Translations under genes and position numbers: made by a program | Origin: Ecytonucleospora hepatopenaei | Taxonomy: Eukaryota; Microsporidia; Enterocytozoonidae | Direction: 5' to 3' | Assembly (NCBI GenBank): GCA_026692725.1 | Contig: JAPMUG010000007.1 | Location: forward strand, 1-64,000 | Length of the DNA: 64,000 nt | Notes under the pieces: generated by a model | What the model saw: only the letters and a program-made list of their open reading frames with translations | Told to the model about the DNA's origin: nothing | Databases searched by the model: none | Shown here: positions 1-64,000 of the stretch, piece after piece | How positions within the stretch are numbered: position 1 is the first letter of the stretch | Layout: each line of letters opens with the position of its first letter

Positions 1-1546
<1,546 letters not shown>

Positions 1547-1983
1547 GATATCTAGTCAATAGCTTACCGTAGGTAAGATATCTAGTCAATAGCTTACCGT
1601 AGGTAAGATATCTAGTCAATAGCTTACCGTAGGTAAGATATCTAGTCAATAGCTTACCGTAGGTAAGATATCTAGTCAATAGCTTACCGTAGGTAAGATA
1701 TCTAGTCAATAGCTTACCGTAGGTAAGATATCTAGTCAATAGCTTACCGTAGGTAAGATATCTAGTCAATAGCTTACCGTAGGTAAGATATCTAGTCAAT
1801 AGCTTACCGTAGGTAAGATATCTAGTCAATAGCTTACCGTAGGTAAGATATCTAGTCAATAGCTTACCGTAGGTAAGATATCTAGTCAATAGCTTACCGT
1901 AGGTAAGATATCTAGTCAATAGCTTACCGTAGGTAAGATATCTAGTCAATAGCTTACCGTAGGTAAGATATCTAGTCAATAGC
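1547..1983. repeat. 30-bp subtelomeric satellite, ~14.6 copies
   Basis: A 30-bp unit starting GATATCTAGT and ending CCGTAGGTAA repeats head to tail with essentially no divergence, directly next to the telomere array. Each unit contains the palindrome GATATC and a short hairpin CTTAC-cgtag-GTAAG. Because 30 is divisible by three the minus strand stays open as a decapeptide repeat (LTRYLTYGKL), which I regard as fortuitous. The near-identity of copies suggests recent homogenisation, or a collapsed or expanded assembly. Confidence 0.95.
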
Positions 1984-2030
1984 GCTCCAAAACTTTAACT
2001 TCGTTACACTCCGTCAAGTTTTCTCGCGCT
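1981..2030. repeat. Imperfect inverted repeat at the inner edge of the satellite
   Basis: The 15 bases at 1981-1995 (AGCGCTCCAAAACTT) and 2016-2030 (AAGTTTTCTCGCGCT) are reverse complements at 12 of 15 positions and enclose a 20-base loop. The block is clearly richer in G and C than its surroundings and sits exactly where the 30-bp array breaks off inside a unit. Confidence 0.6.
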
Positions 2031-4342
2031 ACTAATCATAATCTAATTTTTGTTTTCACGTATTTTCTTTTCTTTGTGAATACTTTTATTACTCGCAAAA
2101 AGGTGTTAAAATGTTTTTTATGTACTATTAACTTAAATTAAACTTTTTGTAATTTTTTCGTTTGTTATTTCTATTGTTTTTATCATTTTATTATTAGGTT
2201 AATAAACTTATTAATAGTTTTATATTTTTTATATGTAAATATACTTAAGTATTAGTTTAGTTTTTTAATTTTTTTTTCTTTATTTCTTTTTTATTTAATA
2301 CTCTCATTGTTTTTCTTTTAAATTATATTATCTTTTAAAATATTTTTATTTTTTTATAAATTTTATAATATTTCCCTAATAAATGTATATATTTTTATAA
2401 TTTATTTAATAAAAACATATAAATATTTATTACACCATTTTATTATTACTATTACTACTATTTAAATACATATTAACTTTATCATTCATACTTATACTTA
2501 TATTCTATAAGAATATTTCTTTAATTTTTTCTAAATTTCTTAAAATATGAATTTATTTAATAATAAATTCTAAAATAATGTATTTTTTATTCTTATAATT
2601 TATTTACTATCATTTATATTAAGTTTTACACTTATAACAATACATTTAAATTATGATTTTACTATTATTTTATTTATATTTTAGTTTTATTCTATTTTAC
2701 TATAAGGGTTAAAAAATAAATACTAATAAGTTTACTAATATTTAAACTAAAGGGTATACTCACAAATACAAAAAATTGAAAAATACATCTACCTAAAACT
2801 ATTCAATTTTCAATATCATTGCATTCTATATATACTTTTATTTCATCTTTTTTCTTTTCCTTTATTACCTACGTGTTTTTTATTTCTATTATATTTTATT
2901 TTTCAAATTATTTTAACATAAAATATCTTTATACTACTAATATATAATATACACAAATAATTTAATTTATTATACAATTTATTTATAAAACATATAAAAT
3001 GTTTTTAGTAGTTAATATATAGTATAGTTGTGTATTCCTTAATAGTTTATAATAGTTAAGTAGTAATACTATTTTAAATTTGTTATTATTGTTAGCTACT
3101 ACTAAATTATATATATTAATATTTATTTTAGTTTATATTTATATTTAAATTAGTGTCTTAAGCTGGCTTATGCCATCGAAAATGTAGAGTAGATATTTAA
3201 AATTAGAAATGTTTTAAACCTTAATTTTTATTTTATTAAACTTTATTACAATGTGACATTCTTATACTAATACATTACCAAAGTGTATACTGATTATTTA
3301 GACACTCTTGAACAGAAAGAGGCACGTCGACAACAAGCACTTCAAGACCTTCCGCCTACTGTGTAAACAAAAGCGCTACGTAGCAATTCACAGCAAGAAA
3401 TTATTTAAATCAAATTCATGAAAGCTCAAAAGGAAGGGATTATAGCATATACTTATTTTTGTTCCTTAATTATACTATATAATAATAAAAATAGTTTTAT
3501 ATATTTGTTATTATTTTAAATTTTTACTTTTTATATTAACCTTATCCTTTTCTTATGTTATAAAATAAAATTAGTTTTTTACTTCTTTTAATATTATTAT
3601 ATATTATATATCTATATTTTTTAAAGAATTAAAATATTTTACTTTAGTTATATATAAAAATTATTGTTTTAAATTCTTAAAATTATTTTTATACCTATAA
3701 ATACTACTACTTCTTAATATAAATATTATATTTTGTTTTTCTTTTATTATATTGTTTAATAATATTAATAATATTTCCTTATAATATATAAATAGTAGTA
3801 GTATTTTTAATTTATTATTTTATAACTATTGTATAATATATTATTTTTGTTTTTAAAAGTTTTTAAATTTTTAAGGTTATATAATCTTATAATGATCTAG
3901 TTTAAAGTAAAATAATAAATATATATATGTTTTTTTGTATAGCTATAAATATTAAACTATTTTTATTTCCTTATATAAAAATATTTTATTTATTTTTATA
4001 CCTTACATTCTAAACATTATGATTTATTTTAAAAATATTAATTTTTTTAAATTTTTCCTTATTTTATTTACATAAATAATGTTTTTATATAAATCATATT
4101 TAATATATTCATAATACTACTATAATATATAATATTATTGTTAATTATATAATGTTATTGTTAATTATATAATGTTATATTTTTTTAATAATATTTTTTA
4201 TCCTTATAGTTATATAAAACTACAATACATTATAATAATATAATACAATAATATAACACAATATATAACTATATTTTATAACAAATTAACATATTATAAT
4301 AATACAATATATTTTAATACAATATAATAATATAATATTATA
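1984..4342. other. Gene-free AT-rich subtelomere
   Basis: About 2.3 kb of A/T-dominated sequence with frequent stops in all frames. I see no supported gene except a short coding-like fossil at 3274-3366. A slightly GC-richer patch continues to about 3420. Confidence 0.6.
3274..3366 (+). pseudogene. Short fossil coding fragment of unknown origin
   Basis: Between an in-frame TAA at 3268 and a TAA at 3364 the sequence reads about 30 codons with balanced codon use, including the string DTLEQKEARRQQALQDLPP, unlike the A/T-only background. There is no start codon. It looks like a relic of a gene or transposon; I do not recognise the family. Confidence 0.35.
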
Positions 4343-6308
4343 ATGATTGATAATATAGATGTATATATAAAGTATAATTTTATAGAAACAATAGAAATAT
4401 TACTATCAAATAATACTAATGATAGTGTATATGATTATAAGTTATATAAAGAAAATATATTAAATACTACTAATACATTATATAATGACAATAATACCAA
4501 TAATACTAATATCAATTATATAATATATTTATATTATACTAAACAATATAATAAAGCAATAAAATGTTTATCATGTATAAGCTTAACATGTTCAAATGAA
4601 ACATGTTGTAATATGGAAATGAAGATAATAAAAGCAAAGATAATACATAAGATATTATATGATAGTATAATAAAGAGTAATACTACTGATAGTAACACTA
4701 ATAGTAATACTACTAATACTACTAATATATTATATGATACAATATATAATAGTATACATAATGATTATAATGTAATATATAATAATAACTATAATATAAA
4801 ATATAATACTAATAATACTACTAATAATACTAATATATTATATAATTATATATATGGTATAATAATATTATATAATAACAATAACAATAACAATATATTA
4901 TATAATAATAACAATAATAATACTAATAACAATAACAATATATTATATAATAATAACAATAACAATATATTATGTAATAAATATAATATAGCTATAGATT
5001 GTTATATTAATATATTATATAAATATAATAATATGTATGAACTAATATATATAATAGTAGATATATTAAATATATATAATAATAGTGATAGTATTAATAA
5101 TATAATAAATGATGATATATTAAATGATGATATTAAATTATATATCTATATGTTGTATATATGTAATGATAGTAATATATTATATAATAATATAAAGATA
5201 TATGAATATATAATAAATACATATAATAGTATAAATGATACATATACATATAATAGTATAAATAATACATATACATATAATAGTATAAATAATACATATA
5301 CATATAATAGTAATATATTAAATAGTATATTATATATTATACCTATTGAATATTATATATTAAATATAGTAAATGATACAAGTATAACTAATGATATAAA
5401 ATATAATAAAATATTAAATATATATAATACATATACATATACATATAATACATATAATAGTAATATATATAATACATATACATATAATATTAGAATATCA
5501 TTAATAAATAGTATATTATATATGTATGATAATAAAATAGATGAATGTATAATATTATTAAAGAATATAATAAAATATAATAATATTGATAATATATCAT
5601 ATATTGATAATAGTAATATTATAATATATATAATATATATGATAATTAGTAAGTGTTATAATATAAAATATAATAAGCATAATAATATATCATATATGAA
5701 TAATAGTGTAATATATTATAATAAGGTATTATATAGTATATGTAATAATATACATATATCATAATATACATAATATACATAATATACATAATATAGTATT
5801 ATATATATTATATGATATAGCATATAACTTATATATACATAATAAATATAATATATCACAGTATATATTACATAAGATAATATATTATAATGGTAATATA
5901 TATAATGGTAATTGTTGTATTATTAGTAATACATATAAATTATTAGGTAGAATATATTATAAATATAATATATATGATATAGCAATAGAATCATTTATAA
6001 AGAGTAGTACAATATGTAATAATACCAATATATGTAATATATGTAATAATACCAATATATGTAATATATGTAATAATACTAATATATGTAATATATATAA
6101 TTTATATAATTTATATAATAGTAATATATGTAATAATACATCATGTGATGCATGGTTATATTTAGCTGAATTATATAAAAAGATGAATGACTCTAATAAT
6201 GCTATTGATGCATATAATAAATATATTAGTAATAGTACATGTGATAGGAATATAGAGAGAATAAAGAAATATATAGAAGATATAAATAAGTCAAATAGTA
6301 ATATATAA
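4343..6308 (+). CDS. TPR protein, Cdc23/APC8-like, interrupted by a frameshift
   Basis: The first reading frame runs 4343-5764 (473 codons). A second frame, one base out of phase, continues without stops to TAA at 6306-6308 and carries good TPR-like helices, such as LLGRIYYKYNIYDIAIESF and AWLYLAELYKKMNDSNNAI. Joined, the product would be about 655 aa. The N-terminal block around IIYLYYTKQYNKAIKCL and the C-terminal block ending KYI resemble the APC/C subunit Cdc23 (APC8), a TPR scaffold of the anaphase-promoting complex; assignment is by eye. Long Asn/Tyr/Ile tracts, including a 9-residue YNSINNTYT repeat, separate the TPR helices. The phase change falls in an (ATAC/ATA) microsatellite near 5750-5790, so a sequencing indel is as likely as a true lesion. 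Confidence 0.55.
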
Positions 6309-6360
6309 TATAATATAATATAAATAAAATATTACCCATATATATTAGTATAATATTTTA

Positions 6361-6497
6361 TATAGTTTATAGTTTATAGTTTATAGTTTATAGTTTATAG
6401 TTTATATATAGTTTATAGTTTATAGTTTATATTATAGTTTATAGTTTATAGTTTATAGTTTATAGTTATATATAGTTTATAGTTTATAGTTTATAGT
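6361..6497. repeat. 7-bp tandem repeat (AGTTTAT)n upstream of the NMT gene
   Basis: A slightly interrupted array of AGTTTAT units lies between a TTACCCAT element (CCC at 6335-6337) and the NMT start codon at 6565. It appears to have pushed the C-rich motif about 230 bp away from the ATG. Confidence 0.8.
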
Positions 6498-6564
6498 ATA
6501 TATAGTTATATATAATATATTAGTATAATAATATATTAGTATAATATAATAATATAATAATATA

Positions 6565-8063
6565 ATGAAAAAAAGATATTGGGAAACACAACCAGTTAGT
6601 AATATAGGTAATAACAATAATACTAATACCAATAACAATAATACCAATAACAATAATAATACTAATAATACTAATAATACTAATATCATACAACATGTTA
6701 ATAATGATATAATACACCAATTAAATAATACATATAATACATATAATAATACTAATTATATATTTAAATATATTAGTGATATTAATATTATTATTACATT
6801 TTTAAACAATAATTATTATAATACACATAATATACATAATACACATAATACTAATAGTAGTGATAATTATAAATTTATATTTACATATGATATGTTTAAT
6901 ATGTTATTTAATAGTAAGAGACATAAAGAATGTTATTCAATAGGATTATATATTAATAATAGTAATAATACTAATACTAATATATTATATAATGATAATA
7001 CAGTATATAATGATAATAAATTAGAATTAATTGGTTATGTATTTGGTAAAGTACATTCTATATATAATAATAGTAATAATAATGGTAATGTATTATATAA
7101 TGATACAGTATATAATGATAATATATTATATAGTGATATTCTCAGTGTTAACTTTCTATGTGTTAGTAAACATATGAGACATAATAATATTGCACCCATG
7201 CTCATTAATGAAATAAAGAGAAATGCATATATCAATGGTATTTATACTGCTATATTTACTGGTGAACGTAATTTAGGTTTTGCATTTACTGAAGTAGAAT
7301 ATTATCATTATATACTTAATATAAATAGATTAAGAAAATTAATATATATACCATATGATTATATAAATAGTACTAATACTATATATAATGATAATATATT
7401 AAATAGTAGTATATATAATAGTAATATATTAAATAGTAATATATTATAATAGTAATATATTATAATAGTAATACTAGATTAATCAATAATGATGATGATA
7501 ATGATTTTATTTATATTAATCAACTATTACTTAAATATAATCAATGTAATGTATGTAATATACAACTATATGAAGTATTTAATGATATTGATGCATTAAG
7601 AGATAATTTTAAAATTATTGATAACTTTAATTATACATTAATAAATAAACAGGAAGGTACATTTATTACATTTTATATAATGTATATTGATAATAAGTTA
7701 TATGATACTAATAATACTGATTTATATGATAATAACAATATAAACAGTAATAATAGTAATAATAGTAATAATACTATTTTATATGATAATAATAGTAAAT
7801 ATATTAAAAAAGCAATATTACAATATCATAATATAGGTAATAATACTAATAATACTAATAACATACAAATACTTGATGATGCTTTTACTTTTTGTAAATC
7901 CATGGGTGTTGATATGTTTGATGTCCTTAATATTGCTGGTAATGATATACACATTATAGATAAATATCCTTTTTTACATGGTACTGGTAAACTATATTAT
8001 CATTTTTATAATTATAATATGTTACCTATAGGAAGGAGTAAGATTAATTTTATATTATATTGA
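6565..8063 (+). CDS. NMT1: Glycylpeptide N-tetradecanoyltransferase (NMT), frameshifted
   Basis: Myristoyl-CoA:protein N-myristoyltransferase attaches myristate to N-terminal glycines in the cytosol. The N-terminus has the family signature WETQPV (residues 6-11). The acyl-CoA-binding region is clear: NFLCVSKHMRHNNIAPMLI followed by NEIKRNAYINGIYTAIFT. This frame stops at 7447-7449. A frame one base out continues from about 7443 through RLINNDDDNDFIYINQLLL, DAFTFCKSMGVDMFDVLN and a C-terminal FLHGTGKLYYHFYNYNM, matching the NMT C-terminal half, to TGA at 8061-8063. The joined product is about 498 aa, lengthened by Asn-rich inserts. The shift lies in an ATATTATAATAGTA repeat. Since NMT is normally essential, an assembly indel is likely. 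The usual C-terminal leucine carboxylate is replaced by Leu-Tyr. Confidence 0.9.
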
Positions 8064-8253
8064 ATTGTTACAACGATATTATATACTATATAATAAATAT
8101 TTTTTATATTATATACTGCATTATTATATTGTTATATTATTATATTGTTGTATAGTGTATTTTATAAGGTTAATATTTATTGATAAATTATTTATCTTTT
8201 TTACTTTATTAAATTATATAATATTTTTATTTAATATACCCTACTATATTTTA

Positions 8254-8310
8254 ATTAGTGTTAAAGTGTAATACGTTTTATTTAAATTAGTGTTAAAGTG
8301 TAATACGTTT
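8254..8310. repeat. 25-bp direct repeat, two copies
   Basis: Identical 25-base copies beginning ATTAGTGTTAAAGTG occur at 8254-8278 and 8286-8310 with a 7-bp spacer. Possibly a small duplication at a former insertion site. Confidence 0.8.
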
Positions 8311-8911
8311 ATTAATATACAGTTATTTATATATATACATATACTTTTGTTAATATTTATTTAAGTTTAAATAGTTAGTATTTTATATAGTTTAAACATA
8401 TTTATAGTATAAGATGACAAACAGTAACAGTAATGATGAATATGTTATTGATGATGTTGGTATATTATGACATCTTGATATATTTTAATACTTTTTACAC
8501 CCATAATGTTTTACCTAAATAAAGTTTTAACTACACTCATATTCAACAGCTAGTATAATATGGGTCTTATAACTATAAACCATATTTTTTATCCAAACAT
8601 AAGCATGTTTTGCATAAATAAAGTTTTAATACACTTACTTTCAAAATCTGTATTAAAAATTACATTTTCGTTTTTAAAGAAAAATATTTTATTTTTATTA
8701 AAATATTTAAAAAAATCTAGTATATTTATTTAAATTAAATTCTTTTTAATATATACAATAGTGTCAACAAAATAAAACTAACTAGTTAAAAAATAAGAAA
8801 AGATTTTAGAATAGTGTTTAATGATATTAAAAAATGTTTTTAAACTTCTACCACGATTTTATTTTTTCATAATTAAAAAATCGTTAATAAGATTAAAAAT
8901 TTTTTAAAAAA

Positions 8912-8914
8912 CCC
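8912..8914 (+). promoter_or_regulatory. CCC start-proximal motif
   Basis: ACCCTTTT sits 4 bases before the ATG at 8919. Such C-rich elements just upstream of start codons are a known microsporidian transcription-start signal and support this start for the broken secreted-protein gene. Confidence 0.6.
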
Positions 8915-8918
8915 TTTT

Positions 8919-9536
8919 ATGTTTTTAATTTTTATATCAATTATATTTAGATATTTTGTTTTTTGTTCTGAAAGATTTACATTGCGTTTTACAGATTATT
9001 CAAAGGACTTTTTTGAAATGTGAGGAGGAATTTGTGTTGGTGATCCAGATGAAGAAAATTATATAGGTGAACTTTGCAATGTAAAAACAGAGTTTATTTA
9101 TAAAAGATGCAAAAAAGAATATGATTGCTGCTTTAAATACAAAGCAAAAATTAAATTATCTGATTGTTTTAAAATTATAAAAGATCCTTTCCTATGTAGA
9201 ACCTCATGTTTTAAGATATGTCCTAAAGATGAAGATTTTGAAGATTTATATACTATTTACATACAATTCAAGCCTTACGAAGGTAAAAACAAAACAGAAG
9301 TTCCAAAATCTGATCTGCCTGTAGATATAGTTCGTAATAGCGCATTTGCATGCGATTATATTTTAAAAGCCAGAGGAATTGCTATTAAAGTTTCTAGAGA
9401 AAATCCATTTAAAAACGAATCAGATGCTAAAAAAGATGAAGAACCAGGAACGTCAACAGGAACGGAACGTGAAAATAATACATCATATAATTTACAAAAG
9501 AAACGCAAAAGAGAAAGCAGCAATTCTAATAAATAG
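8919..9536 (+). pseudogene. Secreted Cys-rich protein with an in-frame TGA
   Basis: From ATG 8919 the frame opens with a hydrophobic leader (MFLIFISIIFRYFVFCS) typical of a signal peptide. It reads 34 codons to TGA at 9021-9023, then continues in the same frame without interruption to TAG 9534-9536 (205 codons overall). The downstream part has several cysteines (KRCKKEYDCCFKYK, DPFLCRTSCFKICP) and ends in a Ser/Thr/Glu stretch with a basic cluster KKRKRE that resembles a nuclear localisation signal. The CCC motif before the ATG supports the start. The TGA follows FFEM; a TGG-to-TGA change (Trp to stop) would explain it. I do not recognise the family. Alternatives are a sequencing error, read-through, or a decayed gene. 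Confidence 0.6.
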
Positions 9537-10594
9537 TTTTTTGTTATTTTTAAAACCAAATTAATAGAATTTAAATTTTAAAATTATTCAGTTTATTACT
9601 TTTTAACACAATTTAAGTAAAATATATAATATTTAGAAGGTTCTAATCATAAAATATTGTTGTTTTTTGGTATCTGTATTTTATTAAAGAATTGTTGCAT
9701 TGATTTATTATTTATAGTTGGTTAAATTTCAATAAAATTGCATAGTTTTAAATTTACTCAATTGTGCATTATTCTCTTTCTCTGAACTTCATGAATTTGT
9801 AAAAATAAAAATTTGTTTTCAATAGCATCAAAATGATAAATTTAGACTTTAGCTGTTTATTTTTTTCACAGTGAGTGCAAAACTTAAAACTAATGGCGTA
9901 CGTGATTCTTTTTTAAAAATCCAAAAAATGCTATATAATTTTGGTAATGTGTTATTATAATGTTATGATGTAATAAGTTTTATAAATAAAAGTTAAGGGC
10001 AAACATTTCTACTTACAAATATCTAGTCTAATGTCCCGATAACATAAGTCTACTTATAACAATAGTATTTATTAATATAAAAATATATAAAGTAATATTT
10101 TGTGTCTAAAAATTATTTAAATAAATCAGTAATTTATTTAAATAATTTTTAAGGAATATTTAATTTATCATCTCCTTAATTATGACAAAATGTAAGTATA
10201 TTGTTTATTTATTTATATTTTACCTAAAATGCTATATTTATAAATGTGTGAATTTTTCAATGAACTATCACTTAAATAAAGTCTTGGAATGTTATACGGT
10301 TTTATACGTTTTTAGTTTTTGTGTCAATTTATTTTTAAACAATGAAAAAGAAAAATAAAATAGATATTGTGGCTATATACCAAATATAAGTTTAAGAGAG
10401 GGTGTTTTATTTTTAATTTAAATTGATTAATTACAAGATTTTTAATCTAAAATGTTTTTAATCATCCCTTTTTATATTTTTAATTGCTTTAGATTTCTAT
10501 AACAGAAAGAAGATCTACAAATCTATACTAGACACTTTTTATAAAAATATACTAAATATACTAAAAAGGTGAAATCAAAAAGTTAAATTAAAAA
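9537..10594. other. Intergenic region, nothing recognised
   Basis: About 1.05 kb of AT-rich sequence with stops in all frames and no CCC-motif/ATG combination leading into an open frame. Confidence 0.5.
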
Positions 10595-11755
10595 ATGAAT
10601 AACAAATTTATTTTTTTAATAATAACACTATTTTTAAAAATAATTTATTCAATAAGTGTAAGAATATCATCTGACAATGATGGTTATATAATTACAGGTA
10701 GTGTTCAAAGTGCCAGTCTATCACTCAAGCATTTAAATGTACAAAATGTTCCCATTCCACTCAGAACCAATCATCATGCCAATCCAGCAACAGGTAATTT
10801 TATGACAAGAGTGAACATGTTAAAATCATATGGTTTGTTTTCACGTAATTTTTTACCGTTTACACCTAGTTCACCATTGCTTATTACTTTTGATGACATA
10901 AATAGGCATAATTCACATGCAAATCCTAATCATAAATTTACAATAATGTTTGCGAATGATTATTCATTAGATATTTTAATATTTTATGATCCTTACAAAG
11001 TAGTTCATTCACATACAAGTCTTTTTGATTTTAATACACAAAATAAAACAATATTAAGAAGAGAATGTAAGGTTGAAGAAATTTTAGAAAAGTGTTTTGT
11101 AAGAACAAATAGAAATATAGGAACAGGAGTAACCCAAATAACTATACCAGTAACAACTAAAGAACTCAAATGTTTTGAAACAACAATGTTTTTAAATCAT
11201 TATGATTTCACAAAATCTTTCATAAAACACGAAAAAACAAAAACTGCAACAACCATGAGATTTAATGCACGGCGTAATTTACATTCAGCTTCACCGTCAA
11301 CTGTTTATGGTTCAAGAAGTAGTACGTGTAGTTATAAAAAACAACATGCAGTTAAAATTATACCAATACCACTTAAAAAAGAAGATATTATAAAAAAGCC
11401 ACCTATAAAACCAATAAGTCCTGGTTTATCCTCATTACTTAAAAAATTGACTTTAAATAAACAAAAAATTGCTCAAACAGAAGAACAAGAAGGTGCATCG
11501 GGTGGTAATGATGCTCCTCGTATAGGAGAGAAACCGAAATATAGTGGTAAAAAAAGCGAGAAGGATCCTTTAAATACACCCTTGCCTGAAAGTTCTAGTG
11601 ATGAAAATTTACAGTTGGAAACACCACAAATTGTTGATGCATCAACTGTACCATTACCTGAAAGTTCTAGTGATGAAAATTTACAAATGGAAAAACCACA
11701 AATTGTCGATCCTTCAACTGTATCATTGCCTGAAAGTAGTAGTGAAGAAGAATAA
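10595..11755 (+). CDS. Putative secreted protein with serine-acidic C-terminal repeats
   Basis: 386 aa. Residues 1-19 (MNNKFIFLIITLFLKIIYS) form a signal peptide. The middle is a soluble domain with few cysteines and no motif I recognise. From about residue 240 the chain is basic and Pro/Lys-rich. It ends with two near-identical 24-residue repeats starting PLPESSSDENLQ plus a third partial copy (SLPESSSEEE). The SSSDE/SSSEEE strings are classical acidophilic (casein-kinase-2 type) phosphorylation contexts. The combination of leader, repeats and subtelomeric position suggests a spore-wall, polar-tube or host-exposed protein, but that is inference. No CCC motif is seen close to this ATG. Confidence 0.7.
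   Translation: MNNKFIFLIITLFLKIIYSISVRISSDNDGYIITGSVQSASLSLKHLNVQNVPIPLRTNHHANPATGNFMTRVNMLKSYGLFSRNFLPFTPSSPLLITFDDINRHNSHANPNHKFTIMFANDYSLDILIFYDPYKVVHSHTSLFDFNTQNKTILRRECKVEEILEKCFVRTNRNIGTGVTQITIPVTTKELKCFETTMFLNHYDFTKSFIKHEKTKTATTMRFNARRNLHSASPSTVYGSRSSTCSYKKQHAVKIIPIPLKKEDIIKKPPIKPISPGLSSLLKKLTLNKQKIAQTEEQEGASGGNDAPRIGEKPKYSGKKSEKDPLNTPLPESSSDENLQLETPQIVDASTVPLPESSSDENLQMEKPQIVDPSTVSLPESSSEEE
11581..11747 (+). repeat. 72-bp tandem repeat inside a secreted-protein gene
   Basis: Two 72-bp copies and a partial third encode PLPESSSDENLQ(L/M)E(T/K)PQ and its continuation. The copies differ by a few substitutions, all keeping the reading frame. Confidence 0.85.
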
Positions 11756-12409
11756 AATGTTTTTTTCAAATATATTCAAATTTACTCATTTATAAATTAC
11801 TCATAAAAATTTAAAACAAACCTCATTTTATTTTTTATAAGAAACTGCCTTTAAAATAAAAATTTAAAAAAATACAAACTTTCATTCTGCATTTTTATTA
11901 CCATACACAAGCATTAGACAAAAACATATGAAATTTTATAGGGTTGAATTTTTGTAAAAAGATCATTTTTTTATACATTTAATATAAAATATAACAAAAC
12001 ATTAAAAGTATAAAATATTGATATAATAATTGTTTTTTAATATTAGCACAATTTTAAAATATTAATAAAAATGTATGAATAATATTGATTTAGTTAATTT
12101 TTTAATGTTTTAAAAATTTAATAATAAAATCACATTTCAAACAAATGTTTGTGTCAAAAAATGAAAGTCATTGATTTTGATAAATTCTTTAGTATTTGTG
12201 TTTAGTAACTTATAACTCTTCTTTTACATAATTTTTTTATTCATAAATAAAAAAATAACTATTTGTTTTTGATCAATTTTTTATTTAAAAATAAAATATA
12301 TATAAAACCATATATAGTATATAAGTTTATATAGTTTATATTGCTTATCTATTTTTATAATATATTAATTTAGTTTTTTAATAATAATTCTTTGGCACAT
12401 AATCATATA
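11756..12409. other. Intergenic region, nothing recognised
   Basis: AT-rich spacer of about 650 bp between two putative secreted-protein genes. No open frame with codon structure. Confidence 0.5.
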
Positions 12410-13396
12410 ATGTTTAAAACAATAATATACTTTCTTTTATATACTACAGAAATACTGAGTGTTGAAATAAAAACAACAGAAGATTTTGAGTTTTTTGAAG
12501 AATATACAATAAAGAATGTTACTGATTTGAATAAACAAGATTTGAAAGACAAAAAGAGTGGTTTTTATAAAATGATACAATCAATTGACAACGATAATAA
12601 TATAGAGGCATTTTCAGTGTTTGATTTTATGATTAATGAAGAAAAACATTCCTTCTTAGTAACTAAAGAGTTTAAATTGAAAAATAACAGTAAACTTAAA
12701 AATAAAGCAGGTTCTTATAAATATTGTACATTAAATAATGAAGAAGATGATTTTACTAATGATAATTTTTCTTTTACAAGTGAATCTGTAAAATATAAGG
12801 TTATGGATGATAAATATAATGAAAAATACAATTTATTTTTTGTTAGAAAAAGAAACGTACCTAAAGAAATAAACACCAAAAATGAATTTATTTATGATTA
12901 TTATTTTGATTATGGTATTATAAACAGTTCTGATTCTTCTGAAAACTCTACAGAAAAAAATAGAGTTTGTAATTCCGACGTAAAAATAATTAATCCTCTT
13001 TATAAGGCTTATGCAGATTCTCTTAATAATTTTAATATTTATAGGGAACATAATGTTTTTAAAGTAGGAAAACAAAATAAAAGTGATGTTGTTGTGGTAA
13101 ATGAAATAAATCTTAAAAAAGAGACAGGTTATGGTGGTTATAATAAAATTACTTATGATATGCGTAACAAGGGAGAAATGAGTAATCTTCGTGAATGTTA
13201 TGATACTAAACTTACAATGATAATTTTTATGGATTTTAAAAAATTTATCTCTTTTATAAATCAAAAAGATGACTCAGTAATAAAATTTAAAGTGAAATGT
13301 AAATTAGAAGCAAATGAGGGCAAAAAAATATATTTCTCAGATAGGTTTCAGAAAAACCTGGTAAATGATATTGAAGAAAATTTTAATAATTGCTAA
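12410..13396 (+). CDS. Putative secreted protein, single-module member of a local family
   Basis: 328 aa from the ATG at 12410; a TTG six codons earlier is in frame but unlikely in a eukaryote. The N-terminus MFKTIIYFLLYTTEILSVE is a probable signal peptide and no other membrane segment follows. It shares an ordered set of motifs with both halves of the next gene: FFEEYTIKN, then HSFLVTKEFKLKNNSKLKNK, then FMDFKKFISFINQKDD followed by VKCKLEAN. This defines a module of about 300 residues (see 14006-16154). Charged, Asn/Lys/Asp-rich; the chain ends in Cys. Function unknown; secretion and surface location are inferred. I did not match it to any described microsporidian family. Confidence 0.75.
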   Translation: MFKTIIYFLLYTTEILSVEIKTTEDFEFFEEYTIKNVTDLNKQDLKDKKSGFYKMIQSIDNDNNIEAFSVFDFMINEEKHSFLVTKEFKLKNNSKLKNKAGSYKYCTLNNEEDDFTNDNFSFTSESVKYKVMDDKYNEKYNLFFVRKRNVPKEINTKNEFIYDYYFDYGIINSSDSSENSTEKNRVCNSDVKIINPLYKAYADSLNNFNIYREHNVFKVGKQNKSDVVVVNEINLKKETGYGGYNKITYDMRNKGEMSNLRECYDTKLTMIIFMDFKKFISFINQKDDSVIKFKVKCKLEANEGKKIYFSDRFQKNLVNDIEENFNNC

Positions 13397-14005
13397 CAAG
13401 TTTTTACTAAATAAATGAATATAACAAATTATTTTAAATTAAAAAAATTTTTATAATTGTTATTGTTTTGTATAATTTTATAAAAATAAGAATTCAAATA
13501 AATTTATTTAGTATTTAAAATTAATTGATCCTGATAAATTAAATGCATTCTATAAATAAAATTGTACAAAAATACCCAAAATATAGAAATAATGTAATTT
13601 TTCAATAACTTCTAATAAAATGATATTATAATAAATATGTATAAAAATAAACTATTAGAAAAATAAATAAATATTTATTTGTTGTTTATATAATAAAAAT
13701 ACATTTAACAAAAGATTATCCATACCATGAGTGTATTTAAATATAGAACATACTAATTTTATACTATAATTTTTAAATAAAAATATAATTTAAGACTTAT
13801 AAAAAATAAGTTTTTGGATAAAATGATATATCAATTTTTTTGAAAAACTTAAAAAAAGAATTTATTAAAAACTATTTAAAACGTTAAAAAACCATCTTCA
13901 GCCAATTTTTTAAAAATATCAACTATTTGTTTTTTGATCAATTTTAAAATATTTTTTCCTTTAAACCCCATCTAAAAAAATATTTTATAAAACATATCGT
14001 ATTCA
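13397..14005. other. Intergenic region, nothing recognised
   Basis: About 600 bp of AT-rich spacer between two paralogous genes. No coding frame seen. Confidence 0.5.
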
Positions 14006-16154
14006 ATGATTTTTTATAATTGGTTACATTCGATACATTGTGATAATCTTTCTGCGAGTATAAATAACATACACAATGAAATATATGATGACAATATAAC
14101 TGTTATTGATAATTTAGAAGAAATTGATGATTTCAAAAACAATAATATTTTTGATAATGTTTATATAGATGACTGCTTTTTTTATGAACATTATGAAATT
14201 AAACAAATTCATAATAACAAAAATAAAACAGATTCTAAATATGTACAAGCAAAAAAAGATTCTATTGTAGATTTTTGTATGTTTAAATTGATGTTTAAAG
14301 AAAAAAAAGAAAAATTATTTTCAGTTACAAAAAAATTAACACTTTCTAATAAAACTGTTTTAAGGTATAAAAATAAAAAATATTTGGTCAAAAATTTAGA
14401 AGACTATAATTTTAATTTTGATAAAACTAATGATTCAAATAATGACAAGCAAAGTATTTATTATAAATCTTTATATGGAAGTGATACATTTTTTATAAAA
14501 CGAAATAAAGGGGATGATTTAAATGCAAAGAATATTAGTTATTCTAATAAAAGGAATTTTTTGAATAAGGTTAACGAATATTCCAAAAATATTTTTATTA
14601 ATAATAATTATAATGTTATTTCAAAAACTTCATTTGATACAATTTTAAAAGTAAAGCAATTAAAATTAGATTCTTTAAAAAAAAACTAATAAAAATAATA
14701 AAAATAAAAATATTTCATCAAGTAACATTGTAGTAAAAAGTATATTTAATAATAAAAATATTAAAAATATTAAAATAAGTGATTTATTAGATGATAAAAA
14801 GTATATGCGTGTGTTTTGTAACGAAAATGATTTTAAAAAATTAATTTTTGATGATGATAAAATAAATTTTACATCCAATGAAATAAATATAAAAGGTAAA
14901 AATATAAAAATAAGTTTGTTTAAGCAAAAATATAAAGCAATAAGTATAAAAAACAATGAATTGTTAATAAATAATCTTAAAAGTAATTTAAACAAGAATG
15001 TTGATGTTTATAATGAAAATGCATTGATAAGTAGGGCTTTGTTTTATGAATCTTATAATATTTATAAGTTAAAAAATAATAGTATTAGTAAAGAATTGGC
15101 AGATGAAATAAGAGGAAAAGATTTGTTTGAATTCTTTTTTATAACTTTAAATAATAATAAAGAAAATAATAAAAACTTTAAACAAAAATTTTTGGTAACT
15201 AAAGAATTTATTTTGAAAAAGAATACAAAAATATTTTATAAAAATAAAGAGTATACTTTACACAGACAAGGCATTCGTTTTATACCAAAAGAAAAATGCA
15301 CTTTTCAGTTAAATGGTAAAACAGATAATAACAATATAAAAACATATTTTGTTTTTAAAAATGATGTTAATGCTTTTATTAAGTTTAAAAATATTGAAGA
15401 ATTAGAATATTTTAACAGTAATTTGATTTTATTGGATTTAAATGCATATAAATTTGAAGTAAACCAGTGCAAAAAATCAGAAGAAAAAGAATTTTATTTT
15501 ATGCCTGATAAAAGCAAACATTTTGATCTTAAGAAAGTTTTTTTGGTTAATGACAAAAGTTTTAGTTTTAAAACAGGTAGTGTTATAAATGATCAAGAGA
15601 AAAATCAAATTAATTATAGAGATTATATGTTGATCAATATGGATTTAAATGAATTTTCTAAGTTTATTAATGATAAAGAAAGAGATAAAATGGCATATAA
15701 AACAGAAAATAAGTTTTTAGGAGTAGAGTGCAGTATAAAACTTAAAAGAAATGATCTAGAAGAAATAGTGGAGTTATATAAAAATATTCAAAGCAAATTA
15801 GATGATCAGCTAAATTATAAAGGTAGCATTTTAGATAAAAATAATAGTAATACTAAATTAAATAATAGTAAAATAAATGATGGTAATAGTAAATTAAATA
15901 ATAGCAATACTAAATTAAACAATAGCAATACTAAATTAAATAATAGCAATACTAAATTAAATAATAGCAATAGTAAATTAAACAGTGAAAATACAGAAGA
16001 AAGTGTTTCTGCTAATAAAAAAAGTACAGGTAAAAGCAAAAAAGTTATTTTATTTTTTATTTTACTGTCCGTTTCTGCAATTATATTTTTAGTTATTTTG
16101 GTTATATTATTACGTAAAGAATATAATAAAGGATTTATACAGCAGATTATCTAA
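14006..16154 (+). CDS. Two-module surface-type protein with C-terminal TM anchor, split at an A9 run
   Basis: The frame from ATG 14006 stops at 14687-14689 just after nine adenines (14677-14685). The frame reached by skipping one base is open from about 14679 to TAA at 16152. Joined, it encodes about 715 aa. Module 1 has FFYEHYEIKQ, LFSVTKKLTLSNKTVLRYKN and, across the junction, VFCNENDFKKLIFDDD. Module 2 has LFYESYNIYK, FLVTKEFILKKNTKIFYKNK and MDLNEFSKFINDKE followed by VECSIKL. The same order of motifs occurs once in the 12410-13396 gene. The intact second module and the junction falling between paired motifs argue for one gene. Near the C-terminus a 7-residue repeat (NSNTKLN) precedes a hydrophobic helix at about 680-700 (VILFFILLSVSAIIFLVILV) and a short basic tail. 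The N-terminus is only weakly hydrophobic, so a leader is uncertain. Confidence 0.7.
15836..15985 (+). repeat. 21-bp coding repeat (NSNTKLN)
   Basis: Repeated units of AATAGCAATACTAAATTAAA type, with some degenerate first copies, encode an Asn/Lys/Leu stalk just before the C-terminal membrane helix. Confidence 0.85.
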
Positions 16155-17270
16155 TTAAATTGGTATTTTTTAGAATATTTTATAATATATTAAATATTTT
16201 ATAATAGAAAAATATTTTATAATATATTAAACATTTTATAATATATTAATATTGTTGTAAATTAAAATATGGCAGAAAAAAATTGCTTTTAAGGTTATTT
16301 AAAAAAAGTTTTTAAAATGTTGTTATTTATTTTTTTCATAAATATGTAATATTGTTTTTGTTTAAAATACGTTTAAAAAAATCAAATATTTGTTTATAAT
16401 CATTTTAAAATTAAAAACTACAGGAGTGGAAAAGAAATAAAATAACATGCTTTAAATTTAACTATGCAACATAAATGTAATTTTATATCATGATATTTTT
16501 AATTTTATGACAATATACAGAGAAGTTAATAAGTTTGGTTAACTTTTGTAATAATGATAATACAGAAAAAAAGGAATGTTTTGTTAATTGCAAGTAATTT
16601 TAATGAAAATGATGTACAATAATTATTTTTTATGTAATTGTTGGTATTTAAAAAAATGAATTTAAAAATTATAAATGTTAATAAATATTGTTAATGAAAA
16701 TAAATTGTATAAAAAAGTACAACAATTTAATTTCTAGTTTTTTGTTTAAATATTTAGCCTAATTTTCAATATTTTTATAATTGTTTCTTAATTAAAAAAT
16801 TACTTCCTAAAGTAGAATGCATAAAAAGCGTTTTAATATTTAAAAAATTCGTTAAATGGTGTTACTTCAGATAATTTAAACATTTTAAGAACTTGTAGGT
16901 TATTTATTAATCAACACACGTTTAATTATACTTGTAAAATATTTAGTAAAAATATATAGGATAAATATAGTATTTCGTATTACACTAATGTTCAGTAAAA
17001 AAGAATTAATTCCGACCATTTGATTTGAATATAATTATACAGTTTTTGAAAATAAAGAAAGTTACTTTGTATTGATTCAATTTTAGCCTTGGTTTTGTTT
17101 AGTTATAAATCTTCAACATATTTAACAAAGAAAATTATAAAAGAAATATTTTAATAAAAAAAGATGCATTTCTTTTCTTTTAAAAAAGTAATTTTAAATT
17201 TATAGTGGTATTTCTTTTAATAATTTATAACGTAATAAATTTGTAGAAAAAATTGTTAAAAATGTTTCAT
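16155..17270. other. Intergenic region, nothing recognised
   Basis: 1.1 kb AT-rich spacer separating the putative surface-protein cluster from the core genes. No open frame with codon structure or RNA gene seen. Confidence 0.5.
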
Positions 17271-18332
17271 TTATTCACTTGAATCTTGTACTTTGTTGTT
17301 TAACCTATTTAAAAAATCTTGTATTTCACCAATTACATAATCTGGTAATGTCATTATGTTAACCTCAATTTCATCATTTCCTATGTAAGAAAAACTGCTG
17401 CAGCTTCTTTGAATAATTTCCACGACTTTGTCACTTTCTTCTCTACCTAGCGCAAGTATGGAAGAACCTACTTTTTCTCTTTCCTCAATTGAATACGTAA
17501 CTGCATTTACGTCCTCCATTCTCTTGGCCTCTTCTAATGAATTTAATTTTTGCATTAAATCGCTAATTTTCTGTCTAATTTGTGTTATTTCTGTATCAAG
17601 TCCTCCATCTTTTTTATCAACTTCTCTTTTAAATAGTCTTTCCAATTCAATTCCTAATTTGTAAATTTCTGAATTTTCAGGATTGTATAATTTGCAATTA
17701 TCGCATATTAATTGAAGATCAGCTACAAATGAATTAAAACTGTCGTAGCTTTTTCTGTTTAATTTGCTTCTTACGGTGCTTAAATCCATGGGTTTTTTAA
17801 CCACACTCGAGTATCCAGGAGCCTCACTGTCTGTTACAGGTTGCAAAAATGGCCATATCTTGTTTTTGTTTTTAGGTTTTTCAATTTCATTGAGTAAGTT
17901 CAAAGCGCTATCAAAATCGTCTTGTGACATTTGAGATGTTTGTTTGACTACCGTTCTTTTTTGTTTTTCTGACGTAGTGGTGTCTACATTTTCAGGTGGG
18001 TTCGAAGCAGTGCTGTTGTAAATTTTTTCAAATGCTTTTTCAAGTTCTTTTCCCATCTGTGCAACTGGTGAATCTTCACCATTGTATAAATAACAATTGT
18101 TAAACATAAGCTTCATATCATTGTAAAAATCTTCATTGCTTTCATATTGCTTGTTTTCTAATTTATCTTTGATTGTGGATAAATCCATAGGATGTTTGAT
18201 TTTTTCTGTGTAATCAGGAATACCCAATGCGATAGGATCTACTGGCTGTTTAAATGGCTCAGAATTACCATTTCTTTTTAAACGTGTTAAAATACCAGAT
18301 AAAAACTTATAATTAAATTCTTTACCTTCCAT
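17271..18332 (-). CDS. BDF1: BET-family double bromodomain protein (Bdf1-like)
   Basis: 353 aa from the ATG at 18332; a TTG three codons upstream is ignored. Bromodomains read acetyl-lysine on histone tails, and fungal Bdf1 links acetylated chromatin to TFIID. Bromodomain 1 (about residues 8-105) contains HPMDLSTIKDKL and the acetyl-lysine-binding Asn in NNCYLYN. Bromodomain 2 (about 145-245) contains IWPFLQPV, KPMDLSTVRSKL and DNCKLYNPEN. A coiled segment follows, then an ET-like region (about 280-350: YSIEEREKVGSSIL, LPDYVIGEIQDFL). The shelf Trp of WPF is kept in domain 2 but is Glu (EPF) in domain 1. Much shorter than yeast or animal BET proteins, as expected for microsporidia. Divergently oriented to the next gene with about 300 bp between. 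Confidence 0.93.
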   Translation of the reverse strand: MEGKEFNYKFLSGILTRLKRNGNSEPFKQPVDPIALGIPDYTEKIKHPMDLSTIKDKLENKQYESNEDFYNDMKLMFNNCYLYNGEDSPVAQMGKELEKAFEKIYNSTASNPPENVDTTTSEKQKRTVVKQTSQMSQDDFDSALNLLNEIEKPKNKNKIWPFLQPVTDSEAPGYSSVVKKPMDLSTVRSKLNRKSYDSFNSFVADLQLICDNCKLYNPENSEIYKLGIELERLFKREVDKKDGGLDTEITQIRQKISDLMQKLNSLEEAKRMEDVNAVTYSIEEREKVGSSILALGREESDKVVEIIQRSCSSFSYIGNDEIEVNIMTLPDYVIGEIQDFLNRLNNKVQDSSE

Positions 18333-18632
18333 TTTAAGCAATAGTGATATTTTAAATTATTCTACTAAAAAAGTATAAATAAAAATAATGTTAACTTTAA
18401 AAACTAAAATAAATTGTTTTTTAACTTAACCTATATTATAGTAAAAAGTATGCCTTGAAAACTTAAGCTTATTGTCAAAGAAATGAATGGGTTAAAATTT
18501 TTTAAAATATTAAACAATTGCTGTATTTAAAAAAATGTTTAGCTATAATGTTTAATTTTATTGTCAGTTATGGTATAATGATTTTGACATATTAGAATTA
18601 TTGTTATTTTATTTACCCTAAAATATTTGTTA

Positions 18633-19142
18633 ATGCTTGATTCTACCTTACAAAATTGTAAAAAAATAACAGCAGTTCTTAAAAATTGGCCAAAAGCTAA
18701 TAAAAATGTACACATACACAAAGAATATTTAGTAAATAATTTATCCAAGGCAGAACAAATTTTTTTGGATGGTAAATCTTTAGTAGAAAATATTTTACAA
18801 GAGGAAGAAGAAAAAAATAACCAGGAAGAAATATCCCATCTTGAAGAAAAAGTTGATTTCTTAAGAAAACAATACAATTCTCAAGTTAATGACTGTGAAT
18901 TTGAAGAAAAAACAAAAATATTGTCTGAAATTGAAAAAATTAAAAATCAAGTTGGCGTTTACAGCACAGTAAAACTTAATCCATTAGAATTGAATGATTT
19001 AAAACTTAAACTTAAAAAAGTTCATAATTTTGATCATACACTTAATGAAGTTACAAAGAAAATGATTGATTTTACAGGTAAAAATAAGCTTATTAATGAT
19101 AATGTTTTTATAAAAATAAAGGAAATATTTGAATCAAATTAA
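18633..19142 (+). CDS. Coiled-coil protein of unknown function
   Basis: 169 aa from ATG 18633; a TACCCTAAAA element (CCC at 18616-18618) lies 14 bases before it and supports this start over the upstream in-frame TTG. Residues about 40-105 are strongly heptad-like and Glu/Lys-rich. No membrane segment or leader. Size and coiled-coil content would fit a kinetochore, SNARE-regulatory or spindle protein, but I see no diagnostic motif. Confidence 0.75.
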   Translation: MLDSTLQNCKKITAVLKNWPKANKNVHIHKEYLVNNLSKAEQIFLDGKSLVENILQEEEEKNNQEEISHLEEKVDFLRKQYNSQVNDCEFEEKTKILSEIEKIKNQVGVYSTVKLNPLELNDLKLKLKKVHNFDHTLNEVTKKMIDFTGKNKLINDNVFIKIKEIFESN

Positions 19143-19294
19143 ATAAATTTTATATAAGATATATTATAAATTTATTTAATGTTAAATAGTATAAACATGT
19201 TATTGTTTTTATTAAATGGGGAAATTTTTGGACTTGTTTTTTTAATGGGGAAGTTTTTGGACTTGTTATAAATAAAAATTTTATTAAAAAATAA

Positions 19295-19297
19295 CCC
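19295..19297 (+). promoter_or_regulatory. CCC motif before the small ORF at 19302
   Basis: AACCCTTATATG: the C-triplet lies 4 bases before the ATG. The same string ACCCTTATATG starts the gene at 23179, which supports expression of the small ORF. Confidence 0.6.
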
Positions 19298-19301
19298 TTA
19301 T

Positions 19302-19454
19302 ATGTTAGGTTTTTTAAAAAATATTGTTGAACCATTATACTCTGCTCCTGTTGCGGCAGTCGTGGAGTTCTTTCGTTCAAAAAGAATGTGGAAGCAAAAT
19401 GTTTGTGCTTCCAAGGGCTTTGATCGTATTTTTAATTTATTAAAGAAAGATTAA
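19302..19454 (+). CDS. Small protein, 50 aa, unknown
   Basis: ATG 19302 to TAA 19452-19454. The product begins MLGFLKNIVEPLYSAPVAAV and continues with a basic, Phe-containing second half ending LLKKD. The local base composition is more GC-rich (CTGTTGCGGCAGTCGTGGAG) than the flanking DNA and the start has a canonical CCC motif, so it is probably a real short gene. An N-terminal amphipathic or weakly hydrophobic helix is possible. It is bracketed by the 22-bp motif repeats at 19216-19551. No family recognised. Confidence 0.6.
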   Translation: MLGFLKNIVEPLYSAPVAAVVEFFRSKRMWKQNVCASKGFDRIFNLLKKD

Positions 19455-19563
19455 ATTAGTTAGCTTTTTTATTTTTTATAAATTTTTTATTTTTTTATAT
19501 GGGGAAATTTTTGGACATGTTCAACACAAATGGGGAATTTTTTGGACATGATCCTAAATTTAT

Positions 19564-20529
19564 TTAAACATCTTCTATATTACTCAGTGATAAATCAAAC
19601 TCATTTTCTTTTTCCACATAAATCCGTGATTTTTTTATTGTCTCAAAATCTACATCGCATCTGTTTTTATATTTTGCAACATGAATGTAATTATCTTGAA
19701 TATAATATATATCGTTACCTATTAATACGACATCATCTACTCCACGTATATTTAAATAGCAATGTTTTAAAGTATAATCATAAACCTTAAGTTTACTTTC
19801 ACTTTCCAATAGCAAAATTACACAATCTTTCAACAAAAATATCTTGTTGCATTTTGTCCCGCCGTACTTATTTGATATGTCTGAAATGTAAAGCTGTAAA
19901 TCACACCCTTTTAAAACATTTTCTTCTGTTTCTATGTTTTCTGTGTATTTGTACATTTTTCTTCCTTTAAAGCATACTAAACTCGTTGTATCGTCGTATT
20001 CTTCATATACAATTCCTTTATATTTTTCAAAAACTATAAGTTTTTTTATGGTATAAAGCATAAAAAAGTTCCCACACACTGTATGCATAATATATTCTTG
20101 ATAAATAAATTTTTGTTTTTTATTATCAAAGTAAGAGCAAAACCTTCCATTTACGTGCAAATAATGGCTTTTTTGCATGTTTTCAGACATTGGAAAAACA
20201 TTCGTAATGCCTTCCCAAACGATTTTCTTGAAAGGTTTTTGTTCCTTATAAAAGTTTTTGTTTACAAATTTGAGATGGTAAATTTCAACATGATTGTCGC
20301 AGTAAATGTATAAACAGTCATAAAAAATGTCTGCATTCTTAATAGGAAACTTCATAATGAAGTAATTGGTCATGGTAGTTTTTACATTGTATAAATAAAT
20401 TGTTTTGTCATAAAAATACAATAAAATGTTTTTTTCAACCACCGGTGACATATATTGTGCCTTATGAGACTTTTGTCCATCTAATTTTTCTGTAGAATAT
20501 ATATTAAAAGTTTTACTATATTGTAGCAT
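19564..20529 (-). CDS. Beta-propeller-like protein, unknown
   Basis: 321 aa. The sequence is a succession of short beta-strand patterns (NILLYFYDKTIYLYNVKT, CLYIYCDNHVEIYHLKF, VILLLESESKLKVYDYTL), spaced like the blades of a degenerate WD40-type propeller, but without clear GH/WD dipeptides. No leader or membrane helix. A TACCCTATT element lies upstream of the ATG on the coding strand. Could be a reduced nucleoporin, snoRNP or trafficking propeller; identity unresolved. Confidence 0.7.
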   Translation of the reverse strand: MLQYSKTFNIYSTEKLDGQKSHKAQYMSPVVEKNILLYFYDKTIYLYNVKTTMTNYFIMKFPIKNADIFYDCLYIYCDNHVEIYHLKFVNKNFYKEQKPFKKIVWEGITNVFPMSENMQKSHYLHVNGRFCSYFDNKKQKFIYQEYIMHTVCGNFFMLYTIKKLIVFEKYKGIVYEEYDDTTSLVCFKGRKMYKYTENIETEENVLKGCDLQLYISDISNKYGGTKCNKIFLLKDCVILLLESESKLKVYDYTLKHCYLNIRGVDDVVLIGNDIYYIQDNYIHVAKYKNRCDVDFETIKKSRIYVEKENEFDLSLSNIEDV

Positions 20530-20727
20530 ATAAAAAATAGGGTAAAAGTAAAATAAATCGTATTTCCTGTATAAGGTAAAATAATTATTGTATTTGTGAT
20601 GTAGTGTTTTTTAATATTTATTTAAAATTGTTAAATTTAAGACTAAAAATTAAATAATGTTTGGTCGTGTAAAATATAAAAAGAAAAAAAGAAATCATAG
20701 TTATTTTTATTTTTTCAAAATTTTACT

Positions 20728-20730
20728 CCC
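20728..20730 (+). promoter_or_regulatory. CCC motif before RPS3
   Basis: ACTCCCTTAAATTACATG places the C-triplet 9 bases before the RPS3 ATG at 20740, the usual microsporidian arrangement for a highly expressed ribosomal gene. Confidence 0.6.
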
Positions 20731-20739
20731 TTAAATTAC

Positions 20740-21369
20740 ATGTTAGACCAGTACATTAAAGAGGGCAAAATAAGAGCAGAATTAAATGAACTCTACTCTA
20801 AATTACTTCAATCTGAGGTATACGCAGGAATTGATTTGAGAATGCACCAGAGTCCTATCCACGTTTCAATTAAAATTTTGAATCCTGCAGAACTTTTACA
20901 AAAAAAGCCACTTATCCAGGAACAGTTACAAAATATGACTGCGCAAAGATTAAGCTTAAATAAAGAGCAGGTAAGAATAATTTTTGAAAAAATTACAGAC
21001 AAATACTTGGAACCTGCATACCATGCAGAAATGCTTAGACAAACTTTTGTTGACGTAAAGCCTTATAAAAGATGCATTAACCAAATTATTAGAAATGTGA
21101 GAATGGCAGGTGGACAAGGTGTATGTGTTAGAGTTTCTGGTAAGGTCAAGGGACAGAGAGCAAAGGCAACCAAGTTTATTGATGGATTGTTAATTCAGGC
21201 AGGACAGCCAGCAAAAGACTATATTAAAAAGTCATATGCTGTTGCAAAGTGCAAGCAAGGAGTTATTGGTATCCAAGTAAAGATTATGTTACCATATGAT
21301 CCATCTGGTGTTAAAGGTCCTTCTACCATTTTGGCAGATAAAATTAAGGTTTTGCCACCTAAACATTAA
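20740..21369 (+). CDS. RPS3: 40S ribosomal protein uS3 (RPS3)
   Basis: 209 aa, full length for a microsporidian uS3. An N-terminal KH-type region (about 20-95, RMHQSPIHVSIKILNP) is followed by the strongly conserved C-terminal domain, including VSGKVKGQRAKATKFIDGL, QGVIGIQVKIMLPYDPSG and the ending LADKIKVLPPKH. uS3 lines the mRNA entry channel on the small subunit head. The eukaryotic C-terminal tail is shortened. Codon use is more balanced than in neighbours, consistent with high expression. Confidence 0.97.
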   Translation: MLDQYIKEGKIRAELNELYSKLLQSEVYAGIDLRMHQSPIHVSIKILNPAELLQKKPLIQEQLQNMTAQRLSLNKEQVRIIFEKITDKYLEPAYHAEMLRQTFVDVKPYKRCINQIIRNVRMAGGQGVCVRVSGKVKGQRAKATKFIDGLLIQAGQPAKDYIKKSYAVAKCKQGVIGIQVKIMLPYDPSGVKGPSTILADKIKVLPPKH

Positions 21370-21499
21370 ATTTTTATAATTTTATTTTTATTTTATTTAA
21401 GTTTTATTTAAATGTAATAAAATTTATTTTATTGTTTTAAAATTTGAGCTTATTTTATTTTATAAATAAGTAAATAGTAAGTGTTGTTTTTAAACTATT

Positions 21500-22111
21500 C
21501 TATTTTATTATTTGAGTTATTGCTTTTTTTATTTCTTCATACTCTTCTCCTTCCAAATTAACATATCCATTCATTCCTAATGATATTTTAAATGATTTTT
21601 CTATTTTATAAAAATTACTTATTTCTTTTCTTATGTCCATAAAATGCAATAATAAAACTTTCCATTTATCCAATTTAAATGCATTTTCAATTTTACCAAG
21701 TTCCTTTTCTTGACATGAAAGTAATACTTCACATTCTTTTACATCTACAATTTTGCACATTACCAGGTCATTTGCAAAAAGCTCAGGTTTATTTCTTTTT
21801 GTTGCATTTTCAAAGGATAAAACAGGTAGAATTCCTGTGTGTTGTGGTATTTTTAAATCTTCACAGCCTATATTCACTCTATAATAATCCTGATTTGCAC
21901 TGAAAATACGCCCTATAACTATATCTCCTTTTTCTGGAACGTAATATAAAGTTTTTGAAAAAATAAAAAATGTATTTTCTATTTTATACAACTTTCCTGC
22001 TACAATTGCTTTTTTATCAACAATGTTCATGGACATAATACCTTTTTCATTAATATAATCACCAGGAAGAACATTTCTAATAAATTGAAATTCTTTTATA
22101 GACTCAAACAT
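21500..22111 (-). CDS. RRP40: Exosome cap subunit Rrp40
   Basis: 203 aa. Rrp40 (EXOSC3) is an S1/KH cap protein of the nine-subunit RNA exosome. An N-terminal beta domain starts with VLPGDYI. The S1 domain includes YYVPEKGDIVIGRI and the Rrp40-characteristic SFENATKRNKPELF (about 100-113). A C-terminal KH-like part contains ISLGMNGYVNLEG. The ATKRN signature separates it from Rrp4 and Csl4. A CCC element on the minus strand (22154-22156) lies about 42 bp upstream, in the 70-bp divergent promoter shared with CIA1. Confidence 0.9.
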   Translation of the reverse strand: MFESIKEFQFIRNVLPGDYINEKGIMSMNIVDKKAIVAGKLYKIENTFFIFSKTLYYVPEKGDIVIGRIFSANQDYYRVNIGCEDLKIPQHTGILPVLSFENATKRNKPELFANDLVMCKIVDVKECEVLLSCQEKELGKIENAFKLDKWKVLLLHFMDIRKEISNFYKIEKSFKISLGMNGYVNLEGEEYEEIKKAITQIIK

Positions 22112-22181
22112 GTAAGCTTTTACACAAAATACTAAAATATAAAAAAATTATAAGGGTTTTATAAAATATAGTTTAATCAAA

Positions 22182-23081
22182 ATGAACAATAAAAAAGAAG
22201 TATGTAGAATACCACAAGATACTAAAGAATGTTTTTATCACTTAGTACATGATATTTTTATAAATGAAAATATCTCTCTTTATGCATATGGTCCTTTTGT
22301 ATTTTCGTTTGATAACAAACTTTTTGCTAAATTTGAAAAGACGGTTAAGACTATAATTCAAATGGACGAGCACAATATTTTAATAGGTTCATATGATGGT
22401 ACATGCATGATATTTAGACATAATAAAAACACAGAAAATATGTTTGCATATGATTACATTGATACAATAAAAGGACCTGAAACTGAAATAAAAGGACTTT
22501 CCAGCAATGGAAGAGAAGTTGCAATGGCCACAAGAGGAAAAACCGTATGGATTTTTAAATTTGATTTTTTAAAAAAACAAAATCAAATTGAGCTAACACA
22601 AATTTTAGAAGACCATGACCAAGATGTTAAAGGAAATTTGTTTTTAACTCATTCAAGGCTGTGTACTTGGTCGTATGATGAAACTGTAAAAATATACGAT
22701 CGTGGTGTTAATGAATGGGAATTAATTGCAAACATAAATTTTGGTCAAATAGTTTGGAATGTTTTAGCGGTTGGAAATGTTTTGTGTGCTTTTTTACACT
22801 CAGGTGAAATTGAAATATTTGACAACAAAAATTTTGAAAAAATAAAAAAAGCAAAAATATCAGAGCTTCCTCTTACTGCATCATGTTCATATGATAATTT
22901 TATTTTTGTTGTGTCTAATATGACTGTTCTTTGTCTTTTTAATGTTTTAACATACAAAATTGAACGTGAAATTGATTTGGATAAAAATAAGGTTTATAAT
23001 TTAAAGGTGATAAATGATGATCTTTATGTGTGCTTTAAAGATTATGTTATTAAATACTTAATAAATGATATAATACACTAA
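22182..23081 (+). CDS. CIA1: Cytosolic Fe-S assembly WD40 protein Cia1 (CIAO1)
   Basis: 299 aa. Cia1 is the seven-blade WD40 scaffold of the CIA targeting complex that inserts Fe-S clusters into cytosolic and nuclear proteins. Family hallmarks are the consecutive blades with KGLSSNGREVAMATRGKTVW, EDHDQDVKGNLFL and CTWSYDETVKIYDRG followed by WELIANI. The HxQDVK string is typical of this protein rather than generic WD40s. WD dipeptides are degenerate (WIF, IYD). Its presence fits microsporidia, which keep mitosomal Fe-S synthesis and export. Confidence 0.85.
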   Translation: MNNKKEVCRIPQDTKECFYHLVHDIFINENISLYAYGPFVFSFDNKLFAKFEKTVKTIIQMDEHNILIGSYDGTCMIFRHNKNTENMFAYDYIDTIKGPETEIKGLSSNGREVAMATRGKTVWIFKFDFLKKQNQIELTQILEDHDQDVKGNLFLTHSRLCTWSYDETVKIYDRGVNEWELIANINFGQIVWNVLAVGNVLCAFLHSGEIEIFDNKNFEKIKKAKISELPLTASCSYDNFIFVVSNMTVLCLFNVLTYKIEREIDLDKNKVYNLKVINDDLYVCFKDYVIKYLINDIIH

Positions 23082-23171
23082 AAACACATATTTAACAACT
23101 ATTAAAAGAATATTAAATAAACATTATTTTAAGCCTTTTTTCACCTCCATAAATTTTTTGCAAAAAATTTA

Positions 23172-23174
23172 CCC
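23172..23174 (+). promoter_or_regulatory. CCC motif defining the start at 23179
   Basis: ACCCTTATATG gives a 4-base spacing to the ATG at 23179 and decides against an upstream in-frame TTG at 23158. Confidence 0.65.
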
Positions 23175-23178
23175 TTAT

Positions 23179-23724
23179 ATGGTTTCACAGGACACTAGCC
23201 GAAAGGAAAGGAAAACTTGCATTTTAGGCGTTAACAAGGCTACTTTGGATACGACAATTGCAGACATTTCCAAAGAATACAATAGCAGCGAGCTTATCTT
23301 GGTAAAAAGATACGTCTCAAGACAATTTGGAACTGCTAATTTCTTGCTCGAGTTTAGAACACCTGAAGCATGCGAATCTGCAAAAAACGCTAAGGAATCT
23401 TTTAAAATTAAGGGGGTGGAACTTTTACCATTTTATGCACCTTCAAATGCTTTGCAGACAACAAAGAGTGTTGTGTCAGATGATAAACTGTATGTAAGGT
23501 ATCCAAGTGAAGTGTCATTTAAGTCAGTTGCAGCTAAATTGAAGGGATTGGAAATTACCGAGGCAAAGGAGGGAAATTTCTGCTTTATTCACTGCAAAGA
23601 TGCAAAAGAGCAAATGGAATTGAAACAGAAGTACGATGGAATGAAAGTTGATGGAAACTCAATTAGTGTGTCATTTGCAATTAACAAGGTAAGAAAAACA
23701 AAGGGTGGAAAAAGAAGTAACTAA
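23179..23724 (+). CDS. Putative double-RRM-like RNA-binding protein
   Basis: 181 aa from ATG 23179. Two similar-sized alpha/beta segments are visible: residues about 10-85 (KTCILGVNKATLDTTIADI, TANFLLEFRTPEACESAKNA) and about 100-170 (DKLYVRYPSEVSFKSVAAKL, GNFCFIHCKDAKEQMELKQK, VDGNSISVSFA). Both follow the beta-alpha-beta-beta-alpha-beta order of an RRM but with weak RNP1/RNP2 motifs. The C-terminus is basic (KVRKTKGGKRSN). Probable RNA-binding or nucleolar role, by fold pattern only. Confidence 0.65.
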   Translation: MVSQDTSRKERKTCILGVNKATLDTTIADISKEYNSSELILVKRYVSRQFGTANFLLEFRTPEACESAKNAKESFKIKGVELLPFYAPSNALQTTKSVVSDDKLYVRYPSEVSFKSVAAKLKGLEITEAKEGNFCFIHCKDAKEQMELKQKYDGMKVDGNSISVSFAINKVRKTKGGKRSN

Positions 23725-23795
23725 ATTTATTTTATAATATTTTTTAACTTTTTTATTATATTTCATTTAAATTAATTTAATTTTTAAACATATTC

Positions 23796-24407
23796 TTAAC
23801 AGCATCCTCTTCTCTTATTTTTCTTTTGTAGTTCCATTTTCTTCTGTATTTCTTTTTGTTCTGCTTTTACTTTATGCGCTGCAAATATTTCACGTGCAAA
23901 TTCCTCAAACATTTTTGTTATGTTTTCTCCTGTTTTTGCACTTGTTAAGTAATATCTATAACCATAAGGTTCGCTTAAATTGCTAAGCTTAAGCCTGTAC
24001 TCATTTAATTTTTTCTCGGATATCAAATCTGTTTTGTTTGCCACTATCACACCAAATGAAACTTCCTTGTTTTCAGCTCGAGTTGCTTTTATTTTTTCCT
24101 TTATGTATTCAAACGTTCTTTCGTCGCTAACGTCAAAAACAAAAAGAAAACCGTCAACTCCTCTAAAATAACTTTTCACGATGCTTTCAAACCTTTCTTG
24201 TCCTGCAGTGTCCCACAGCTGTAAAACCACAGGTTGCTCATCCACAATAATTTCCTTGTAAACATTGTCTATTCCTACGGTATTTGAAATAGATTCACTA
24301 AATTCATTTCTTGTGTATTTTAAAAGTATTGATGACTTACCCACATTAGTCTGTCCTATGTTAACTATCTTAAGAGTGTGTGCTTTGTTATATTTTATTA
24401 ATCCCAT
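23796..24407 (-). CDS. Rab-family small GTPase
   Basis: 203 aa. All GTPase motifs are present: P-loop GQTNVGKS (18-25), switch I with NTVGID (42-47), WDTAGQE (65-71) with the catalytic Gln70, NKTD (124-127) and TSAKTG. The switch II RFESIVKSYFRGVDG and the C-terminal Cys-Cys (RRGCC) mark a doubly geranylgeranylated Rab controlling vesicle targeting. I cannot assign it to Ypt1, Sec4 or another subtype by eye. Switch I lacks the most common GVDF string (GIDN here). Confidence 0.95.
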   Translation of the reverse strand: MGLIKYNKAHTLKIVNIGQTNVGKSSILLKYTRNEFSESISNTVGIDNVYKEIIVDEQPVVLQLWDTAGQERFESIVKSYFRGVDGFLFVFDVSDERTFEYIKEKIKATRAENKEVSFGVIVANKTDLISEKKLNEYRLKLSNLSEPYGYRYYLTSAKTGENITKMFEEFAREIFAAHKVKAEQKEIQKKMELQKKNKRRGCC

Positions 24408-24912
24408 TTTAAATGGTATTACTAATATAATTTATATAATATAATATTTATTATTTATAATTTTTATATTAAAGTATTTATAGTATAATATTATTCTACA
24501 ATAATTTAAAGTTATTTTGATAGGTCCTTTAGCTTAAAAATGTTTTATATTTCAGACAGCAAATAGTTTCAAAAACAACAGTTATTTATCAAAAATCAAA
24601 TTTATGGTTTATGAAAATTTTGACAGTGTAATGGGAGGTTAAATTATGTAAAAAATAATAAAATTTTATTTATTGAGTAAAGAAAAAATTAACAAAACAA
24701 TAATAAAAATAACCTTAAATATTTATGTGTTATTTAAAACATAAATAAAATAATTTATAATTTATAAATAAGTAAATTTATAAGATATTTCTTGTATAAT
24801 GCAAATTAAAAAGATTAATAACAAAAAAATATAAAAACAGTATAACGATTAAAATAATTAATAACCTTAATTTAATAACATGAGTATTATTTAAGCATAA
24901 TATAAATAATGC
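24408..24912. other. Intergenic region, nothing recognised
   Basis: About 500 bp of AT-rich sequence between the Rab gene start and the eIF4A gene end. No open frame or RNA gene recognised. Confidence 0.5.
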
Positions 24913-26172
24913 TTATTCTGTAAATGAAAATGTCTTTGGCATCTGCTCAATTGTTGTTCTGTAATCCTTTGCTATTTTTGTAATGATCTCATACTCATAC
25001 TGGTTAAGAATGTGCAATGCAATACCTCTTCTTCCGTATCTTCCTGACCTTCCTACTCTGTGGATAAAATCCTCTTTTTGCTCATATGGTGGAACATCAA
25101 GGCAAATTACCACGCTCAACCCCTGGACGTCAATTCCTCTCTTGCAAATATCAGATGTAACCAAAATCCTCTTCTTAGCATCTTTAAATTCCTGTATAAC
25201 ATTGTTCCTTTCCTCCTGAGTCAGCTGTGAACTTATCAAAGCACACTGAAAATCTTCTTTTGACAACAGAGTATATATGTCCTGTGCATCTGCCTTTCTC
25301 CTGCTAAAAATCATTGTTTGTCCAAGTGGGTGAGACCTAAGAACATTGATGAGTGTTTGAACTTTTAAGCATAATTCAAGCTTCTTTTTTTCTGGACTAA
25401 ATCTTGCTCCAAACTTTTTGTCGAATGGTGTTCCTATATTTATGTAATACTGCTTAATACCCTGTAAAGTGTATTCATCTGTTCTCAAATCTATGGTAAC
25501 AGGGTCTTTGACAATCTGTGAAATAACTTGAAGTTCTTCCTCCCCATAAGTTGCAGAGAAAAACATGATCTGTAAATTTTCAGGTTTTAAGAACATATAG
25601 ATTGACTTCACCTGATCCAAAAACTCTCCTTTACACAACTCGTCTGCCTCATCCAAAATAAACATTTTTATTTTTTCTGTTTTTATTGCCTTAGACTCCA
25701 TCATATCAAACACTCTTCCCGGTGTTCCAACAATAATATGGTAAGGAGTATTATTAAGATTATTTATGTCATCTTCCCTGGAACAACCTCCTGTTAAAAG
25801 AAGAGTGTTAATGTTCATGTAAGTGCTCAACCCTTTAAAGGTGAGTTCAATTTGTCTTGCAATTTCCCTTGTTGAAACCAAGACCAAGCATTGGGTTGCT
25901 GCTTCATTAACATCAATTCTTTGCAATGCACCCACGCAAAAAGCACCTGTCTTACCTGTTCCAGATTGTGCTTGTGCCCTAATGTCACTTCCTTTTGCTA
26001 TTTGTGGAACTGCCTTCTTCTGAATAAAACTTGGCTTGTCAAAACCGCATGAATAAATTCCTTTAACCAATTTTTCATTCAAACCGTACTCTTCCCAGTT
26101 TGCCTCTATATCTAATCTTCCTGTGTCGTTTACATTTTCTTCATCAAAAATAACTTTTCTTGCTTCAGTCAT
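24913..26172 (-). CDS. TIF1: DEAD-box helicase, eIF4A
   Basis: 419 aa. ATP-dependent RNA helicase of the eIF4F complex that unwinds mRNA 5' ends. Motifs in order: Q motif GFDKPSFIQ (43-51), Walker A AQSGTGKT (68-75), STREIA (100-105, usually PTRELA), GG, TPGR (150-153), DEAD (174-177), SAT (206-208), RGIDVQ and HRVGRSGRYGRRG. Spacing and the WEEYGLNEKLVKGIYSCGF start fit eIF4A rather than Fal1 or Dhh1. There is an insert of about 15 residues around KKFGARFSPEKKK between the two RecA domains' early blocks. Five C residues directly abut the ATG on the coding strand. Confidence 0.93.
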   Translation of the reverse strand: MTEARKVIFDEENVNDTGRLDIEANWEEYGLNEKLVKGIYSCGFDKPSFIQKKAVPQIAKGSDIRAQAQSGTGKTGAFCVGALQRIDVNEAATQCLVLVSTREIARQIELTFKGLSTYMNINTLLLTGGCSREDDINNLNNTPYHIIVGTPGRVFDMMESKAIKTEKIKMFILDEADELCKGEFLDQVKSIYMFLKPENLQIMFFSATYGEEELQVISQIVKDPVTIDLRTDEYTLQGIKQYYINIGTPFDKKFGARFSPEKKKLELCLKVQTLINVLRSHPLGQTMIFSRRKADAQDIYTLLSKEDFQCALISSQLTQEERNNVIQEFKDAKKRILVTSDICKRGIDVQGLSVVICLDVPPYEQKEDFIHRVGRSGRYGRRGIALHILNQYEYEIITKIAKDYRTTIEQMPKTFSFTE

Positions 26173-26177
26173 GGGGG
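26173..26177 (-). promoter_or_regulatory. C5 motif abutting the eIF4A start codon
   Basis: On the coding strand the sequence reads TTTACCCCCATG, leaving essentially no 5' UTR between the C-run and the ATG. Confidence 0.6.
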
Positions 26178-26392
26178 TAAATTTTTACAGAAAATATATT
26201 TTTAGGGAAATATTTTTAAATCATTTAACATATATACTAGTGACAAGAATTTAATATAAAAGTACTTTAAATTAAGTTAAAAATGTTATTAAGTCAATAA
26301 ATTGTTAAAAAATAAATATAAAAAAAGCATAAAAGTAATGAGTCAGGTAAAATACAACATCATTTATTTATTCCGTATAACAATAACTAATA

Positions 26393-26611
26393 TTATTTTA
26401 TTTTAGAATGCCATGTGTTATAAATATCACACATTTTAACAGTTTCTTTATTTTCATCTATCATTTCTTCTAAAGTGTCATTTATGTCTTTAAACAACAA
26501 AACAGACTGTTCTATTGAATTTTTAAGTCTTTCCATTATTGTAGAAACTTTTTCATTTAAAATTTCATTGCCCATTTCAGGTTTTTTGTTTAAGAAATTT
26601 TCAAAAGACAT
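26393..26611 (-). CDS. Small helical protein, 72 aa, possibly DASH/Dad-like
   Basis: The chain has one long amphipathic helix (about 15-60: NEKVSTIMERLKNSIEQSVL, INDTLEEMIDENKE) and ends YNTWHSKIK. Size, helical pattern and a terminal NW/LW-like motif recall Dad-type subunits of the Dam1/DASH kinetochore ring, but this is a weak resemblance by eye. It lies divergently 200 bp from the next gene. Confidence 0.55.
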   Translation of the reverse strand: MSFENFLNKKPEMGNEILNEKVSTIMERLKNSIEQSVLLFKDINDTLEEMIDENKETVKMCDIYNTWHSKIK

Positions 26612-26809
26612 GGTTAGCAGTAATGTTAATAATTTTAGTAAAAATATTGGGGTGACAAAATAATTTTATTAACCCTTTGAAATTTATAAAATTAGTTTTA
26701 AAGATATTTTGATAAATATTTATATATTGCTGCCAATTATTTAAAACAACAGAATATTACAGTATATTATTTAGTTTTTGATTATATTCTAAGAATAAAA
26801 ATATTCAAA

Positions 26810-28564
26810 ATGGGTAAATTTAAAATACCAGCAAATGAACGCATATTTACTATGCAATTGTACAAGAATAACATATATTTTAATAGTGACAACCAAATTT
26901 GCAAATTAGACAGTGATTATAGCATACATAGCATATTACAGGCAGAAAATAAAATAAAGTTTTATAAACTTGGAGATTATTTTGATGTTGTTTTTTTGGA
27001 AACAAAAATGTTGGTAATGAAGGACAATGAAGTTATTTGTAGCATGAATAAAAGTATTACATGTGCCGCAACTTATTTAAATTATATTTTATTAGGCGAA
27101 AAAGACACAAACAAATTTGAAGTATGGGAAGTTAGTAAAACTTATTCTTTTCAAATGTTTAGAAAGGTTTTTAGCTACAATCAATTTAACAACAAAATAA
27201 AAGGAATAGAAAGGTTTGGGTATATATTCATGATCTGGTCTGATGATAATTCGGTTAAAGAGTTTGACTTGGGAAACAAAAAAATAAAAAATGTATGGAA
27301 CAGCAAGGCACTCGTGCTTAAAAGTTTAAAACATGAAGGTTTTAACATTTTTATAAATTCAAAAAGTATAATTTACGACGGTCAAATTATAAAACATGGA
27401 AATATTTTAAAAGCTGATTTTTGTGGTGATAAAATAATTTTATTAACAGGTGATAATGAAATAATTTTGTATAAAATGGAAGTCAAAGAAAACATGTATA
27501 CCAAAAAAGAAACAAGTAAAGTATTAGAAATAAAAGTTATTATGACGATTAGCCATGAAATACCAGAAAAGATTTACAAATGCGTGCTAAATAATTACTT
27601 ACTCTACTTAAAAACGGAAAACTTTTTTATTGTTTTTGATTTACAGGCCAATGCCATTATTCAGCAAATTTATTTAGGAGAAATTTTACAGTGTAAGGCG
27701 CTTAAAATTAAAGAATTTGGACAAGACAAACAAAAAAACTTACTTTTTTGTTTGTCAAAAGGAGGAAAAGTTATACTATATGATTTTAACAAATATAAAG
27801 GTATTATAGAAGACAAGGATTTTAAAGGTGGTGACATTTTTGTATTTAATCAGGTGTTGATGTTTGTAGGGTCAAATGGGTATGTTGGAATGTGGAATTT
27901 TGAAGATAGAGTATTGTTCAATTCTTTTTATTTGAATTGTAATGTAAAAAGTGCACAATTTAGTGATGATTTCCTGTGTATTTCATGTGGAAATAGACTA
28001 CAAGTTTATCATAATGGTAAGAATATAAAAACACTAACATACGACAATATTTTTAAGTTTAGAATTTATAAAGGAAAGACTTACACACAAATTAGTGAAC
28101 AACAAATAAGTGTATATGATATTTTACAAGATAAAGAAGTATTCTTTGAAATGGAAAATAACATTTTAGATTTTATAGTCAAGGAAAGAAACATTGTTTT
28201 GAGAGATAAGACAGGAATAAGAGTATTTGATTTTTTATCATTTTCAGAAACTTTTTTAGATGTATATGGCAGTAACATAACATTTTTTGATTTTTCTTGT
28301 GATACTATTATTTACTTAACGGATGATAATAAATTGTTTTTAAAAGAAAAGAAAGAAATACTAAAAAGTGATTTTCAGGTGGCTGAATTTAAAGATAAAA
28401 AGTGTATGGACATAACTCTCACGGATTTTGGTTATTTTTTGGTATTTGAAAATGAAGGAGTTGATGTTTATTATAAAGAGTGGATTGAAAAAAGCAAGAT
28501 TCAAGAAACAAATTTAAACATGGAAAATGGATATTTAGTCAGGGCACTTTTAGATAGATATTAA
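26810..28564 (+). CDS. Large beta-propeller protein, possibly Pwp2/Utp1-like
   Basis: 584 aa, no leader or membrane helices. Repeating four-strand blade patterns cover the whole chain, suggesting two WD40-type propellers (NIYFNSDNQICKLDSDY, MIWSDDNSVKEFDLGNK, CLSKGGKVILYDFNKYKG, MFVGSNGYVGMWNFEDRVLF, LRDKTGIRVFDFLSFSETF). The tandem-propeller layout and strings such as FDFLSFSETF recall the U3 snoRNP protein Pwp2, which would be shortened here. Alternatives are other UTP-B proteins or Utp21. Confident only about the propeller fold. Confidence 0.75.
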   Translation: MGKFKIPANERIFTMQLYKNNIYFNSDNQICKLDSDYSIHSILQAENKIKFYKLGDYFDVVFLETKMLVMKDNEVICSMNKSITCAATYLNYILLGEKDTNKFEVWEVSKTYSFQMFRKVFSYNQFNNKIKGIERFGYIFMIWSDDNSVKEFDLGNKKIKNVWNSKALVLKSLKHEGFNIFINSKSIIYDGQIIKHGNILKADFCGDKIILLTGDNEIILYKMEVKENMYTKKETSKVLEIKVIMTISHEIPEKIYKCVLNNYLLYLKTENFFIVFDLQANAIIQQIYLGEILQCKALKIKEFGQDKQKNLLFCLSKGGKVILYDFNKYKGIIEDKDFKGGDIFVFNQVLMFVGSNGYVGMWNFEDRVLFNSFYLNCNVKSAQFSDDFLCISCGNRLQVYHNGKNIKTLTYDNIFKFRIYKGKTYTQISEQQISVYDILQDKEVFFEMENNILDFIVKERNIVLRDKTGIRVFDFLSFSETFLDVYGSNITFFDFSCDTIIYLTDDNKLFLKEKKEILKSDFQVAEFKDKKCMDITLTDFGYFLVFENEGVDVYYKEWIEKSKIQETNLNMENGYLVRALLDRY

Positions 28565-28647
28565 TTTTATTATTTTATAGATTAAATATTGATTTTTATT
28601 ATTTTATAGATTAAAATATTGAACTTTTTTCTAAAATTATTTTTAAT

Positions 28648-30012
28648 TTACTGTTCAAGTTTTTTGTCTAGAAATATCGAAGAAACAGGAACTTTTTCAA
28701 ATATTTTTGAAGCAATAAACCTATCAAACCCACTGTATTCTTTTGCATTCATATCTAATTCATCATAATATTTGTCATAATCCTTTTTGTTTTTTGAATA
28801 AAATTTAGCCATAAATGCGTGTATTTGTTCCGTTATAACATGCATTGCAAACTTTTCCTTTAGTTTTCTTTGTAAATAAAAATAAACAAAGGAAATAAAT
28901 GAATTTTGTGAAAAATCAGTGATTTTTGATGTATTACTAAATAAAACCTTATGAATTTTGAATGTTTCAAAATGTTCTGCTTCTATTTGTATGTCAAAAA
29001 GTTGTGCAAAACTCAACTTTCCTATAATTTTAAAAACACTGTGCAATAAAAAAGAATTGTTAAAATTTCTAAGTGTTAAATCAACCAAGTAACTTACATA
29101 TTTAACATCAATTTCTTTAATGTCAATTTCCCTTGAATATATTGCCAGATAATATTGACTATATAAATCAAGTTTTTTTAATCTACAGTTTTTTATTTTT
29201 ATATTTTGATATTTAATGTTGATATTGTCATAGCAAAAATTTAGCAATTCGTAAATTTCACACATTGTCTGCCTTTTGTTCTGTATATCCACACTAAACT
29301 TTATGTTTCTGAGCTTATCTTCAATCAAATTATTTTCTAACAATTCTATGCTATCGTTTTCGAGTGAAAGTTTTATATATTCATTTATCAACACATTTCT
29401 GTTTCGAATGAGATCTTTGTTAAATGACGAACAATTGTAATCTTCTTTTTCCTCCAAAATTTTTGTTATTTCTCGTAACAATTTTATATTAATGCGTGAT
29501 CCATTAAAAAATATTTGTAGATTGACTTTTTTCATATTCATTAAAATCAGAAATGCAGATAATCCTGATAAAATTTCATAAGATAAAAATCCATCTTCAT
29601 CCTCTACTTTTATTTGTTTAAGTTTGCATAAAATTGTGTTTAAAGCCTTGTTAAAGATTTTTTTAGACAAACTCCTTTTGAAATAATGTAAAATTACCTT
29701 CTTATAAAATAAACAAATGGTTGAAAATGTATTTTGGGTTAAAAAAGATTGCTCTAAAGAACTTTTCCCTTCCTTTAAATAAATGTTTTTTGCATTTAAA
29801 ATTCCTATAAATGCATCCAAGTTGAATTTCTTGCAAAACAATTCATTTCCTATTAAAAATTCTGTAACCAAGTCTATATCTTTAAAAAACATAAAATTAG
29901 ATATAAAAAAATCCATTTTGTTTATGTAATAGCTTAAAACAGTAGGATCGGATAGTTCAAAAAGTGTATAATCACGTAAAAGCTTATTTCTGAAATTATT
30001 TGTTTGTTGCAT
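28648..30012 (-). CDS. Conserved-looking helical protein, unknown
   Basis: 454 aa, almost entirely alpha-helical (Leu/Ile/Phe/Lys-rich) with no membrane segment or leader. The pattern of paired helices suggests an alpha-solenoid. Toward the end it has FYLQRKLKEKFAMHVITEQI and an acidic/aromatic stretch (KDYDKYYDELDMNAKEYSGF). On the coding strand a C4 element (30025-30028) lies 12 bases before the ATG. No family recognised. Confidence 0.75.
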   Translation of the reverse strand: MQQTNNFRNKLLRDYTLFELSDPTVLSYYINKMDFFISNFMFFKDIDLVTEFLIGNELFCKKFNLDAFIGILNAKNIYLKEGKSSLEQSFLTQNTFSTICLFYKKVILHYFKRSLSKKIFNKALNTILCKLKQIKVEDEDGFLSYEILSGLSAFLILMNMKKVNLQIFFNGSRINIKLLREITKILEEKEDYNCSSFNKDLIRNRNVLINEYIKLSLENDSIELLENNLIEDKLRNIKFSVDIQNKRQTMCEIYELLNFCYDNINIKYQNIKIKNCRLKKLDLYSQYYLAIYSREIDIKEIDVKYVSYLVDLTLRNFNNSFLLHSVFKIIGKLSFAQLFDIQIEAEHFETFKIHKVLFSNTSKITDFSQNSFISFVYFYLQRKLKEKFAMHVITEQIHAFMAKFYSKNKKDYDKYYDELDMNAKEYSGFDRFIASKIFEKVPVSSIFLDKKLEQ

Positions 30013-30024
30013 GTAAATTTTATA

Positions 30025-30028
30025 GGGG
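30025..30028 (-). promoter_or_regulatory. C4 motif before the 28648-30012 gene
   Basis: Coding-strand TTCCCCTATAAAATTTACATG; spacing of 12 bases to the ATG supports the start. Confidence 0.55.
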
Positions 30029-30121
30029 AATAAACTAGTTTAAAATATGAAAAATAATTAAGAAAATGGTTTTAAAAGTTTATTTAAATGTATTAATATA
30101 TTGGTCTTGCAAAATTAAATG

Positions 30122-31402
30122 TTATTCATCATCGACAAGTGAACTTAGTAGGTCGATTTCTTCTTTAAGTTTTTGTTTTTTATTCTTCAATTTATTGTTT
30201 AAGGACAATGTTTCATTCAGGGCATCGACCATAGTTGTACAATCCTCTTCAAATCCTTTTTTTAGTTCAATAATTTCATTAGTTTGACTTTTTAATTTGT
30301 TATTTATTTGTGTTAAATCTTCTTCAATTTTATGATTTTTTTCTTTTTGCAGTTTCCTTATGTTTCTTAATTTTTGCATGTGTTTTTCAGAAAAATTTAT
30401 AATTTTAAATTTTAATGCATTTTCACTTTCTTTATGATTTTCAATGAGATTATTTAATTCTGTTTGAAAATTGCCAATAAAATTTTCATCAAAAACATCT
30501 TCTATATCTAAACTTTCTGTTTCTTTGTTTTCAGGTGGAAAAATATATTTATTTTCAAATTCTATGGTTTTTAATAAAATGTCAGATTGCTCCTTTAACA
30601 TTCCATCGAATTCTTCTACCTTCTTTTCTATAATACCAAGTAATTTCATCTTTTCTGATAAATATAAAATGTATACTTCGTCAAAATTTTCTTTAAGATC
30701 TTTTGCTTTTTGCAGGTTTATATCAGAATTGTTTTCTATTTTGGAATTTGCAAGATTTCCTTCTTTTTTATTTTTATTTAATTTTTTAATATTTGTATTA
30801 ATTGCTTTAGGTATTTTTGTGTCAACGCTTGTTACATTTAATGATTTTGGCTTATCTTTATTTTTTAAATTATCTGCGTGATTATTTGTTTTATCAAAAT
30901 GTTTAAAATTGTTTCTTTCTTTAAATAATTTTTTTGATTTATTAATTTTTCTAAAAAAGTTAAGCAATCTTTTTCTTGGTTGTGAAAATTTAATTTTTAA
31001 ATGTGATTGGGCAGTGTTTTCTTTGTTTTTATGATCTAAATTATCGTAAAATTTTCCTTCTTCTTCTGTAATACTTTCAAAATTTTCATTTACAATTTGT
31101 TGTTCAATATTTTTTTCCAATGTTTTTATTTTTGAAATTAAACGGTTATTTTCTGATATTTTATTATCAACGTTAACCTTTAATTCTTTGTTTTTATGAC
31201 TTTTCTTTTTTATTTTTTCTTCCAAAACTTTAATTTCATCTTCTTTTATTTTAGTTCTGTTTTTTATAGTTTTTATGTTATTCTCTTCATTATTTAGATT
31301 ATAATACAAATTTAAAGATAATGATAAAGCAATCAAAGAAATCAGTATAAAAGCAACCCATAGAAACCAATAAATGTTTTTTACATTTGATTTACTTTTC
31401 AT
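30122..31402 (-). CDS. Single-pass membrane coiled-coil protein (pair member 1)
   Basis: 426 aa. A short basic N-terminus (MKSKSNVKN) is followed by one hydrophobic helix (about 10-32, IYWFLWVAFILISLIALSLS). Nearly 390 residues of Lys/Glu/Asn-rich chain follow, with strong coiled-coil character at about 38-95 and 235-420, and an acidic end (LLSSLVDDE). This is either a type II membrane protein or an uncleaved signal anchor. Coding-strand TACCCTTTT lies upstream of the ATG. Adjacent, same-strand gene 31506-32909 has the same architecture, suggesting a tandem duplicate. Function unknown. Confidence 0.75.
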   Translation of the reverse strand: MKSKSNVKNIYWFLWVAFILISLIALSLSLNLYYNLNNEENNIKTIKNRTKIKEDEIKVLEEKIKKKSHKNKELKVNVDNKISENNRLISKIKTLEKNIEQQIVNENFESITEEEGKFYDNLDHKNKENTAQSHLKIKFSQPRKRLLNFFRKINKSKKLFKERNNFKHFDKTNNHADNLKNKDKPKSLNVTSVDTKIPKAINTNIKKLNKNKKEGNLANSKIENNSDINLQKAKDLKENFDEVYILYLSEKMKLLGIIEKKVEEFDGMLKEQSDILLKTIEFENKYIFPPENKETESLDIEDVFDENFIGNFQTELNNLIENHKESENALKFKIINFSEKHMQKLRNIRKLQKEKNHKIEEDLTQINNKLKSQTNEIIELKKGFEEDCTTMVDALNETLSLNNKLKNKKQKLKEEIDLLSSLVDDE

Positions 31403-31505
31403 TTTTAATACAAAAAATTAATAAAAGGGTAAAACTGAATAAACTTATAAATTTAATTTTATCTAACCTTCATTAATTTTAAAATTATTTTATGTAATTA
31501 TACTT

Positions 31506-32909
31506 TTACTCTTCTGCTGTTTCAAAAACATATTCACTCAATTCATCATCAAAATAAAAAACATCTTCTTCTGCTTTTTCAGATGATTCCTCATTTGATT
31601 CCAAAACTTCCTTTTTTATTTGTTTTATTTGCTCCATAAGCACAAAAACATCTTTCTTAAGCTGTGTTTGTTTTGAGAGAAGATTTATAAACAAATTCTC
31701 ATCATCCTTGTTCAATTCTTCTATATTTTCTTTGAGTTTTTTTAATTCAATATCCATATTGTTAGATTTTTCTTTACACTTTATCAAGTTTATATTTAGT
31801 TCTTTATTTTTTTCATATAATTTGGTTATGTTATTTTTATATATTTTGTTTTTATTATCATAATTATTTTTAATTTCATCTACAGATAAATTTTTATCCA
31901 TAAAATTTAGAGTATCTTCATTTAAACTTTCCAGTGATAAATTTAAAGAACCAAAAGACAAATTTTTTGTATTTTCGTTATTTCTGTAATTTCTTTGAAC
32001 TAAATTAATTAAATCATCCCAACCAAAGCTATTTTCATATCTTAATTGTTCTATATTTTGATCTAGAAAAACCATCCTTTTTTCTAGCTCCATAAATTCA
32101 TTTTTCATATATTCATAAGTTTGATCGTATTCATCAACTAAATTATTAATTTGATCGTCGTTTAACTTGCTTATCGATTCAATTTTCTTTTTTAATTGAG
32201 CAGGTCTTAAATCCATGTTTTTTTCTCCAAATAACTGAATATTATCAAAAGACTCATCAAAATTTTCCACAAATTGAATTTTGTTAATTTGATTATTTAT
32301 TTGATTGAATTCTTTTTGCATCTTTATCTTTTTATTTAAAGGCAATTTGGGTGAAAACTGCTTTTTATGTGTTACTTTATGTGAAATTCTCTTTTTATGA
32401 ATGTGTCTTTGTTTATCTTTGGTTTTAAAATTAATATTATCATTATTTACATGCAAAGTAAATGCCTTTGTTAAATTTTCATCTATTTTTGTTTGATTAT
32501 TTTTTGACTTTTGTTTTTTAAATTTTTCTCCTACCCAAGTTTTTTTAGAATCATGTTGTGGTATTTCAGATGTTTCAAAAACACTAAATTGAATTTTATC
32601 ATCTTCTTTATTGTGAAAACTATTGATTTCATTAATAAAATTTTCTGTATTTATATTTTGTTCTTCTGCTATTTTTATTGTATTGCTTATTTTATTATTT
32701 TGAATTTCTATTTGCTTAGAAATTTTATCTAGAACCTTCTTTCTATTTGCTTTTAAGCCATAATTATTACTAAACATACTTTTTTCTTTAAAACAAGAGG
32801 TATATCTGGTAAAAAATATACCACTTAAAATAAAACATGCTATCCATAGTACACTAAACAGCACAATAAAAACATGCCACTTTTTACGTGTTAAATTGAC
32901 TTTATCCAT
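31506..32909 (-). CDS. Single-pass membrane coiled-coil protein (pair member 2)
   Basis: 467 aa with the same plan as its downstream neighbour: basic N-terminus (MDKVNLTRKKWH), one membrane helix (about 13-35, VFIVLFSVLWIACFILSGIF), a His/Lys-rich segment (RHIHKKRISHKVTHKKQ), a long coiled coil (about 215-445) and a very acidic tail (SSEKAEEDVFYFDDELSEY). The two genes are 103 bp apart. Little direct sequence identity is obvious, so duplication is inferred from architecture and arrangement. Possible nuclear-envelope, ER or spore-membrane structural role; no diagnostic domain. Confidence 0.75.
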   Translation of the reverse strand: MDKVNLTRKKWHVFIVLFSVLWIACFILSGIFFTRYTSCFKEKSMFSNNYGLKANRKKVLDKISKQIEIQNNKISNTIKIAEEQNINTENFINEINSFHNKEDDKIQFSVFETSEIPQHDSKKTWVGEKFKKQKSKNNQTKIDENLTKAFTLHVNNDNINFKTKDKQRHIHKKRISHKVTHKKQFSPKLPLNKKIKMQKEFNQINNQINKIQFVENFDESFDNIQLFGEKNMDLRPAQLKKKIESISKLNDDQINNLVDEYDQTYEYMKNEFMELEKRMVFLDQNIEQLRYENSFGWDDLINLVQRNYRNNENTKNLSFGSLNLSLESLNEDTLNFMDKNLSVDEIKNNYDNKNKIYKNNITKLYEKNKELNINLIKCKEKSNNMDIELKKLKENIEELNKDDENLFINLLSKQTQLKKDVFVLMEQIKQIKKEVLESNEESSEKAEEDVFYFDDELSEYVFETAEE

Positions 32910-33152
32910 TAATTATAAAATATTTAATACAAATGATTAAATAAAATTAAAAAATTTAAAGGGTTATGTTAAAAATGAAATTATTTTAACGCAATCTTTT
33001 GCATAATGCTTCTAAAATTTAAAATTAAATCATCTTTTTTGCAATGTTTAATATACCATAATATTTAAAATAAACTTTATCATAATTTTAAATAAAATCA
33101 GTTTATAAAACAATAAATAAACATTTATAAAAACAAATGGTAAATATAAAAC

Positions 33153-34487
33153 ATGAAAACATTAGCCAGTGCATATGTAAATTTATTAAAAACAAGCATT
33201 GGTAGCGGTGTGTTGAATTTTCCATATCTTTTTAAAACATATGGCTTGATTACAACCATTATTTTAACAGTTATAACTGGTCTTTTTGCAGCAACAGGAT
33301 TGTATCTTTTGATGATTTGTTCTCAGGAAATGGGAAGAGGGGCAGATTTAGGCAAATTAGCACAGGATAGCATTCCATGGGCATCTATTTTAATAGACAT
33401 TGCAGTGTTTATGAAGTGTTTTGGCGTTGCTCTCTCATATATGGTAATCGCAGGTTCTCTTTTACCAAGTGTTTTTAATGCTTTTTTTGACTTAAAATTA
33501 CTGACTTACAAACCTTTTTGCCTGGGTATTTTTGTAATTGCAATTTCACCATTTTGTTATTTGAAAAAAATGGATGCGTTAAAATACACATCTTTTGTAG
33601 GTCTTCTTTCGATAATTTTTGTAATTTTAGCAAGCATTTTTAGATATCTTTACGACAGTACCATAGAAAACGTAAATGCCATAGCATATGCAACACTTCC
33701 AGACACAAATTGGTTAAAAGGACTGGGAAAGTTTGTTTTTTCATTTACCTGCCACCAAAATATTTTCTATGTTTTTGCAGAGCTCGAAAATAACTCTCTT
33801 CCACGTATGAAAAGACTTATAGTAATCACAGCATGTTCTGCTTTTTTTCTTTACATGTCTTTTGGAGTTTCAAATTACTTAATGTATGGAAATGCAGTAA
33901 AAGACAACGTGCTTTTAAATTATCCAGAAGATTATTTAACAGGAATAGTTCATTTTCTTTATGTTATTGTTATGGGTGTTTCATATCCTTTACAGTTATC
34001 ACCAGGTAAAAACTACCTAATGAATATTTTAAGCAGATTTTTTGATTTTGAAAATGAAGAAGTCATACCACTAGAAGAAATAGAAAAAACTGTTCAAGTG
34101 CAAAGCGATGAGCATCTTGAAATTTCCACAGAAAATAAAAAAGAGCAAAAGAATGAAGTTGATTTTTTAAACAATCAAAATGTTTCTTTTCAAAATACAA
34201 CCATAAAGAACAGGGAAAAATTCAAAGATTATGTGGAAAAAATTGTATTAACCGTTCTAATAATTTTGACGTATATAATTGCAGTTAGTGGAATAGGTTT
34301 AGGTCTGATATTTGCACTGGTGGGTGCAACGGCATCAACTTTCATGTCTATGATACTTCCAGCCATATATTATCTTCACTCAGACGTACAAAAAACTATC
34401 TTTCTAAGCATAACAAGTTACATTATGTTTTTGTTTGGGGTATTTGTTTTTTTAACAACAATCATAAGTTTAAGCATAAAAAGATAG
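33153..34487 (+). CDS. Amino-acid transporter, AAAP/AVT family
   Basis: 444 aa with about 11 membrane helices. The opening ASAYVNLLKTSIGSGVLNFP is the hallmark first helix of the amino acid/auxin permease family (SLC36/38, fungal Avt proteins). Later conserved pieces are FSFTCHQNIFYVFAELEN (helix 6 region) and LIFALVGATASTFMSMILP. A hydrophilic loop of about 60 residues (about 308-366) sits between helices 8 and 9. Likely imports host amino acids or works in an internal membrane; direction and substrate cannot be read from sequence. Confidence 0.92.
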   Translation: MKTLASAYVNLLKTSIGSGVLNFPYLFKTYGLITTIILTVITGLFAATGLYLLMICSQEMGRGADLGKLAQDSIPWASILIDIAVFMKCFGVALSYMVIAGSLLPSVFNAFFDLKLLTYKPFCLGIFVIAISPFCYLKKMDALKYTSFVGLLSIIFVILASIFRYLYDSTIENVNAIAYATLPDTNWLKGLGKFVFSFTCHQNIFYVFAELENNSLPRMKRLIVITACSAFFLYMSFGVSNYLMYGNAVKDNVLLNYPEDYLTGIVHFLYVIVMGVSYPLQLSPGKNYLMNILSRFFDFENEEVIPLEEIEKTVQVQSDEHLEISTENKKEQKNEVDFLNNQNVSFQNTTIKNREKFKDYVEKIVLTVLIILTYIIAVSGIGLGLIFALVGATASTFMSMILPAIYYLHSDVQKTIFLSITSYIMFLFGVFVFLTTIISLSIKR

Positions 34488-34654
34488 TTAATTTATAAGT
34501 GAATAAATTTACTGTATGATTATTTAAATTCTTTACCTGTTATTTTGTTTTTTTATTAAATCATATACATCATATTTATAAAAATATCATTAGATTTTTA
34601 AAAATTATTTTATTAAAATTAAAAGTTTTATAAACATATACTTAAAAAATATTT

Positions 34655-35191
34655 TTAATCACTACTTTCATTACTTTTAACTACTTCAAAAGAATCACTT
34701 GTTTCGTTTCCGCTTTGCTTACGAGATTTTCTAGAATTATTTGATTTGTTTGATTTACTGGAAGATTCTTCTGATTCTTCTTCTTTACTGCTTGACTGTT
34801 GTTTTTCTGTGCTTTTTTCTCCATACAATTTACCAAGGCCTTCATATTTATCAGAAGAAGAATTTTCTTCTCTTCTTTTATTCTTATTAGCACGCTCTTT
34901 TCTTTTTCTTTCTTTATCAGATAAATGTTCAGAATTTAAGGCGAGTTTATTCATAGCATGTATATTGTGCTTTGTTAAATCATCCGTAGTTCCTAAAATA
35001 TCATTTTGTAATTTAAAAAGATCCTTTTTATGCTCTTCACAATCTTTTTCCTCTGCCCCTTTGACATAATCTGCAATGTCTTTATGTTTATCATTATACT
35101 TCTTTACCTTTTCGTTGTGTTCTTTTACGTGTTTGTTATGATCTTCTATGGAAAAGCATTCAATGTTAAAAATCCAAAAGATGTGAAACAT
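34655..35191 (-). CDS. Putative secreted basic/serine-rich protein
   Basis: 178 aa. The first 15 residues (MFHIFWIFNIECFSI) form a short signal peptide. The rest is entirely hydrophilic: a His/Lys/Asp helix region (about 16-95), a cluster SDKERKRKERANKNKRREE (about 95-115) that looks like a bipartite nuclear localisation signal, then Ser/Glu/Lys low complexity (SSSKEEESEESSSKSNKS) to the end. No cysteine pairs beyond two early Cys. Spore-wall or secreted effector role is possible but inferred. Confidence 0.7.
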   Translation of the reverse strand: MFHIFWIFNIECFSIEDHNKHVKEHNEKVKKYNDKHKDIADYVKGAEEKDCEEHKKDLFKLQNDILGTTDDLTKHNIHAMNKLALNSEHLSDKERKRKERANKNKRREENSSSDKYEGLGKLYGEKSTEKQQSSSKEEESEESSSKSNKSNNSRKSRKQSGNETSDSFEVVKSNESSD

Positions 35192-35235
35192 ATTTAAAGA
35201 GATGAAAACATTTTTATATGTTTTAAAACTGTTTT

Positions 35236-35293
35236 GTTTTTAATTAATATATTTTATAAGATTTGTTTTTAATTAATATATTTTATAAGATTT
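35236..35293. repeat. 29-bp perfect tandem duplication
   Basis: The 29 bases from 35236 (GTTTTTAATTAATATATTTT...) are repeated exactly at 35265-35293 in the spacer between two minus-strand genes. Confidence 0.85.
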
Positions 35294-35344
35294 ATATTTA
35301 ATTAAATATTTGTATAAATTCATTGTAATTTTCCTATGTATGTC

Positions 35345-35938
35345 TTATAACCATCTAGAATAAAAAATTATATTGTCAATTTCTTTTATTTTTACAAATA
35401 ATTTGTCCGTTTTATAAATTAATAGTTGCCATTTTAATGTTTCATTTTCTTTTTCTAATACAAAAATAGCATTTTCACAAATATTTTCTATTTCCCTCTT
35501 TATGGTTATAAATTTAGATTCTAAATAAATATTTTTATTAGTGTTCGGTACTTTTAAAATTTCTTCAGGGTTAATGATTATAACATAATAAAACAAGTTG
35601 ATTATTTTTAAAACGTGTTCTTCAAATGAAATATTTTTTTCTGATTTACCTGTGTTTCCTTCTAATTTATCTATTTTTTTGTCTAGATCCGCATTTTTAT
35701 AATTTTTAAGCTCAACATTTCCTTCCTTAAAAAAATCTTGATTAAAATCTTCTAAACCAATCAAAAGAATTAGTTTTAATTCTTTAAACGTATTTAGTTG
35801 CTTTTTATTCTTATTTTTTATTAAAAATGTCACATATTTCTGTATCAAACTATAATCTATTACTACATATGTATGTTTAATATGATCAAGTTTTTTAAAT
35901 TTTTCTAAAAATTCTTTTAGTGGCAAATATACAGGCAT
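35345..35938 (-). CDS. Unknown protein, 197 aa
   Basis: A mixed alpha/beta sequence starting MPVYLPLKEFLEKFKKLDHI with a Lys/Asn-rich middle (about 90-110) and a C-terminal segment of alternating strands (LKWQLLIYKTDKLFVKIKEI) ending in SRWL. No leader, membrane helix or catalytic motif recognised. Confidence 0.65.
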   Translation of the reverse strand: MPVYLPLKEFLEKFKKLDHIKHTYVVIDYSLIQKYVTFLIKNKNKKQLNTFKELKLILLIGLEDFNQDFFKEGNVELKNYKNADLDKKIDKLEGNTGKSEKNISFEEHVLKIINLFYYVIIINPEEILKVPNTNKNIYLESKFITIKREIENICENAIFVLEKENETLKWQLLIYKTDKLFVKIKEIDNIIFYSRWL

Positions 35939-36214
35939 TTTCTTTTTTATAGCTAAACTATACCTAATAAATACAAAATTGTTGTTAATCTTATTTATAT
36001 ATTTTTATACCTTATTTATATACTCTTATATTCTACGTATATACTCTTGTATATTTTTTATAAATGATAAATAACTAAAATAATCTTAAAATATATAAAC
36101 TATGTTTTGTATTTTGATTTAATATTTTATCACTATTTAAAAAACAAATATTTTTATCACAAAAAATAATATTAAAAATAAAACGTAATATTATTTATTA
36201 AAACCAAATAAAAC

Positions 36215-36994
36215 TTAATTATCGTATTTTTCAAGCAAAGACATAATTGCCATGTCTAAATTTCCACCTGTCTGTTTTAGTGCATTTAAATTATCTTCTT
36301 TAATAGAAAATCCATTCTTTTGTAATTCTTTCATCTGTTTTCTATATAACAATTCATAATTTATATTTTTACCATTCACTGAAATGTGTTCTTTTTGATT
36401 TTCAGTCATAGAATATCCCTCATTAAAACTGCTATTACCCTTTAGCATTTTCAAGGGATCTCCCACATCTTTCATCATTGAGCTCATCATGTTCATACCG
36501 CCTGGCATATTCTCTAATTTTGCCATTGCTAAATCTACATTTCTTAGCTGTGTTTTCATATAATCTCCACCCTGGGTCATCTTTTCAATTTCATCTTCTA
36601 AACCTTCACTGTTCATCATCATTCTCATGGTTTCATTTTCCTCGCTATTCTCATCTTCCTTTTTAAAAAACCCTTTCATCATTTTTATGGTTTGTGGATT
36701 TTTTAGCATTGACTTTACTCCCTGGTTATCGAGCAAGGAAGCTATGCTGTTTCCTTTTGTTGCACCTTCTATTTTAGTCGTGTATTTTACAATCAAAGTT
36801 GTGTTTTCTGTCAAATTTAATTCTTCTGCTGTTTTGTGGTCTACATTTAATGTTTGGTCACCTATCTTAAGTGTAATGTTTTCAAAATTCAAATGAAATG
36901 CTTCAGCCACCTTTTGCTTTATTGCTAGTAGTCTATCTTCTTTATTTATATAAATTGCCTTAATAGAAGCTAAATGCTGTACATTTACTTTCAT
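36215..36994 (-). CDS. DSK2: Dsk2/ubiquilin, UBL-UBA shuttle protein
   Basis: 259 aa from the ATG at 36994 (MKVNVQHLASIKAIYINKED). An earlier in-frame ATG at 37015 gives MFFSPIG before it, but a CACCC element 8 bases before 36994 and alignment to the UBL start favour the shorter form. Residues 1-72 are a ubiquitin-like domain. The middle contains the Sti1-like/ubiquilin string LRNVDLAMAKLENMPGGMNM, and residues about 215-258 are a UBA domain (NGFSIKEDNLNALKQTGGNL, AIMSLL). It delivers ubiquitylated proteins to the proteasome. The family's long middle region is much reduced. Confidence 0.9.
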   Translation of the reverse strand: MKVNVQHLASIKAIYINKEDRLLAIKQKVAEAFHLNFENITLKIGDQTLNVDHKTAEELNLTENTTLIVKYTTKIEGATKGNSIASLLDNQGVKSMLKNPQTIKMMKGFFKKEDENSEENETMRMMMNSEGLEDEIEKMTQGGDYMKTQLRNVDLAMAKLENMPGGMNMMSSMMKDVGDPLKMLKGNSSFNEGYSMTENQKEHISVNGKNINYELLYRKQMKELQKNGFSIKEDNLNALKQTGGNLDMAIMSLLEKYDN

Positions 36995-37480
36995 TCCAAT
37001 GGGTGAAAAAAACATTAATATTTTCAATTAAAAGGACTTTAAGGGGTTATTTTGAATGATTTGAGTGTTTATAAAAAACATAAACAAAAAACCAATGAAA
37101 TTTATTTTACGGTTTTATAAGTTTTTGGCTACTACAATAGTTTTGTATGGGATAATTTATTTTTAACAAAATACAAATAAAATACAAACTATATGGGCAA
37201 ATATAAAATATTGGTGGTAAATTATTAAAATAATACATATTTATAATCGTAAGTCATATTTTGTAAACAAAGTTGATCTCTTTTTTACTTTATTATTTTA
37301 CTAATAAACACTTATAAATTATTAGTATAAAGTGTTTATAACATGTTTCAGGTTTAAAATTTTTAAAAACACAAATTAAGCCATTTTTTAACCCTAACCC
37401 ATTTAAACAACATAATTTAAAATTTAATTTACTAAATAAGAAATTATTAAGAGTAGTTTATTTTTATAAATTAGTTAATA
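36995..37480. other. Divergent intergenic region
   Basis: AT-rich spacer between DSK2 (leftward) and the 37481 gene (rightward). Contains TTAACCCTAACCC near 37388-37400 but no open frame. Confidence 0.5.
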
Positions 37481-38245
37481 ATGAGTAATAAATCAACTAA
37501 TAACATCGAAACAAATGAGGATGATAAAATGACTCCTAAACAAAGATACATGCAGGCATTAAACAAAGAGACCAAGGAGCCTAAAAAACATTCTCCACAT
37601 ATTGCTGAAAAATATTTACAAGCGGTTAAAGAATCAAACAAAGGCAGTAAAGAACGCGTTACTAACAAAATTTCAGATAAAATTGCAAATTACAACAAAT
37701 TAGGTTCTAAAGAAAAATTAGAAAATAAACCCATTGAATCTAAAAAAATTGTAAACTTAGAAAAGAAAGAACAATTAGAAAAACTAAATCCGGATGTTGT
37801 AGAAGAAAAATTAACATTTAAAGAAAAGTTAAGTAGGTATGCTTCAAACAGTGAAGTTAAAATTGACAAAGAAAAATATGCAGACATGTACAACTTAAAG
37901 AGCAGAAAGAATTCAAGTGATGAAAATCTCAAATCTACCAAAAAACAAGCAAAACCATCTGAAGTAGTGGTTGAACGGGCAATAGTTCACACGCAAATAA
38001 AACATGAAGAAAAGGTAAAAGATTTGTCAAAGGCATTGGAAGAAACACTTACTCCTCATAAATTAATGAATGTAAAATATGCAGAGCAAAATCCAGAGAT
38101 TTTACAGGAAATAAAAAGAATGGGATTGGAAGATGAGGAAAAATCAAAGAGTGAAGAGGAATCTTTAGAAGATGAAAAAACATACAAAGAATTATCAAAT
38201 GATGATTTAAATAATGAAAAAAAGGATGAAGATAAAGAACAGTAA
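37481..38245 (+). CDS. Hydrophilic repeat-like protein, unknown
   Basis: 254 aa, highly charged with no leader or membrane helix. Short degenerate repeats with an aromatic residue after a basic one recur about every 30-40 residues (KQRYMQALNKET, AEKYLQAVKESN, KLSRYASNSE, KEKYADMYNLKS). The C-terminal 40 residues are almost all Glu/Asp/Lys. Probably intrinsically disordered; such repeats could be short linear binding motifs. No family recognised. Confidence 0.7.
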   Translation: MSNKSTNNIETNEDDKMTPKQRYMQALNKETKEPKKHSPHIAEKYLQAVKESNKGSKERVTNKISDKIANYNKLGSKEKLENKPIESKKIVNLEKKEQLEKLNPDVVEEKLTFKEKLSRYASNSEVKIDKEKYADMYNLKSRKNSSDENLKSTKKQAKPSEVVVERAIVHTQIKHEEKVKDLSKALEETLTPHKLMNVKYAEQNPEILQEIKRMGLEDEEKSKSEEESLEDEKTYKELSNDDLNNEKKDEDKEQ

Positions 38246-38259
38246 AATAAAATTTTCTT

Positions 38260-39054
38260 TTAATTTAATTCTTTTTCCATTTTTATATTTTTTTCAAAAC
38301 GCATTGCCTCATCATATGAAAACTCTCTTTTCTTACCATTTTCGCCTGTTTTTGAACTTAACCATTCTTTTCTTTTTTCTTCGATAAATTCTGCATTATC
38401 TGTAAATTCTTTGATATACTGTGCAATTACTTCTTTAAATTCACTTCCTTTCATTTTTCTTAATTCCTTTGTAACTATAAATGCTATTTCAGGATATCCT
38501 ATGTTAGTGCTGTACAAATTCATTTGGTTTTGTATTTCTACTAAAATTTCATTTATCACAAATGAATTAAAATGTATATTCTTCAAACTATCATTTGATA
38601 CCTTTAAATCATCTAAATAATATTGTTTTTTCACGGTTTCTTTAGCTGTAGCCAAATTTTTTAAATATAAATGCAATATTTGCATAAGATTGAAAACAGT
38701 GCTAATAAAATATTTTCTATTTGTAATAATTTTTATCAAATTAATCAATAAAATGCTTTCTTTAATATTGCTTGATTTTCTATCTATAAATTCAATCACC
38801 ATGGCGTAAAACAACTTGAGCTCATTTGGCTTTTTTAATATTTTTGCCAAAATCTTGGTGTAAAAAACAATTCTTAGCTTTTCAGAATCATCGCGCTCTA
38901 AAATTTCCCTCAGAATTTTTAAATCTTCTGCAAAATTATCTTTTTGTGCAAATTTATATATTTTGCCTTCTAAAATATCTATTACATCAACATATTCATA
39001 TAAATGAGTAAGATTTAACAATCCATTATCTTTTAAATCATCAATGTTATTCAT
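38260..39054 (-). CDS. NOC2: Reduced Noc2 nucleolar complex protein
   Basis: 264 aa. Noc2 forms Noc1-Noc2 and Noc2-Noc3 heterodimers that chaperone pre-60S particles. The C-terminal half matches the family core: DDLKVSNDSLKNIHFNSFVI, then YSTNIGYPEIAFIVTKELRK, then NAEFIEEKRKEW. Yeast and human Noc2 are about 700 residues, so roughly the last helical-repeat block plus part of the middle remains. It ends only 15 bases from the end of the 37481 gene (tail to tail). Confidence 0.72.
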   Translation of the reverse strand: MNNIDDLKDNGLLNLTHLYEYVDVIDILEGKIYKFAQKDNFAEDLKILREILERDDSEKLRIVFYTKILAKILKKPNELKLFYAMVIEFIDRKSSNIKESILLINLIKIITNRKYFISTVFNLMQILHLYLKNLATAKETVKKQYYLDDLKVSNDSLKNIHFNSFVINEILVEIQNQMNLYSTNIGYPEIAFIVTKELRKMKGSEFKEVIAQYIKEFTDNAEFIEEKRKEWLSSKTGENGKKREFSYDEAMRFEKNIKMEKELN

Positions 39055-39225
39055 TTTGTAAAGTTTAAATTTTAAAATAAAAAACTGAAAATAGAAATTT
39101 TTGGGTTAAAAATATTTAAGTTTTAAAATTGTAATTAAAAAGATAGATTAAACCTTTTTTATTGAAAAACAATAAAAAACCAATTAATTAACCGGAAAAA
39201 ATAAATAAAAAAATTGTTTATTTAT

Positions 39226-39564
39226 TTAATCATCAAACAAATTTTTATCTATTTCTTCACTCATTCTTATAAAACAATCCTTTGCTATTGTTTCTCGTAA
39301 TTTTTTGAATTCATTTTTTGTTTCTTTAGATTGCAAATCTATGTAAATCTTCAGCTGTTCTAGTTCTGCATTTGTTTTGAGCTCATATTTGTATTTTTTA
39401 AGTAAATCTTTAGAAACAACTCTTTCTTCCTTTGTACTATTTTCAAAATCAAAAACTTCTGCTTCTTTTTTATGTTTTTTCATATAAGTTAGAAATTCAG
39501 CAAATTTATGACTTAATTCAGTTACACCCTCAACGCTAAAATCTTTGTTTTTGGTTGCTGACAT
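39226..39564 (-). CDS. Small helical protein, unknown
   Basis: 112 aa, predominantly charged helices (LSHKFAEFLTYMKKHKKEAE, QSKETKNEFKKLRETIAKD). No leader or membrane segment. Its ATG lies 11 bases from the start codon of TSR3 on the other strand. The coding-strand motif TTAACCCTCTTT (39586-39588) sits inside the TSR3 5' end. No family recognised. Confidence 0.65.
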   Translation of the reverse strand: MSATKNKDFSVEGVTELSHKFAEFLTYMKKHKKEAEVFDFENSTKEERVVSKDLLKKYKYELKTNAELEQLKIYIDLQSKETKNEFKKLRETIAKDCFIRMSEEIDKNLFDD

Positions 39565-39575
39565 GTTAATTTGTT

Positions 39576-40238
39576 ATGATAAAGAGGGTTAAAATGGAAA
39601 GAAAGAATTTTTTTCTTAAAACAGAGTCTGCAGAGGGTAAGTTGAACAAAGACATTGAAAATAACGCGAAAAAAATGATCCAAAACGACTTAAAAACAAC
39701 AGAAAAAGACAATTTTGTTAATAGAGAAGTCAAAATTAAAAAAATCATATACGAATTTGGGGAATGCGACCCCAAAAAATGCAGTGGACATAGAATGGTA
39801 AAATATAAATCTGTTCTTTCTAGGCCAGTCTCATCTCCATTTTATGGTATACTACTCTCTCCTATAGGTAAAAAAATTTTGAGTAAAAAAGATAAAAATA
39901 AAGTTTTATCCTCGGGAATAGGCTTAATAGATTGTTCATGGAATAAAATAAATGATTTTGATTTTAAAAAAGTCAAATGCAATCTTTATTTACATCGAGT
40001 GCTTCCAACTTTGATAGCTTCAAACACAATAAATTATGGAAAGCCTTATAAATTAAACTGTGTTGAGGCAATGGCTGCTGCATTATATATTTTGGGATTT
40101 GAAGAAGAAGCAAAAAATGTTTTTTCTGGTTTTTCATATGGAGATGAATTTTTTAGACTTAATAAAAAAGCGTTGGAAGAATATGCAAAATGTGAAAATG
40201 AAAAAGAAATTAAGGAAGTTCAGAAGAAATATATGTAA
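39576..40238 (+). CDS. TSR3: 18S rRNA aminocarboxypropyltransferase Tsr3
   Basis: 220 aa from ATG 39576, or 214 aa from ATG 39594. Tsr3 transfers the acp group from S-adenosylmethionine to the hypermodified pseudouridine of 18S rRNA late in 40S maturation. Conserved strings are unmistakable: ECDPKKCSGHRMVKY, GIGLIDCSWNKI, HRVLPTLIASNTINYGKPYK, LNCVEAMAAALYILGFEEEA and FSYGDEFF. The N-terminal extension of about 45 residues is not part of the domain. It pairs functionally with RPS3 and NOC2 in this window. Confidence 0.95.
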   Translation: MIKRVKMERKNFFLKTESAEGKLNKDIENNAKKMIQNDLKTTEKDNFVNREVKIKKIIYEFGECDPKKCSGHRMVKYKSVLSRPVSSPFYGILLSPIGKKILSKKDKNKVLSSGIGLIDCSWNKINDFDFKKVKCNLYLHRVLPTLIASNTINYGKPYKLNCVEAMAAALYILGFEEEAKNVFSGFSYGDEFFRLNKKALEEYAKCENEKEIKEVQKKYM

Positions 40239-40455
40239 TGTATTTATTTATTAAACTATTAAGTTTCTTGTTTATTTGAGCAAAGTTAAACAAAAATATT
40301 TAGAATCATAAGAAAATTTCTTAGTAATTTTTCTGTACCTTCAAAAATTGTTGTGTTTCTTTTAATAAATACAAAATTATAGTAACATTTAGATATAATC
40401 TTTTAAACAATACATATAATAAAATAAAAATAACCTTTTAACTTCTAACATCCAC

Positions 40456-40905
40456 TTAGCACATAAATTTTTTCTCGTTCTTCTCCATAAACACCAATTG
40501 TGCTATTCTCATGCCTATTTCAATGTTAAAAGGTTGAGAACTATGATTTAATAAACTAACTTCTATTTCTTTCCTATCCTCCACGTAACTATTAACCACT
40601 TCGATTCCATTTTTTACACTAAGTCCACTCCTGCTTAAAATTATTCCAAAATATTCATTTGGTAAATCTATAAAAAGACCTGTTTTTATTTTTACACTCT
40701 CACCAGGCATTAGCATAGCATTTTGAATCGACCTCAAATCATACCCAGCTGCACCATCCGTATGTCTTTCAGGAGCAATAGCAGTCTCTGTCATTGTATA
40801 AAATTTTACTACATTAAACGGATTCTTATTAAATTGTATATTTGTAGTTAAAACATCATTGAATTCCTCATTATTAAGTTTCTTATCATTTTCTAAATTA
40901 GACAT
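40456..40905 (-). CDS. DUT1: dUTPase-family protein lacking key catalytic motifs
   Basis: 149 aa. dUTPase hydrolyses dUTP to dUMP in a homotrimer. Motif 1 AGYDLRS (53-59), motif 2 SRSGLSVKNGI (91-101) and motif 4 GMRIAQLVF (131-139) are intact. Motif 3 (normally GVIDxDYRG) reads VVNSYVEDRKE, with Tyr107 at the position of the catalytic Asp and the following DY replaced. The chain ends ten residues after motif 4, so glycine-rich motif 5, the C-terminal arm that closes over the substrate, is absent. The fold assignment is firm; activity is doubtful. There is no frameshift to motif 5: the stop is followed by AT-rich DNA. N-terminal ~28 residues are extra. Confidence 0.9.
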   Translation of the reverse strand: MSNLENDKKLNNEEFNDVLTTNIQFNKNPFNVVKFYTMTETAIAPERHTDGAAGYDLRSIQNAMLMPGESVKIKTGLFIDLPNEYFGIILSRSGLSVKNGIEVVNSYVEDRKEIEVSLLNHSSQPFNIEIGMRIAQLVFMEKNEKKFMC

Positions 40906-41026
40906 ACAAAAGAAGGATTAAAATTTGTATAAAAATTATAAATTTCACTTGTTTTAATAATTTTATATATAAGTGTATAAAAGAATGAATTTATTAGATT
41001 ATTTATCAATATAACAAAAATTGTGC

Positions 41027-41536
41027 TTATTTTTTATCAAAAGGAGGATATTTTAATGTAAATTTTGTTTCTAAGCTTTTAATTGCTTTTATTTCTGTAA
41101 TGTTTTTGTGAGAAATTCGATTTCTATACTTTAAATAATTAACATTAAAGCTAGTTTGCTCAAGGTATTTTTTGGTTAGTTTCTTTGTGACATATTTTGT
41201 TGCTAAAAAATTGTTTTTAATACGAAATTGTTTTGTTTTCTTTTCATTATTTATCGCATTTTGAATTTTTGTGCTATTAAGAACATGTTTTTCTTCTAAT
41301 TTCTTAAATAATTCTTCTTTGTTATCTGCTTTAACAATAGTTTTTACTTTAACTTTAATTTTATGTTTTTTATCATCTTCAATTTCAACACTTTCAGAAT
41401 CTATACATGTAAATCCTGATTTTAAAACATCACCCATTTTTAGTTTTCCTGTTTTTATTATTGATTTTTCAATTTTGTGCTTATTTTTATTTAAAATTTT
41501 ATTGGTTATATCTAAAAAAGGTTTAAGGTTATCCAT
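41027..41536 (-). CDS. Basic protein, unknown
   Basis: 169 aa, about a quarter Lys/Arg, with few acidic runs (VEIEDDKKHK). No leader or membrane helix. C-terminal RNRISHKNITEIKAIKSLET then FTLKYPPFDKK. Composition suggests a nucleic-acid or ribosome-associated protein, but there is no recognisable domain. Confidence 0.65.
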   Translation of the reverse strand: MDNLKPFLDITNKILNKNKHKIEKSIIKTGKLKMGDVLKSGFTCIDSESVEIEDDKKHKIKVKVKTIVKADNKEELFKKLEEKHVLNSTKIQNAINNEKKTKQFRIKNNFLATKYVTKKLTKKYLEQTSFNVNYLKYRNRISHKNITEIKAIKSLETKFTLKYPPFDKK

Positions 41537-41657
41537 TTATGTCAATAAAATTTTGAAACATTTAAAAGCAAATAAAAAACAGAAATTTATTTTTTTGAAA
41601 AATTTTTACCCTGACTTTTATAATTAAACATTAACAGTATAAAAAGCAATATGTTTA

Positions 41658-41774
41658 TTATATAAATGTTTTATATTGGTTTGTTTTTGATTTTTTTAAG
41701 AAAGGAAACTTTCTTATAACTGCGGCATGAAGCATCTGATTGTTAATGCGCTCATCAAGGTCGAGGAAAATGGA
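41658..41774 (-). pseudogene. Fossil coding fragment
   Basis: On the minus strand 39 codons are open and compositionally coding-like (FLDLDERINNQMLHAAVIRK followed by FPFLKK), then AT-rich sequence to a TAA. No start codon. It differs in strand and sequence from the neighbouring Tc1/mariner relic, so it may be from another element or a dead gene. Confidence 0.35.
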
Positions 41775-41905
41775 TTATTTTAATTTTGTAAAAAATACGT
41801 AAAAGGTTGAATTTAACAACATAAACCTTATATAATGAAGTAACTTTAAAAAAGTTTTTAAAAAAGAAATGCTTTATAAACTTTTTAAAATTAAAAAGTT
41901 TTCAG

Positions 41906-43074
41906 ATGTCACAAGGACGTATCTTAGCTTTAAGAGATAAAAATTTAACATATAAAGAAATTTCAAATAAGATAAAAATACTACTAACGACGACAGTGAA
42001 AAGAATAGTAAAGAAGGAAACCACCGACAGAAAATATGGTTCTGGCACGTTTTCCATGGTTTCTGAAGCTCAAAGAGTTTTTAAAATTGAATTATTACGC
42101 TCAGATAAAAATTTTTTAATAATTAAATTGTTGATTCTGTTAAAAAGAGTTTTAATGTAAGCTCAGTTGCACAACTAAAATCAGTATTCAACATGAGTTG
42201 GAATGGCATTTTTTTGCGATTGATAAATGCTTTTTGAGTAAAAAATATCGATTTTAGATATAAAAAATCAATAGATTGGATGTACGTGCCAGATGTTTAA
42301 TGGAAACATGTTTATGGTCAGATGAGTCACCCTTTGAGTTTTATCGCCTCTAAAAAGCCTTATATAAGAATAAAAAAAAGGCGAAAAGTATTTATTGAAA
42401 AATGCTATAGGTACGATCAAACATGGTGGCGGAAAAATTCAGGTCTGATGCTGTTTTTTTATTAAGGATTTGGGAAATTGGTTTTGATCAAAGGTTTTTA
42501 GGAAAAATATTATCTTTTAGGTATATTAAATAATAACCTGAAAACCAAAGCCAAGCCCCCAGAAGAGTCCGAAGGAGACGGGTGGCTAAGCTGGTCAGGT
42601 TTTGGTAGGGTAGGACAAGAGCCCATATACAAGCACAGATTGTTTAAGGTAAAAATTGAGGGAAAAGTGTCCAGAGTGCAGTTAAATATTTAATTGTTAG
42701 AAGTAGTAAATAAATTTTTAGTTGTAAAAAAACCCGTACGAATCATTCTAATATGATAAACCTGACAGAACCAATATTCTAACAAGATATTGATTTGAAG
42801 CATATAAGTTAGCTTGTTAAAAGATTTTTTGAGTTTTGCAACTTCGTAACTATTGATTGGTCGTCTCATTCCAGACCTGAACCCTATTAAACAACCATGT
42901 TTCTATATTAAAAAATTTTCAGTTTTTAGTGTAAAAAATTATCTGTATCAATTCGCAGAGGTGGATAGAATATGGTATAGTATAAAACCTGAGGTGTTAC
43001 AGAGCCTGGTTTTAAGTATGAAAAAGGTGGTCTTGGAAGTTTATGAGGTTAAAAGAGGTCATATTAAATATTAA
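41906..43074 (+). mobile_element. Decayed Tc1/mariner-type transposon
   Basis: Pieces of a Tc1/mariner transposase appear in order across several frames. First an N-terminal helix-turn-helix block from ATG 41906 (MSQGRILALRDKNLTYKEIS, GSGTFSMVSEAQR). Then CLWSDESPFEFY near 42308-42345, matching the first catalytic Asp block (WSDES). Then YYLLGILNNNLKTKAKPPEE near 42520-42570, and IPDLNPIKQ near 42863-42890, matching the PDLNPIE block. Stops and frameshifts lie between them, so it cannot encode an active enzyme. I could not identify terminal inverted repeats or TA target duplications. The 42540-42700 stretch is unusually GC-rich for the window and reads in frame to TAA. Confidence 0.85.
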
Positions 43075-43658
43075 ATTAATTGTTGTTATTTGTAATTACA
43101 CCTAGGGTATTAAAAATCTTTTTACCGTAAAAAATTCAATTTTTAAAATTTAATAAAATGTCAACAATAGAACTTTTCATGGTTTAAAATTTATTTATTA
43201 TTTTAAATGATACATATCTGTTGACATAAAATAATGAACAATCTCAATAATTGACTTAACCCTATAAAATTTATATTAATTTATAAATTTAAAATTTATT
43301 TAAGAACGTAGAGTGCTTTACCCCGGGTTAATTTGTTCATGTTCTGTGGAAATTTATTATTATTTTTCATTAAATAATTAATATTTACTTATAACTAAAA
43401 GGATGGGTTAAAATGTTTAAAACGTTTATATAGTTTAATTTCAGCTTTTTTTAACAAACAAAGGGTAAGGTTAATCTTATCTGTTGTGCTGTGCACGACA
43501 TAAAGCAATTCTCGTGTTTTTACTTACACGTTTGTAAATGATGTTTAAATAAACCCAAAATTACATTTTTAAAATATACAAAACAGTATAATAAAAAATA
43601 TCATAATAAAGAATTAAAATAAATTTTATTAGTATAATTTAATATAAGTTAAAAAATA
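43075..43658. other. Intergenic region right of the transposon relic
   Basis: AT-rich with two slightly GC-richer patches (around 43315-43345 with CCCCGGGTTAA, and 43470-43530). No coding frame recognised; parts may be transposon remains. Confidence 0.45.
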
Positions 43659-45107
43659 TTAAAATAAACTTAAAGAAAGCCTATTGGGTTGATATTGAGG
43701 TGTTTGCTGTTCTTTAGTTTCCTTAAAAAACAAAATAAAGTAAACCACCATTACGGCTAAATAAATCATAGCAACCTTAAAACCTACTGCACTAAGTGGA
43801 TCAAATACGACCATGCTCATTACACCACCCATCCAATATGCAATATTCCCCATCATAGCACCTTCTTGTATAACTTCCATAGGAAATATCTCACACATTA
43901 TAATAAATGGAACAGAAGCAACGCCTAAGTTAAATCCAATAATAAATAAAATACTTACCCACTTATGATGTTCTAAATCCGTAATAAAAAACAAATAGTT
44001 ACCAAGTAAAACAAAGCATGATGAAAATATAAATACCAACTTTCTACCAAATACATAATTGTTTAGTGCATAACTTAAATATGTCATTCCTATAGATAAG
44101 AAGTTGGTTATGTTAAAGTAAATTATTTCAGTATGTTTTCCCTTCCCCTTAAAAATATTGCTGCTATTTAGCACAATGTAATTGATACCTGCTAAATTAC
44201 TTGCTATCATTCCCAGTGAAAGCAAAATAAGGCTGTTTATTCCCTTCTTGAATATTTTTGTAAAATTTTCTACCTTAAGCTTACCAGAAACCTTTGCCTT
44301 ATGTGCGTAAGTGAAAAAATAAAAAATAAATCCTAAGGAAATTATGAGCAAAACAATCTTTGCAGCAAGTACATTAATGAAGTAAATCAAATTATTTCCA
44401 ACTATAAGTCCAAAGACAATACCAAGGCCACCTATAGAATTCAAAAGAAAAACTTTATATTTTTCAGAACAAACCAGTGAAATGTATACAGGCACCACAT
44501 TCATTACTATTCCTATTCCCACTCCAAACATGCTAAAAATAACACAGGAAAGTGCCATATTTATTTTTTTAAATACGCTCATTAACAAAATTGTTGTAAA
44601 TGCAAAAAGAACATCTACAAACATAAAACAGAGAGTGCATTCTAACTTAGCCAGTGTTACAAACACATTTGAAAAGCAAGCCAAAATGAAAAGACAAAGT
44701 CCTGCTTTTTGTATAAATTCCACTTTTGGTAAGTTAGACATAATTTGTAATATCATACCAAAAAGAGTGCAGTGAACAAGAGCAAGACATGCACTTAGAG
44801 TTCCCATGTTTTTATTGATTTTAGCTTCATCTTTCAAAGTAATTTCAGTTTTTTCCAAAACATTTCCCTCCTTATTTTTGTCCATCTCTTGGTTTGTTTT
44901 TTTGTTCATTTTTATAGCGGTTAAAGAAATATCAGTATTTTTTTCCTCTAAAAAATTTTCTTCTGAAATATCATTGTTATTATTACTTATATTGTTAGAG
45001 TCTTTTAAATTTGTATTTATGTCGTTACTTATATCATTAGCAATGTTGTTGTTTATATCATTGGAAATGTTATGATCTGATAATATGTTTTTATTCTCAA
45101 TTCCCAT
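43659..45107 (-). CDS. MFS sugar-type transporter
   Basis: 482 aa. An Asn/Asp/Lys-rich cytosolic N-terminus (about 1-95) precedes 12 hydrophobic helices. Family marks: NVVPVYISLVCSEKYKVFLL followed by NSIGGLGIVFGLIVGN (PESPR/sugar transporter helix 4-5 pattern), an intracellular loop after helix 6, CEIFPMEVIQEGAM (cf. xExFPxxxR in helix 10-11) and the ending FKETKEQQTP, like PETKG. Microsporidia use such carriers to take host sugars. The sequence is divergent and key Arg residues of the A-motif are not obvious, so the substrate is open. Coding-strand CACCCTCTCAATG gives a C-rich start motif. Confidence 0.85.
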   Translation of the reverse strand: MGIENKNILSDHNISNDINNNIANDISNDINTNLKDSNNISNNNNDISEENFLEEKNTDISLTAIKMNKKTNQEMDKNKEGNVLEKTEITLKDEAKINKNMGTLSACLALVHCTLFGMILQIMSNLPKVEFIQKAGLCLFILACFSNVFVTLAKLECTLCFMFVDVLFAFTTILLMSVFKKINMALSCVIFSMFGVGIGIVMNVVPVYISLVCSEKYKVFLLNSIGGLGIVFGLIVGNNLIYFINVLAAKIVLLIISLGFIFYFFTYAHKAKVSGKLKVENFTKIFKKGINSLILLSLGMIASNLAGINYIVLNSSNIFKGKGKHTEIIYFNITNFLSIGMTYLSYALNNYVFGRKLVFIFSSCFVLLGNYLFFITDLEHHKWVSILFIIGFNLGVASVPFIIMCEIFPMEVIQEGAMMGNIAYWMGGVMSMVVFDPLSAVGFKVAMIYLAVMVVYFILFFKETKEQQTPQYQPNRLSLSLF

Positions 45108-45545
45108 TGAGAGGGTGATATAATTTTTTAAAATTTAACAATTTGATATTTAAAAATGATTTAAAAATATTTTTCTAAAAACAACTCAAATAACAAGAAA
45201 TTATAAAAAGTTAAAAATAAAAATGATCAATAATATAATTTTTTTCACTAACTAACCCAGTCTGATATTTTTTATTGATTTTTTTATTTAATTAATTTAT
45301 AACTTATACTCTATTATTAAAATATTTTACATTTTACAATTATAAGAATTATAAAATATTTATTGTTTCAAACAAATAATAAAATATTATAAACAATAAC
45401 AATTTAATATAAATTGTAACATATTATATACATATATTTTATAATATCTTAAGGTATAAATATAATTTATAAAATAATTTATAAAATAATATTTATTTAT
45501 AATTGATAAAATAATATTCATTCACATAAGATATATTTATAAACT
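45108..45545. other. Divergent intergenic region at the edge of the Asn-rich island
   Basis: AT-rich; the CCC motif of the MFS gene (GGG at 45113-45115 on plus) is at its left end. No gene seen. Confidence 0.5.
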
Positions 45546-47069
45546 ATGGAAAATAATTTAAATAATAAAAATATTATAAATACAGAATATAATGAAATAA
45601 AAAACAATTTAAACATAGTAAAGAAAGAAACAGAAAATATCATATGTAATTCTTATACTAAACAAATTAATACTAAAAATACATATTCATTTGTAGTTGT
45701 GTCTATTCTTGGTTCTGGTTCATTTGGAATAGTATATAAAGTATTTGACAAATCAACACAAAAATATTATGCAATGAAAATACCAAAAAAATCAAAAACT
45801 AACAAAAACACAATCAACAACAGTATATTTAATAACAACAATAATATAAATAACATGAATAACATTAACACAAATACAAATGATATTGATATCAATTTCT
45901 ATAATAAAGCTAAATATTATTTAAATAATGAAATAAATGCATTACTTAACATTAAAAAACACAATAATATAATTAATATGATAGACTATGAATATGATTT
46001 ATATATATTAATGGAATGTTATGATATTACATTATTAAGTATATTTAAAAATAAAACTAATATATTTAAAAATAACATATTTAATAGCAATATTTCATTA
46101 AATAATGTATTTACTAAAAAATATATTAAGAGAAATATTGATAATATAGCAATAAGGTTACTTACTGCTCTGGAACATATTCATAAAAATAATTATGTGT
46201 ATAAAGATATGAAACCAGAGAATATATTGGTAGATAAAGGTAGATTGATTCTAATAGATTTTGGAGGGAGTGTAAAAGCAAATAATAAATATAAGACAGT
46301 TAATAATTATATTAAATCACATAATACAAATGTTACAATAAATAATTCAAATAAAATAAATAATGTTACAACAAACAATAATGTTACAAATGTAGATAAA
46401 AAAGAAAAAAGAACAGTTATAGGTACATTAAGGTATTGTTCAATAAATTGTCATAAAATGAGGGATATAACATATTTAGATGATATAGAGAATTTATTAT
46501 ATGTGTGTATATGGTTATATGAAGGTAGATTACCATGGGAGGATATAACATATAAAATAAACAGTAATACTAATATAAATTTAAATAACAGTAATATAAA
46601 CAATATAAATATATATAACAGTAATATAAACAATATAAACAATAACAGTAATATAAACAATATAAACAATATAAATAATACTAATAATCTTAAAAATACA
46701 AATGATAAAATTCTAGAACTAAAATTAAAGTATAGAAATGAAGTTCTAGAAACAAATTCAACCACCCTAACCAGTAATGTGTTTTTAGCTAAAATGTATA
46801 AATATATATGTATATCACAAGTAAAATATGATAATATATGTAAGGTATATTATAATATAAATAACACTAATACTTATATAAACAATATAAATACTAATAA
46901 TACTAATAATTATAATTATACTAATATAATTTATAATCCATCATTATATATTAAGCTTAAAAATATGAAATATATTGAAAAAGTAACATATCCTACAGTA
47001 AAGAAGAATATATTTAGTAGAATACTAGCATATATAAAAATAGGAATATCAAGTATATTATGTTGTTAA
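45546..47069 (+). CDS. Casein kinase 1 family kinase with C-terminal Cys-Cys
   Basis: 507 aa. Kinase motifs: glycine loop GSGSFGIVY (56-64), Lys78 in YAMKI, YKDMKPENIL (about 218-227; the CK1 catalytic loop), IDFGG (about 237-241; Gly follows DFG as in CK1-like DFGs), RTVIGTLRYCSINCHKM (CK1-type activation segment replacing APE), DDIENLLYVCIWLYEGRLPWEDI. Asn-rich inserts lie after the Lys, between helix C and the catalytic loop, in the activation segment and after PWEDI. The end, ILAYIKIGISSILCC, resembles the palmitoylated Cys-Cys tail of yeast Yck1/2, suggesting plasma-membrane attachment. Start as the first ATG; no nearby CCC motif. Confidence 0.85.
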   Translation: MENNLNNKNIINTEYNEIKNNLNIVKKETENIICNSYTKQINTKNTYSFVVVSILGSGSFGIVYKVFDKSTQKYYAMKIPKKSKTNKNTINNSIFNNNNNINNMNNINTNTNDIDINFYNKAKYYLNNEINALLNIKKHNNIINMIDYEYDLYILMECYDITLLSIFKNKTNIFKNNIFNSNISLNNVFTKKYIKRNIDNIAIRLLTALEHIHKNNYVYKDMKPENILVDKGRLILIDFGGSVKANNKYKTVNNYIKSHNTNVTINNSNKINNVTTNNNVTNVDKKEKRTVIGTLRYCSINCHKMRDITYLDDIENLLYVCIWLYEGRLPWEDITYKINSNTNINLNNSNINNINIYNSNINNINNNSNINNINNINNTNNLKNTNDKILELKLKYRNEVLETNSTTLTSNVFLAKMYKYICISQVKYDNICKVYYNINNTNTYINNINTNNTNNYNYTNIIYNPSLYIKLKNMKYIEKVTYPTVKKNIFSRILAYIKIGISSILCC

Positions 47070-47282
47070 TAAATAATACATTAATTATATAATAATAAAT
47101 AATTTATAATAATATTTATTTATAATATATTGATTATATTTTATTTATTTATAATATATTGTTTATATAATATTTGTTTATAATATATTGATTATATTTT
47201 ATTTATTTTTTGTATTAAATATATAAATATTGTTATATAAATAATATTATATAAATATATAAATATTGTTATATAATTAAAT

Positions 47283-48422
47283 ATGTATAATATTATATTT
47301 AATAATATTAATATAATTACTAATAAATATATTATTGATATAATAAATACAATATCTAATAATTTATTTAATATAAAACATAATGCTAATGATACTAATA
47401 ATTTAATATATAATATACTTTTTAATCTATTTAGTGATATTTGTATTAATATGAATGAATATATATATTATAATGTATTAAATAATATTAATATATTTAA
47501 AATATCATATATATTGTATAATACTAAGATATGTATAATATTAATAGATAAAGAAGTATATGTATATATAGAGGATACAATAGAAAAGATAAGGATAGAA
47601 AAGGAAATATTATTATGTAATATAAACAATAATACTAATATAAATTATAATACTGATATAAGTAATACTGATATAAATTATAATAATACTAAAATAAACA
47701 ATACTAATGATATAAGTAATAATTTTATATTTAATCTATTATGTAATATTCTTAATTTACAATATGATAAAATATCACTAATCAATTACAATTTAAAAAG
47801 ACTTAAAAATGAATTTAATTTAAAGCTAAGATCAAGAACACTAGAAAATAACCATAGCTATACCAAATATCTTAGTAAAATAGATAATTATTTAGATGAT
47901 ATAATAAATGTAGAACAGGAGATAATAGCAATAGAAAATTACATAACATATATAAGAAATAATACTAATAAATTATATAACAGTAATTTATATAATAGTA
48001 ATATTCATAATTTAAATAACACTAATAATTTAAATAATAGTAATAATTTATATAATAGTAATATAAATAATTTAAATAATACTATTTTATCTATTAAGTA
48101 TAATAAGTTAATTAGACTAATTAAATCTAGTAAAACATGTATGTTTAAGTTTAAATCCACCTATACGGAAAGTATGGATTTAAAGTTTGCTATTAAGCAG
48201 GATAAGGTTAATGACACCATTCAGAAAATAAGCTTAGTAACATTTCTATTCCTGCCCATACAGGCAATAAGTGGCATATTTGGCATGAATATAGCAGTAC
48301 CATTTGAGCATGAAAAGTCACTGAAGTATTTCTATGGCCTAATACTGATAACACCAATATGTTACATAGGATATTATATAGGGTATAAGGTATATAGAAT
48401 ATTACAAAATAAAATATATTAA
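47283..48422 (+). CDS. CorA/Mrs2/Alr-type magnesium transporter
   Basis: 379 aa. The C-terminus has two membrane helices with the defining GMN signature: KISLVTFLFLPIQAISGIFGMN (GMN at about 333-335), then YFYGLILITPICYIGYYIGY. Before it lies the long coiled stalk (about 175-300: LRSRTLENNHSY, LDDIINVEQEIIAIENYITY) split by an Asn/Leu-rich insert (about 225-265). The N-terminal alpha/beta domain is degenerate. CorA channels are homopentamers conducting Mg2+. The GC-richer codons around 48150-48380 mark the constrained core. Confidence 0.9.
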   Translation: MYNIIFNNINIITNKYIIDIINTISNNLFNIKHNANDTNNLIYNILFNLFSDICINMNEYIYYNVLNNINIFKISYILYNTKICIILIDKEVYVYIEDTIEKIRIEKEILLCNINNNTNINYNTDISNTDINYNNTKINNTNDISNNFIFNLLCNILNLQYDKISLINYNLKRLKNEFNLKLRSRTLENNHSYTKYLSKIDNYLDDIINVEQEIIAIENYITYIRNNTNKLYNSNLYNSNIHNLNNTNNLNNSNNLYNSNINNLNNTILSIKYNKLIRLIKSSKTCMFKFKSTYTESMDLKFAIKQDKVNDTIQKISLVTFLFLPIQAISGIFGMNIAVPFEHEKSLKYFYGLILITPICYIGYYIGYKVYRILQNKIY

Positions 48423-48661
48423 TATAAATAAAATATATAAATAAAATAAATTATATTTAATATACTATATATTTAAATATATTAATAATAAAATAATAAA
48501 TTATATTTAATATACTATATATTTAAATAATAAAATAAATTATATTAATATATTTACTATTTATTATTGTTTTATATTATTTATATTATTTTATAATAAA
48601 TATATTATTATATAATATACTATAATATACTATAATATACTATAATATACTATAATTTAAT

Positions 48662-49714
48662 ATGTCTAATATATATGATATTAATGAATCACTTAATAAT
48701 TATGTTAATAATAGTGCTAATATAGGCATAATAAAATCATTTTATGATAATTTAAAAATTAAAAATATAAATGAATATAGTAATATATATAATAAGAAAG
48801 TATTTAAGATAATAAGTATAATACTAATGATAATATTATTAATACCAAATAAATATAAACATAAATTAAAAAATATTAATATTAATACTAATAATTTATA
48901 TAACAATAATTTATATAATACTAATACTAATAATACTAATAACAATATATCAAATAATAACAATATATGTAATAATATTTTAAATAATTATTATGTTTAT
49001 ATAATACAAAATATATTATGTACTATTATACCATATCTACTGATATTCACTGATCAGCTACTGATGCTAATATACAGTAGAGAGAATATTAAGTTAATGG
49101 TGATAACACTACTAACATTATTATGTATATTTATGATACACTATTATAAGATAACAAATATAATACAGTCATTTGGAACAGGATTTATAAGGCATTCAAT
49201 ATTTTACAGTATAAACAGTAATACAAATATAAATAATATAAACAGTAATACAAATATAAATAATATAAACAGTAATACATATAATAACACAAACAGTAAA
49301 ACAAATAATACAAATAATAAGTATAATATTTCTGATATGTTTTTAGATTATGTTTATAGTACTAAACATAGATCATATAAAATATATATTATATACATTA
49401 CCATATCTATATTTATATATGTCATATCCAATAGATACAATAACATCAGCAACATAATAAAGAAGGGTGAGCTGGTAACATATCTAATAGTAAACATAAT
49501 ACTATTACAGTATAAAATAAATAGAATAAAATACATAATGATATTGGTGATGGTGTATATCATATTATTGGGTAATATAATATATAATAGAATAAAAGAA
49601 TATATACATAAAGATAATAGAGTGATATATACTGATAAAACATATGATAGTAATACTACTAATATATTATATACTGATACTAATAGTTGTAAAAAAAGAA
49701 TATTAGAAATATAA
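48662..49714 (+). CDS. Multi-pass membrane protein, unknown (island protein A)
   Basis: 350 aa with about 7 hydrophobic segments (VFKIISIILMIILLIP, IIPYLLIFTDQLLMLIY, LMVITLLTLLCIFMIHYY, IYIIYITISIFIYVISN, ELVTYLIVNIILL, IMILVMVYIILLGNIIY), separated by Asn/Thr/Tyr low complexity. An 11-bp ACTATAATATA repeat precedes the ATG. The conserved-looking stretch TNIIQSFGTGFIRHSIFY between helices could be functional, but I do not recognise the family. Confidence 0.65.
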   Translation: MSNIYDINESLNNYVNNSANIGIIKSFYDNLKIKNINEYSNIYNKKVFKIISIILMIILLIPNKYKHKLKNININTNNLYNNNLYNTNTNNTNNNISNNNNICNNILNNYYVYIIQNILCTIIPYLLIFTDQLLMLIYSRENIKLMVITLLTLLCIFMIHYYKITNIIQSFGTGFIRHSIFYSINSNTNINNINSNTNINNINSNTYNNTNSKTNNTNNKYNISDMFLDYVYSTKHRSYKIYIIYITISIFIYVISNRYNNISNIIKKGELVTYLIVNIILLQYKINRIKYIMILVMVYIILLGNIIYNRIKEYIHKDNRVIYTDKTYDSNTTNILYTDTNSCKKRILEI

Positions 49715-49934
49715 TAGTATAATACTATATTATATATTATATTTATATTATATTTTATTTATATTTTATTTATATTTTATTTATATTTTATTTATATATT
49801 ATATTTTATTTTATATATTTATATTTATTTGATATATTACTTATATAAATAAAATATTATAATATAAAAATACAATTATTATAAAATACAATATTATTAT
49901 AATATATAAAAATATAAAATACAATCATTATAAT

Positions 49935-50717
49935 ATGATAATACTGTTTAAAATACTATTCTATTCTTTAATTATACTCTCTGTATATTACTCCAACCTA
50001 TGCTCTTCTTCTATTTTTATTGCTGATTATATCATATGTGAAATACTATTGTATTATGGCAAGTATATACCAATATTAGGTATATTTATATCACTATCAA
50101 TAACATTACTGATATATATGCTAAATAACAATGTTATCAATATAATATATTATACTATACTATCCAGTATCATATCCATGCATGTATTTGTTAATATCAT
50201 ATATGTAAATAACATAGGCATACAGATAGAATTGATGGTATATGCATTTATATACATGATGTTTATATGTGATAAGAATAGAAGAGTGTCACTAATACAT
50301 GTGATATATGATACATTTTTAATATCACTGATAATAATTAATATATACAATTATATAGTATTAAATATATCATATATATCAAATATATCAAATATATCAT
50401 ATGATAATGATACTAATAATACAAATAGTAATGATATTAAATATATTAATTATTATAATAAATATAGTATATATAGTAAAACATATAATTATATTAGTAT
50501 ATATTATAATATAGATATAATAATAATATTGATATGTATGATAATAGCAATAATAAAGGAATATTTATATAGAGAGGTAAAGAATAGGAAATATACATAT
50601 GATAATACTAATATAATATATAATAATACTAATATAATATATTATAATAATGCTAATAATACTAATAATATTATAAATAGTAATGAAGAATATGATTATA
50701 ATATATTACAATTATAA
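49935..50717 (+). CDS. Multi-pass membrane protein, unknown (island protein B)
   Basis: 260 aa, about 6 hydrophobic segments starting with a leader-like helix (MIILFKILFYSLIILSVYYS). Others include YIPILGIFISLSITLLIYML, IIYYTILSSIISMHVFVNII and IDIIIILICMIIAIIKEY. The C-terminal 60 residues are Asn/Tyr low complexity. Could be part of the same system as the preceding membrane protein (same strand, 220 bp apart), but there is no diagnostic motif. Confidence 0.6.
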   Translation: MIILFKILFYSLIILSVYYSNLCSSSIFIADYIICEILLYYGKYIPILGIFISLSITLLIYMLNNNVINIIYYTILSSIISMHVFVNIIYVNNIGIQIELMVYAFIYMMFICDKNRRVSLIHVIYDTFLISLIIINIYNYIVLNISYISNISNISYDNDTNNTNSNDIKYINYYNKYSIYSKTYNYISIYYNIDIIIILICMIIAIIKEYLYREVKNRKYTYDNTNIIYNNTNIIYYNNANNTNNIINSNEEYDYNILQL

Positions 50718-50897
50718 TATAATACTAATATAATATATCAGTTATTTAAAAAATATTATATAATATATATCAGTTATTTATTTATAATATAAAATATCAG
50801 TTATTTATTTATTTAATATAATATAATATAATATAAAATATTAGTATTATAATATATCAGTTATTTAAATAATATATATCAGTTATTTATTTATTTT

Positions 50898-52631
50898 CTA
50901 TATATCTCCTATCTCATATTTCTTATTCTCTTCTTTTGCTATTTCCTCCTTCTTTACTCTCACCCAGTCTCTCTTCTCTTTTATTGACATCTTCTGCCAC
51001 TCTATGCCTAGCTCAAGTGCCACCTGAAATACCTTCCTTTCCAGCTCTATTTCTGTTATGCACCTGTCAGTGTATAATGTACTGAATCTCTTTAAATACT
51101 GGTTGACCATGGAATCAAGCCATACTAAATATGGTGTTTTACTAAATAATACATTATCATTTGTATTGTTATTTGTATTACTATTTGTATTGTTATTTAT
51201 ATTATTACTGTTTATATTATTATTGTTTATATTGTTACTGTTTATTCTATTCTTCTTTCCTATTTCTATTGCTGCTCTATTCTTTATTATCTTTGGTCTA
51301 CATTTCTTAGGTATATATTCTACTACTGGTGGTGTAGATAATATACTATTAGCATTACATATATCATTATGTATATTAGCATTACATATATCATTATGTA
51401 TATTACTGTTACTGTTATATTTCATAATTGTACGTACTGATGATTTTCTATTAGAAATGTTAGCATTATCACTATTATTTTTATTATCATATAATAATAT
51501 ACTTTTATCATTATAATGTCTTTTTATTCTTTTATTACATATATTAGTATTATTACATATATTTGTATTATTAGTATTATTAGTATTATTAGTATTATTA
51601 GTATTATTTAATATATTAGTATTATTAGTATCACTACTTGTATCATCTATAAATCTATTTATATTCTTATTATATTTATAATTTGTATTTAATTTATAAT
51701 TTGTATTTAATTTATAATTTGTATTATATTCATTATAATTAATTTCTCTATTTAATGTATTGTTTATATTTAATGTATTATTTATATTTAATTTATTGTC
51801 TATATTTAATTTATTGTTTATATACTTTAAATATATTTCTTTATATATCACACGCTGAGTGTCTGTCATGTTACGATATAAAAAATATTTAAATAAATCT
51901 TTGTCTCTCATCTTCCCTGTCATTCTATCAGCTGTTTCTACTTTAGCCTTAAATATGTGGAATGGACCTAATGATAAATTATTAATATTATATTTATCAT
52001 ATGAAATATTATTAGTAATAGAATTAGAATTAGTATTAGTGTTATTTATATTATTATTAGCATTATTATTGTTATTTATATTATTATTTATATTATTATT
52101 ATTATTAGTATTAGATGGAATATTACCTAAGAAATCATTATGAAATATTTTAGTATTAGTATCAGTTATATTATCAGTTATATTACTGTTATATACATTA
52201 GTGTTTATATTATTATCAGTAGTATTTTCTATTTCTTCATTTATTTTATCTTCTACCATTTTTACCCCTAATTGAAAATTTAAATTATTATTAGTTAAAT
52301 TATTACTACTATTAGATAAATTATTATTAGTTAAATTATTATTACTATTAGTTATTATATTATTATCAATTATTATATTATTATCAATTATTAGATTATT
52401 ACTGGTTAAATTATTATTATTAGTAAAATTACTATCAATTATTAGATTATCAATTAAATTACTATTAGTTAAATTATTGGTGTTTTCACTAATTAAAAAA
52501 TTTCCCTCCTTTTTTTGATCTTTAATTTCATTGGTAAAATTTTCATTGTTTTTTTCATTATTAGTATCTTCACTATTAGTATCAGTATTTTTATTAGTAT
52601 TTTTATTAAAAAATTTATCAATAAAAAACAT
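50898..52631 (-). CDS. Asn-rich protein with a C-terminal HMG-box-like region
   Basis: 577 aa. The first ~215 residues and much of 290-480 are Asn/Thr/Leu low complexity. Two blocks look structured: about 220-270 (PFHIFKAKVETADRMTGKMR, MTDTQRVIYKEIYLKYIN) and about 495-577 (TPYLVWLDSMVNQYLKRFST, ELGIEWQKMSIKEKRDWVRV, KKEEIAKEENKKYEI). The latter has the helix spacing and the W-x-x-M-S-x-x-E-K pattern of an HMG box; the former could be a second, degenerate box. A basic patch (KKCRPKIIKNRAAIEIGKKN) precedes. Likely a DNA-binding chromatin protein. Confidence 0.65.
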   Translation of the reverse strand: MFFIDKFFNKNTNKNTDTNSEDTNNEKNNENFTNEIKDQKKEGNFLISENTNNLTNSNLIDNLIIDSNFTNNNNLTSNNLIIDNNIIIDNNIITNSNNNLTNNNLSNSSNNLTNNNLNFQLGVKMVEDKINEEIENTTDNNINTNVYNSNITDNITDTNTKIFHNDFLGNIPSNTNNNNNINNNINNNNNANNNINNTNTNSNSITNNISYDKYNINNLSLGPFHIFKAKVETADRMTGKMRDKDLFKYFLYRNMTDTQRVIYKEIYLKYINNKLNIDNKLNINNTLNINNTLNREINYNEYNTNYKLNTNYKLNTNYKYNKNINRFIDDTSSDTNNTNILNNTNNTNNTNNTNNTNICNNTNICNKRIKRHYNDKSILLYDNKNNSDNANISNRKSSVRTIMKYNSNSNIHNDICNANIHNDICNANSILSTPPVVEYIPKKCRPKIIKNRAAIEIGKKNRINSNNINNNNINSNNINNNTNSNTNNNTNDNVLFSKTPYLVWLDSMVNQYLKRFSTLYTDRCITEIELERKVFQVALELGIEWQKMSIKEKRDWVRVKKEEIAKEENKKYEIGDI

Positions 52632-52988
52632 AATATAAATAGTATATTAAACAATATTTTACAAATATAAGGGTTATTAAAAATTAATAATTAACATAAT
52701 AATATTTAGTATTATATATTTATATAATATATAGTAGTATAAAATAAAATAATATTACATAAACATATATTATAATACTACTATATAATATATAATACTA
52801 TCTTATATTATTTACATATAAAATATTTTACCCTTTTTTTATTTAACCCTTTAAAAAAGTATAATATATAAATATACAATATATAAATATATAATAAATA
52901 GAGTATAATTATAAATAAAAACTATAATTATAAATATACAATATATAAATATACAATAAATAGAGTATAATTATAAATATATTATATA
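52632..52988. other. Divergent intergenic region with C-rich motifs for both genes
   Basis: ATAAGGGTTAT near 52668-52676 is a CCC motif for the minus-strand gene. TTACCCTTT (CCC 52831-52833) and TTAACCCTTT (52847-52849) face the plus-strand gene but lie about 140 bp before its ATG, separated by AT microsatellite. Confidence 0.5.
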
Positions 52989-55397
52989 ATGTCAAATAAT
53001 ACTAATAATACTAATACTAATACTAATAATTATAAACTTAAAAATATAAATGACTTAAATATGAATAAAGATATAGATATATTATATTTTATAATAAATT
53101 TAAAAGAATATTATAATAATATATTAAATACTAATAAAAATATTGATAATAATACAATCAATAATAAAAATAATATTAATACTAAAACAATCACTACTAA
53201 TAATAATATTGATACTAATACAATTAATAATGATATGTTAATATTACCTGATATACTTATTAATAAATTAAAATCTATTAAAATAAAAGATAGTAACATA
53301 GGATTATTCTGTTTACAAAGAATAGAAAAGGAAATATTAAGAGAGATAGGAGAAGAAGATATAGATAAGGAAATAATAGAAATATATAATAGCAGTAACA
53401 GTAATAATACTAATATAATCAATAATATAATCAATAATGATAATATATGTAATGATAATAATATAATCAATAATATAATCAATAATACAATCAATAATGA
53501 TAATAATATCAATTATTTATATAATTTTAATATTATCATATCTCCATTCTTATTTACTAATAATAAAGTATGTGTTGATTTTATATCATACATATATAAG
53601 AAGGTAGGTATAGATTATTTTAGTATATTATTTGATGCATATAAAGATAAGACAGATTTATTATTAGAGTTACATTTATTAAGATGTAGAATAATGATAA
53701 TGAGAAATAGATTAAATAATAATAGTAATAAAAGTAATAATAGTAATATATTAAATAATACTGATAAATTAAATAATAGCAATATAATAGATAATATATT
53801 AAATAATATATTAAATAATAATATAATAGATAATACTGATAGTAATATATGTAAATATTCTATTGATGATCATCTTACTATTTCTAAAGATATTCTATTA
53901 AACATAACTAAGAAAGAACAAAAGTTTTATATAGAAAATGCATCATTATACTTAACACTCAGGTATGACAGAGAGATATTAAAGACACTGATAGGGACAA
54001 TAGGAGAGATATATTTTTTTACAAGTATACATAATAGTATAAATATATTATCTGATAATAATATATTAAACAATACATTATATAATAATAATACTATTAT
54101 CCCTTGGTATCTATATAAATATGTTTATATTAATACATGTATATATTATGACTTACCATATAATCCATATACACTTAAATATTACTTAGAATACATTACA
54201 TCTATTAGTAACAATATATTTAGTAATGAAATAGGATATATATTGGTGAGTATAAAGTTAAGAGAATATATGATAAATACATTATATAATATAATACAAT
54301 ATGATAGTATAAATAACAGTAATATATTAAATAACAGTAATTTATTAAATAATACTAAAATAAAAGATAATAATATAAATAACAGTAATATGTTATATAG
54401 TAGTAATATATTATATAATATGTTTATTAATGTATTTAGACATATATTAACTAATATTATTAAATGTAATATTATAAGAATAGATGAAATATATGATAAT
54501 ATATTAGATAATATAAATATATATATTATATTATTATATAATACTAATAGTAAATTAAATGGTAATACATTATATAAAACATTATATGATAGATTATATA
54601 AAACATTATATAAAAATAGTAAATTAAATGGTAATACTAATAGTAAATTAGATGGTAATACTAATAGTAAATTAGATGGTAATATATCTATTGATCGTAA
54701 TGATTTCATTATTAGTAATACTAATCCATCTACTGATTTAATTATACACCAACATCATATTGATTATATATGTGATAAAATAAAAGATAATAAATATGTT
54801 GATGATATATTAGATGATTATGAACATAATATAACATATGATAGTAAATATATAATAGATATATTAGAGAGTTATTATAAGAATATAATGGAATGTAATA
54901 ATATAAAAGAAAATAAAATAGATGATAAGTTAAATAGTAAAATAGATGATAAGTTAAATAATAATAATAAATTAAAAAAACAATTAGAAAATATACATAT
55001 AAAAGATAATACTAATAATACTAATATATGTAATATAAAAGATAATACTAATACAAATATATGTAATATAAAAGATAATACAAACAATATATTAGATAAT
55101 AATAAAGTATATAATGATGATATTAACTCATTACTTATTACACTAATAAATAGTAGAAAACATAGATATAAGTTAGTTAGTAGTATAGTAAATAATACAT
55201 ATATAGAATATATAGATAAGGATATAAGGAATAAGATATATGATATAATAAATATAACATATAATAATATAACAGATAATAATACTAATAATACTAATAT
55301 ATCAGATAATACTAATAATATATTTGATAAAGGTGATTGGAGATATAATACATTTATAAAAGATAATATAGAAATATTAAAGAATAAATTATTATAA
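52989..55397 (+). CDS. Large Asn-rich protein, unknown
   Basis: 802 aa. Low-complexity Asn/Ile/Asp tracts separate helical, conserved-looking blocks: about 90-135 (PDILINKLKSIKIKDSNIGL, LQRIEKEILREIGEEDIDKE), about 180-240 (SPFLFTNNKVCVDFISYIYK, LLLELHLLRCRIMIMRNRL), about 300-345 (KKEQKFYIENASLYLTLRYD, REILKTLIGTIGEIYFF), about 370-435 (YINTCIYYDLPYNPYTLKYY) and 715-760 (LLITLINSRKHRYKLVSSIV). All-helical, soluble; an alpha-solenoid is likely. I cannot assign a family. Confidence 0.65.
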   Translation: MSNNTNNTNTNTNNYKLKNINDLNMNKDIDILYFIINLKEYYNNILNTNKNIDNNTINNKNNINTKTITTNNNIDTNTINNDMLILPDILINKLKSIKIKDSNIGLFCLQRIEKEILREIGEEDIDKEIIEIYNSSNSNNTNIINNIINNDNICNDNNIINNIINNTINNDNNINYLYNFNIIISPFLFTNNKVCVDFISYIYKKVGIDYFSILFDAYKDKTDLLLELHLLRCRIMIMRNRLNNNSNKSNNSNILNNTDKLNNSNIIDNILNNILNNNIIDNTDSNICKYSIDDHLTISKDILLNITKKEQKFYIENASLYLTLRYDREILKTLIGTIGEIYFFTSIHNSINILSDNNILNNTLYNNNTIIPWYLYKYVYINTCIYYDLPYNPYTLKYYLEYITSISNNIFSNEIGYILVSIKLREYMINTLYNIIQYDSINNSNILNNSNLLNNTKIKDNNINNSNMLYSSNILYNMFINVFRHILTNIIKCNIIRIDEIYDNILDNINIYIILLYNTNSKLNGNTLYKTLYDRLYKTLYKNSKLNGNTNSKLDGNTNSKLDGNISIDRNDFIISNTNPSTDLIIHQHHIDYICDKIKDNKYVDDILDDYEHNITYDSKYIIDILESYYKNIMECNNIKENKIDDKLNSKIDDKLNNNNKLKKQLENIHIKDNTNNTNICNIKDNTNTNICNIKDNTNNILDNNKVYNDDINSLLITLINSRKHRYKLVSSIVNNTYIEYIDKDIRNKIYDIINITYNNITDNNTNNTNISDNTNNIFDKGDWRYNTFIKDNIEILKNKLL

Positions 55398-55543
55398 ATA
55401 TATTTTATATTTTATATTTTTAACCCTATAATAGAAAATATATATAAATATATAATATATAAATATATAATATAATATAAATATATATTGAATATATAAA
55501 TATAAAGTATAATATAATATAATATATAATATAATATATTATT

Positions 55544-56656
55544 ATGCTTAATGTTAATTATGTTAATATATTCATATCTAAATATAATGATACTATTATA
55601 GATAATATTGTATTAAATATGTTATGTGAATCAATAGATAATATTATGGATATAATAGATGTAATAAATATAGATAATAATATAAAGTATAAAGATAAAA
55701 TATATAATATAATAAATACATATAACAGTAATATATGTAATACTAATACATGTAATACATATAATACTAATATATATAATACATATAATACTAATATATG
55801 TAATATAAATAATAAAGTTATATCTAATATTAGTAAAGATAATTCATTTAGAATAGAAATAGATTTTAGTACAGATATAATAGAAGATAATAAAAAGATA
55901 AAATATGATAATATACATAATACACATAATACTAATATATATAATGATACTAATTTATATAATAATAATATTTTAAATAATAATACTAATTTATATAATG
56001 ATAATACTAATAATAAGTTATATACTAATACTATCCTACCTGGTATAAATATATCTTATAATGATATTAATGATATAAATCATATTAATAATATAAATAG
56101 TATTACTAACATTACTAATGATATTTTAATATATAAAGATGTAATTGATAATAATATATTAAATATTGGTAATGTATGTGATAATGATATATATTATGAT
56201 TATATTAATAGTATATATAATTCATATGATATACCATATATATTATATAAGAGATATCAGTGTAAAATATGTACATTAAGGTATAATAAGAATAGTGAGT
56301 TAACTAAACATATAAATAGTAATATATGTAATACATATAATACATATAATACATATAATATAAAAAGAAGAAATATATTTAATATACATAATATAACTAA
56401 TAATACTAATAATACTAATAATATATATAATACTAATACTAATATAAATATAAATATATATGATATGTTTGTTAATAAAATAAATAGTGAATATGGTATA
56501 CAATATTACTATTTAGTTAGTTATAAACATATAACATGTAATAGGTGTATGAAGAAAGTAGATGTAAGATATGATAGTAGTAGAGATAGGTGGTATTTAG
56601 AGGATGGGGTAATAGCAGGTAAGATATATATGCATAAGGAATGTAGTAACATATGA
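55544..56656 (+). CDS. Pcf11-like mRNA 3'-end processing protein
   Basis: 370 aa. The C-terminal part has two zinc-binding motifs in the order seen in Pcf11: a first knuckle YQCKICTLRYNKNSELTKHI (about 234-253) ending in His/Asn, and, after an Asn-rich linker, CNRCMKKVDVRYDSSRDRWY (about 327-346), then GKIYMHKEC. The C-x2-C...YD...W...H-x2-C arrangement is characteristic of the Pcf11 terminal zinc finger, which with Clp1 forms CF IA. The N-terminus could be a remnant CTD-interacting domain but is too altered to be sure. TTAACCCT lies 118 bp upstream of the ATG. Confidence 0.6.
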   Translation: MLNVNYVNIFISKYNDTIIDNIVLNMLCESIDNIMDIIDVINIDNNIKYKDKIYNIINTYNSNICNTNTCNTYNTNIYNTYNTNICNINNKVISNISKDNSFRIEIDFSTDIIEDNKKIKYDNIHNTHNTNIYNDTNLYNNNILNNNTNLYNDNTNNKLYTNTILPGINISYNDINDINHINNINSITNITNDILIYKDVIDNNILNIGNVCDNDIYYDYINSIYNSYDIPYILYKRYQCKICTLRYNKNSELTKHINSNICNTYNTYNTYNIKRRNIFNIHNITNNTNNTNNIYNTNTNININIYDMFVNKINSEYGIQYYYLVSYKHITCNRCMKKVDVRYDSSRDRWYLEDGVIAGKIYMHKECSNI

Positions 56657-56735
56657 TATATAATACTATATATATAAATATATATAAATAAAGTATAATT
56701 TATTTATTTATTTATTTTTTTAACCCTAACAAAGG

Positions 56736-56870
56736 ATATTGTAATAATATATTGTAATAATATAAAAGATATTATAATAATATAAAAGATATTGTAATAA
56801 TATAAAAGATATTGTAATAATATAATTCAATATAATAATATAAAAGATATTGTAATAATATATTATAATA
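56736..56870. repeat. 20-bp tandem repeat upstream of the EB1 gene
   Basis: Units of GATATTGTAATAATATAAAA with small variants fill the space between a TTAACCCTAA element (CCC 56724-56726) and the ATG at 56878. Confidence 0.75.
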
Positions 56871-56877
56871 ATTACAT

Positions 56878-57921
56878 ATGACTTTTGTTAGTAAATCTAC
56901 CATTATTAATTGGTTTAATAGTTATAACATTACCATTGATAAAATAGAAAATATTGGTAAGGGTGATAAACTAATAGAACTAATAAATATATTAATAGAA
57001 AATAATATATTAAATAATAATATATTAAATAATAGTAATAATACTATATCAAATAATAGTAATAATACTATATATAACAATAATATATGTAATAACAATA
57101 TATTAAATAATAATAGTAATAATACTATTACTGATTATAAATCTAATCCTACTAATTCTACTGATTATGCTTATAATCTAAATAAGGTTAAATATTGCCT
57201 ATATAAACATAATATAAAAATATACTTTCCAATAGATAGAATGGTAAGACTGGCATATCAAGACAATTTGGAATTCATACAGATATTATACAATACGATA
57301 CACAAAAAGAGTGTTAATAAGAATGGTAAGAGAAGAAATAGTATATTTGAGATAATGAATATAGATAATAGTAATACTAATATATGTAATACAAATAATG
57401 ATAATAATACTAATATATCTAATTATGATAATAATATATGTAATGATACTAATAATGATAATACAATTTTAAATGATAATATATGTAATAAAGTTAATTT
57501 TATAAATAACAATATAAAAGATAATACTAATGATATTAATATAAAAGATAATACTAATGATATTAATATAAAAGATAATGATAATATAAATATAGATGAT
57601 AATGATATTTTATTAAAAGAATTAAATGAAGCAAGAGTAAAGTTACATAATAGTAATATAAATAATACTGATAATACTATATCTAATTGTAATAATACAT
57701 ATAATGATAATACATATAATGATAATAATGATAACAATAAATATAATGATAATAATACATCTAATAATGATAATGATAAATATAAAAATAAGGTTAAAAG
57801 GTTAGTTAGTGAAATGAACTATTATTATAATAAGTTAGTAAGAGTAGAACAGGTGGTAAATAGCAAAATGGAGGATGGAGAGGTAAAGAGAGAAATATTA
57901 GATATATTATATGAGGAATGA
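56878..57921 (+). CDS. BIM1: EB1/Bim1 microtubule plus-end protein
   Basis: 347 aa. The N-terminal calponin-homology domain starts STIINWFNSYNITIDKIENI. It is interrupted by an Asn-rich insert (about 45-90) and resumes with NLNKVKYCLYKHNIKIYFPI and the EB1 signature AYQDNLEFIQILY (about 122-134). A long Asn/Asp linker follows. The C-terminal EB homology coiled coil is at about 303-345 (RLVSEMNYYYNKLVRVEQVV, KREILDILYEE), which matches the FYFxKLRxIE and ILY pattern. It tracks growing microtubule ends in the intranuclear spindle. The C-terminal EEY/F tail is reduced to EE. Confidence 0.88.
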   Translation: MTFVSKSTIINWFNSYNITIDKIENIGKGDKLIELINILIENNILNNNILNNSNNTISNNSNNTIYNNNICNNNILNNNSNNTITDYKSNPTNSTDYAYNLNKVKYCLYKHNIKIYFPIDRMVRLAYQDNLEFIQILYNTIHKKSVNKNGKRRNSIFEIMNIDNSNTNICNTNNDNNTNISNYDNNICNDTNNDNTILNDNICNKVNFINNNIKDNTNDINIKDNTNDINIKDNDNINIDDNDILLKELNEARVKLHNSNINNTDNTISNCNNTYNDNTYNDNNDNNKYNDNNTSNNDNDKYKNKVKRLVSEMNYYYNKLVRVEQVVNSKMEDGEVKREILDILYEE

Positions 57922-58063
57922 TATGATATATATTAATATACAATATATTTATATTAATATACTAATATTGTTTTATATTGTTTATATATTGTTTTATATT
58001 TTATATAATTATATTTATAAGTTATATTTATATATTGTTTTATATAATATACAATATATTTAT

Positions 58064-58186
58064 ATTTATACTATATATATTTATACTATATATATTTATA
58101 CTATATATATTTATACTATAAGTTATATTTATACTATATATATTTATACTATATATATTTATACTATATATATTTATACTATATAT
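58064..58186. repeat. 15-bp tandem repeat (TTTATACTATATATA)n
   Basis: About eight units, one with an AGTTA interruption, immediately upstream of the start at 58193. It is in frame with the downstream gene as an IYTIY repeat, which I treat as non-coding. Confidence 0.8.
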
Positions 58187-58192
58187 ATTATA

Positions 58193-59353
58193 ATGTATAC
58201 TAATGAATATATATCTATTACTAATATACCTAATAAAATATGGATACAAATATTAATATATTTAATACCAATGATATTTAGTATAATATTAAGTATAATA
58301 TATAATACATATAACAGTAATACATATAATTACAATAACAGTAATATATATAACAGTAATATATATAACAGTAATATATATAAATATAATTGCTATACTC
58401 TAATTATATCTACTATATTTAGTTATATATCTTATTATATATTAAATATATTTAATAGTTATGTTATATTCATACTATCTAATATTATATTTATATTATG
58501 CAATATATGTAATATATATAATATATGTGATATCAATATGTATAGCATATCATATGCATATAATATCACTATGGTATATAATATATATTTTATGTATGCA
58601 TATGAATATAATAAATATATATTTAATATAGAGATAATAGTGATATTAATATATGATATAATATATAATAGTGATTTATATAATAATACATATAATAATA
58701 CATATAATAATAATGTATTATATTATACTATTATATATATTATATTAATATGTTATTCTATTATTAAATATAATATTAATATATATTATGAATATGATGA
58801 TAATATATTATATAATAAAATAAAAGATATGATAGATGATGAACAAATAAGAGTATATGAATATAGAGAGATATTAAAGAATAGGAATGACAATAATAAT
58901 ATATTAAATGATAATAACAATAAAATAGATAACAGTAATATAAACAATAAAATAGATAATAATATAAACAATAAAATAGATAATAACAGTAATATATATA
59001 ATTATATTAAATATGCTAATGATAACTGCTGTTTCTTTATTGCTTTATATTATATTAGTAACTATAAAATATTATATTTATTATGTATATTATGTAATAG
59101 TATAATAAATAATATAATACATAAATATAATATAAATATAAATATAAAACATATTATATATATTATAATATTTATGATAATATTAAATAGTAATACATAT
59201 AATAAATATACATATAATACATATAATAGTAATATCACTTTTAAATGGGAATATCTTATGTTATTTTATAAGGTTAGAGGTAATAAAAATATACCATTTC
59301 AATATTTATGTAGTACTATATTATATATATTATATTATAACATATTATTATAA
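58193..59353 (+). CDS. Multi-pass membrane protein, unknown (island protein C)
   Basis: 386 aa from ATG 58193 (MYTNEYISITNIPNKIWIQI). The in-frame upstream extension to 57911 is only the IYTIY microsatellite and overlaps BIM1, so it is excluded. About 8-9 hydrophobic helices (IWIQILIYLIPMIFSIILSI, TLIISTIFSYISYYILNIF, YVIFILSNIIFILCNI, YTIIYIILICYSIIKYNI, and four more after residue 290) flank a charged cytosolic loop (about 210-275: MIDDEQIRVYEYREILKNRN). The central-loop layout recalls equilibrative nucleoside transporters, which have 11 helices, but no signature residues are evident. Confidence 0.6.
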   Translation: MYTNEYISITNIPNKIWIQILIYLIPMIFSIILSIIYNTYNSNTYNYNNSNIYNSNIYNSNIYKYNCYTLIISTIFSYISYYILNIFNSYVIFILSNIIFILCNICNIYNICDINMYSISYAYNITMVYNIYFMYAYEYNKYIFNIEIIVILIYDIIYNSDLYNNTYNNTYNNNVLYYTIIYIILICYSIIKYNINIYYEYDDNILYNKIKDMIDDEQIRVYEYREILKNRNDNNNILNDNNNKIDNSNINNKIDNNINNKIDNNSNIYNYIKYANDNCCFFIALYYISNYKILYLLCILCNSIINNIIHKYNININIKHIIYIIIFMIILNSNTYNKYTYNTYNSNITFKWEYLMLFYKVRGNKNIPFQYLCSTILYILYYNILL

Positions 59354-59489
59354 AATATATTATTATGATATAAAATATACTATATATATTAGTTATTAGT
59401 TATTAAATAAAATATTATTTGATATTTTTTATTTTATTTCTTATTTATTTCCTATTTGCTGTTTCTTTGTTTTTTGTGTTTTTGTTTTG

Positions 59490-59493
59490 CCCC
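59490..59493 (+). promoter_or_regulatory. C4 motif before the E2 gene
   Basis: GCCCCTATTTATG; spacing of 5 bases to ATG 59499 and decisive for choosing that ATG over an in-frame TTG at 59487. Confidence 0.65.
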
Positions 59494-59498
59494 TATTT

Positions 59499-60041
59499 AT
59501 GGTCTCGGGTCAGGACTTTTTGTCTAGTGTTGCGGTCAAGCGCTTGAGGAGGGAACTGGTGCAGCTGGAGAAGGAGAAGGACTTTCGCATCTCGGTCAGG
59601 CTTCAGAAGGACGAGGCGGGCAATGAGGACCTCAGCAGGTGGTTCATCACCTTTGAGGGCTCTGAAGAATCTTTGTATGAGGGATACTACTTGGAAGCAC
59701 GCATGAACTTTCCTCCCAAATATCCCAATATGCCTCCTGTTTTCTACTTTACCACCAAAATGTGGCATCCTAATGTTTACAACGATGGGAAGGTTTGCAT
59801 TAGCATTTTACACACTGCTGATGATGCTGTTTTGGATCCTTCTATTAGTGACTGCAGCTGGACGGCGGTGCAGTCTGTGCGAACAGTCTGCTTGAGTATT
59901 CTTTCCATGCTAAATGAACCAAATGTAGATTCACCTGCTAATGTAGATGCAGCAAAACAGTTACGACTGGAACCAGAGGAGTATAAAAAGAAGGTTAAGG
60001 AGATTTTGGAAGAGGAAGCTAAGAAAATAGAAAAAGTATAA
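59499..60041 (+). CDS. UBC7: Ubiquitin-conjugating enzyme E2, Ubc7/UBE2G type
   Basis: 180 aa. Full E2 fold: HPN at 90-92, active-site Cys100 in DGKVCISIL, and an acidic-loop insertion after it (HTADDAVLDPSISDCSW) before the conserved W-x-x-VQSVRTV helix. The insertion and PNVDSPANVDAA mark the Ubc7/Cdc34 class; without the long Cdc34 tail it is best read as Ubc7, which works in ER-associated degradation. The C-terminus has a Glu/Lys-rich extension. The first ~200 bases of the gene are strikingly GC-rich for this window and then revert. A real gene with full motif set. Confidence 0.92.
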   Translation: MVSGQDFLSSVAVKRLRRELVQLEKEKDFRISVRLQKDEAGNEDLSRWFITFEGSEESLYEGYYLEARMNFPPKYPNMPPVFYFTTKMWHPNVYNDGKVCISILHTADDAVLDPSISDCSWTAVQSVRTVCLSILSMLNEPNVDSPANVDAAKQLRLEPEEYKKKVKEILEEEAKKIEKV

Positions 60042-60234
60042 AAATAGAAATAAATTTTATATTAAAATTAAATTAAAAATACATTTAATATATATTGTTT
60101 TTTTATTGATTATATTAATAATATTTAATGTATTGATTATTATATTGATTGTATTTAATGTATTTTTTTATTGATTATATTAATTATATTAATAATATTT
60201 TTTTATTGAATGTATTGTTTATTTATTATATTGA

Positions 60235-60897
60235 TTATATTTCTGATAATAAACTTATTCCCATATATAAATGAAATATATTTATAAATCCCTTAAATAA
60301 TGTTATTATATATAAAAAATAATAAAATATATTACATATTATATTGTTATTTGTAATATTATTTAATATATTCTCATTATTGAATATTTTTTTAATGTAT
60401 TTAACTATAAAAAATAATTCTGAACATAATACACACGTAAATAATACATAACTATTATAATATATTCTAACTAAAATATTTGTGTTTTTATGTCCTTGTT
60501 TATGGTGAATTCTTTGATATGCACTACTTAAAAAATACATCATATGGGCTAATACATCCATAAAAATATAAATTAGTGTAAAAACATCAGTCATGCCTCC
60601 TTTCATACAGAGCAACATTGTACCTACACGATCTGTAATCATATCTAGGGCGCCTCCTAATATGCTCACCTGGTTGAAATACCGTGCTGCCTTTCCATCA
60701 AAAAAATCTAAGCTTACGCTAATAAAATAGCATAAAATAAAATATTTATGTGATAGAAAAATACCAATAAGAAGCAAAAATATTCTAAAGTAGCCAATTA
60801 TGTTAGGAATATAAAACATTTTATTGGTACTAACTACCATTTGTTCTTTTTGTTTCATTCTTCTAGTTTGAATTTTCTTGGTTTTTATGTCATCCAT
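60235..60897 (-). CDS. PIS1: Phosphatidylinositol synthase
   Basis: 220 aa. CDP-alcohol phosphatidyltransferase that joins CDP-diacylglycerol and inositol in the ER. The class signature D-x2-DG-x2-AR-x8-G-x3-D-x3-D is perfect: D64, D67-G68, A71-R72, G81, D85, D89. PIS-specific context: FYIPNIIGYFRI before it and VLAHMMYFLSSAYQRIHHKQ after it. Five or six membrane helices; a basic N-terminus (MDDIKTKKIQTRRMKQKEQ). The C-terminal 50 residues become Asn/Ile-rich. Confidence 0.93.
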   Translation of the reverse strand: MDDIKTKKIQTRRMKQKEQMVVSTNKMFYIPNIIGYFRIFLLLIGIFLSHKYFILCYFISVSLDFFDGKAARYFNQVSILGGALDMITDRVGTMLLCMKGGMTDVFTLIYIFMDVLAHMMYFLSSAYQRIHHKQGHKNTNILVRIYYNSYVLFTCVLCSELFFIVKYIKKIFNNENILNNITNNNIICNIFYYFLYIITLFKGFINIFHLYMGISLLSEI

Positions 60898-61095
60898 TTG
60901 CTAATTAAATTTTTTTGTAAGATTAATAAGTTTTTTATTCTAAATAAATTAATTAACTATATTATAAACAATAAAATAACTAATATAACTAATTAAGTAT
61001 ATTATAAACAATAAACTAACTAATATAACTAATTAATTATTGTATTTACTATTTTTTAATTTTATAAAAATAATATGGGTTAAAAATATACAATT

Positions 61096-62853
61096 TTATT
61101 TATTTTTCCCATTTATCATTTTATTGTACATGGATTTAAAATATGAAATGTTTTGTAACTCTGTATAATTCTCTTTAATAACCTTTTGAATTATTCTTTT
61201 TTGCTTTTCTGATGCTTTTAAGTATAATGTTTGTATTACATAATTAGCACATCCATCCTTCATCATTTCTAATAAAAACTCTTTACCTTCTATTTTCACA
61301 TTAAATGAATCAAAGAATCTGTCAATTATGCTTTGATCTGCTGCAGCTACATACTTTTCAATAATATTTGAAGAAAATTTACATATAGAAAGTTCCCTAC
61401 AATGCTCTATAATGTAATCCAAGAGAAGATCTTTAAAAGCATCATCACATATCAAAAGCTGTATAACATAATTTCCATATTGATCACTAATTAAAAGCGT
61501 TGCATTATTTAACAATTCAAATTTAAGTTCTGAAATTAATTTAAGCTTTTCAGAAATAGAACCTGAGGATGCAATTAAAATGGCAACTTCACTACCAGCG
61601 GTCCGTATGTTTTGATTATTATAAATATTATTGTTGTTATTATAAATATTGCTATTTGTAATGTTACTATTTGTAGTATCATTTAATGTACTATTATTAA
61701 ACATGTTTTTTTGAATATTCTCATCTGCATCATATAATAACTTTTGTATAATTCTACAGCCATACTTCTCATTTGCATATTTACATGGATTTTTTAAAAG
61801 TTCTTTTAATAGAATGTTTTTAGTATCCAAATCAAAACATTTTTGTATTACGTGATTAGCAAATGGTGATACTATCAGCTCTTCAAAGTTTTTAAGTGAC
61901 GTATCTAATATAATGGAAATTACATAACTTAAAGATTGTTTTTTGTTTTTAGATTGATGTATTTTTTTATTTGTTTTTTCTAAACTTTGTGTGTCTTTAT
62001 CACCTGTGTTTTTGTTTAGTTCTTGCTCATATTCTTTTTTAAATTCTGTTTTATACTTTAATATGGTTTCTAAATAGACTTGTATAACTCTACAGCCAAA
62101 CATATTTAAAGATAGCGCAAGAAAACTTTTGTTTATTCTTTCATGTATCAGTAGCAATTGATCAAATGTTAATTTTGAAAATATTTTTTGTATCACATAA
62201 TTTCCAAATACACTGGTACTCAGCTCAAAAAAATATTCCGAAATTATTTTCAAAAAAAGTGTTGTTTTTCTTTCATTCCACTCTGTAATTTTCTCTTGTA
62301 CAAATCTACTTCCTTCTTGGTCCTTGCACAGTTCAATGCATTTTGTTTTTATTTCAAAAATATTTTTATCTTCCTTTAAATTGCTTAATGCTTCACAACC
62401 TATGATTTCAGAATGTTTATGTAAAATATCAGTCAAAAGACCACTTTTAAGTAAGTCCTCTTCTGAAATATTTCTCTGTGTATTTTCACTAAAATTATAA
62501 ACCTTTTTTTCATCTAAATTTTTGATGTTTTTAATTTTTAAATTACCTGATTCAAGACATGCATAACCTATGGGTGCTAAAAATTTTTGTCGTTTTTCCT
62601 CATTGAAGTTTAAATTTGAAATATTTTTTGAGTTTTTTAATAAAAATTCGTTATTTTTTTCAATTTCACTTTTAGTCCCTGGATGTTCTAGATCAATTAA
62701 ATCAACCGTGTTTCTGTTTTCAAATGCATTTCCTTCTGTTTGACTGTACAAGCTAATTGAACTATCTGTATTTAGATTTTTATTAAATTTGTTTATAAAA
62801 AAGAAATCTTTCTTTTTTTCTTTAAACAGTTCATTGATTTTTTTACAACTCAT
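61096..62853 (-). CDS. Pumilio/PUF-family RNA-binding protein
   Basis: 585 aa. Pumilio repeats bind one RNA base each and repress or localise mRNAs through 3' UTRs. Eight repeats are recognisable by their second helices: EGSRFVQEKI, FGNYVIQKIF, FGCRVIQVYL, FANHVIQKCF, YGCRIIQKLL, YGNYVIQLLI, FSSNIIEKYV and CANYVIQTLY, from about residue 170 to the end. The base-reading residues (N-Y/Q, C-R/Q, S-N/E) are those of classical PUFs. A charged insert after repeat 3 (about 272-300) and an Asn-rich insert after repeat 5 (about 385-415) interrupt the superhelix. The N-terminal 150 residues are low complexity. Confidence 0.95.
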   Translation of the reverse strand: MSCKKINELFKEKKKDFFFINKFNKNLNTDSSISLYSQTEGNAFENRNTVDLIDLEHPGTKSEIEKNNEFLLKNSKNISNLNFNEEKRQKFLAPIGYACLESGNLKIKNIKNLDEKKVYNFSENTQRNISEEDLLKSGLLTDILHKHSEIIGCEALSNLKEDKNIFEIKTKCIELCKDQEGSRFVQEKITEWNERKTTLFLKIISEYFFELSTSVFGNYVIQKIFSKLTFDQLLLIHERINKSFLALSLNMFGCRVIQVYLETILKYKTEFKKEYEQELNKNTGDKDTQSLEKTNKKIHQSKNKKQSLSYVISIILDTSLKNFEELIVSPFANHVIQKCFDLDTKNILLKELLKNPCKYANEKYGCRIIQKLLYDADENIQKNMFNNSTLNDTTNSNITNSNIYNNNNNIYNNQNIRTAGSEVAILIASSGSISEKLKLISELKFELLNNATLLISDQYGNYVIQLLICDDAFKDLLLDYIIEHCRELSICKFSSNIIEKYVAAADQSIIDRFFDSFNVKIEGKEFLLEMMKDGCANYVIQTLYLKASEKQKRIIQKVIKENYTELQNISYFKSMYNKMINGKNK

Positions 62854-63133
62854 AAAAAAATAAAATAGTAAAGTATTAAAGTATTAAAGTATTAAATTAT
62901 TAAATTATTTAAATAGTAAAGTATTAAATTAATATTGATTATATAAAATAAAAATATGCTATTTTTTAAATAAAGGAGAATAAAAATATTGATTAACATT
63001 TAAGGAGAGTAACTATAATTGTATGCATTTTATTTGATTTAAAGTTTTTTAATATAAAATAAATACTTTTAACAGTATCAGATAAATAAATTAAAAAACT
63101 TTAAATATAAATTTAATGAAAATAAATTAAATA

Positions 63134-63601
63134 TCACTTATTGCTGCTATCAAAATCAATATCTTTATGCGCATGAATAATGTGATATTTTAGGCCGTTA
63201 TTATTTTTGTACCTTTTGGTGCATCCTGCTACCTGGCAAATGTACGGCCTACGCTCAAACGTTTTGTGTTCAAAATGTCCGTGCTTCTTGTGATATTCAA
63301 GACCGTGTGTGCTGGTAAATGACTTAGTGCATCCTTCATGGTCACAGGTATAGCTGCGCATGGAATACACGCGGTTGCTGTTGGTGGAAAGCTCTGTAAA
63401 TGTGCTTGACGCAAAATCAATTGCATTTGTTTTCTCTTGGCCCATGCTTATGACTTCAAAGGCACTTCCTCTTGCCTGTGTTTTTTGTAGATTTCCTATG
63501 TCCAAATCCAAATTTATGCCTATATTTTCCCTAAGCAAATAATCTTGCACTTCAAAAAGTTGTGACTCATTGTTTTTATTAGCAATAAAATCAATTTTCA
63601 T
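63134..63601 (-). CDS. C2H2 zinc-finger protein, Sfp1/JAZF1-like
   Basis: 155 aa with two C-terminal C2H2 fingers: YTCDHEGCTKSFTSTHGLEY followed by HKKHGH (about 83-108), and YICQVAGCTKRYKNNNGLKY followed by HIIHAH (about 119-144). The KRYKNNNGLKYH string is typical of the Sfp1/JAZF1 group of transcription regulators. The first 80 residues are otherwise unremarkable (VQDYLLRENIGINLDLDIGN). CCC motif on the coding strand 6 bases before the ATG (GGG at 63608-63610 on plus). Confidence 0.88.
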   Translation of the reverse strand: MKIDFIANKNNESQLFEVQDYLLRENIGINLDLDIGNLQKTQARGSAFEVISMGQEKTNAIDFASSTFTELSTNSNRVYSMRSYTCDHEGCTKSFTSTHGLEYHKKHGHFEHKTFERRPYICQVAGCTKRYKNNNGLKYHIIHAHKDIDFDSSNK

Positions 63602-64000
63602 GCAAGAGGGTTAAAAAAGTTGTCAAAATTTATTTTAAATGATATTTTTGACTGTTTTTTAAGATTGTGTTAAAATATTGTGTATTCACTTGGTAAATTT
63701 AAAATTTGATTTTTTGTTTGTGATTAAAAAGATAAAATTTTTTGATTAAACTTTTTTAAAAAAGATTGTTTTTGTGATAAAACTAGAAAATAAATAAAAA
63801 TAAGTTTAATAGTTTTTTTAATAAAATGCCTTAATGAAATGTTTAATAAACATGCAAAAATTAAAACATATAAAAAGGAGGGGAAAATTTTTGCCTATCA
63901 AACTTTATATGACAGGCGTGTGTAATTTCAGTTAAAAATGTTTTTTAACCTTATAAAAATATCTTAAATATAAATAAGTATAATTAGTTATTATAATTTT
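63602..64000. other. Window-end intergenic sequence
   Basis: AT-rich upstream region of the zinc-finger gene. Contains AGGAGGGGAAAATT near 63876 and ACCTTATAAAA near 63949, but no open frame begins inside the window. Confidence 0.45.
63608..63610 (-). promoter_or_regulatory. CCC motif before the zinc-finger gene
   Basis: Coding-strand TTAACCCTCTTGCATG; C-triplet 6 bases from the ATG at 63601. Confidence 0.6.

What the first reader, a model, noticed from the sequence alone, without database searches (positions are those of the whole stretch)
12410..16154. Apparently undescribed module family in a subtelomeric surface-protein cluster
An ordered set of motifs (F[FY]E.Y.I, then [FL][LS]VTK[EK]..LK..[TS]K..YKNK, then a D..[EK]F..FI block and a VxCxxKL strand) occurs once in the 12.4 kb gene and twice in tandem in the 14.0-16.2 kb gene. 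The two-module copy adds an NSNTKLN stalk and a membrane anchor. One secreted single-module protein next to an anchored double-module one looks like a receptor/ligand or adhesin pair grown by internal duplication.
Basis: partly seen in the sequence, partly recalled or inferred. Interest (0 to 1): 0.8.

Follow-up and report, generated by a model that had tools for sequence, protein, structure and literature searches.

The report
Modular protein family of shrimp parasite
A shrimp-infecting microsporidian carries six related genes, so far found in no other organism searched, that look like surface or secreted proteins built from one repeated module, and each is preceded by the same short DNA element, which probably switches them on together.

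Summary
The module family is real. The window lies on contig C11 of an Ecytonucleospora (Enterocytozoon) hepatopenaei (EHP) assembly. Six genes carry nine modules of about 260-320 aa: two genes in the window, a tandem pair on C7, two on C12. Every module, when held out, is found by a profile of the other eight at 40-124 bits; shuffles reach at most 2. Modules are of two types. The N-terminal A type, which includes the 12.4 kb gene, is a strong clade; the A/B split is older than the spread over chromosomes. No Pfam match above cut-off, no usable PDB match and no non-EHP relative was found.

Corrections: the 14.0-16.2 kb gene is two frames here (public record EHP00_1596 is intact); the other members are not subtelomeric; VxCxxKL is not one shared column.

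New: all six genes have a similar ~40 bp element 84-181 bp before the ATG (69% identity inside, chance level beside it; 0 of 93 other sampled ORFs have it). This suggests a co-regulated set of type I surface proteins plus one secreted member. Two frame breaks lie at long poly-A tracts, so slippage is conceivable, unproven. A receptor/ligand pair is not shown. Structure models failed (pLDDT 37 and 33).

The parts
12242..12290 (+). Family upstream element of the 12.4 kb gene (core 12257-12275), about 150 bp before the ATG
   Evidence: nhmmer model of six upstream stretches, E 7.7e-7 (training member); found at E 0.0017 when held out
12410..13396 (+). W1: 328 aa, hydrophobic N-terminus, one A-type module, no membrane anchor: probably secreted
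   Evidence: listed as P0002
12464..13393 (+). A-type module of W1
   Evidence: held-out profile score 91.8 bits; clade with N-terminal modules of C7a and C12a, support 98/98
13903..13963 (+). Family upstream element of the 14 kb gene (core 13921-13940), about 84 bp before the ATG
   Evidence: E 1e-9 (training member); held-out E 1.9e-6
14006..14689 (+). W2 piece a: 227 aa, start and first part of module 1; the frame then closes beside a poly-A tract
   Evidence: intact in EHP00_1596 = P0004
14679..16154 (+). W2 piece b (open frame; first ATG 14805): rest of module 1, module 2, stalk, anchor
14997..15794 (+). B-type module (module 2 of W2)
   Evidence: held-out 93.6 bits; 107.5 bits with a profile from outside the window
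15838..15988 (+). NSNTKLN-type stalk, 21 bp repeat
   Evidence: Tandem Repeats Finder 15839-15982, 7.1 copies
16029..16127 (+). Transmembrane segment
   Evidence: Kyte-Doolittle 19-residue windows over 1.6; member of the tail profile
16373..16413 (+). Seventh, weaker and orphan copy of the upstream element; no family gene or detectable remnant follows before the next gene
   Evidence: E 0.0081 with the full model, 0.0026-0.51 in the six hold-out runs; no module or tail remnant at E under 0.05 in 16413-17270

Best explanation
The two genes belong to a six-gene, apparently EHP-restricted family of host-exposed proteins that are switched on together. An ancestral gene probably encoded signal peptide + module A + module B + flexible Asn/Asp/Ser/Lys-rich stalk + C-terminal transmembrane helix. 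Copies spread to three chromosomes and now differ: A+B (C7a, C12a), B alone with anchor (C7b, C12b), two modules with anchor (W2), A alone and soluble (W1). Each keeps an ~40 bp element upstream, presumably a transcription factor site, so they are expressed as one set. The anchored members would hold their modules out on stalks from the parasite surface, with W1 released, to bind host or parasite partners. Shown here: homology, module types, hydropathy architecture, the element. Inferred: the A+B ancestor, surface topology, co-expression, binding function.
For: Family: seven queries covering all six genes hit nothing outside these six genes; 9 of 9 modules are recovered when held out. Architecture: hydrophobic N-terminus in 5 of 6; TM segment in frame in 4 of 6 (in W2 within piece b), in another frame behind a poly-A tract in C12a (E 2.3e-4, fifth of 2,997 frames after the four training tails), none behind W1. 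History: A clade 98/98; AU tests. Element: before 6 of 6 genes, 84-181 bp upstream, same orientation; pairwise identity 0.69 inside against 0.40 and 0.41 on the two sides and 0.40 by chance; each copy is found when held out, E 1.9e-6 to 0.0017 in 173 kb; 0 of 93 other ORFs carry it within 400 bp at E<0.1.
Against: No expression, localisation or binding data. The start of W2 is barely hydrophobic (0.78, within the control range). None of the 15 abundant spore-surface proteins in Table 2 of PMC8874471 fits a family member in length and pI (nearest lengths 326, 374 and 592 aa differ clearly in pI; the other 115 of 130 proteins were not visible). EHP00_1530 is identical in both sequence sets, EHP00_1596 is identical on both sides of the break, and C12b differs by two residues, which does not suggest fast antigenic change. 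Whole 300 bp upstream comparisons are mixed: in 4 of 15 pairs 14 to 68 of 300 shuffles reach the score. Only 5.6% of the genome, not a random sample, was examined for the element, so its family specificity is provisional. Two of six genes look broken, which could mean decay.
Confidence: 0.6

Rival explanations
1. Structural proteins of the spore wall or polar tube rather than host-contact proteins of the growing stage.
For: EHP spore-surface proteins include uncharacterised TM proteins, some without relatives (Table 2 of PMC8874471); the family is N/K-rich and probably secreted.
Against: None of the 15 listed high-abundance proteins fits a family member; few cysteines; no Pfam match above cut-off.
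Confidence: 0.17
2. Membrane proteins of internal parasite compartments (ER, Golgi, vesicles), not exposed to the host.
For: Signal sequence and C-terminal anchor alone do not tell the destination.
Against: Lineage restriction and divergence (24-38% identity in the longer paralogue alignments) are typical of host-exposed families (PMC5423893, passages); one member is soluble.
Confidence: 0.13
3. A decaying family: redundant genes losing frames and anchors.
For: Frame breaks in W2 and C12a at long poly-A tracts; an orphan element behind W2 with no gene.
Against: The rest of each frame is intact, the public W2 record is open, and the element is conserved in all six.
Confidence: 0.07
4. One reading: soluble W1 binds anchored W2.
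For: Tandem neighbours with the same upstream element; A and B modules are fused in C7a and C12a, a hint that A and B types may work together.
Against: No interaction evidence; no free A gene in the ~10 kb read around the C7 and C12a genes; the type of W2 module 1 is unresolved.
Confidence: 0.03

Closest known systems
Microsporidian large host-exposed gene families, e.g. NemLGF3/NemLGF4 of Nematocida parisii (C-terminal TM) and NemLGF1/5 (signal peptide) (PMC5423893; passages seen)
   Same: Lineage-restricted paralogues with signal peptide or C-terminal TM, mostly without known function, partly adjacent; the TM families there are not enriched at chromosome ends, as here.
   Different: Six members, below that paper's cut-off of 10; no sequence comparison with those families was made beyond the protein searches; the two-module build and a shared upstream element are not in the passages seen.
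EHP spore wall proteins EhSWP1, EhSWP7, EhSWP3 (PMC5848443 passages; PMC8874471 passages and tables)
   Same: EHP surface proteins; EhSWP3 also lacks detected relatives and has a C-terminal TM.
   Different: EhSWP1 belongs to the SWP12 clade, some members of which have a BAR2 domain; the family here has no Pfam match above cut-off and other lengths.
Microsporidian transcription signals: CCC-like, GGG-like and AAATTT-like motifs (PMC2803860, abstract and passages seen)
   Same: Short upstream DNA signals in a compact genome, one of them characteristic of a gene family (ribosomal proteins).
   Different: Those lie close to the start codon and are widespread; this element is ~40 bp, 84-181 bp upstream, and in the 173 kb examined it stands before this family only (plus one orphan copy).

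Membership tests
Microsporidian 'large gene family' as defined in PMC5423893 | at least 10 homologous members in one species | tested here: not met
Microsporidian 'large gene family' as defined in PMC5423893 | enriched in signal peptides or TM domains | tested here: met
   hydrophobic N-terminus 5 of 6; TM tail in frame 4 of 6 and in a second frame in a fifth; by hydropathy, not SignalP/TMHMM
Microsporidian 'large gene family' as defined in PMC5423893 | clade- or species-specific | tested here: inconclusive
   4 proteins in 3 searches of 5.8 billion: two named EHP, one the window's own, one unnamed but identical to C12b bar two residues; the search needs shared 5-residue words and scored 7,992, 4,106 and 6,238 candidates
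Any Pfam domain family (ricin B lectin, LRR, DUF1609, BAR and others) | match above the curated cut-off | tested here: not met
   no family member above any cut-off; only weak matches, best E 0.013
Any fold with a solved structure | sequence or fold match | tested here: inconclusive
   no PDB match with the module profile, one isolated weak hit with P0001 (9m0t, E 0.01); models too poor to search (pLDDT 37.1 and 33.4)
Phase-variable (contingency) loci | switching by tract length within a population | not testable with these tools
   two sequence sets differ in frame at W2; no reads available

The most novel reading that the evidence does not exclude
A dedicated surface-protein regulon in a microsporidian: one upstream element turns on a dispersed set of six stalked proteins, and slippage at long poly-A tracts inside them (at DNA or RNA level) makes individual members switch between whole and truncated, or anchored and secreted, forms. 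In C12a the tract sits between ectodomain and stalk plus anchor, and the frame behind it still encodes a clean stalk and TM tail.
Probability: 0.1. Interest if true: 0.8.

Novelty: new member of a known kind. Interest (0 to 1): 0.47.

Why it matters
EHP is an economically important shrimp parasite with few characterised surface proteins. A small, nameable family (EHP00_1530, EHP00_1596 and the 328, 327, 370 and 760 aa proteins) gives concrete candidates for host contact and diagnostics. The shared element differs from the start-codon-proximal motifs in the one paper on microsporidian signals that I saw (PMC2803860, passages), and it makes co-regulation directly testable with RNA-seq.

Tried and rejected
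Pfam scans of all family members: nothing above cut-off. PDB by sequence: nothing usable. AlphaFold2 of EHP00_1530 with four sequences (pLDDT 37.1) and of W2 module 2 with four sequences (33.4): too poor, so no fold search was run. Database searches outside EHP: none found.

Enrichment of long coding poly-A tracts: first looked strong (5 sense runs of 8 or more in 7 family ORF pieces against 1 in 71 other ORFs); with 48 kb more control DNA it weakened (5 in 7 against 6 in 106 ORFs; Fisher 0.014 for runs of 8+ against runs of 7; 0.001 by ORF, 4 of 7 against 6 of 106; runs of 9: 2 against 0). Runs of 9 or more are not rare genome-wide (89 + 82 overlapping matches); in four control stretches 40 of 41 A/T runs of 8 or more lay outside ORFs of 100 aa. 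So this is kept as a lead, not as a result. A hydrophobic stretch behind W1 in another frame was considered as a lost anchor and rejected: the tail profile finds nothing there. The 14-base core of the upstream motif with 2 mismatches is not clearly above chance in the window (18 against a mean of 12.2; 9 of 100 shuffles reach it); only the longer element is specific, and the strict pattern was written after seeing the sites. Spore-surface Table 2: no fitting entry. Diversifying selection was not tested: no orthologues in another species.

Full report
What the sequence is. Contig C11 (174,190 bp) of a 3.09 Mb, 13-contig assembly; a family member on C12 is identical to EHP00_1530 of Ecytonucleospora hepatopenaei, so the organism is EHP. 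The window opens with a (AACT)n telomere-like repeat (1-1546) and 14.7 perfect 30-mers.

The observation. The 12.4 kb gene (W1) codes for 328 aa. The '14.0-16.2 kb gene' (W2) is two frames here, 14006-14689 and 14679-16154, which meet beside a poly-A tract; the public record EHP00_1596 (715 aa) is open and identical on both sides (226 of 227 residues of piece a, 491 of 491 of piece b's open frame). Seven queries (W1; W2 as two pieces; C12a, C7b module, C12b, C7a modules) hit nothing outside six genes, though no single query hits all six: W1 and W2 on C11 at 12-16 kb; C7a (760 aa) and C7b (327 aa) in tandem at 129-133 kb of C7 (345 kb); C12a (597 aa) at 110 kb and C12b (370 aa) at 79 kb of C12 (170 kb) (ORFs). 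Only the window pair is near a contig end. The block near-identical at four chromosome ends stops near 8455 and weaker matches to other ends stop near 11.5 kb.

Homology of the modules. Nine modules: W1; W2-1, W2-2; C7a-A, C7a-B; C7b; C12a-A, C12a-B; C12b. W2-1 was taken from the public record. Held-out profile scores in that order: 91.8, 40.3, 93.6, 61.3, 124.4, 102.6, 81.9, 112.3, 63.6 bits; best of 500 shuffles of each module at most 2.0. With a profile from the six modules outside the window: W1 66.3, W2-1 41.3, W2-2 107.5 bits; best shuffles -3.7, -15.9, -8.1. Direct BLASTP of W1 with the W2 pieces alone gives E 0.028-0.072 at best. Recurrent features: F.E.Y.[ILV] at the start, an F[LIYS][VIL][TK][KR][EK] stretch with a following LK/N..T-type turn, and a hydrophobic strand followed by [DEN]F..[FKL] near the end. 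The VxCxxKL motif of the finding is not a shared column.

Module history. Tree of nine modules: W1 with C7a-A and C12a-A, support 98/98; five of six inner branches are weak and branches are long. AU tests: grouping by locus is rejected for C7 (p 5e-12) and for C12a-A with C12a-B (p 4e-4), as is W1 with W2-2 (p 0.002); W2-1 with W2-2 is not rejected (p 0.29), W1 with W2-1 is borderline (p 0.053), and W2-1's side is unsettled (57/74). So the A/B duplication came before the spread; W1 is a free A module.

Architecture. N-terminal hydrophobicity (best 10-residue Kyte-Doolittle mean in the first 25): 1.82-2.69 in five genes, 0.78 in W2; of 19 other window ORFs that I picked, 3 exceed 2.8 and 16 are at or below 1.29. 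In-frame TM tails: W2 (piece b), C7a, C7b, C12b. C12a ends, here and in the public record, just behind a poly-A tract; another frame that opens there codes for a lysine-rich stalk and a TM tail that matches the tail profile at E 2.3e-4, fifth of 2,997 frames after the four training tails (next 0.017). W1 has no such tail behind it.

The upstream element. A DNA search showed that the stretch before W1 (12228-12389) resembles the stretch before C12a (71%). Comparing 300 bp before each ATG showed a stretch around AATATCAACTATTNGTTTTT(N)NATCATTTTTTAAAT, starting at -152 (W1), -84 (W2), -158 (C7a), -160 (C7b), -157 (C12a) and -181 (C12b) counted at ACTATT, always in gene orientation; C7b's copy is the most divergent in the core. 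Over the full 300 bp the pairwise comparisons are mixed: in 11 of 15 pairs at most 9 of 300 shuffles reach the score, in 4 pairs 14 to 68 do. In register, mean pairwise identity is 0.69 inside and 0.40 and 0.41 on the two sides, chance 0.40. A strict pattern, written after seeing the sites, hits 5 distinct places in the ~125 kb then held, all before family genes (a sixth listed hit is the W1 place again in locus L036); eight simulated sequences of that size gave 1, 0, 0, 0, 0, 0, 0, 0. Held-out nhmmer runs over 173 kb find each missing copy at E 1.9e-6 to 0.0017, each time ahead of every non-family place. 0 of 93 non-family ORFs of 100 aa or more with a start have it within 400 bp at E<0.1 (the family's 6 of 6 is by construction, the hold-outs are the test; some ORFs near stretch ends have less than 400 bp). 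A seventh, weaker copy stands at 16373-16413 with no gene after it. Described microsporidian signals (CCC/GGG/AAATTT; PMC2803860 passages) sit near the start codon and are general. In 2 of 6 copies (W2, C7b) the element holds ATCAA...TTGAT half-sites, as for a dimeric factor; this is inference.

Mechanism. Best reading: co-expressed, stalked type I surface proteins plus one secreted member. Steps shown: family, module types, hydropathy architecture, element. Steps inferred: ancestor, surface exposure, co-expression, binding. The nearest described kind is the microsporidian host-exposed gene family (PMC5423893, passages), whose size criterion (10 or more) is not met.

Poly-A tracts. Both breaks (W2, C12a) coincide with the only two sense runs of nine A in the sampled ORFs of 100 aa or more. 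Runs of eight or more are commoner in the family than elsewhere, but the signal shrank as the control grew. Sequencing error, fixed mutation, slippage in RNA and phase variation all remain open.

Limits. No relative outside EHP was found with a word-based search; distant ones may exist. Both structure models were unusable.

Noticed in passing
window 1984-8455: Block shared with the ends of C7, C9 and C12 (stretches 1984-4100 and 8060-8455 tested: 98-100% identical), with 86-89% versions of its outer ~1.1 kb at many other ends.
   Followed up: partly
window 6565-8063: N-myristoyltransferase-like gene pieces (parts of NMT and NMT_C in different frames) inside very AT-rich, Asn-rich sequence; the same NMT piece was found at four chromosome ends (C7, C9, C11, C12), with no other match in that search.
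   Followed up: partly
window 10595-11755: Secreted-looking 386 aa protein with C-terminal 24-residue PLPESSSDENLQ-type repeats; relatives at 52% identity near the ends of C7 (326.7 kb) and C8 (16.6 kb), in 1308-codon open frames.
   Followed up: partly
G000:C5 ~211-224 kb and ~422-430 kb: Subtelomere-type blocks inside the 811 kb contig C5, at ~217 and ~223 kb in opposite orientations, as if chromosomes were joined end to end in the assembly.
   Followed up: no
window 2001-64000: A/T runs drop abruptly in number between length 7 (116) and 8 (2) in an AT-rich sequence; three of four 8 kb control stretches (those with few ORFs) do not show so sharp a drop.
   Followed up: partly
window 46000-58000: Second AT-rich island (GC 13-19%) with low-complexity, AT-repeat-rich ORFs, some with kinase, CorA and EB1 matches.
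   Followed up: no
L013:3138-4250: A second sequence set (P0003) differs from C12b only by two residues in the stalk.
   Followed up: yes
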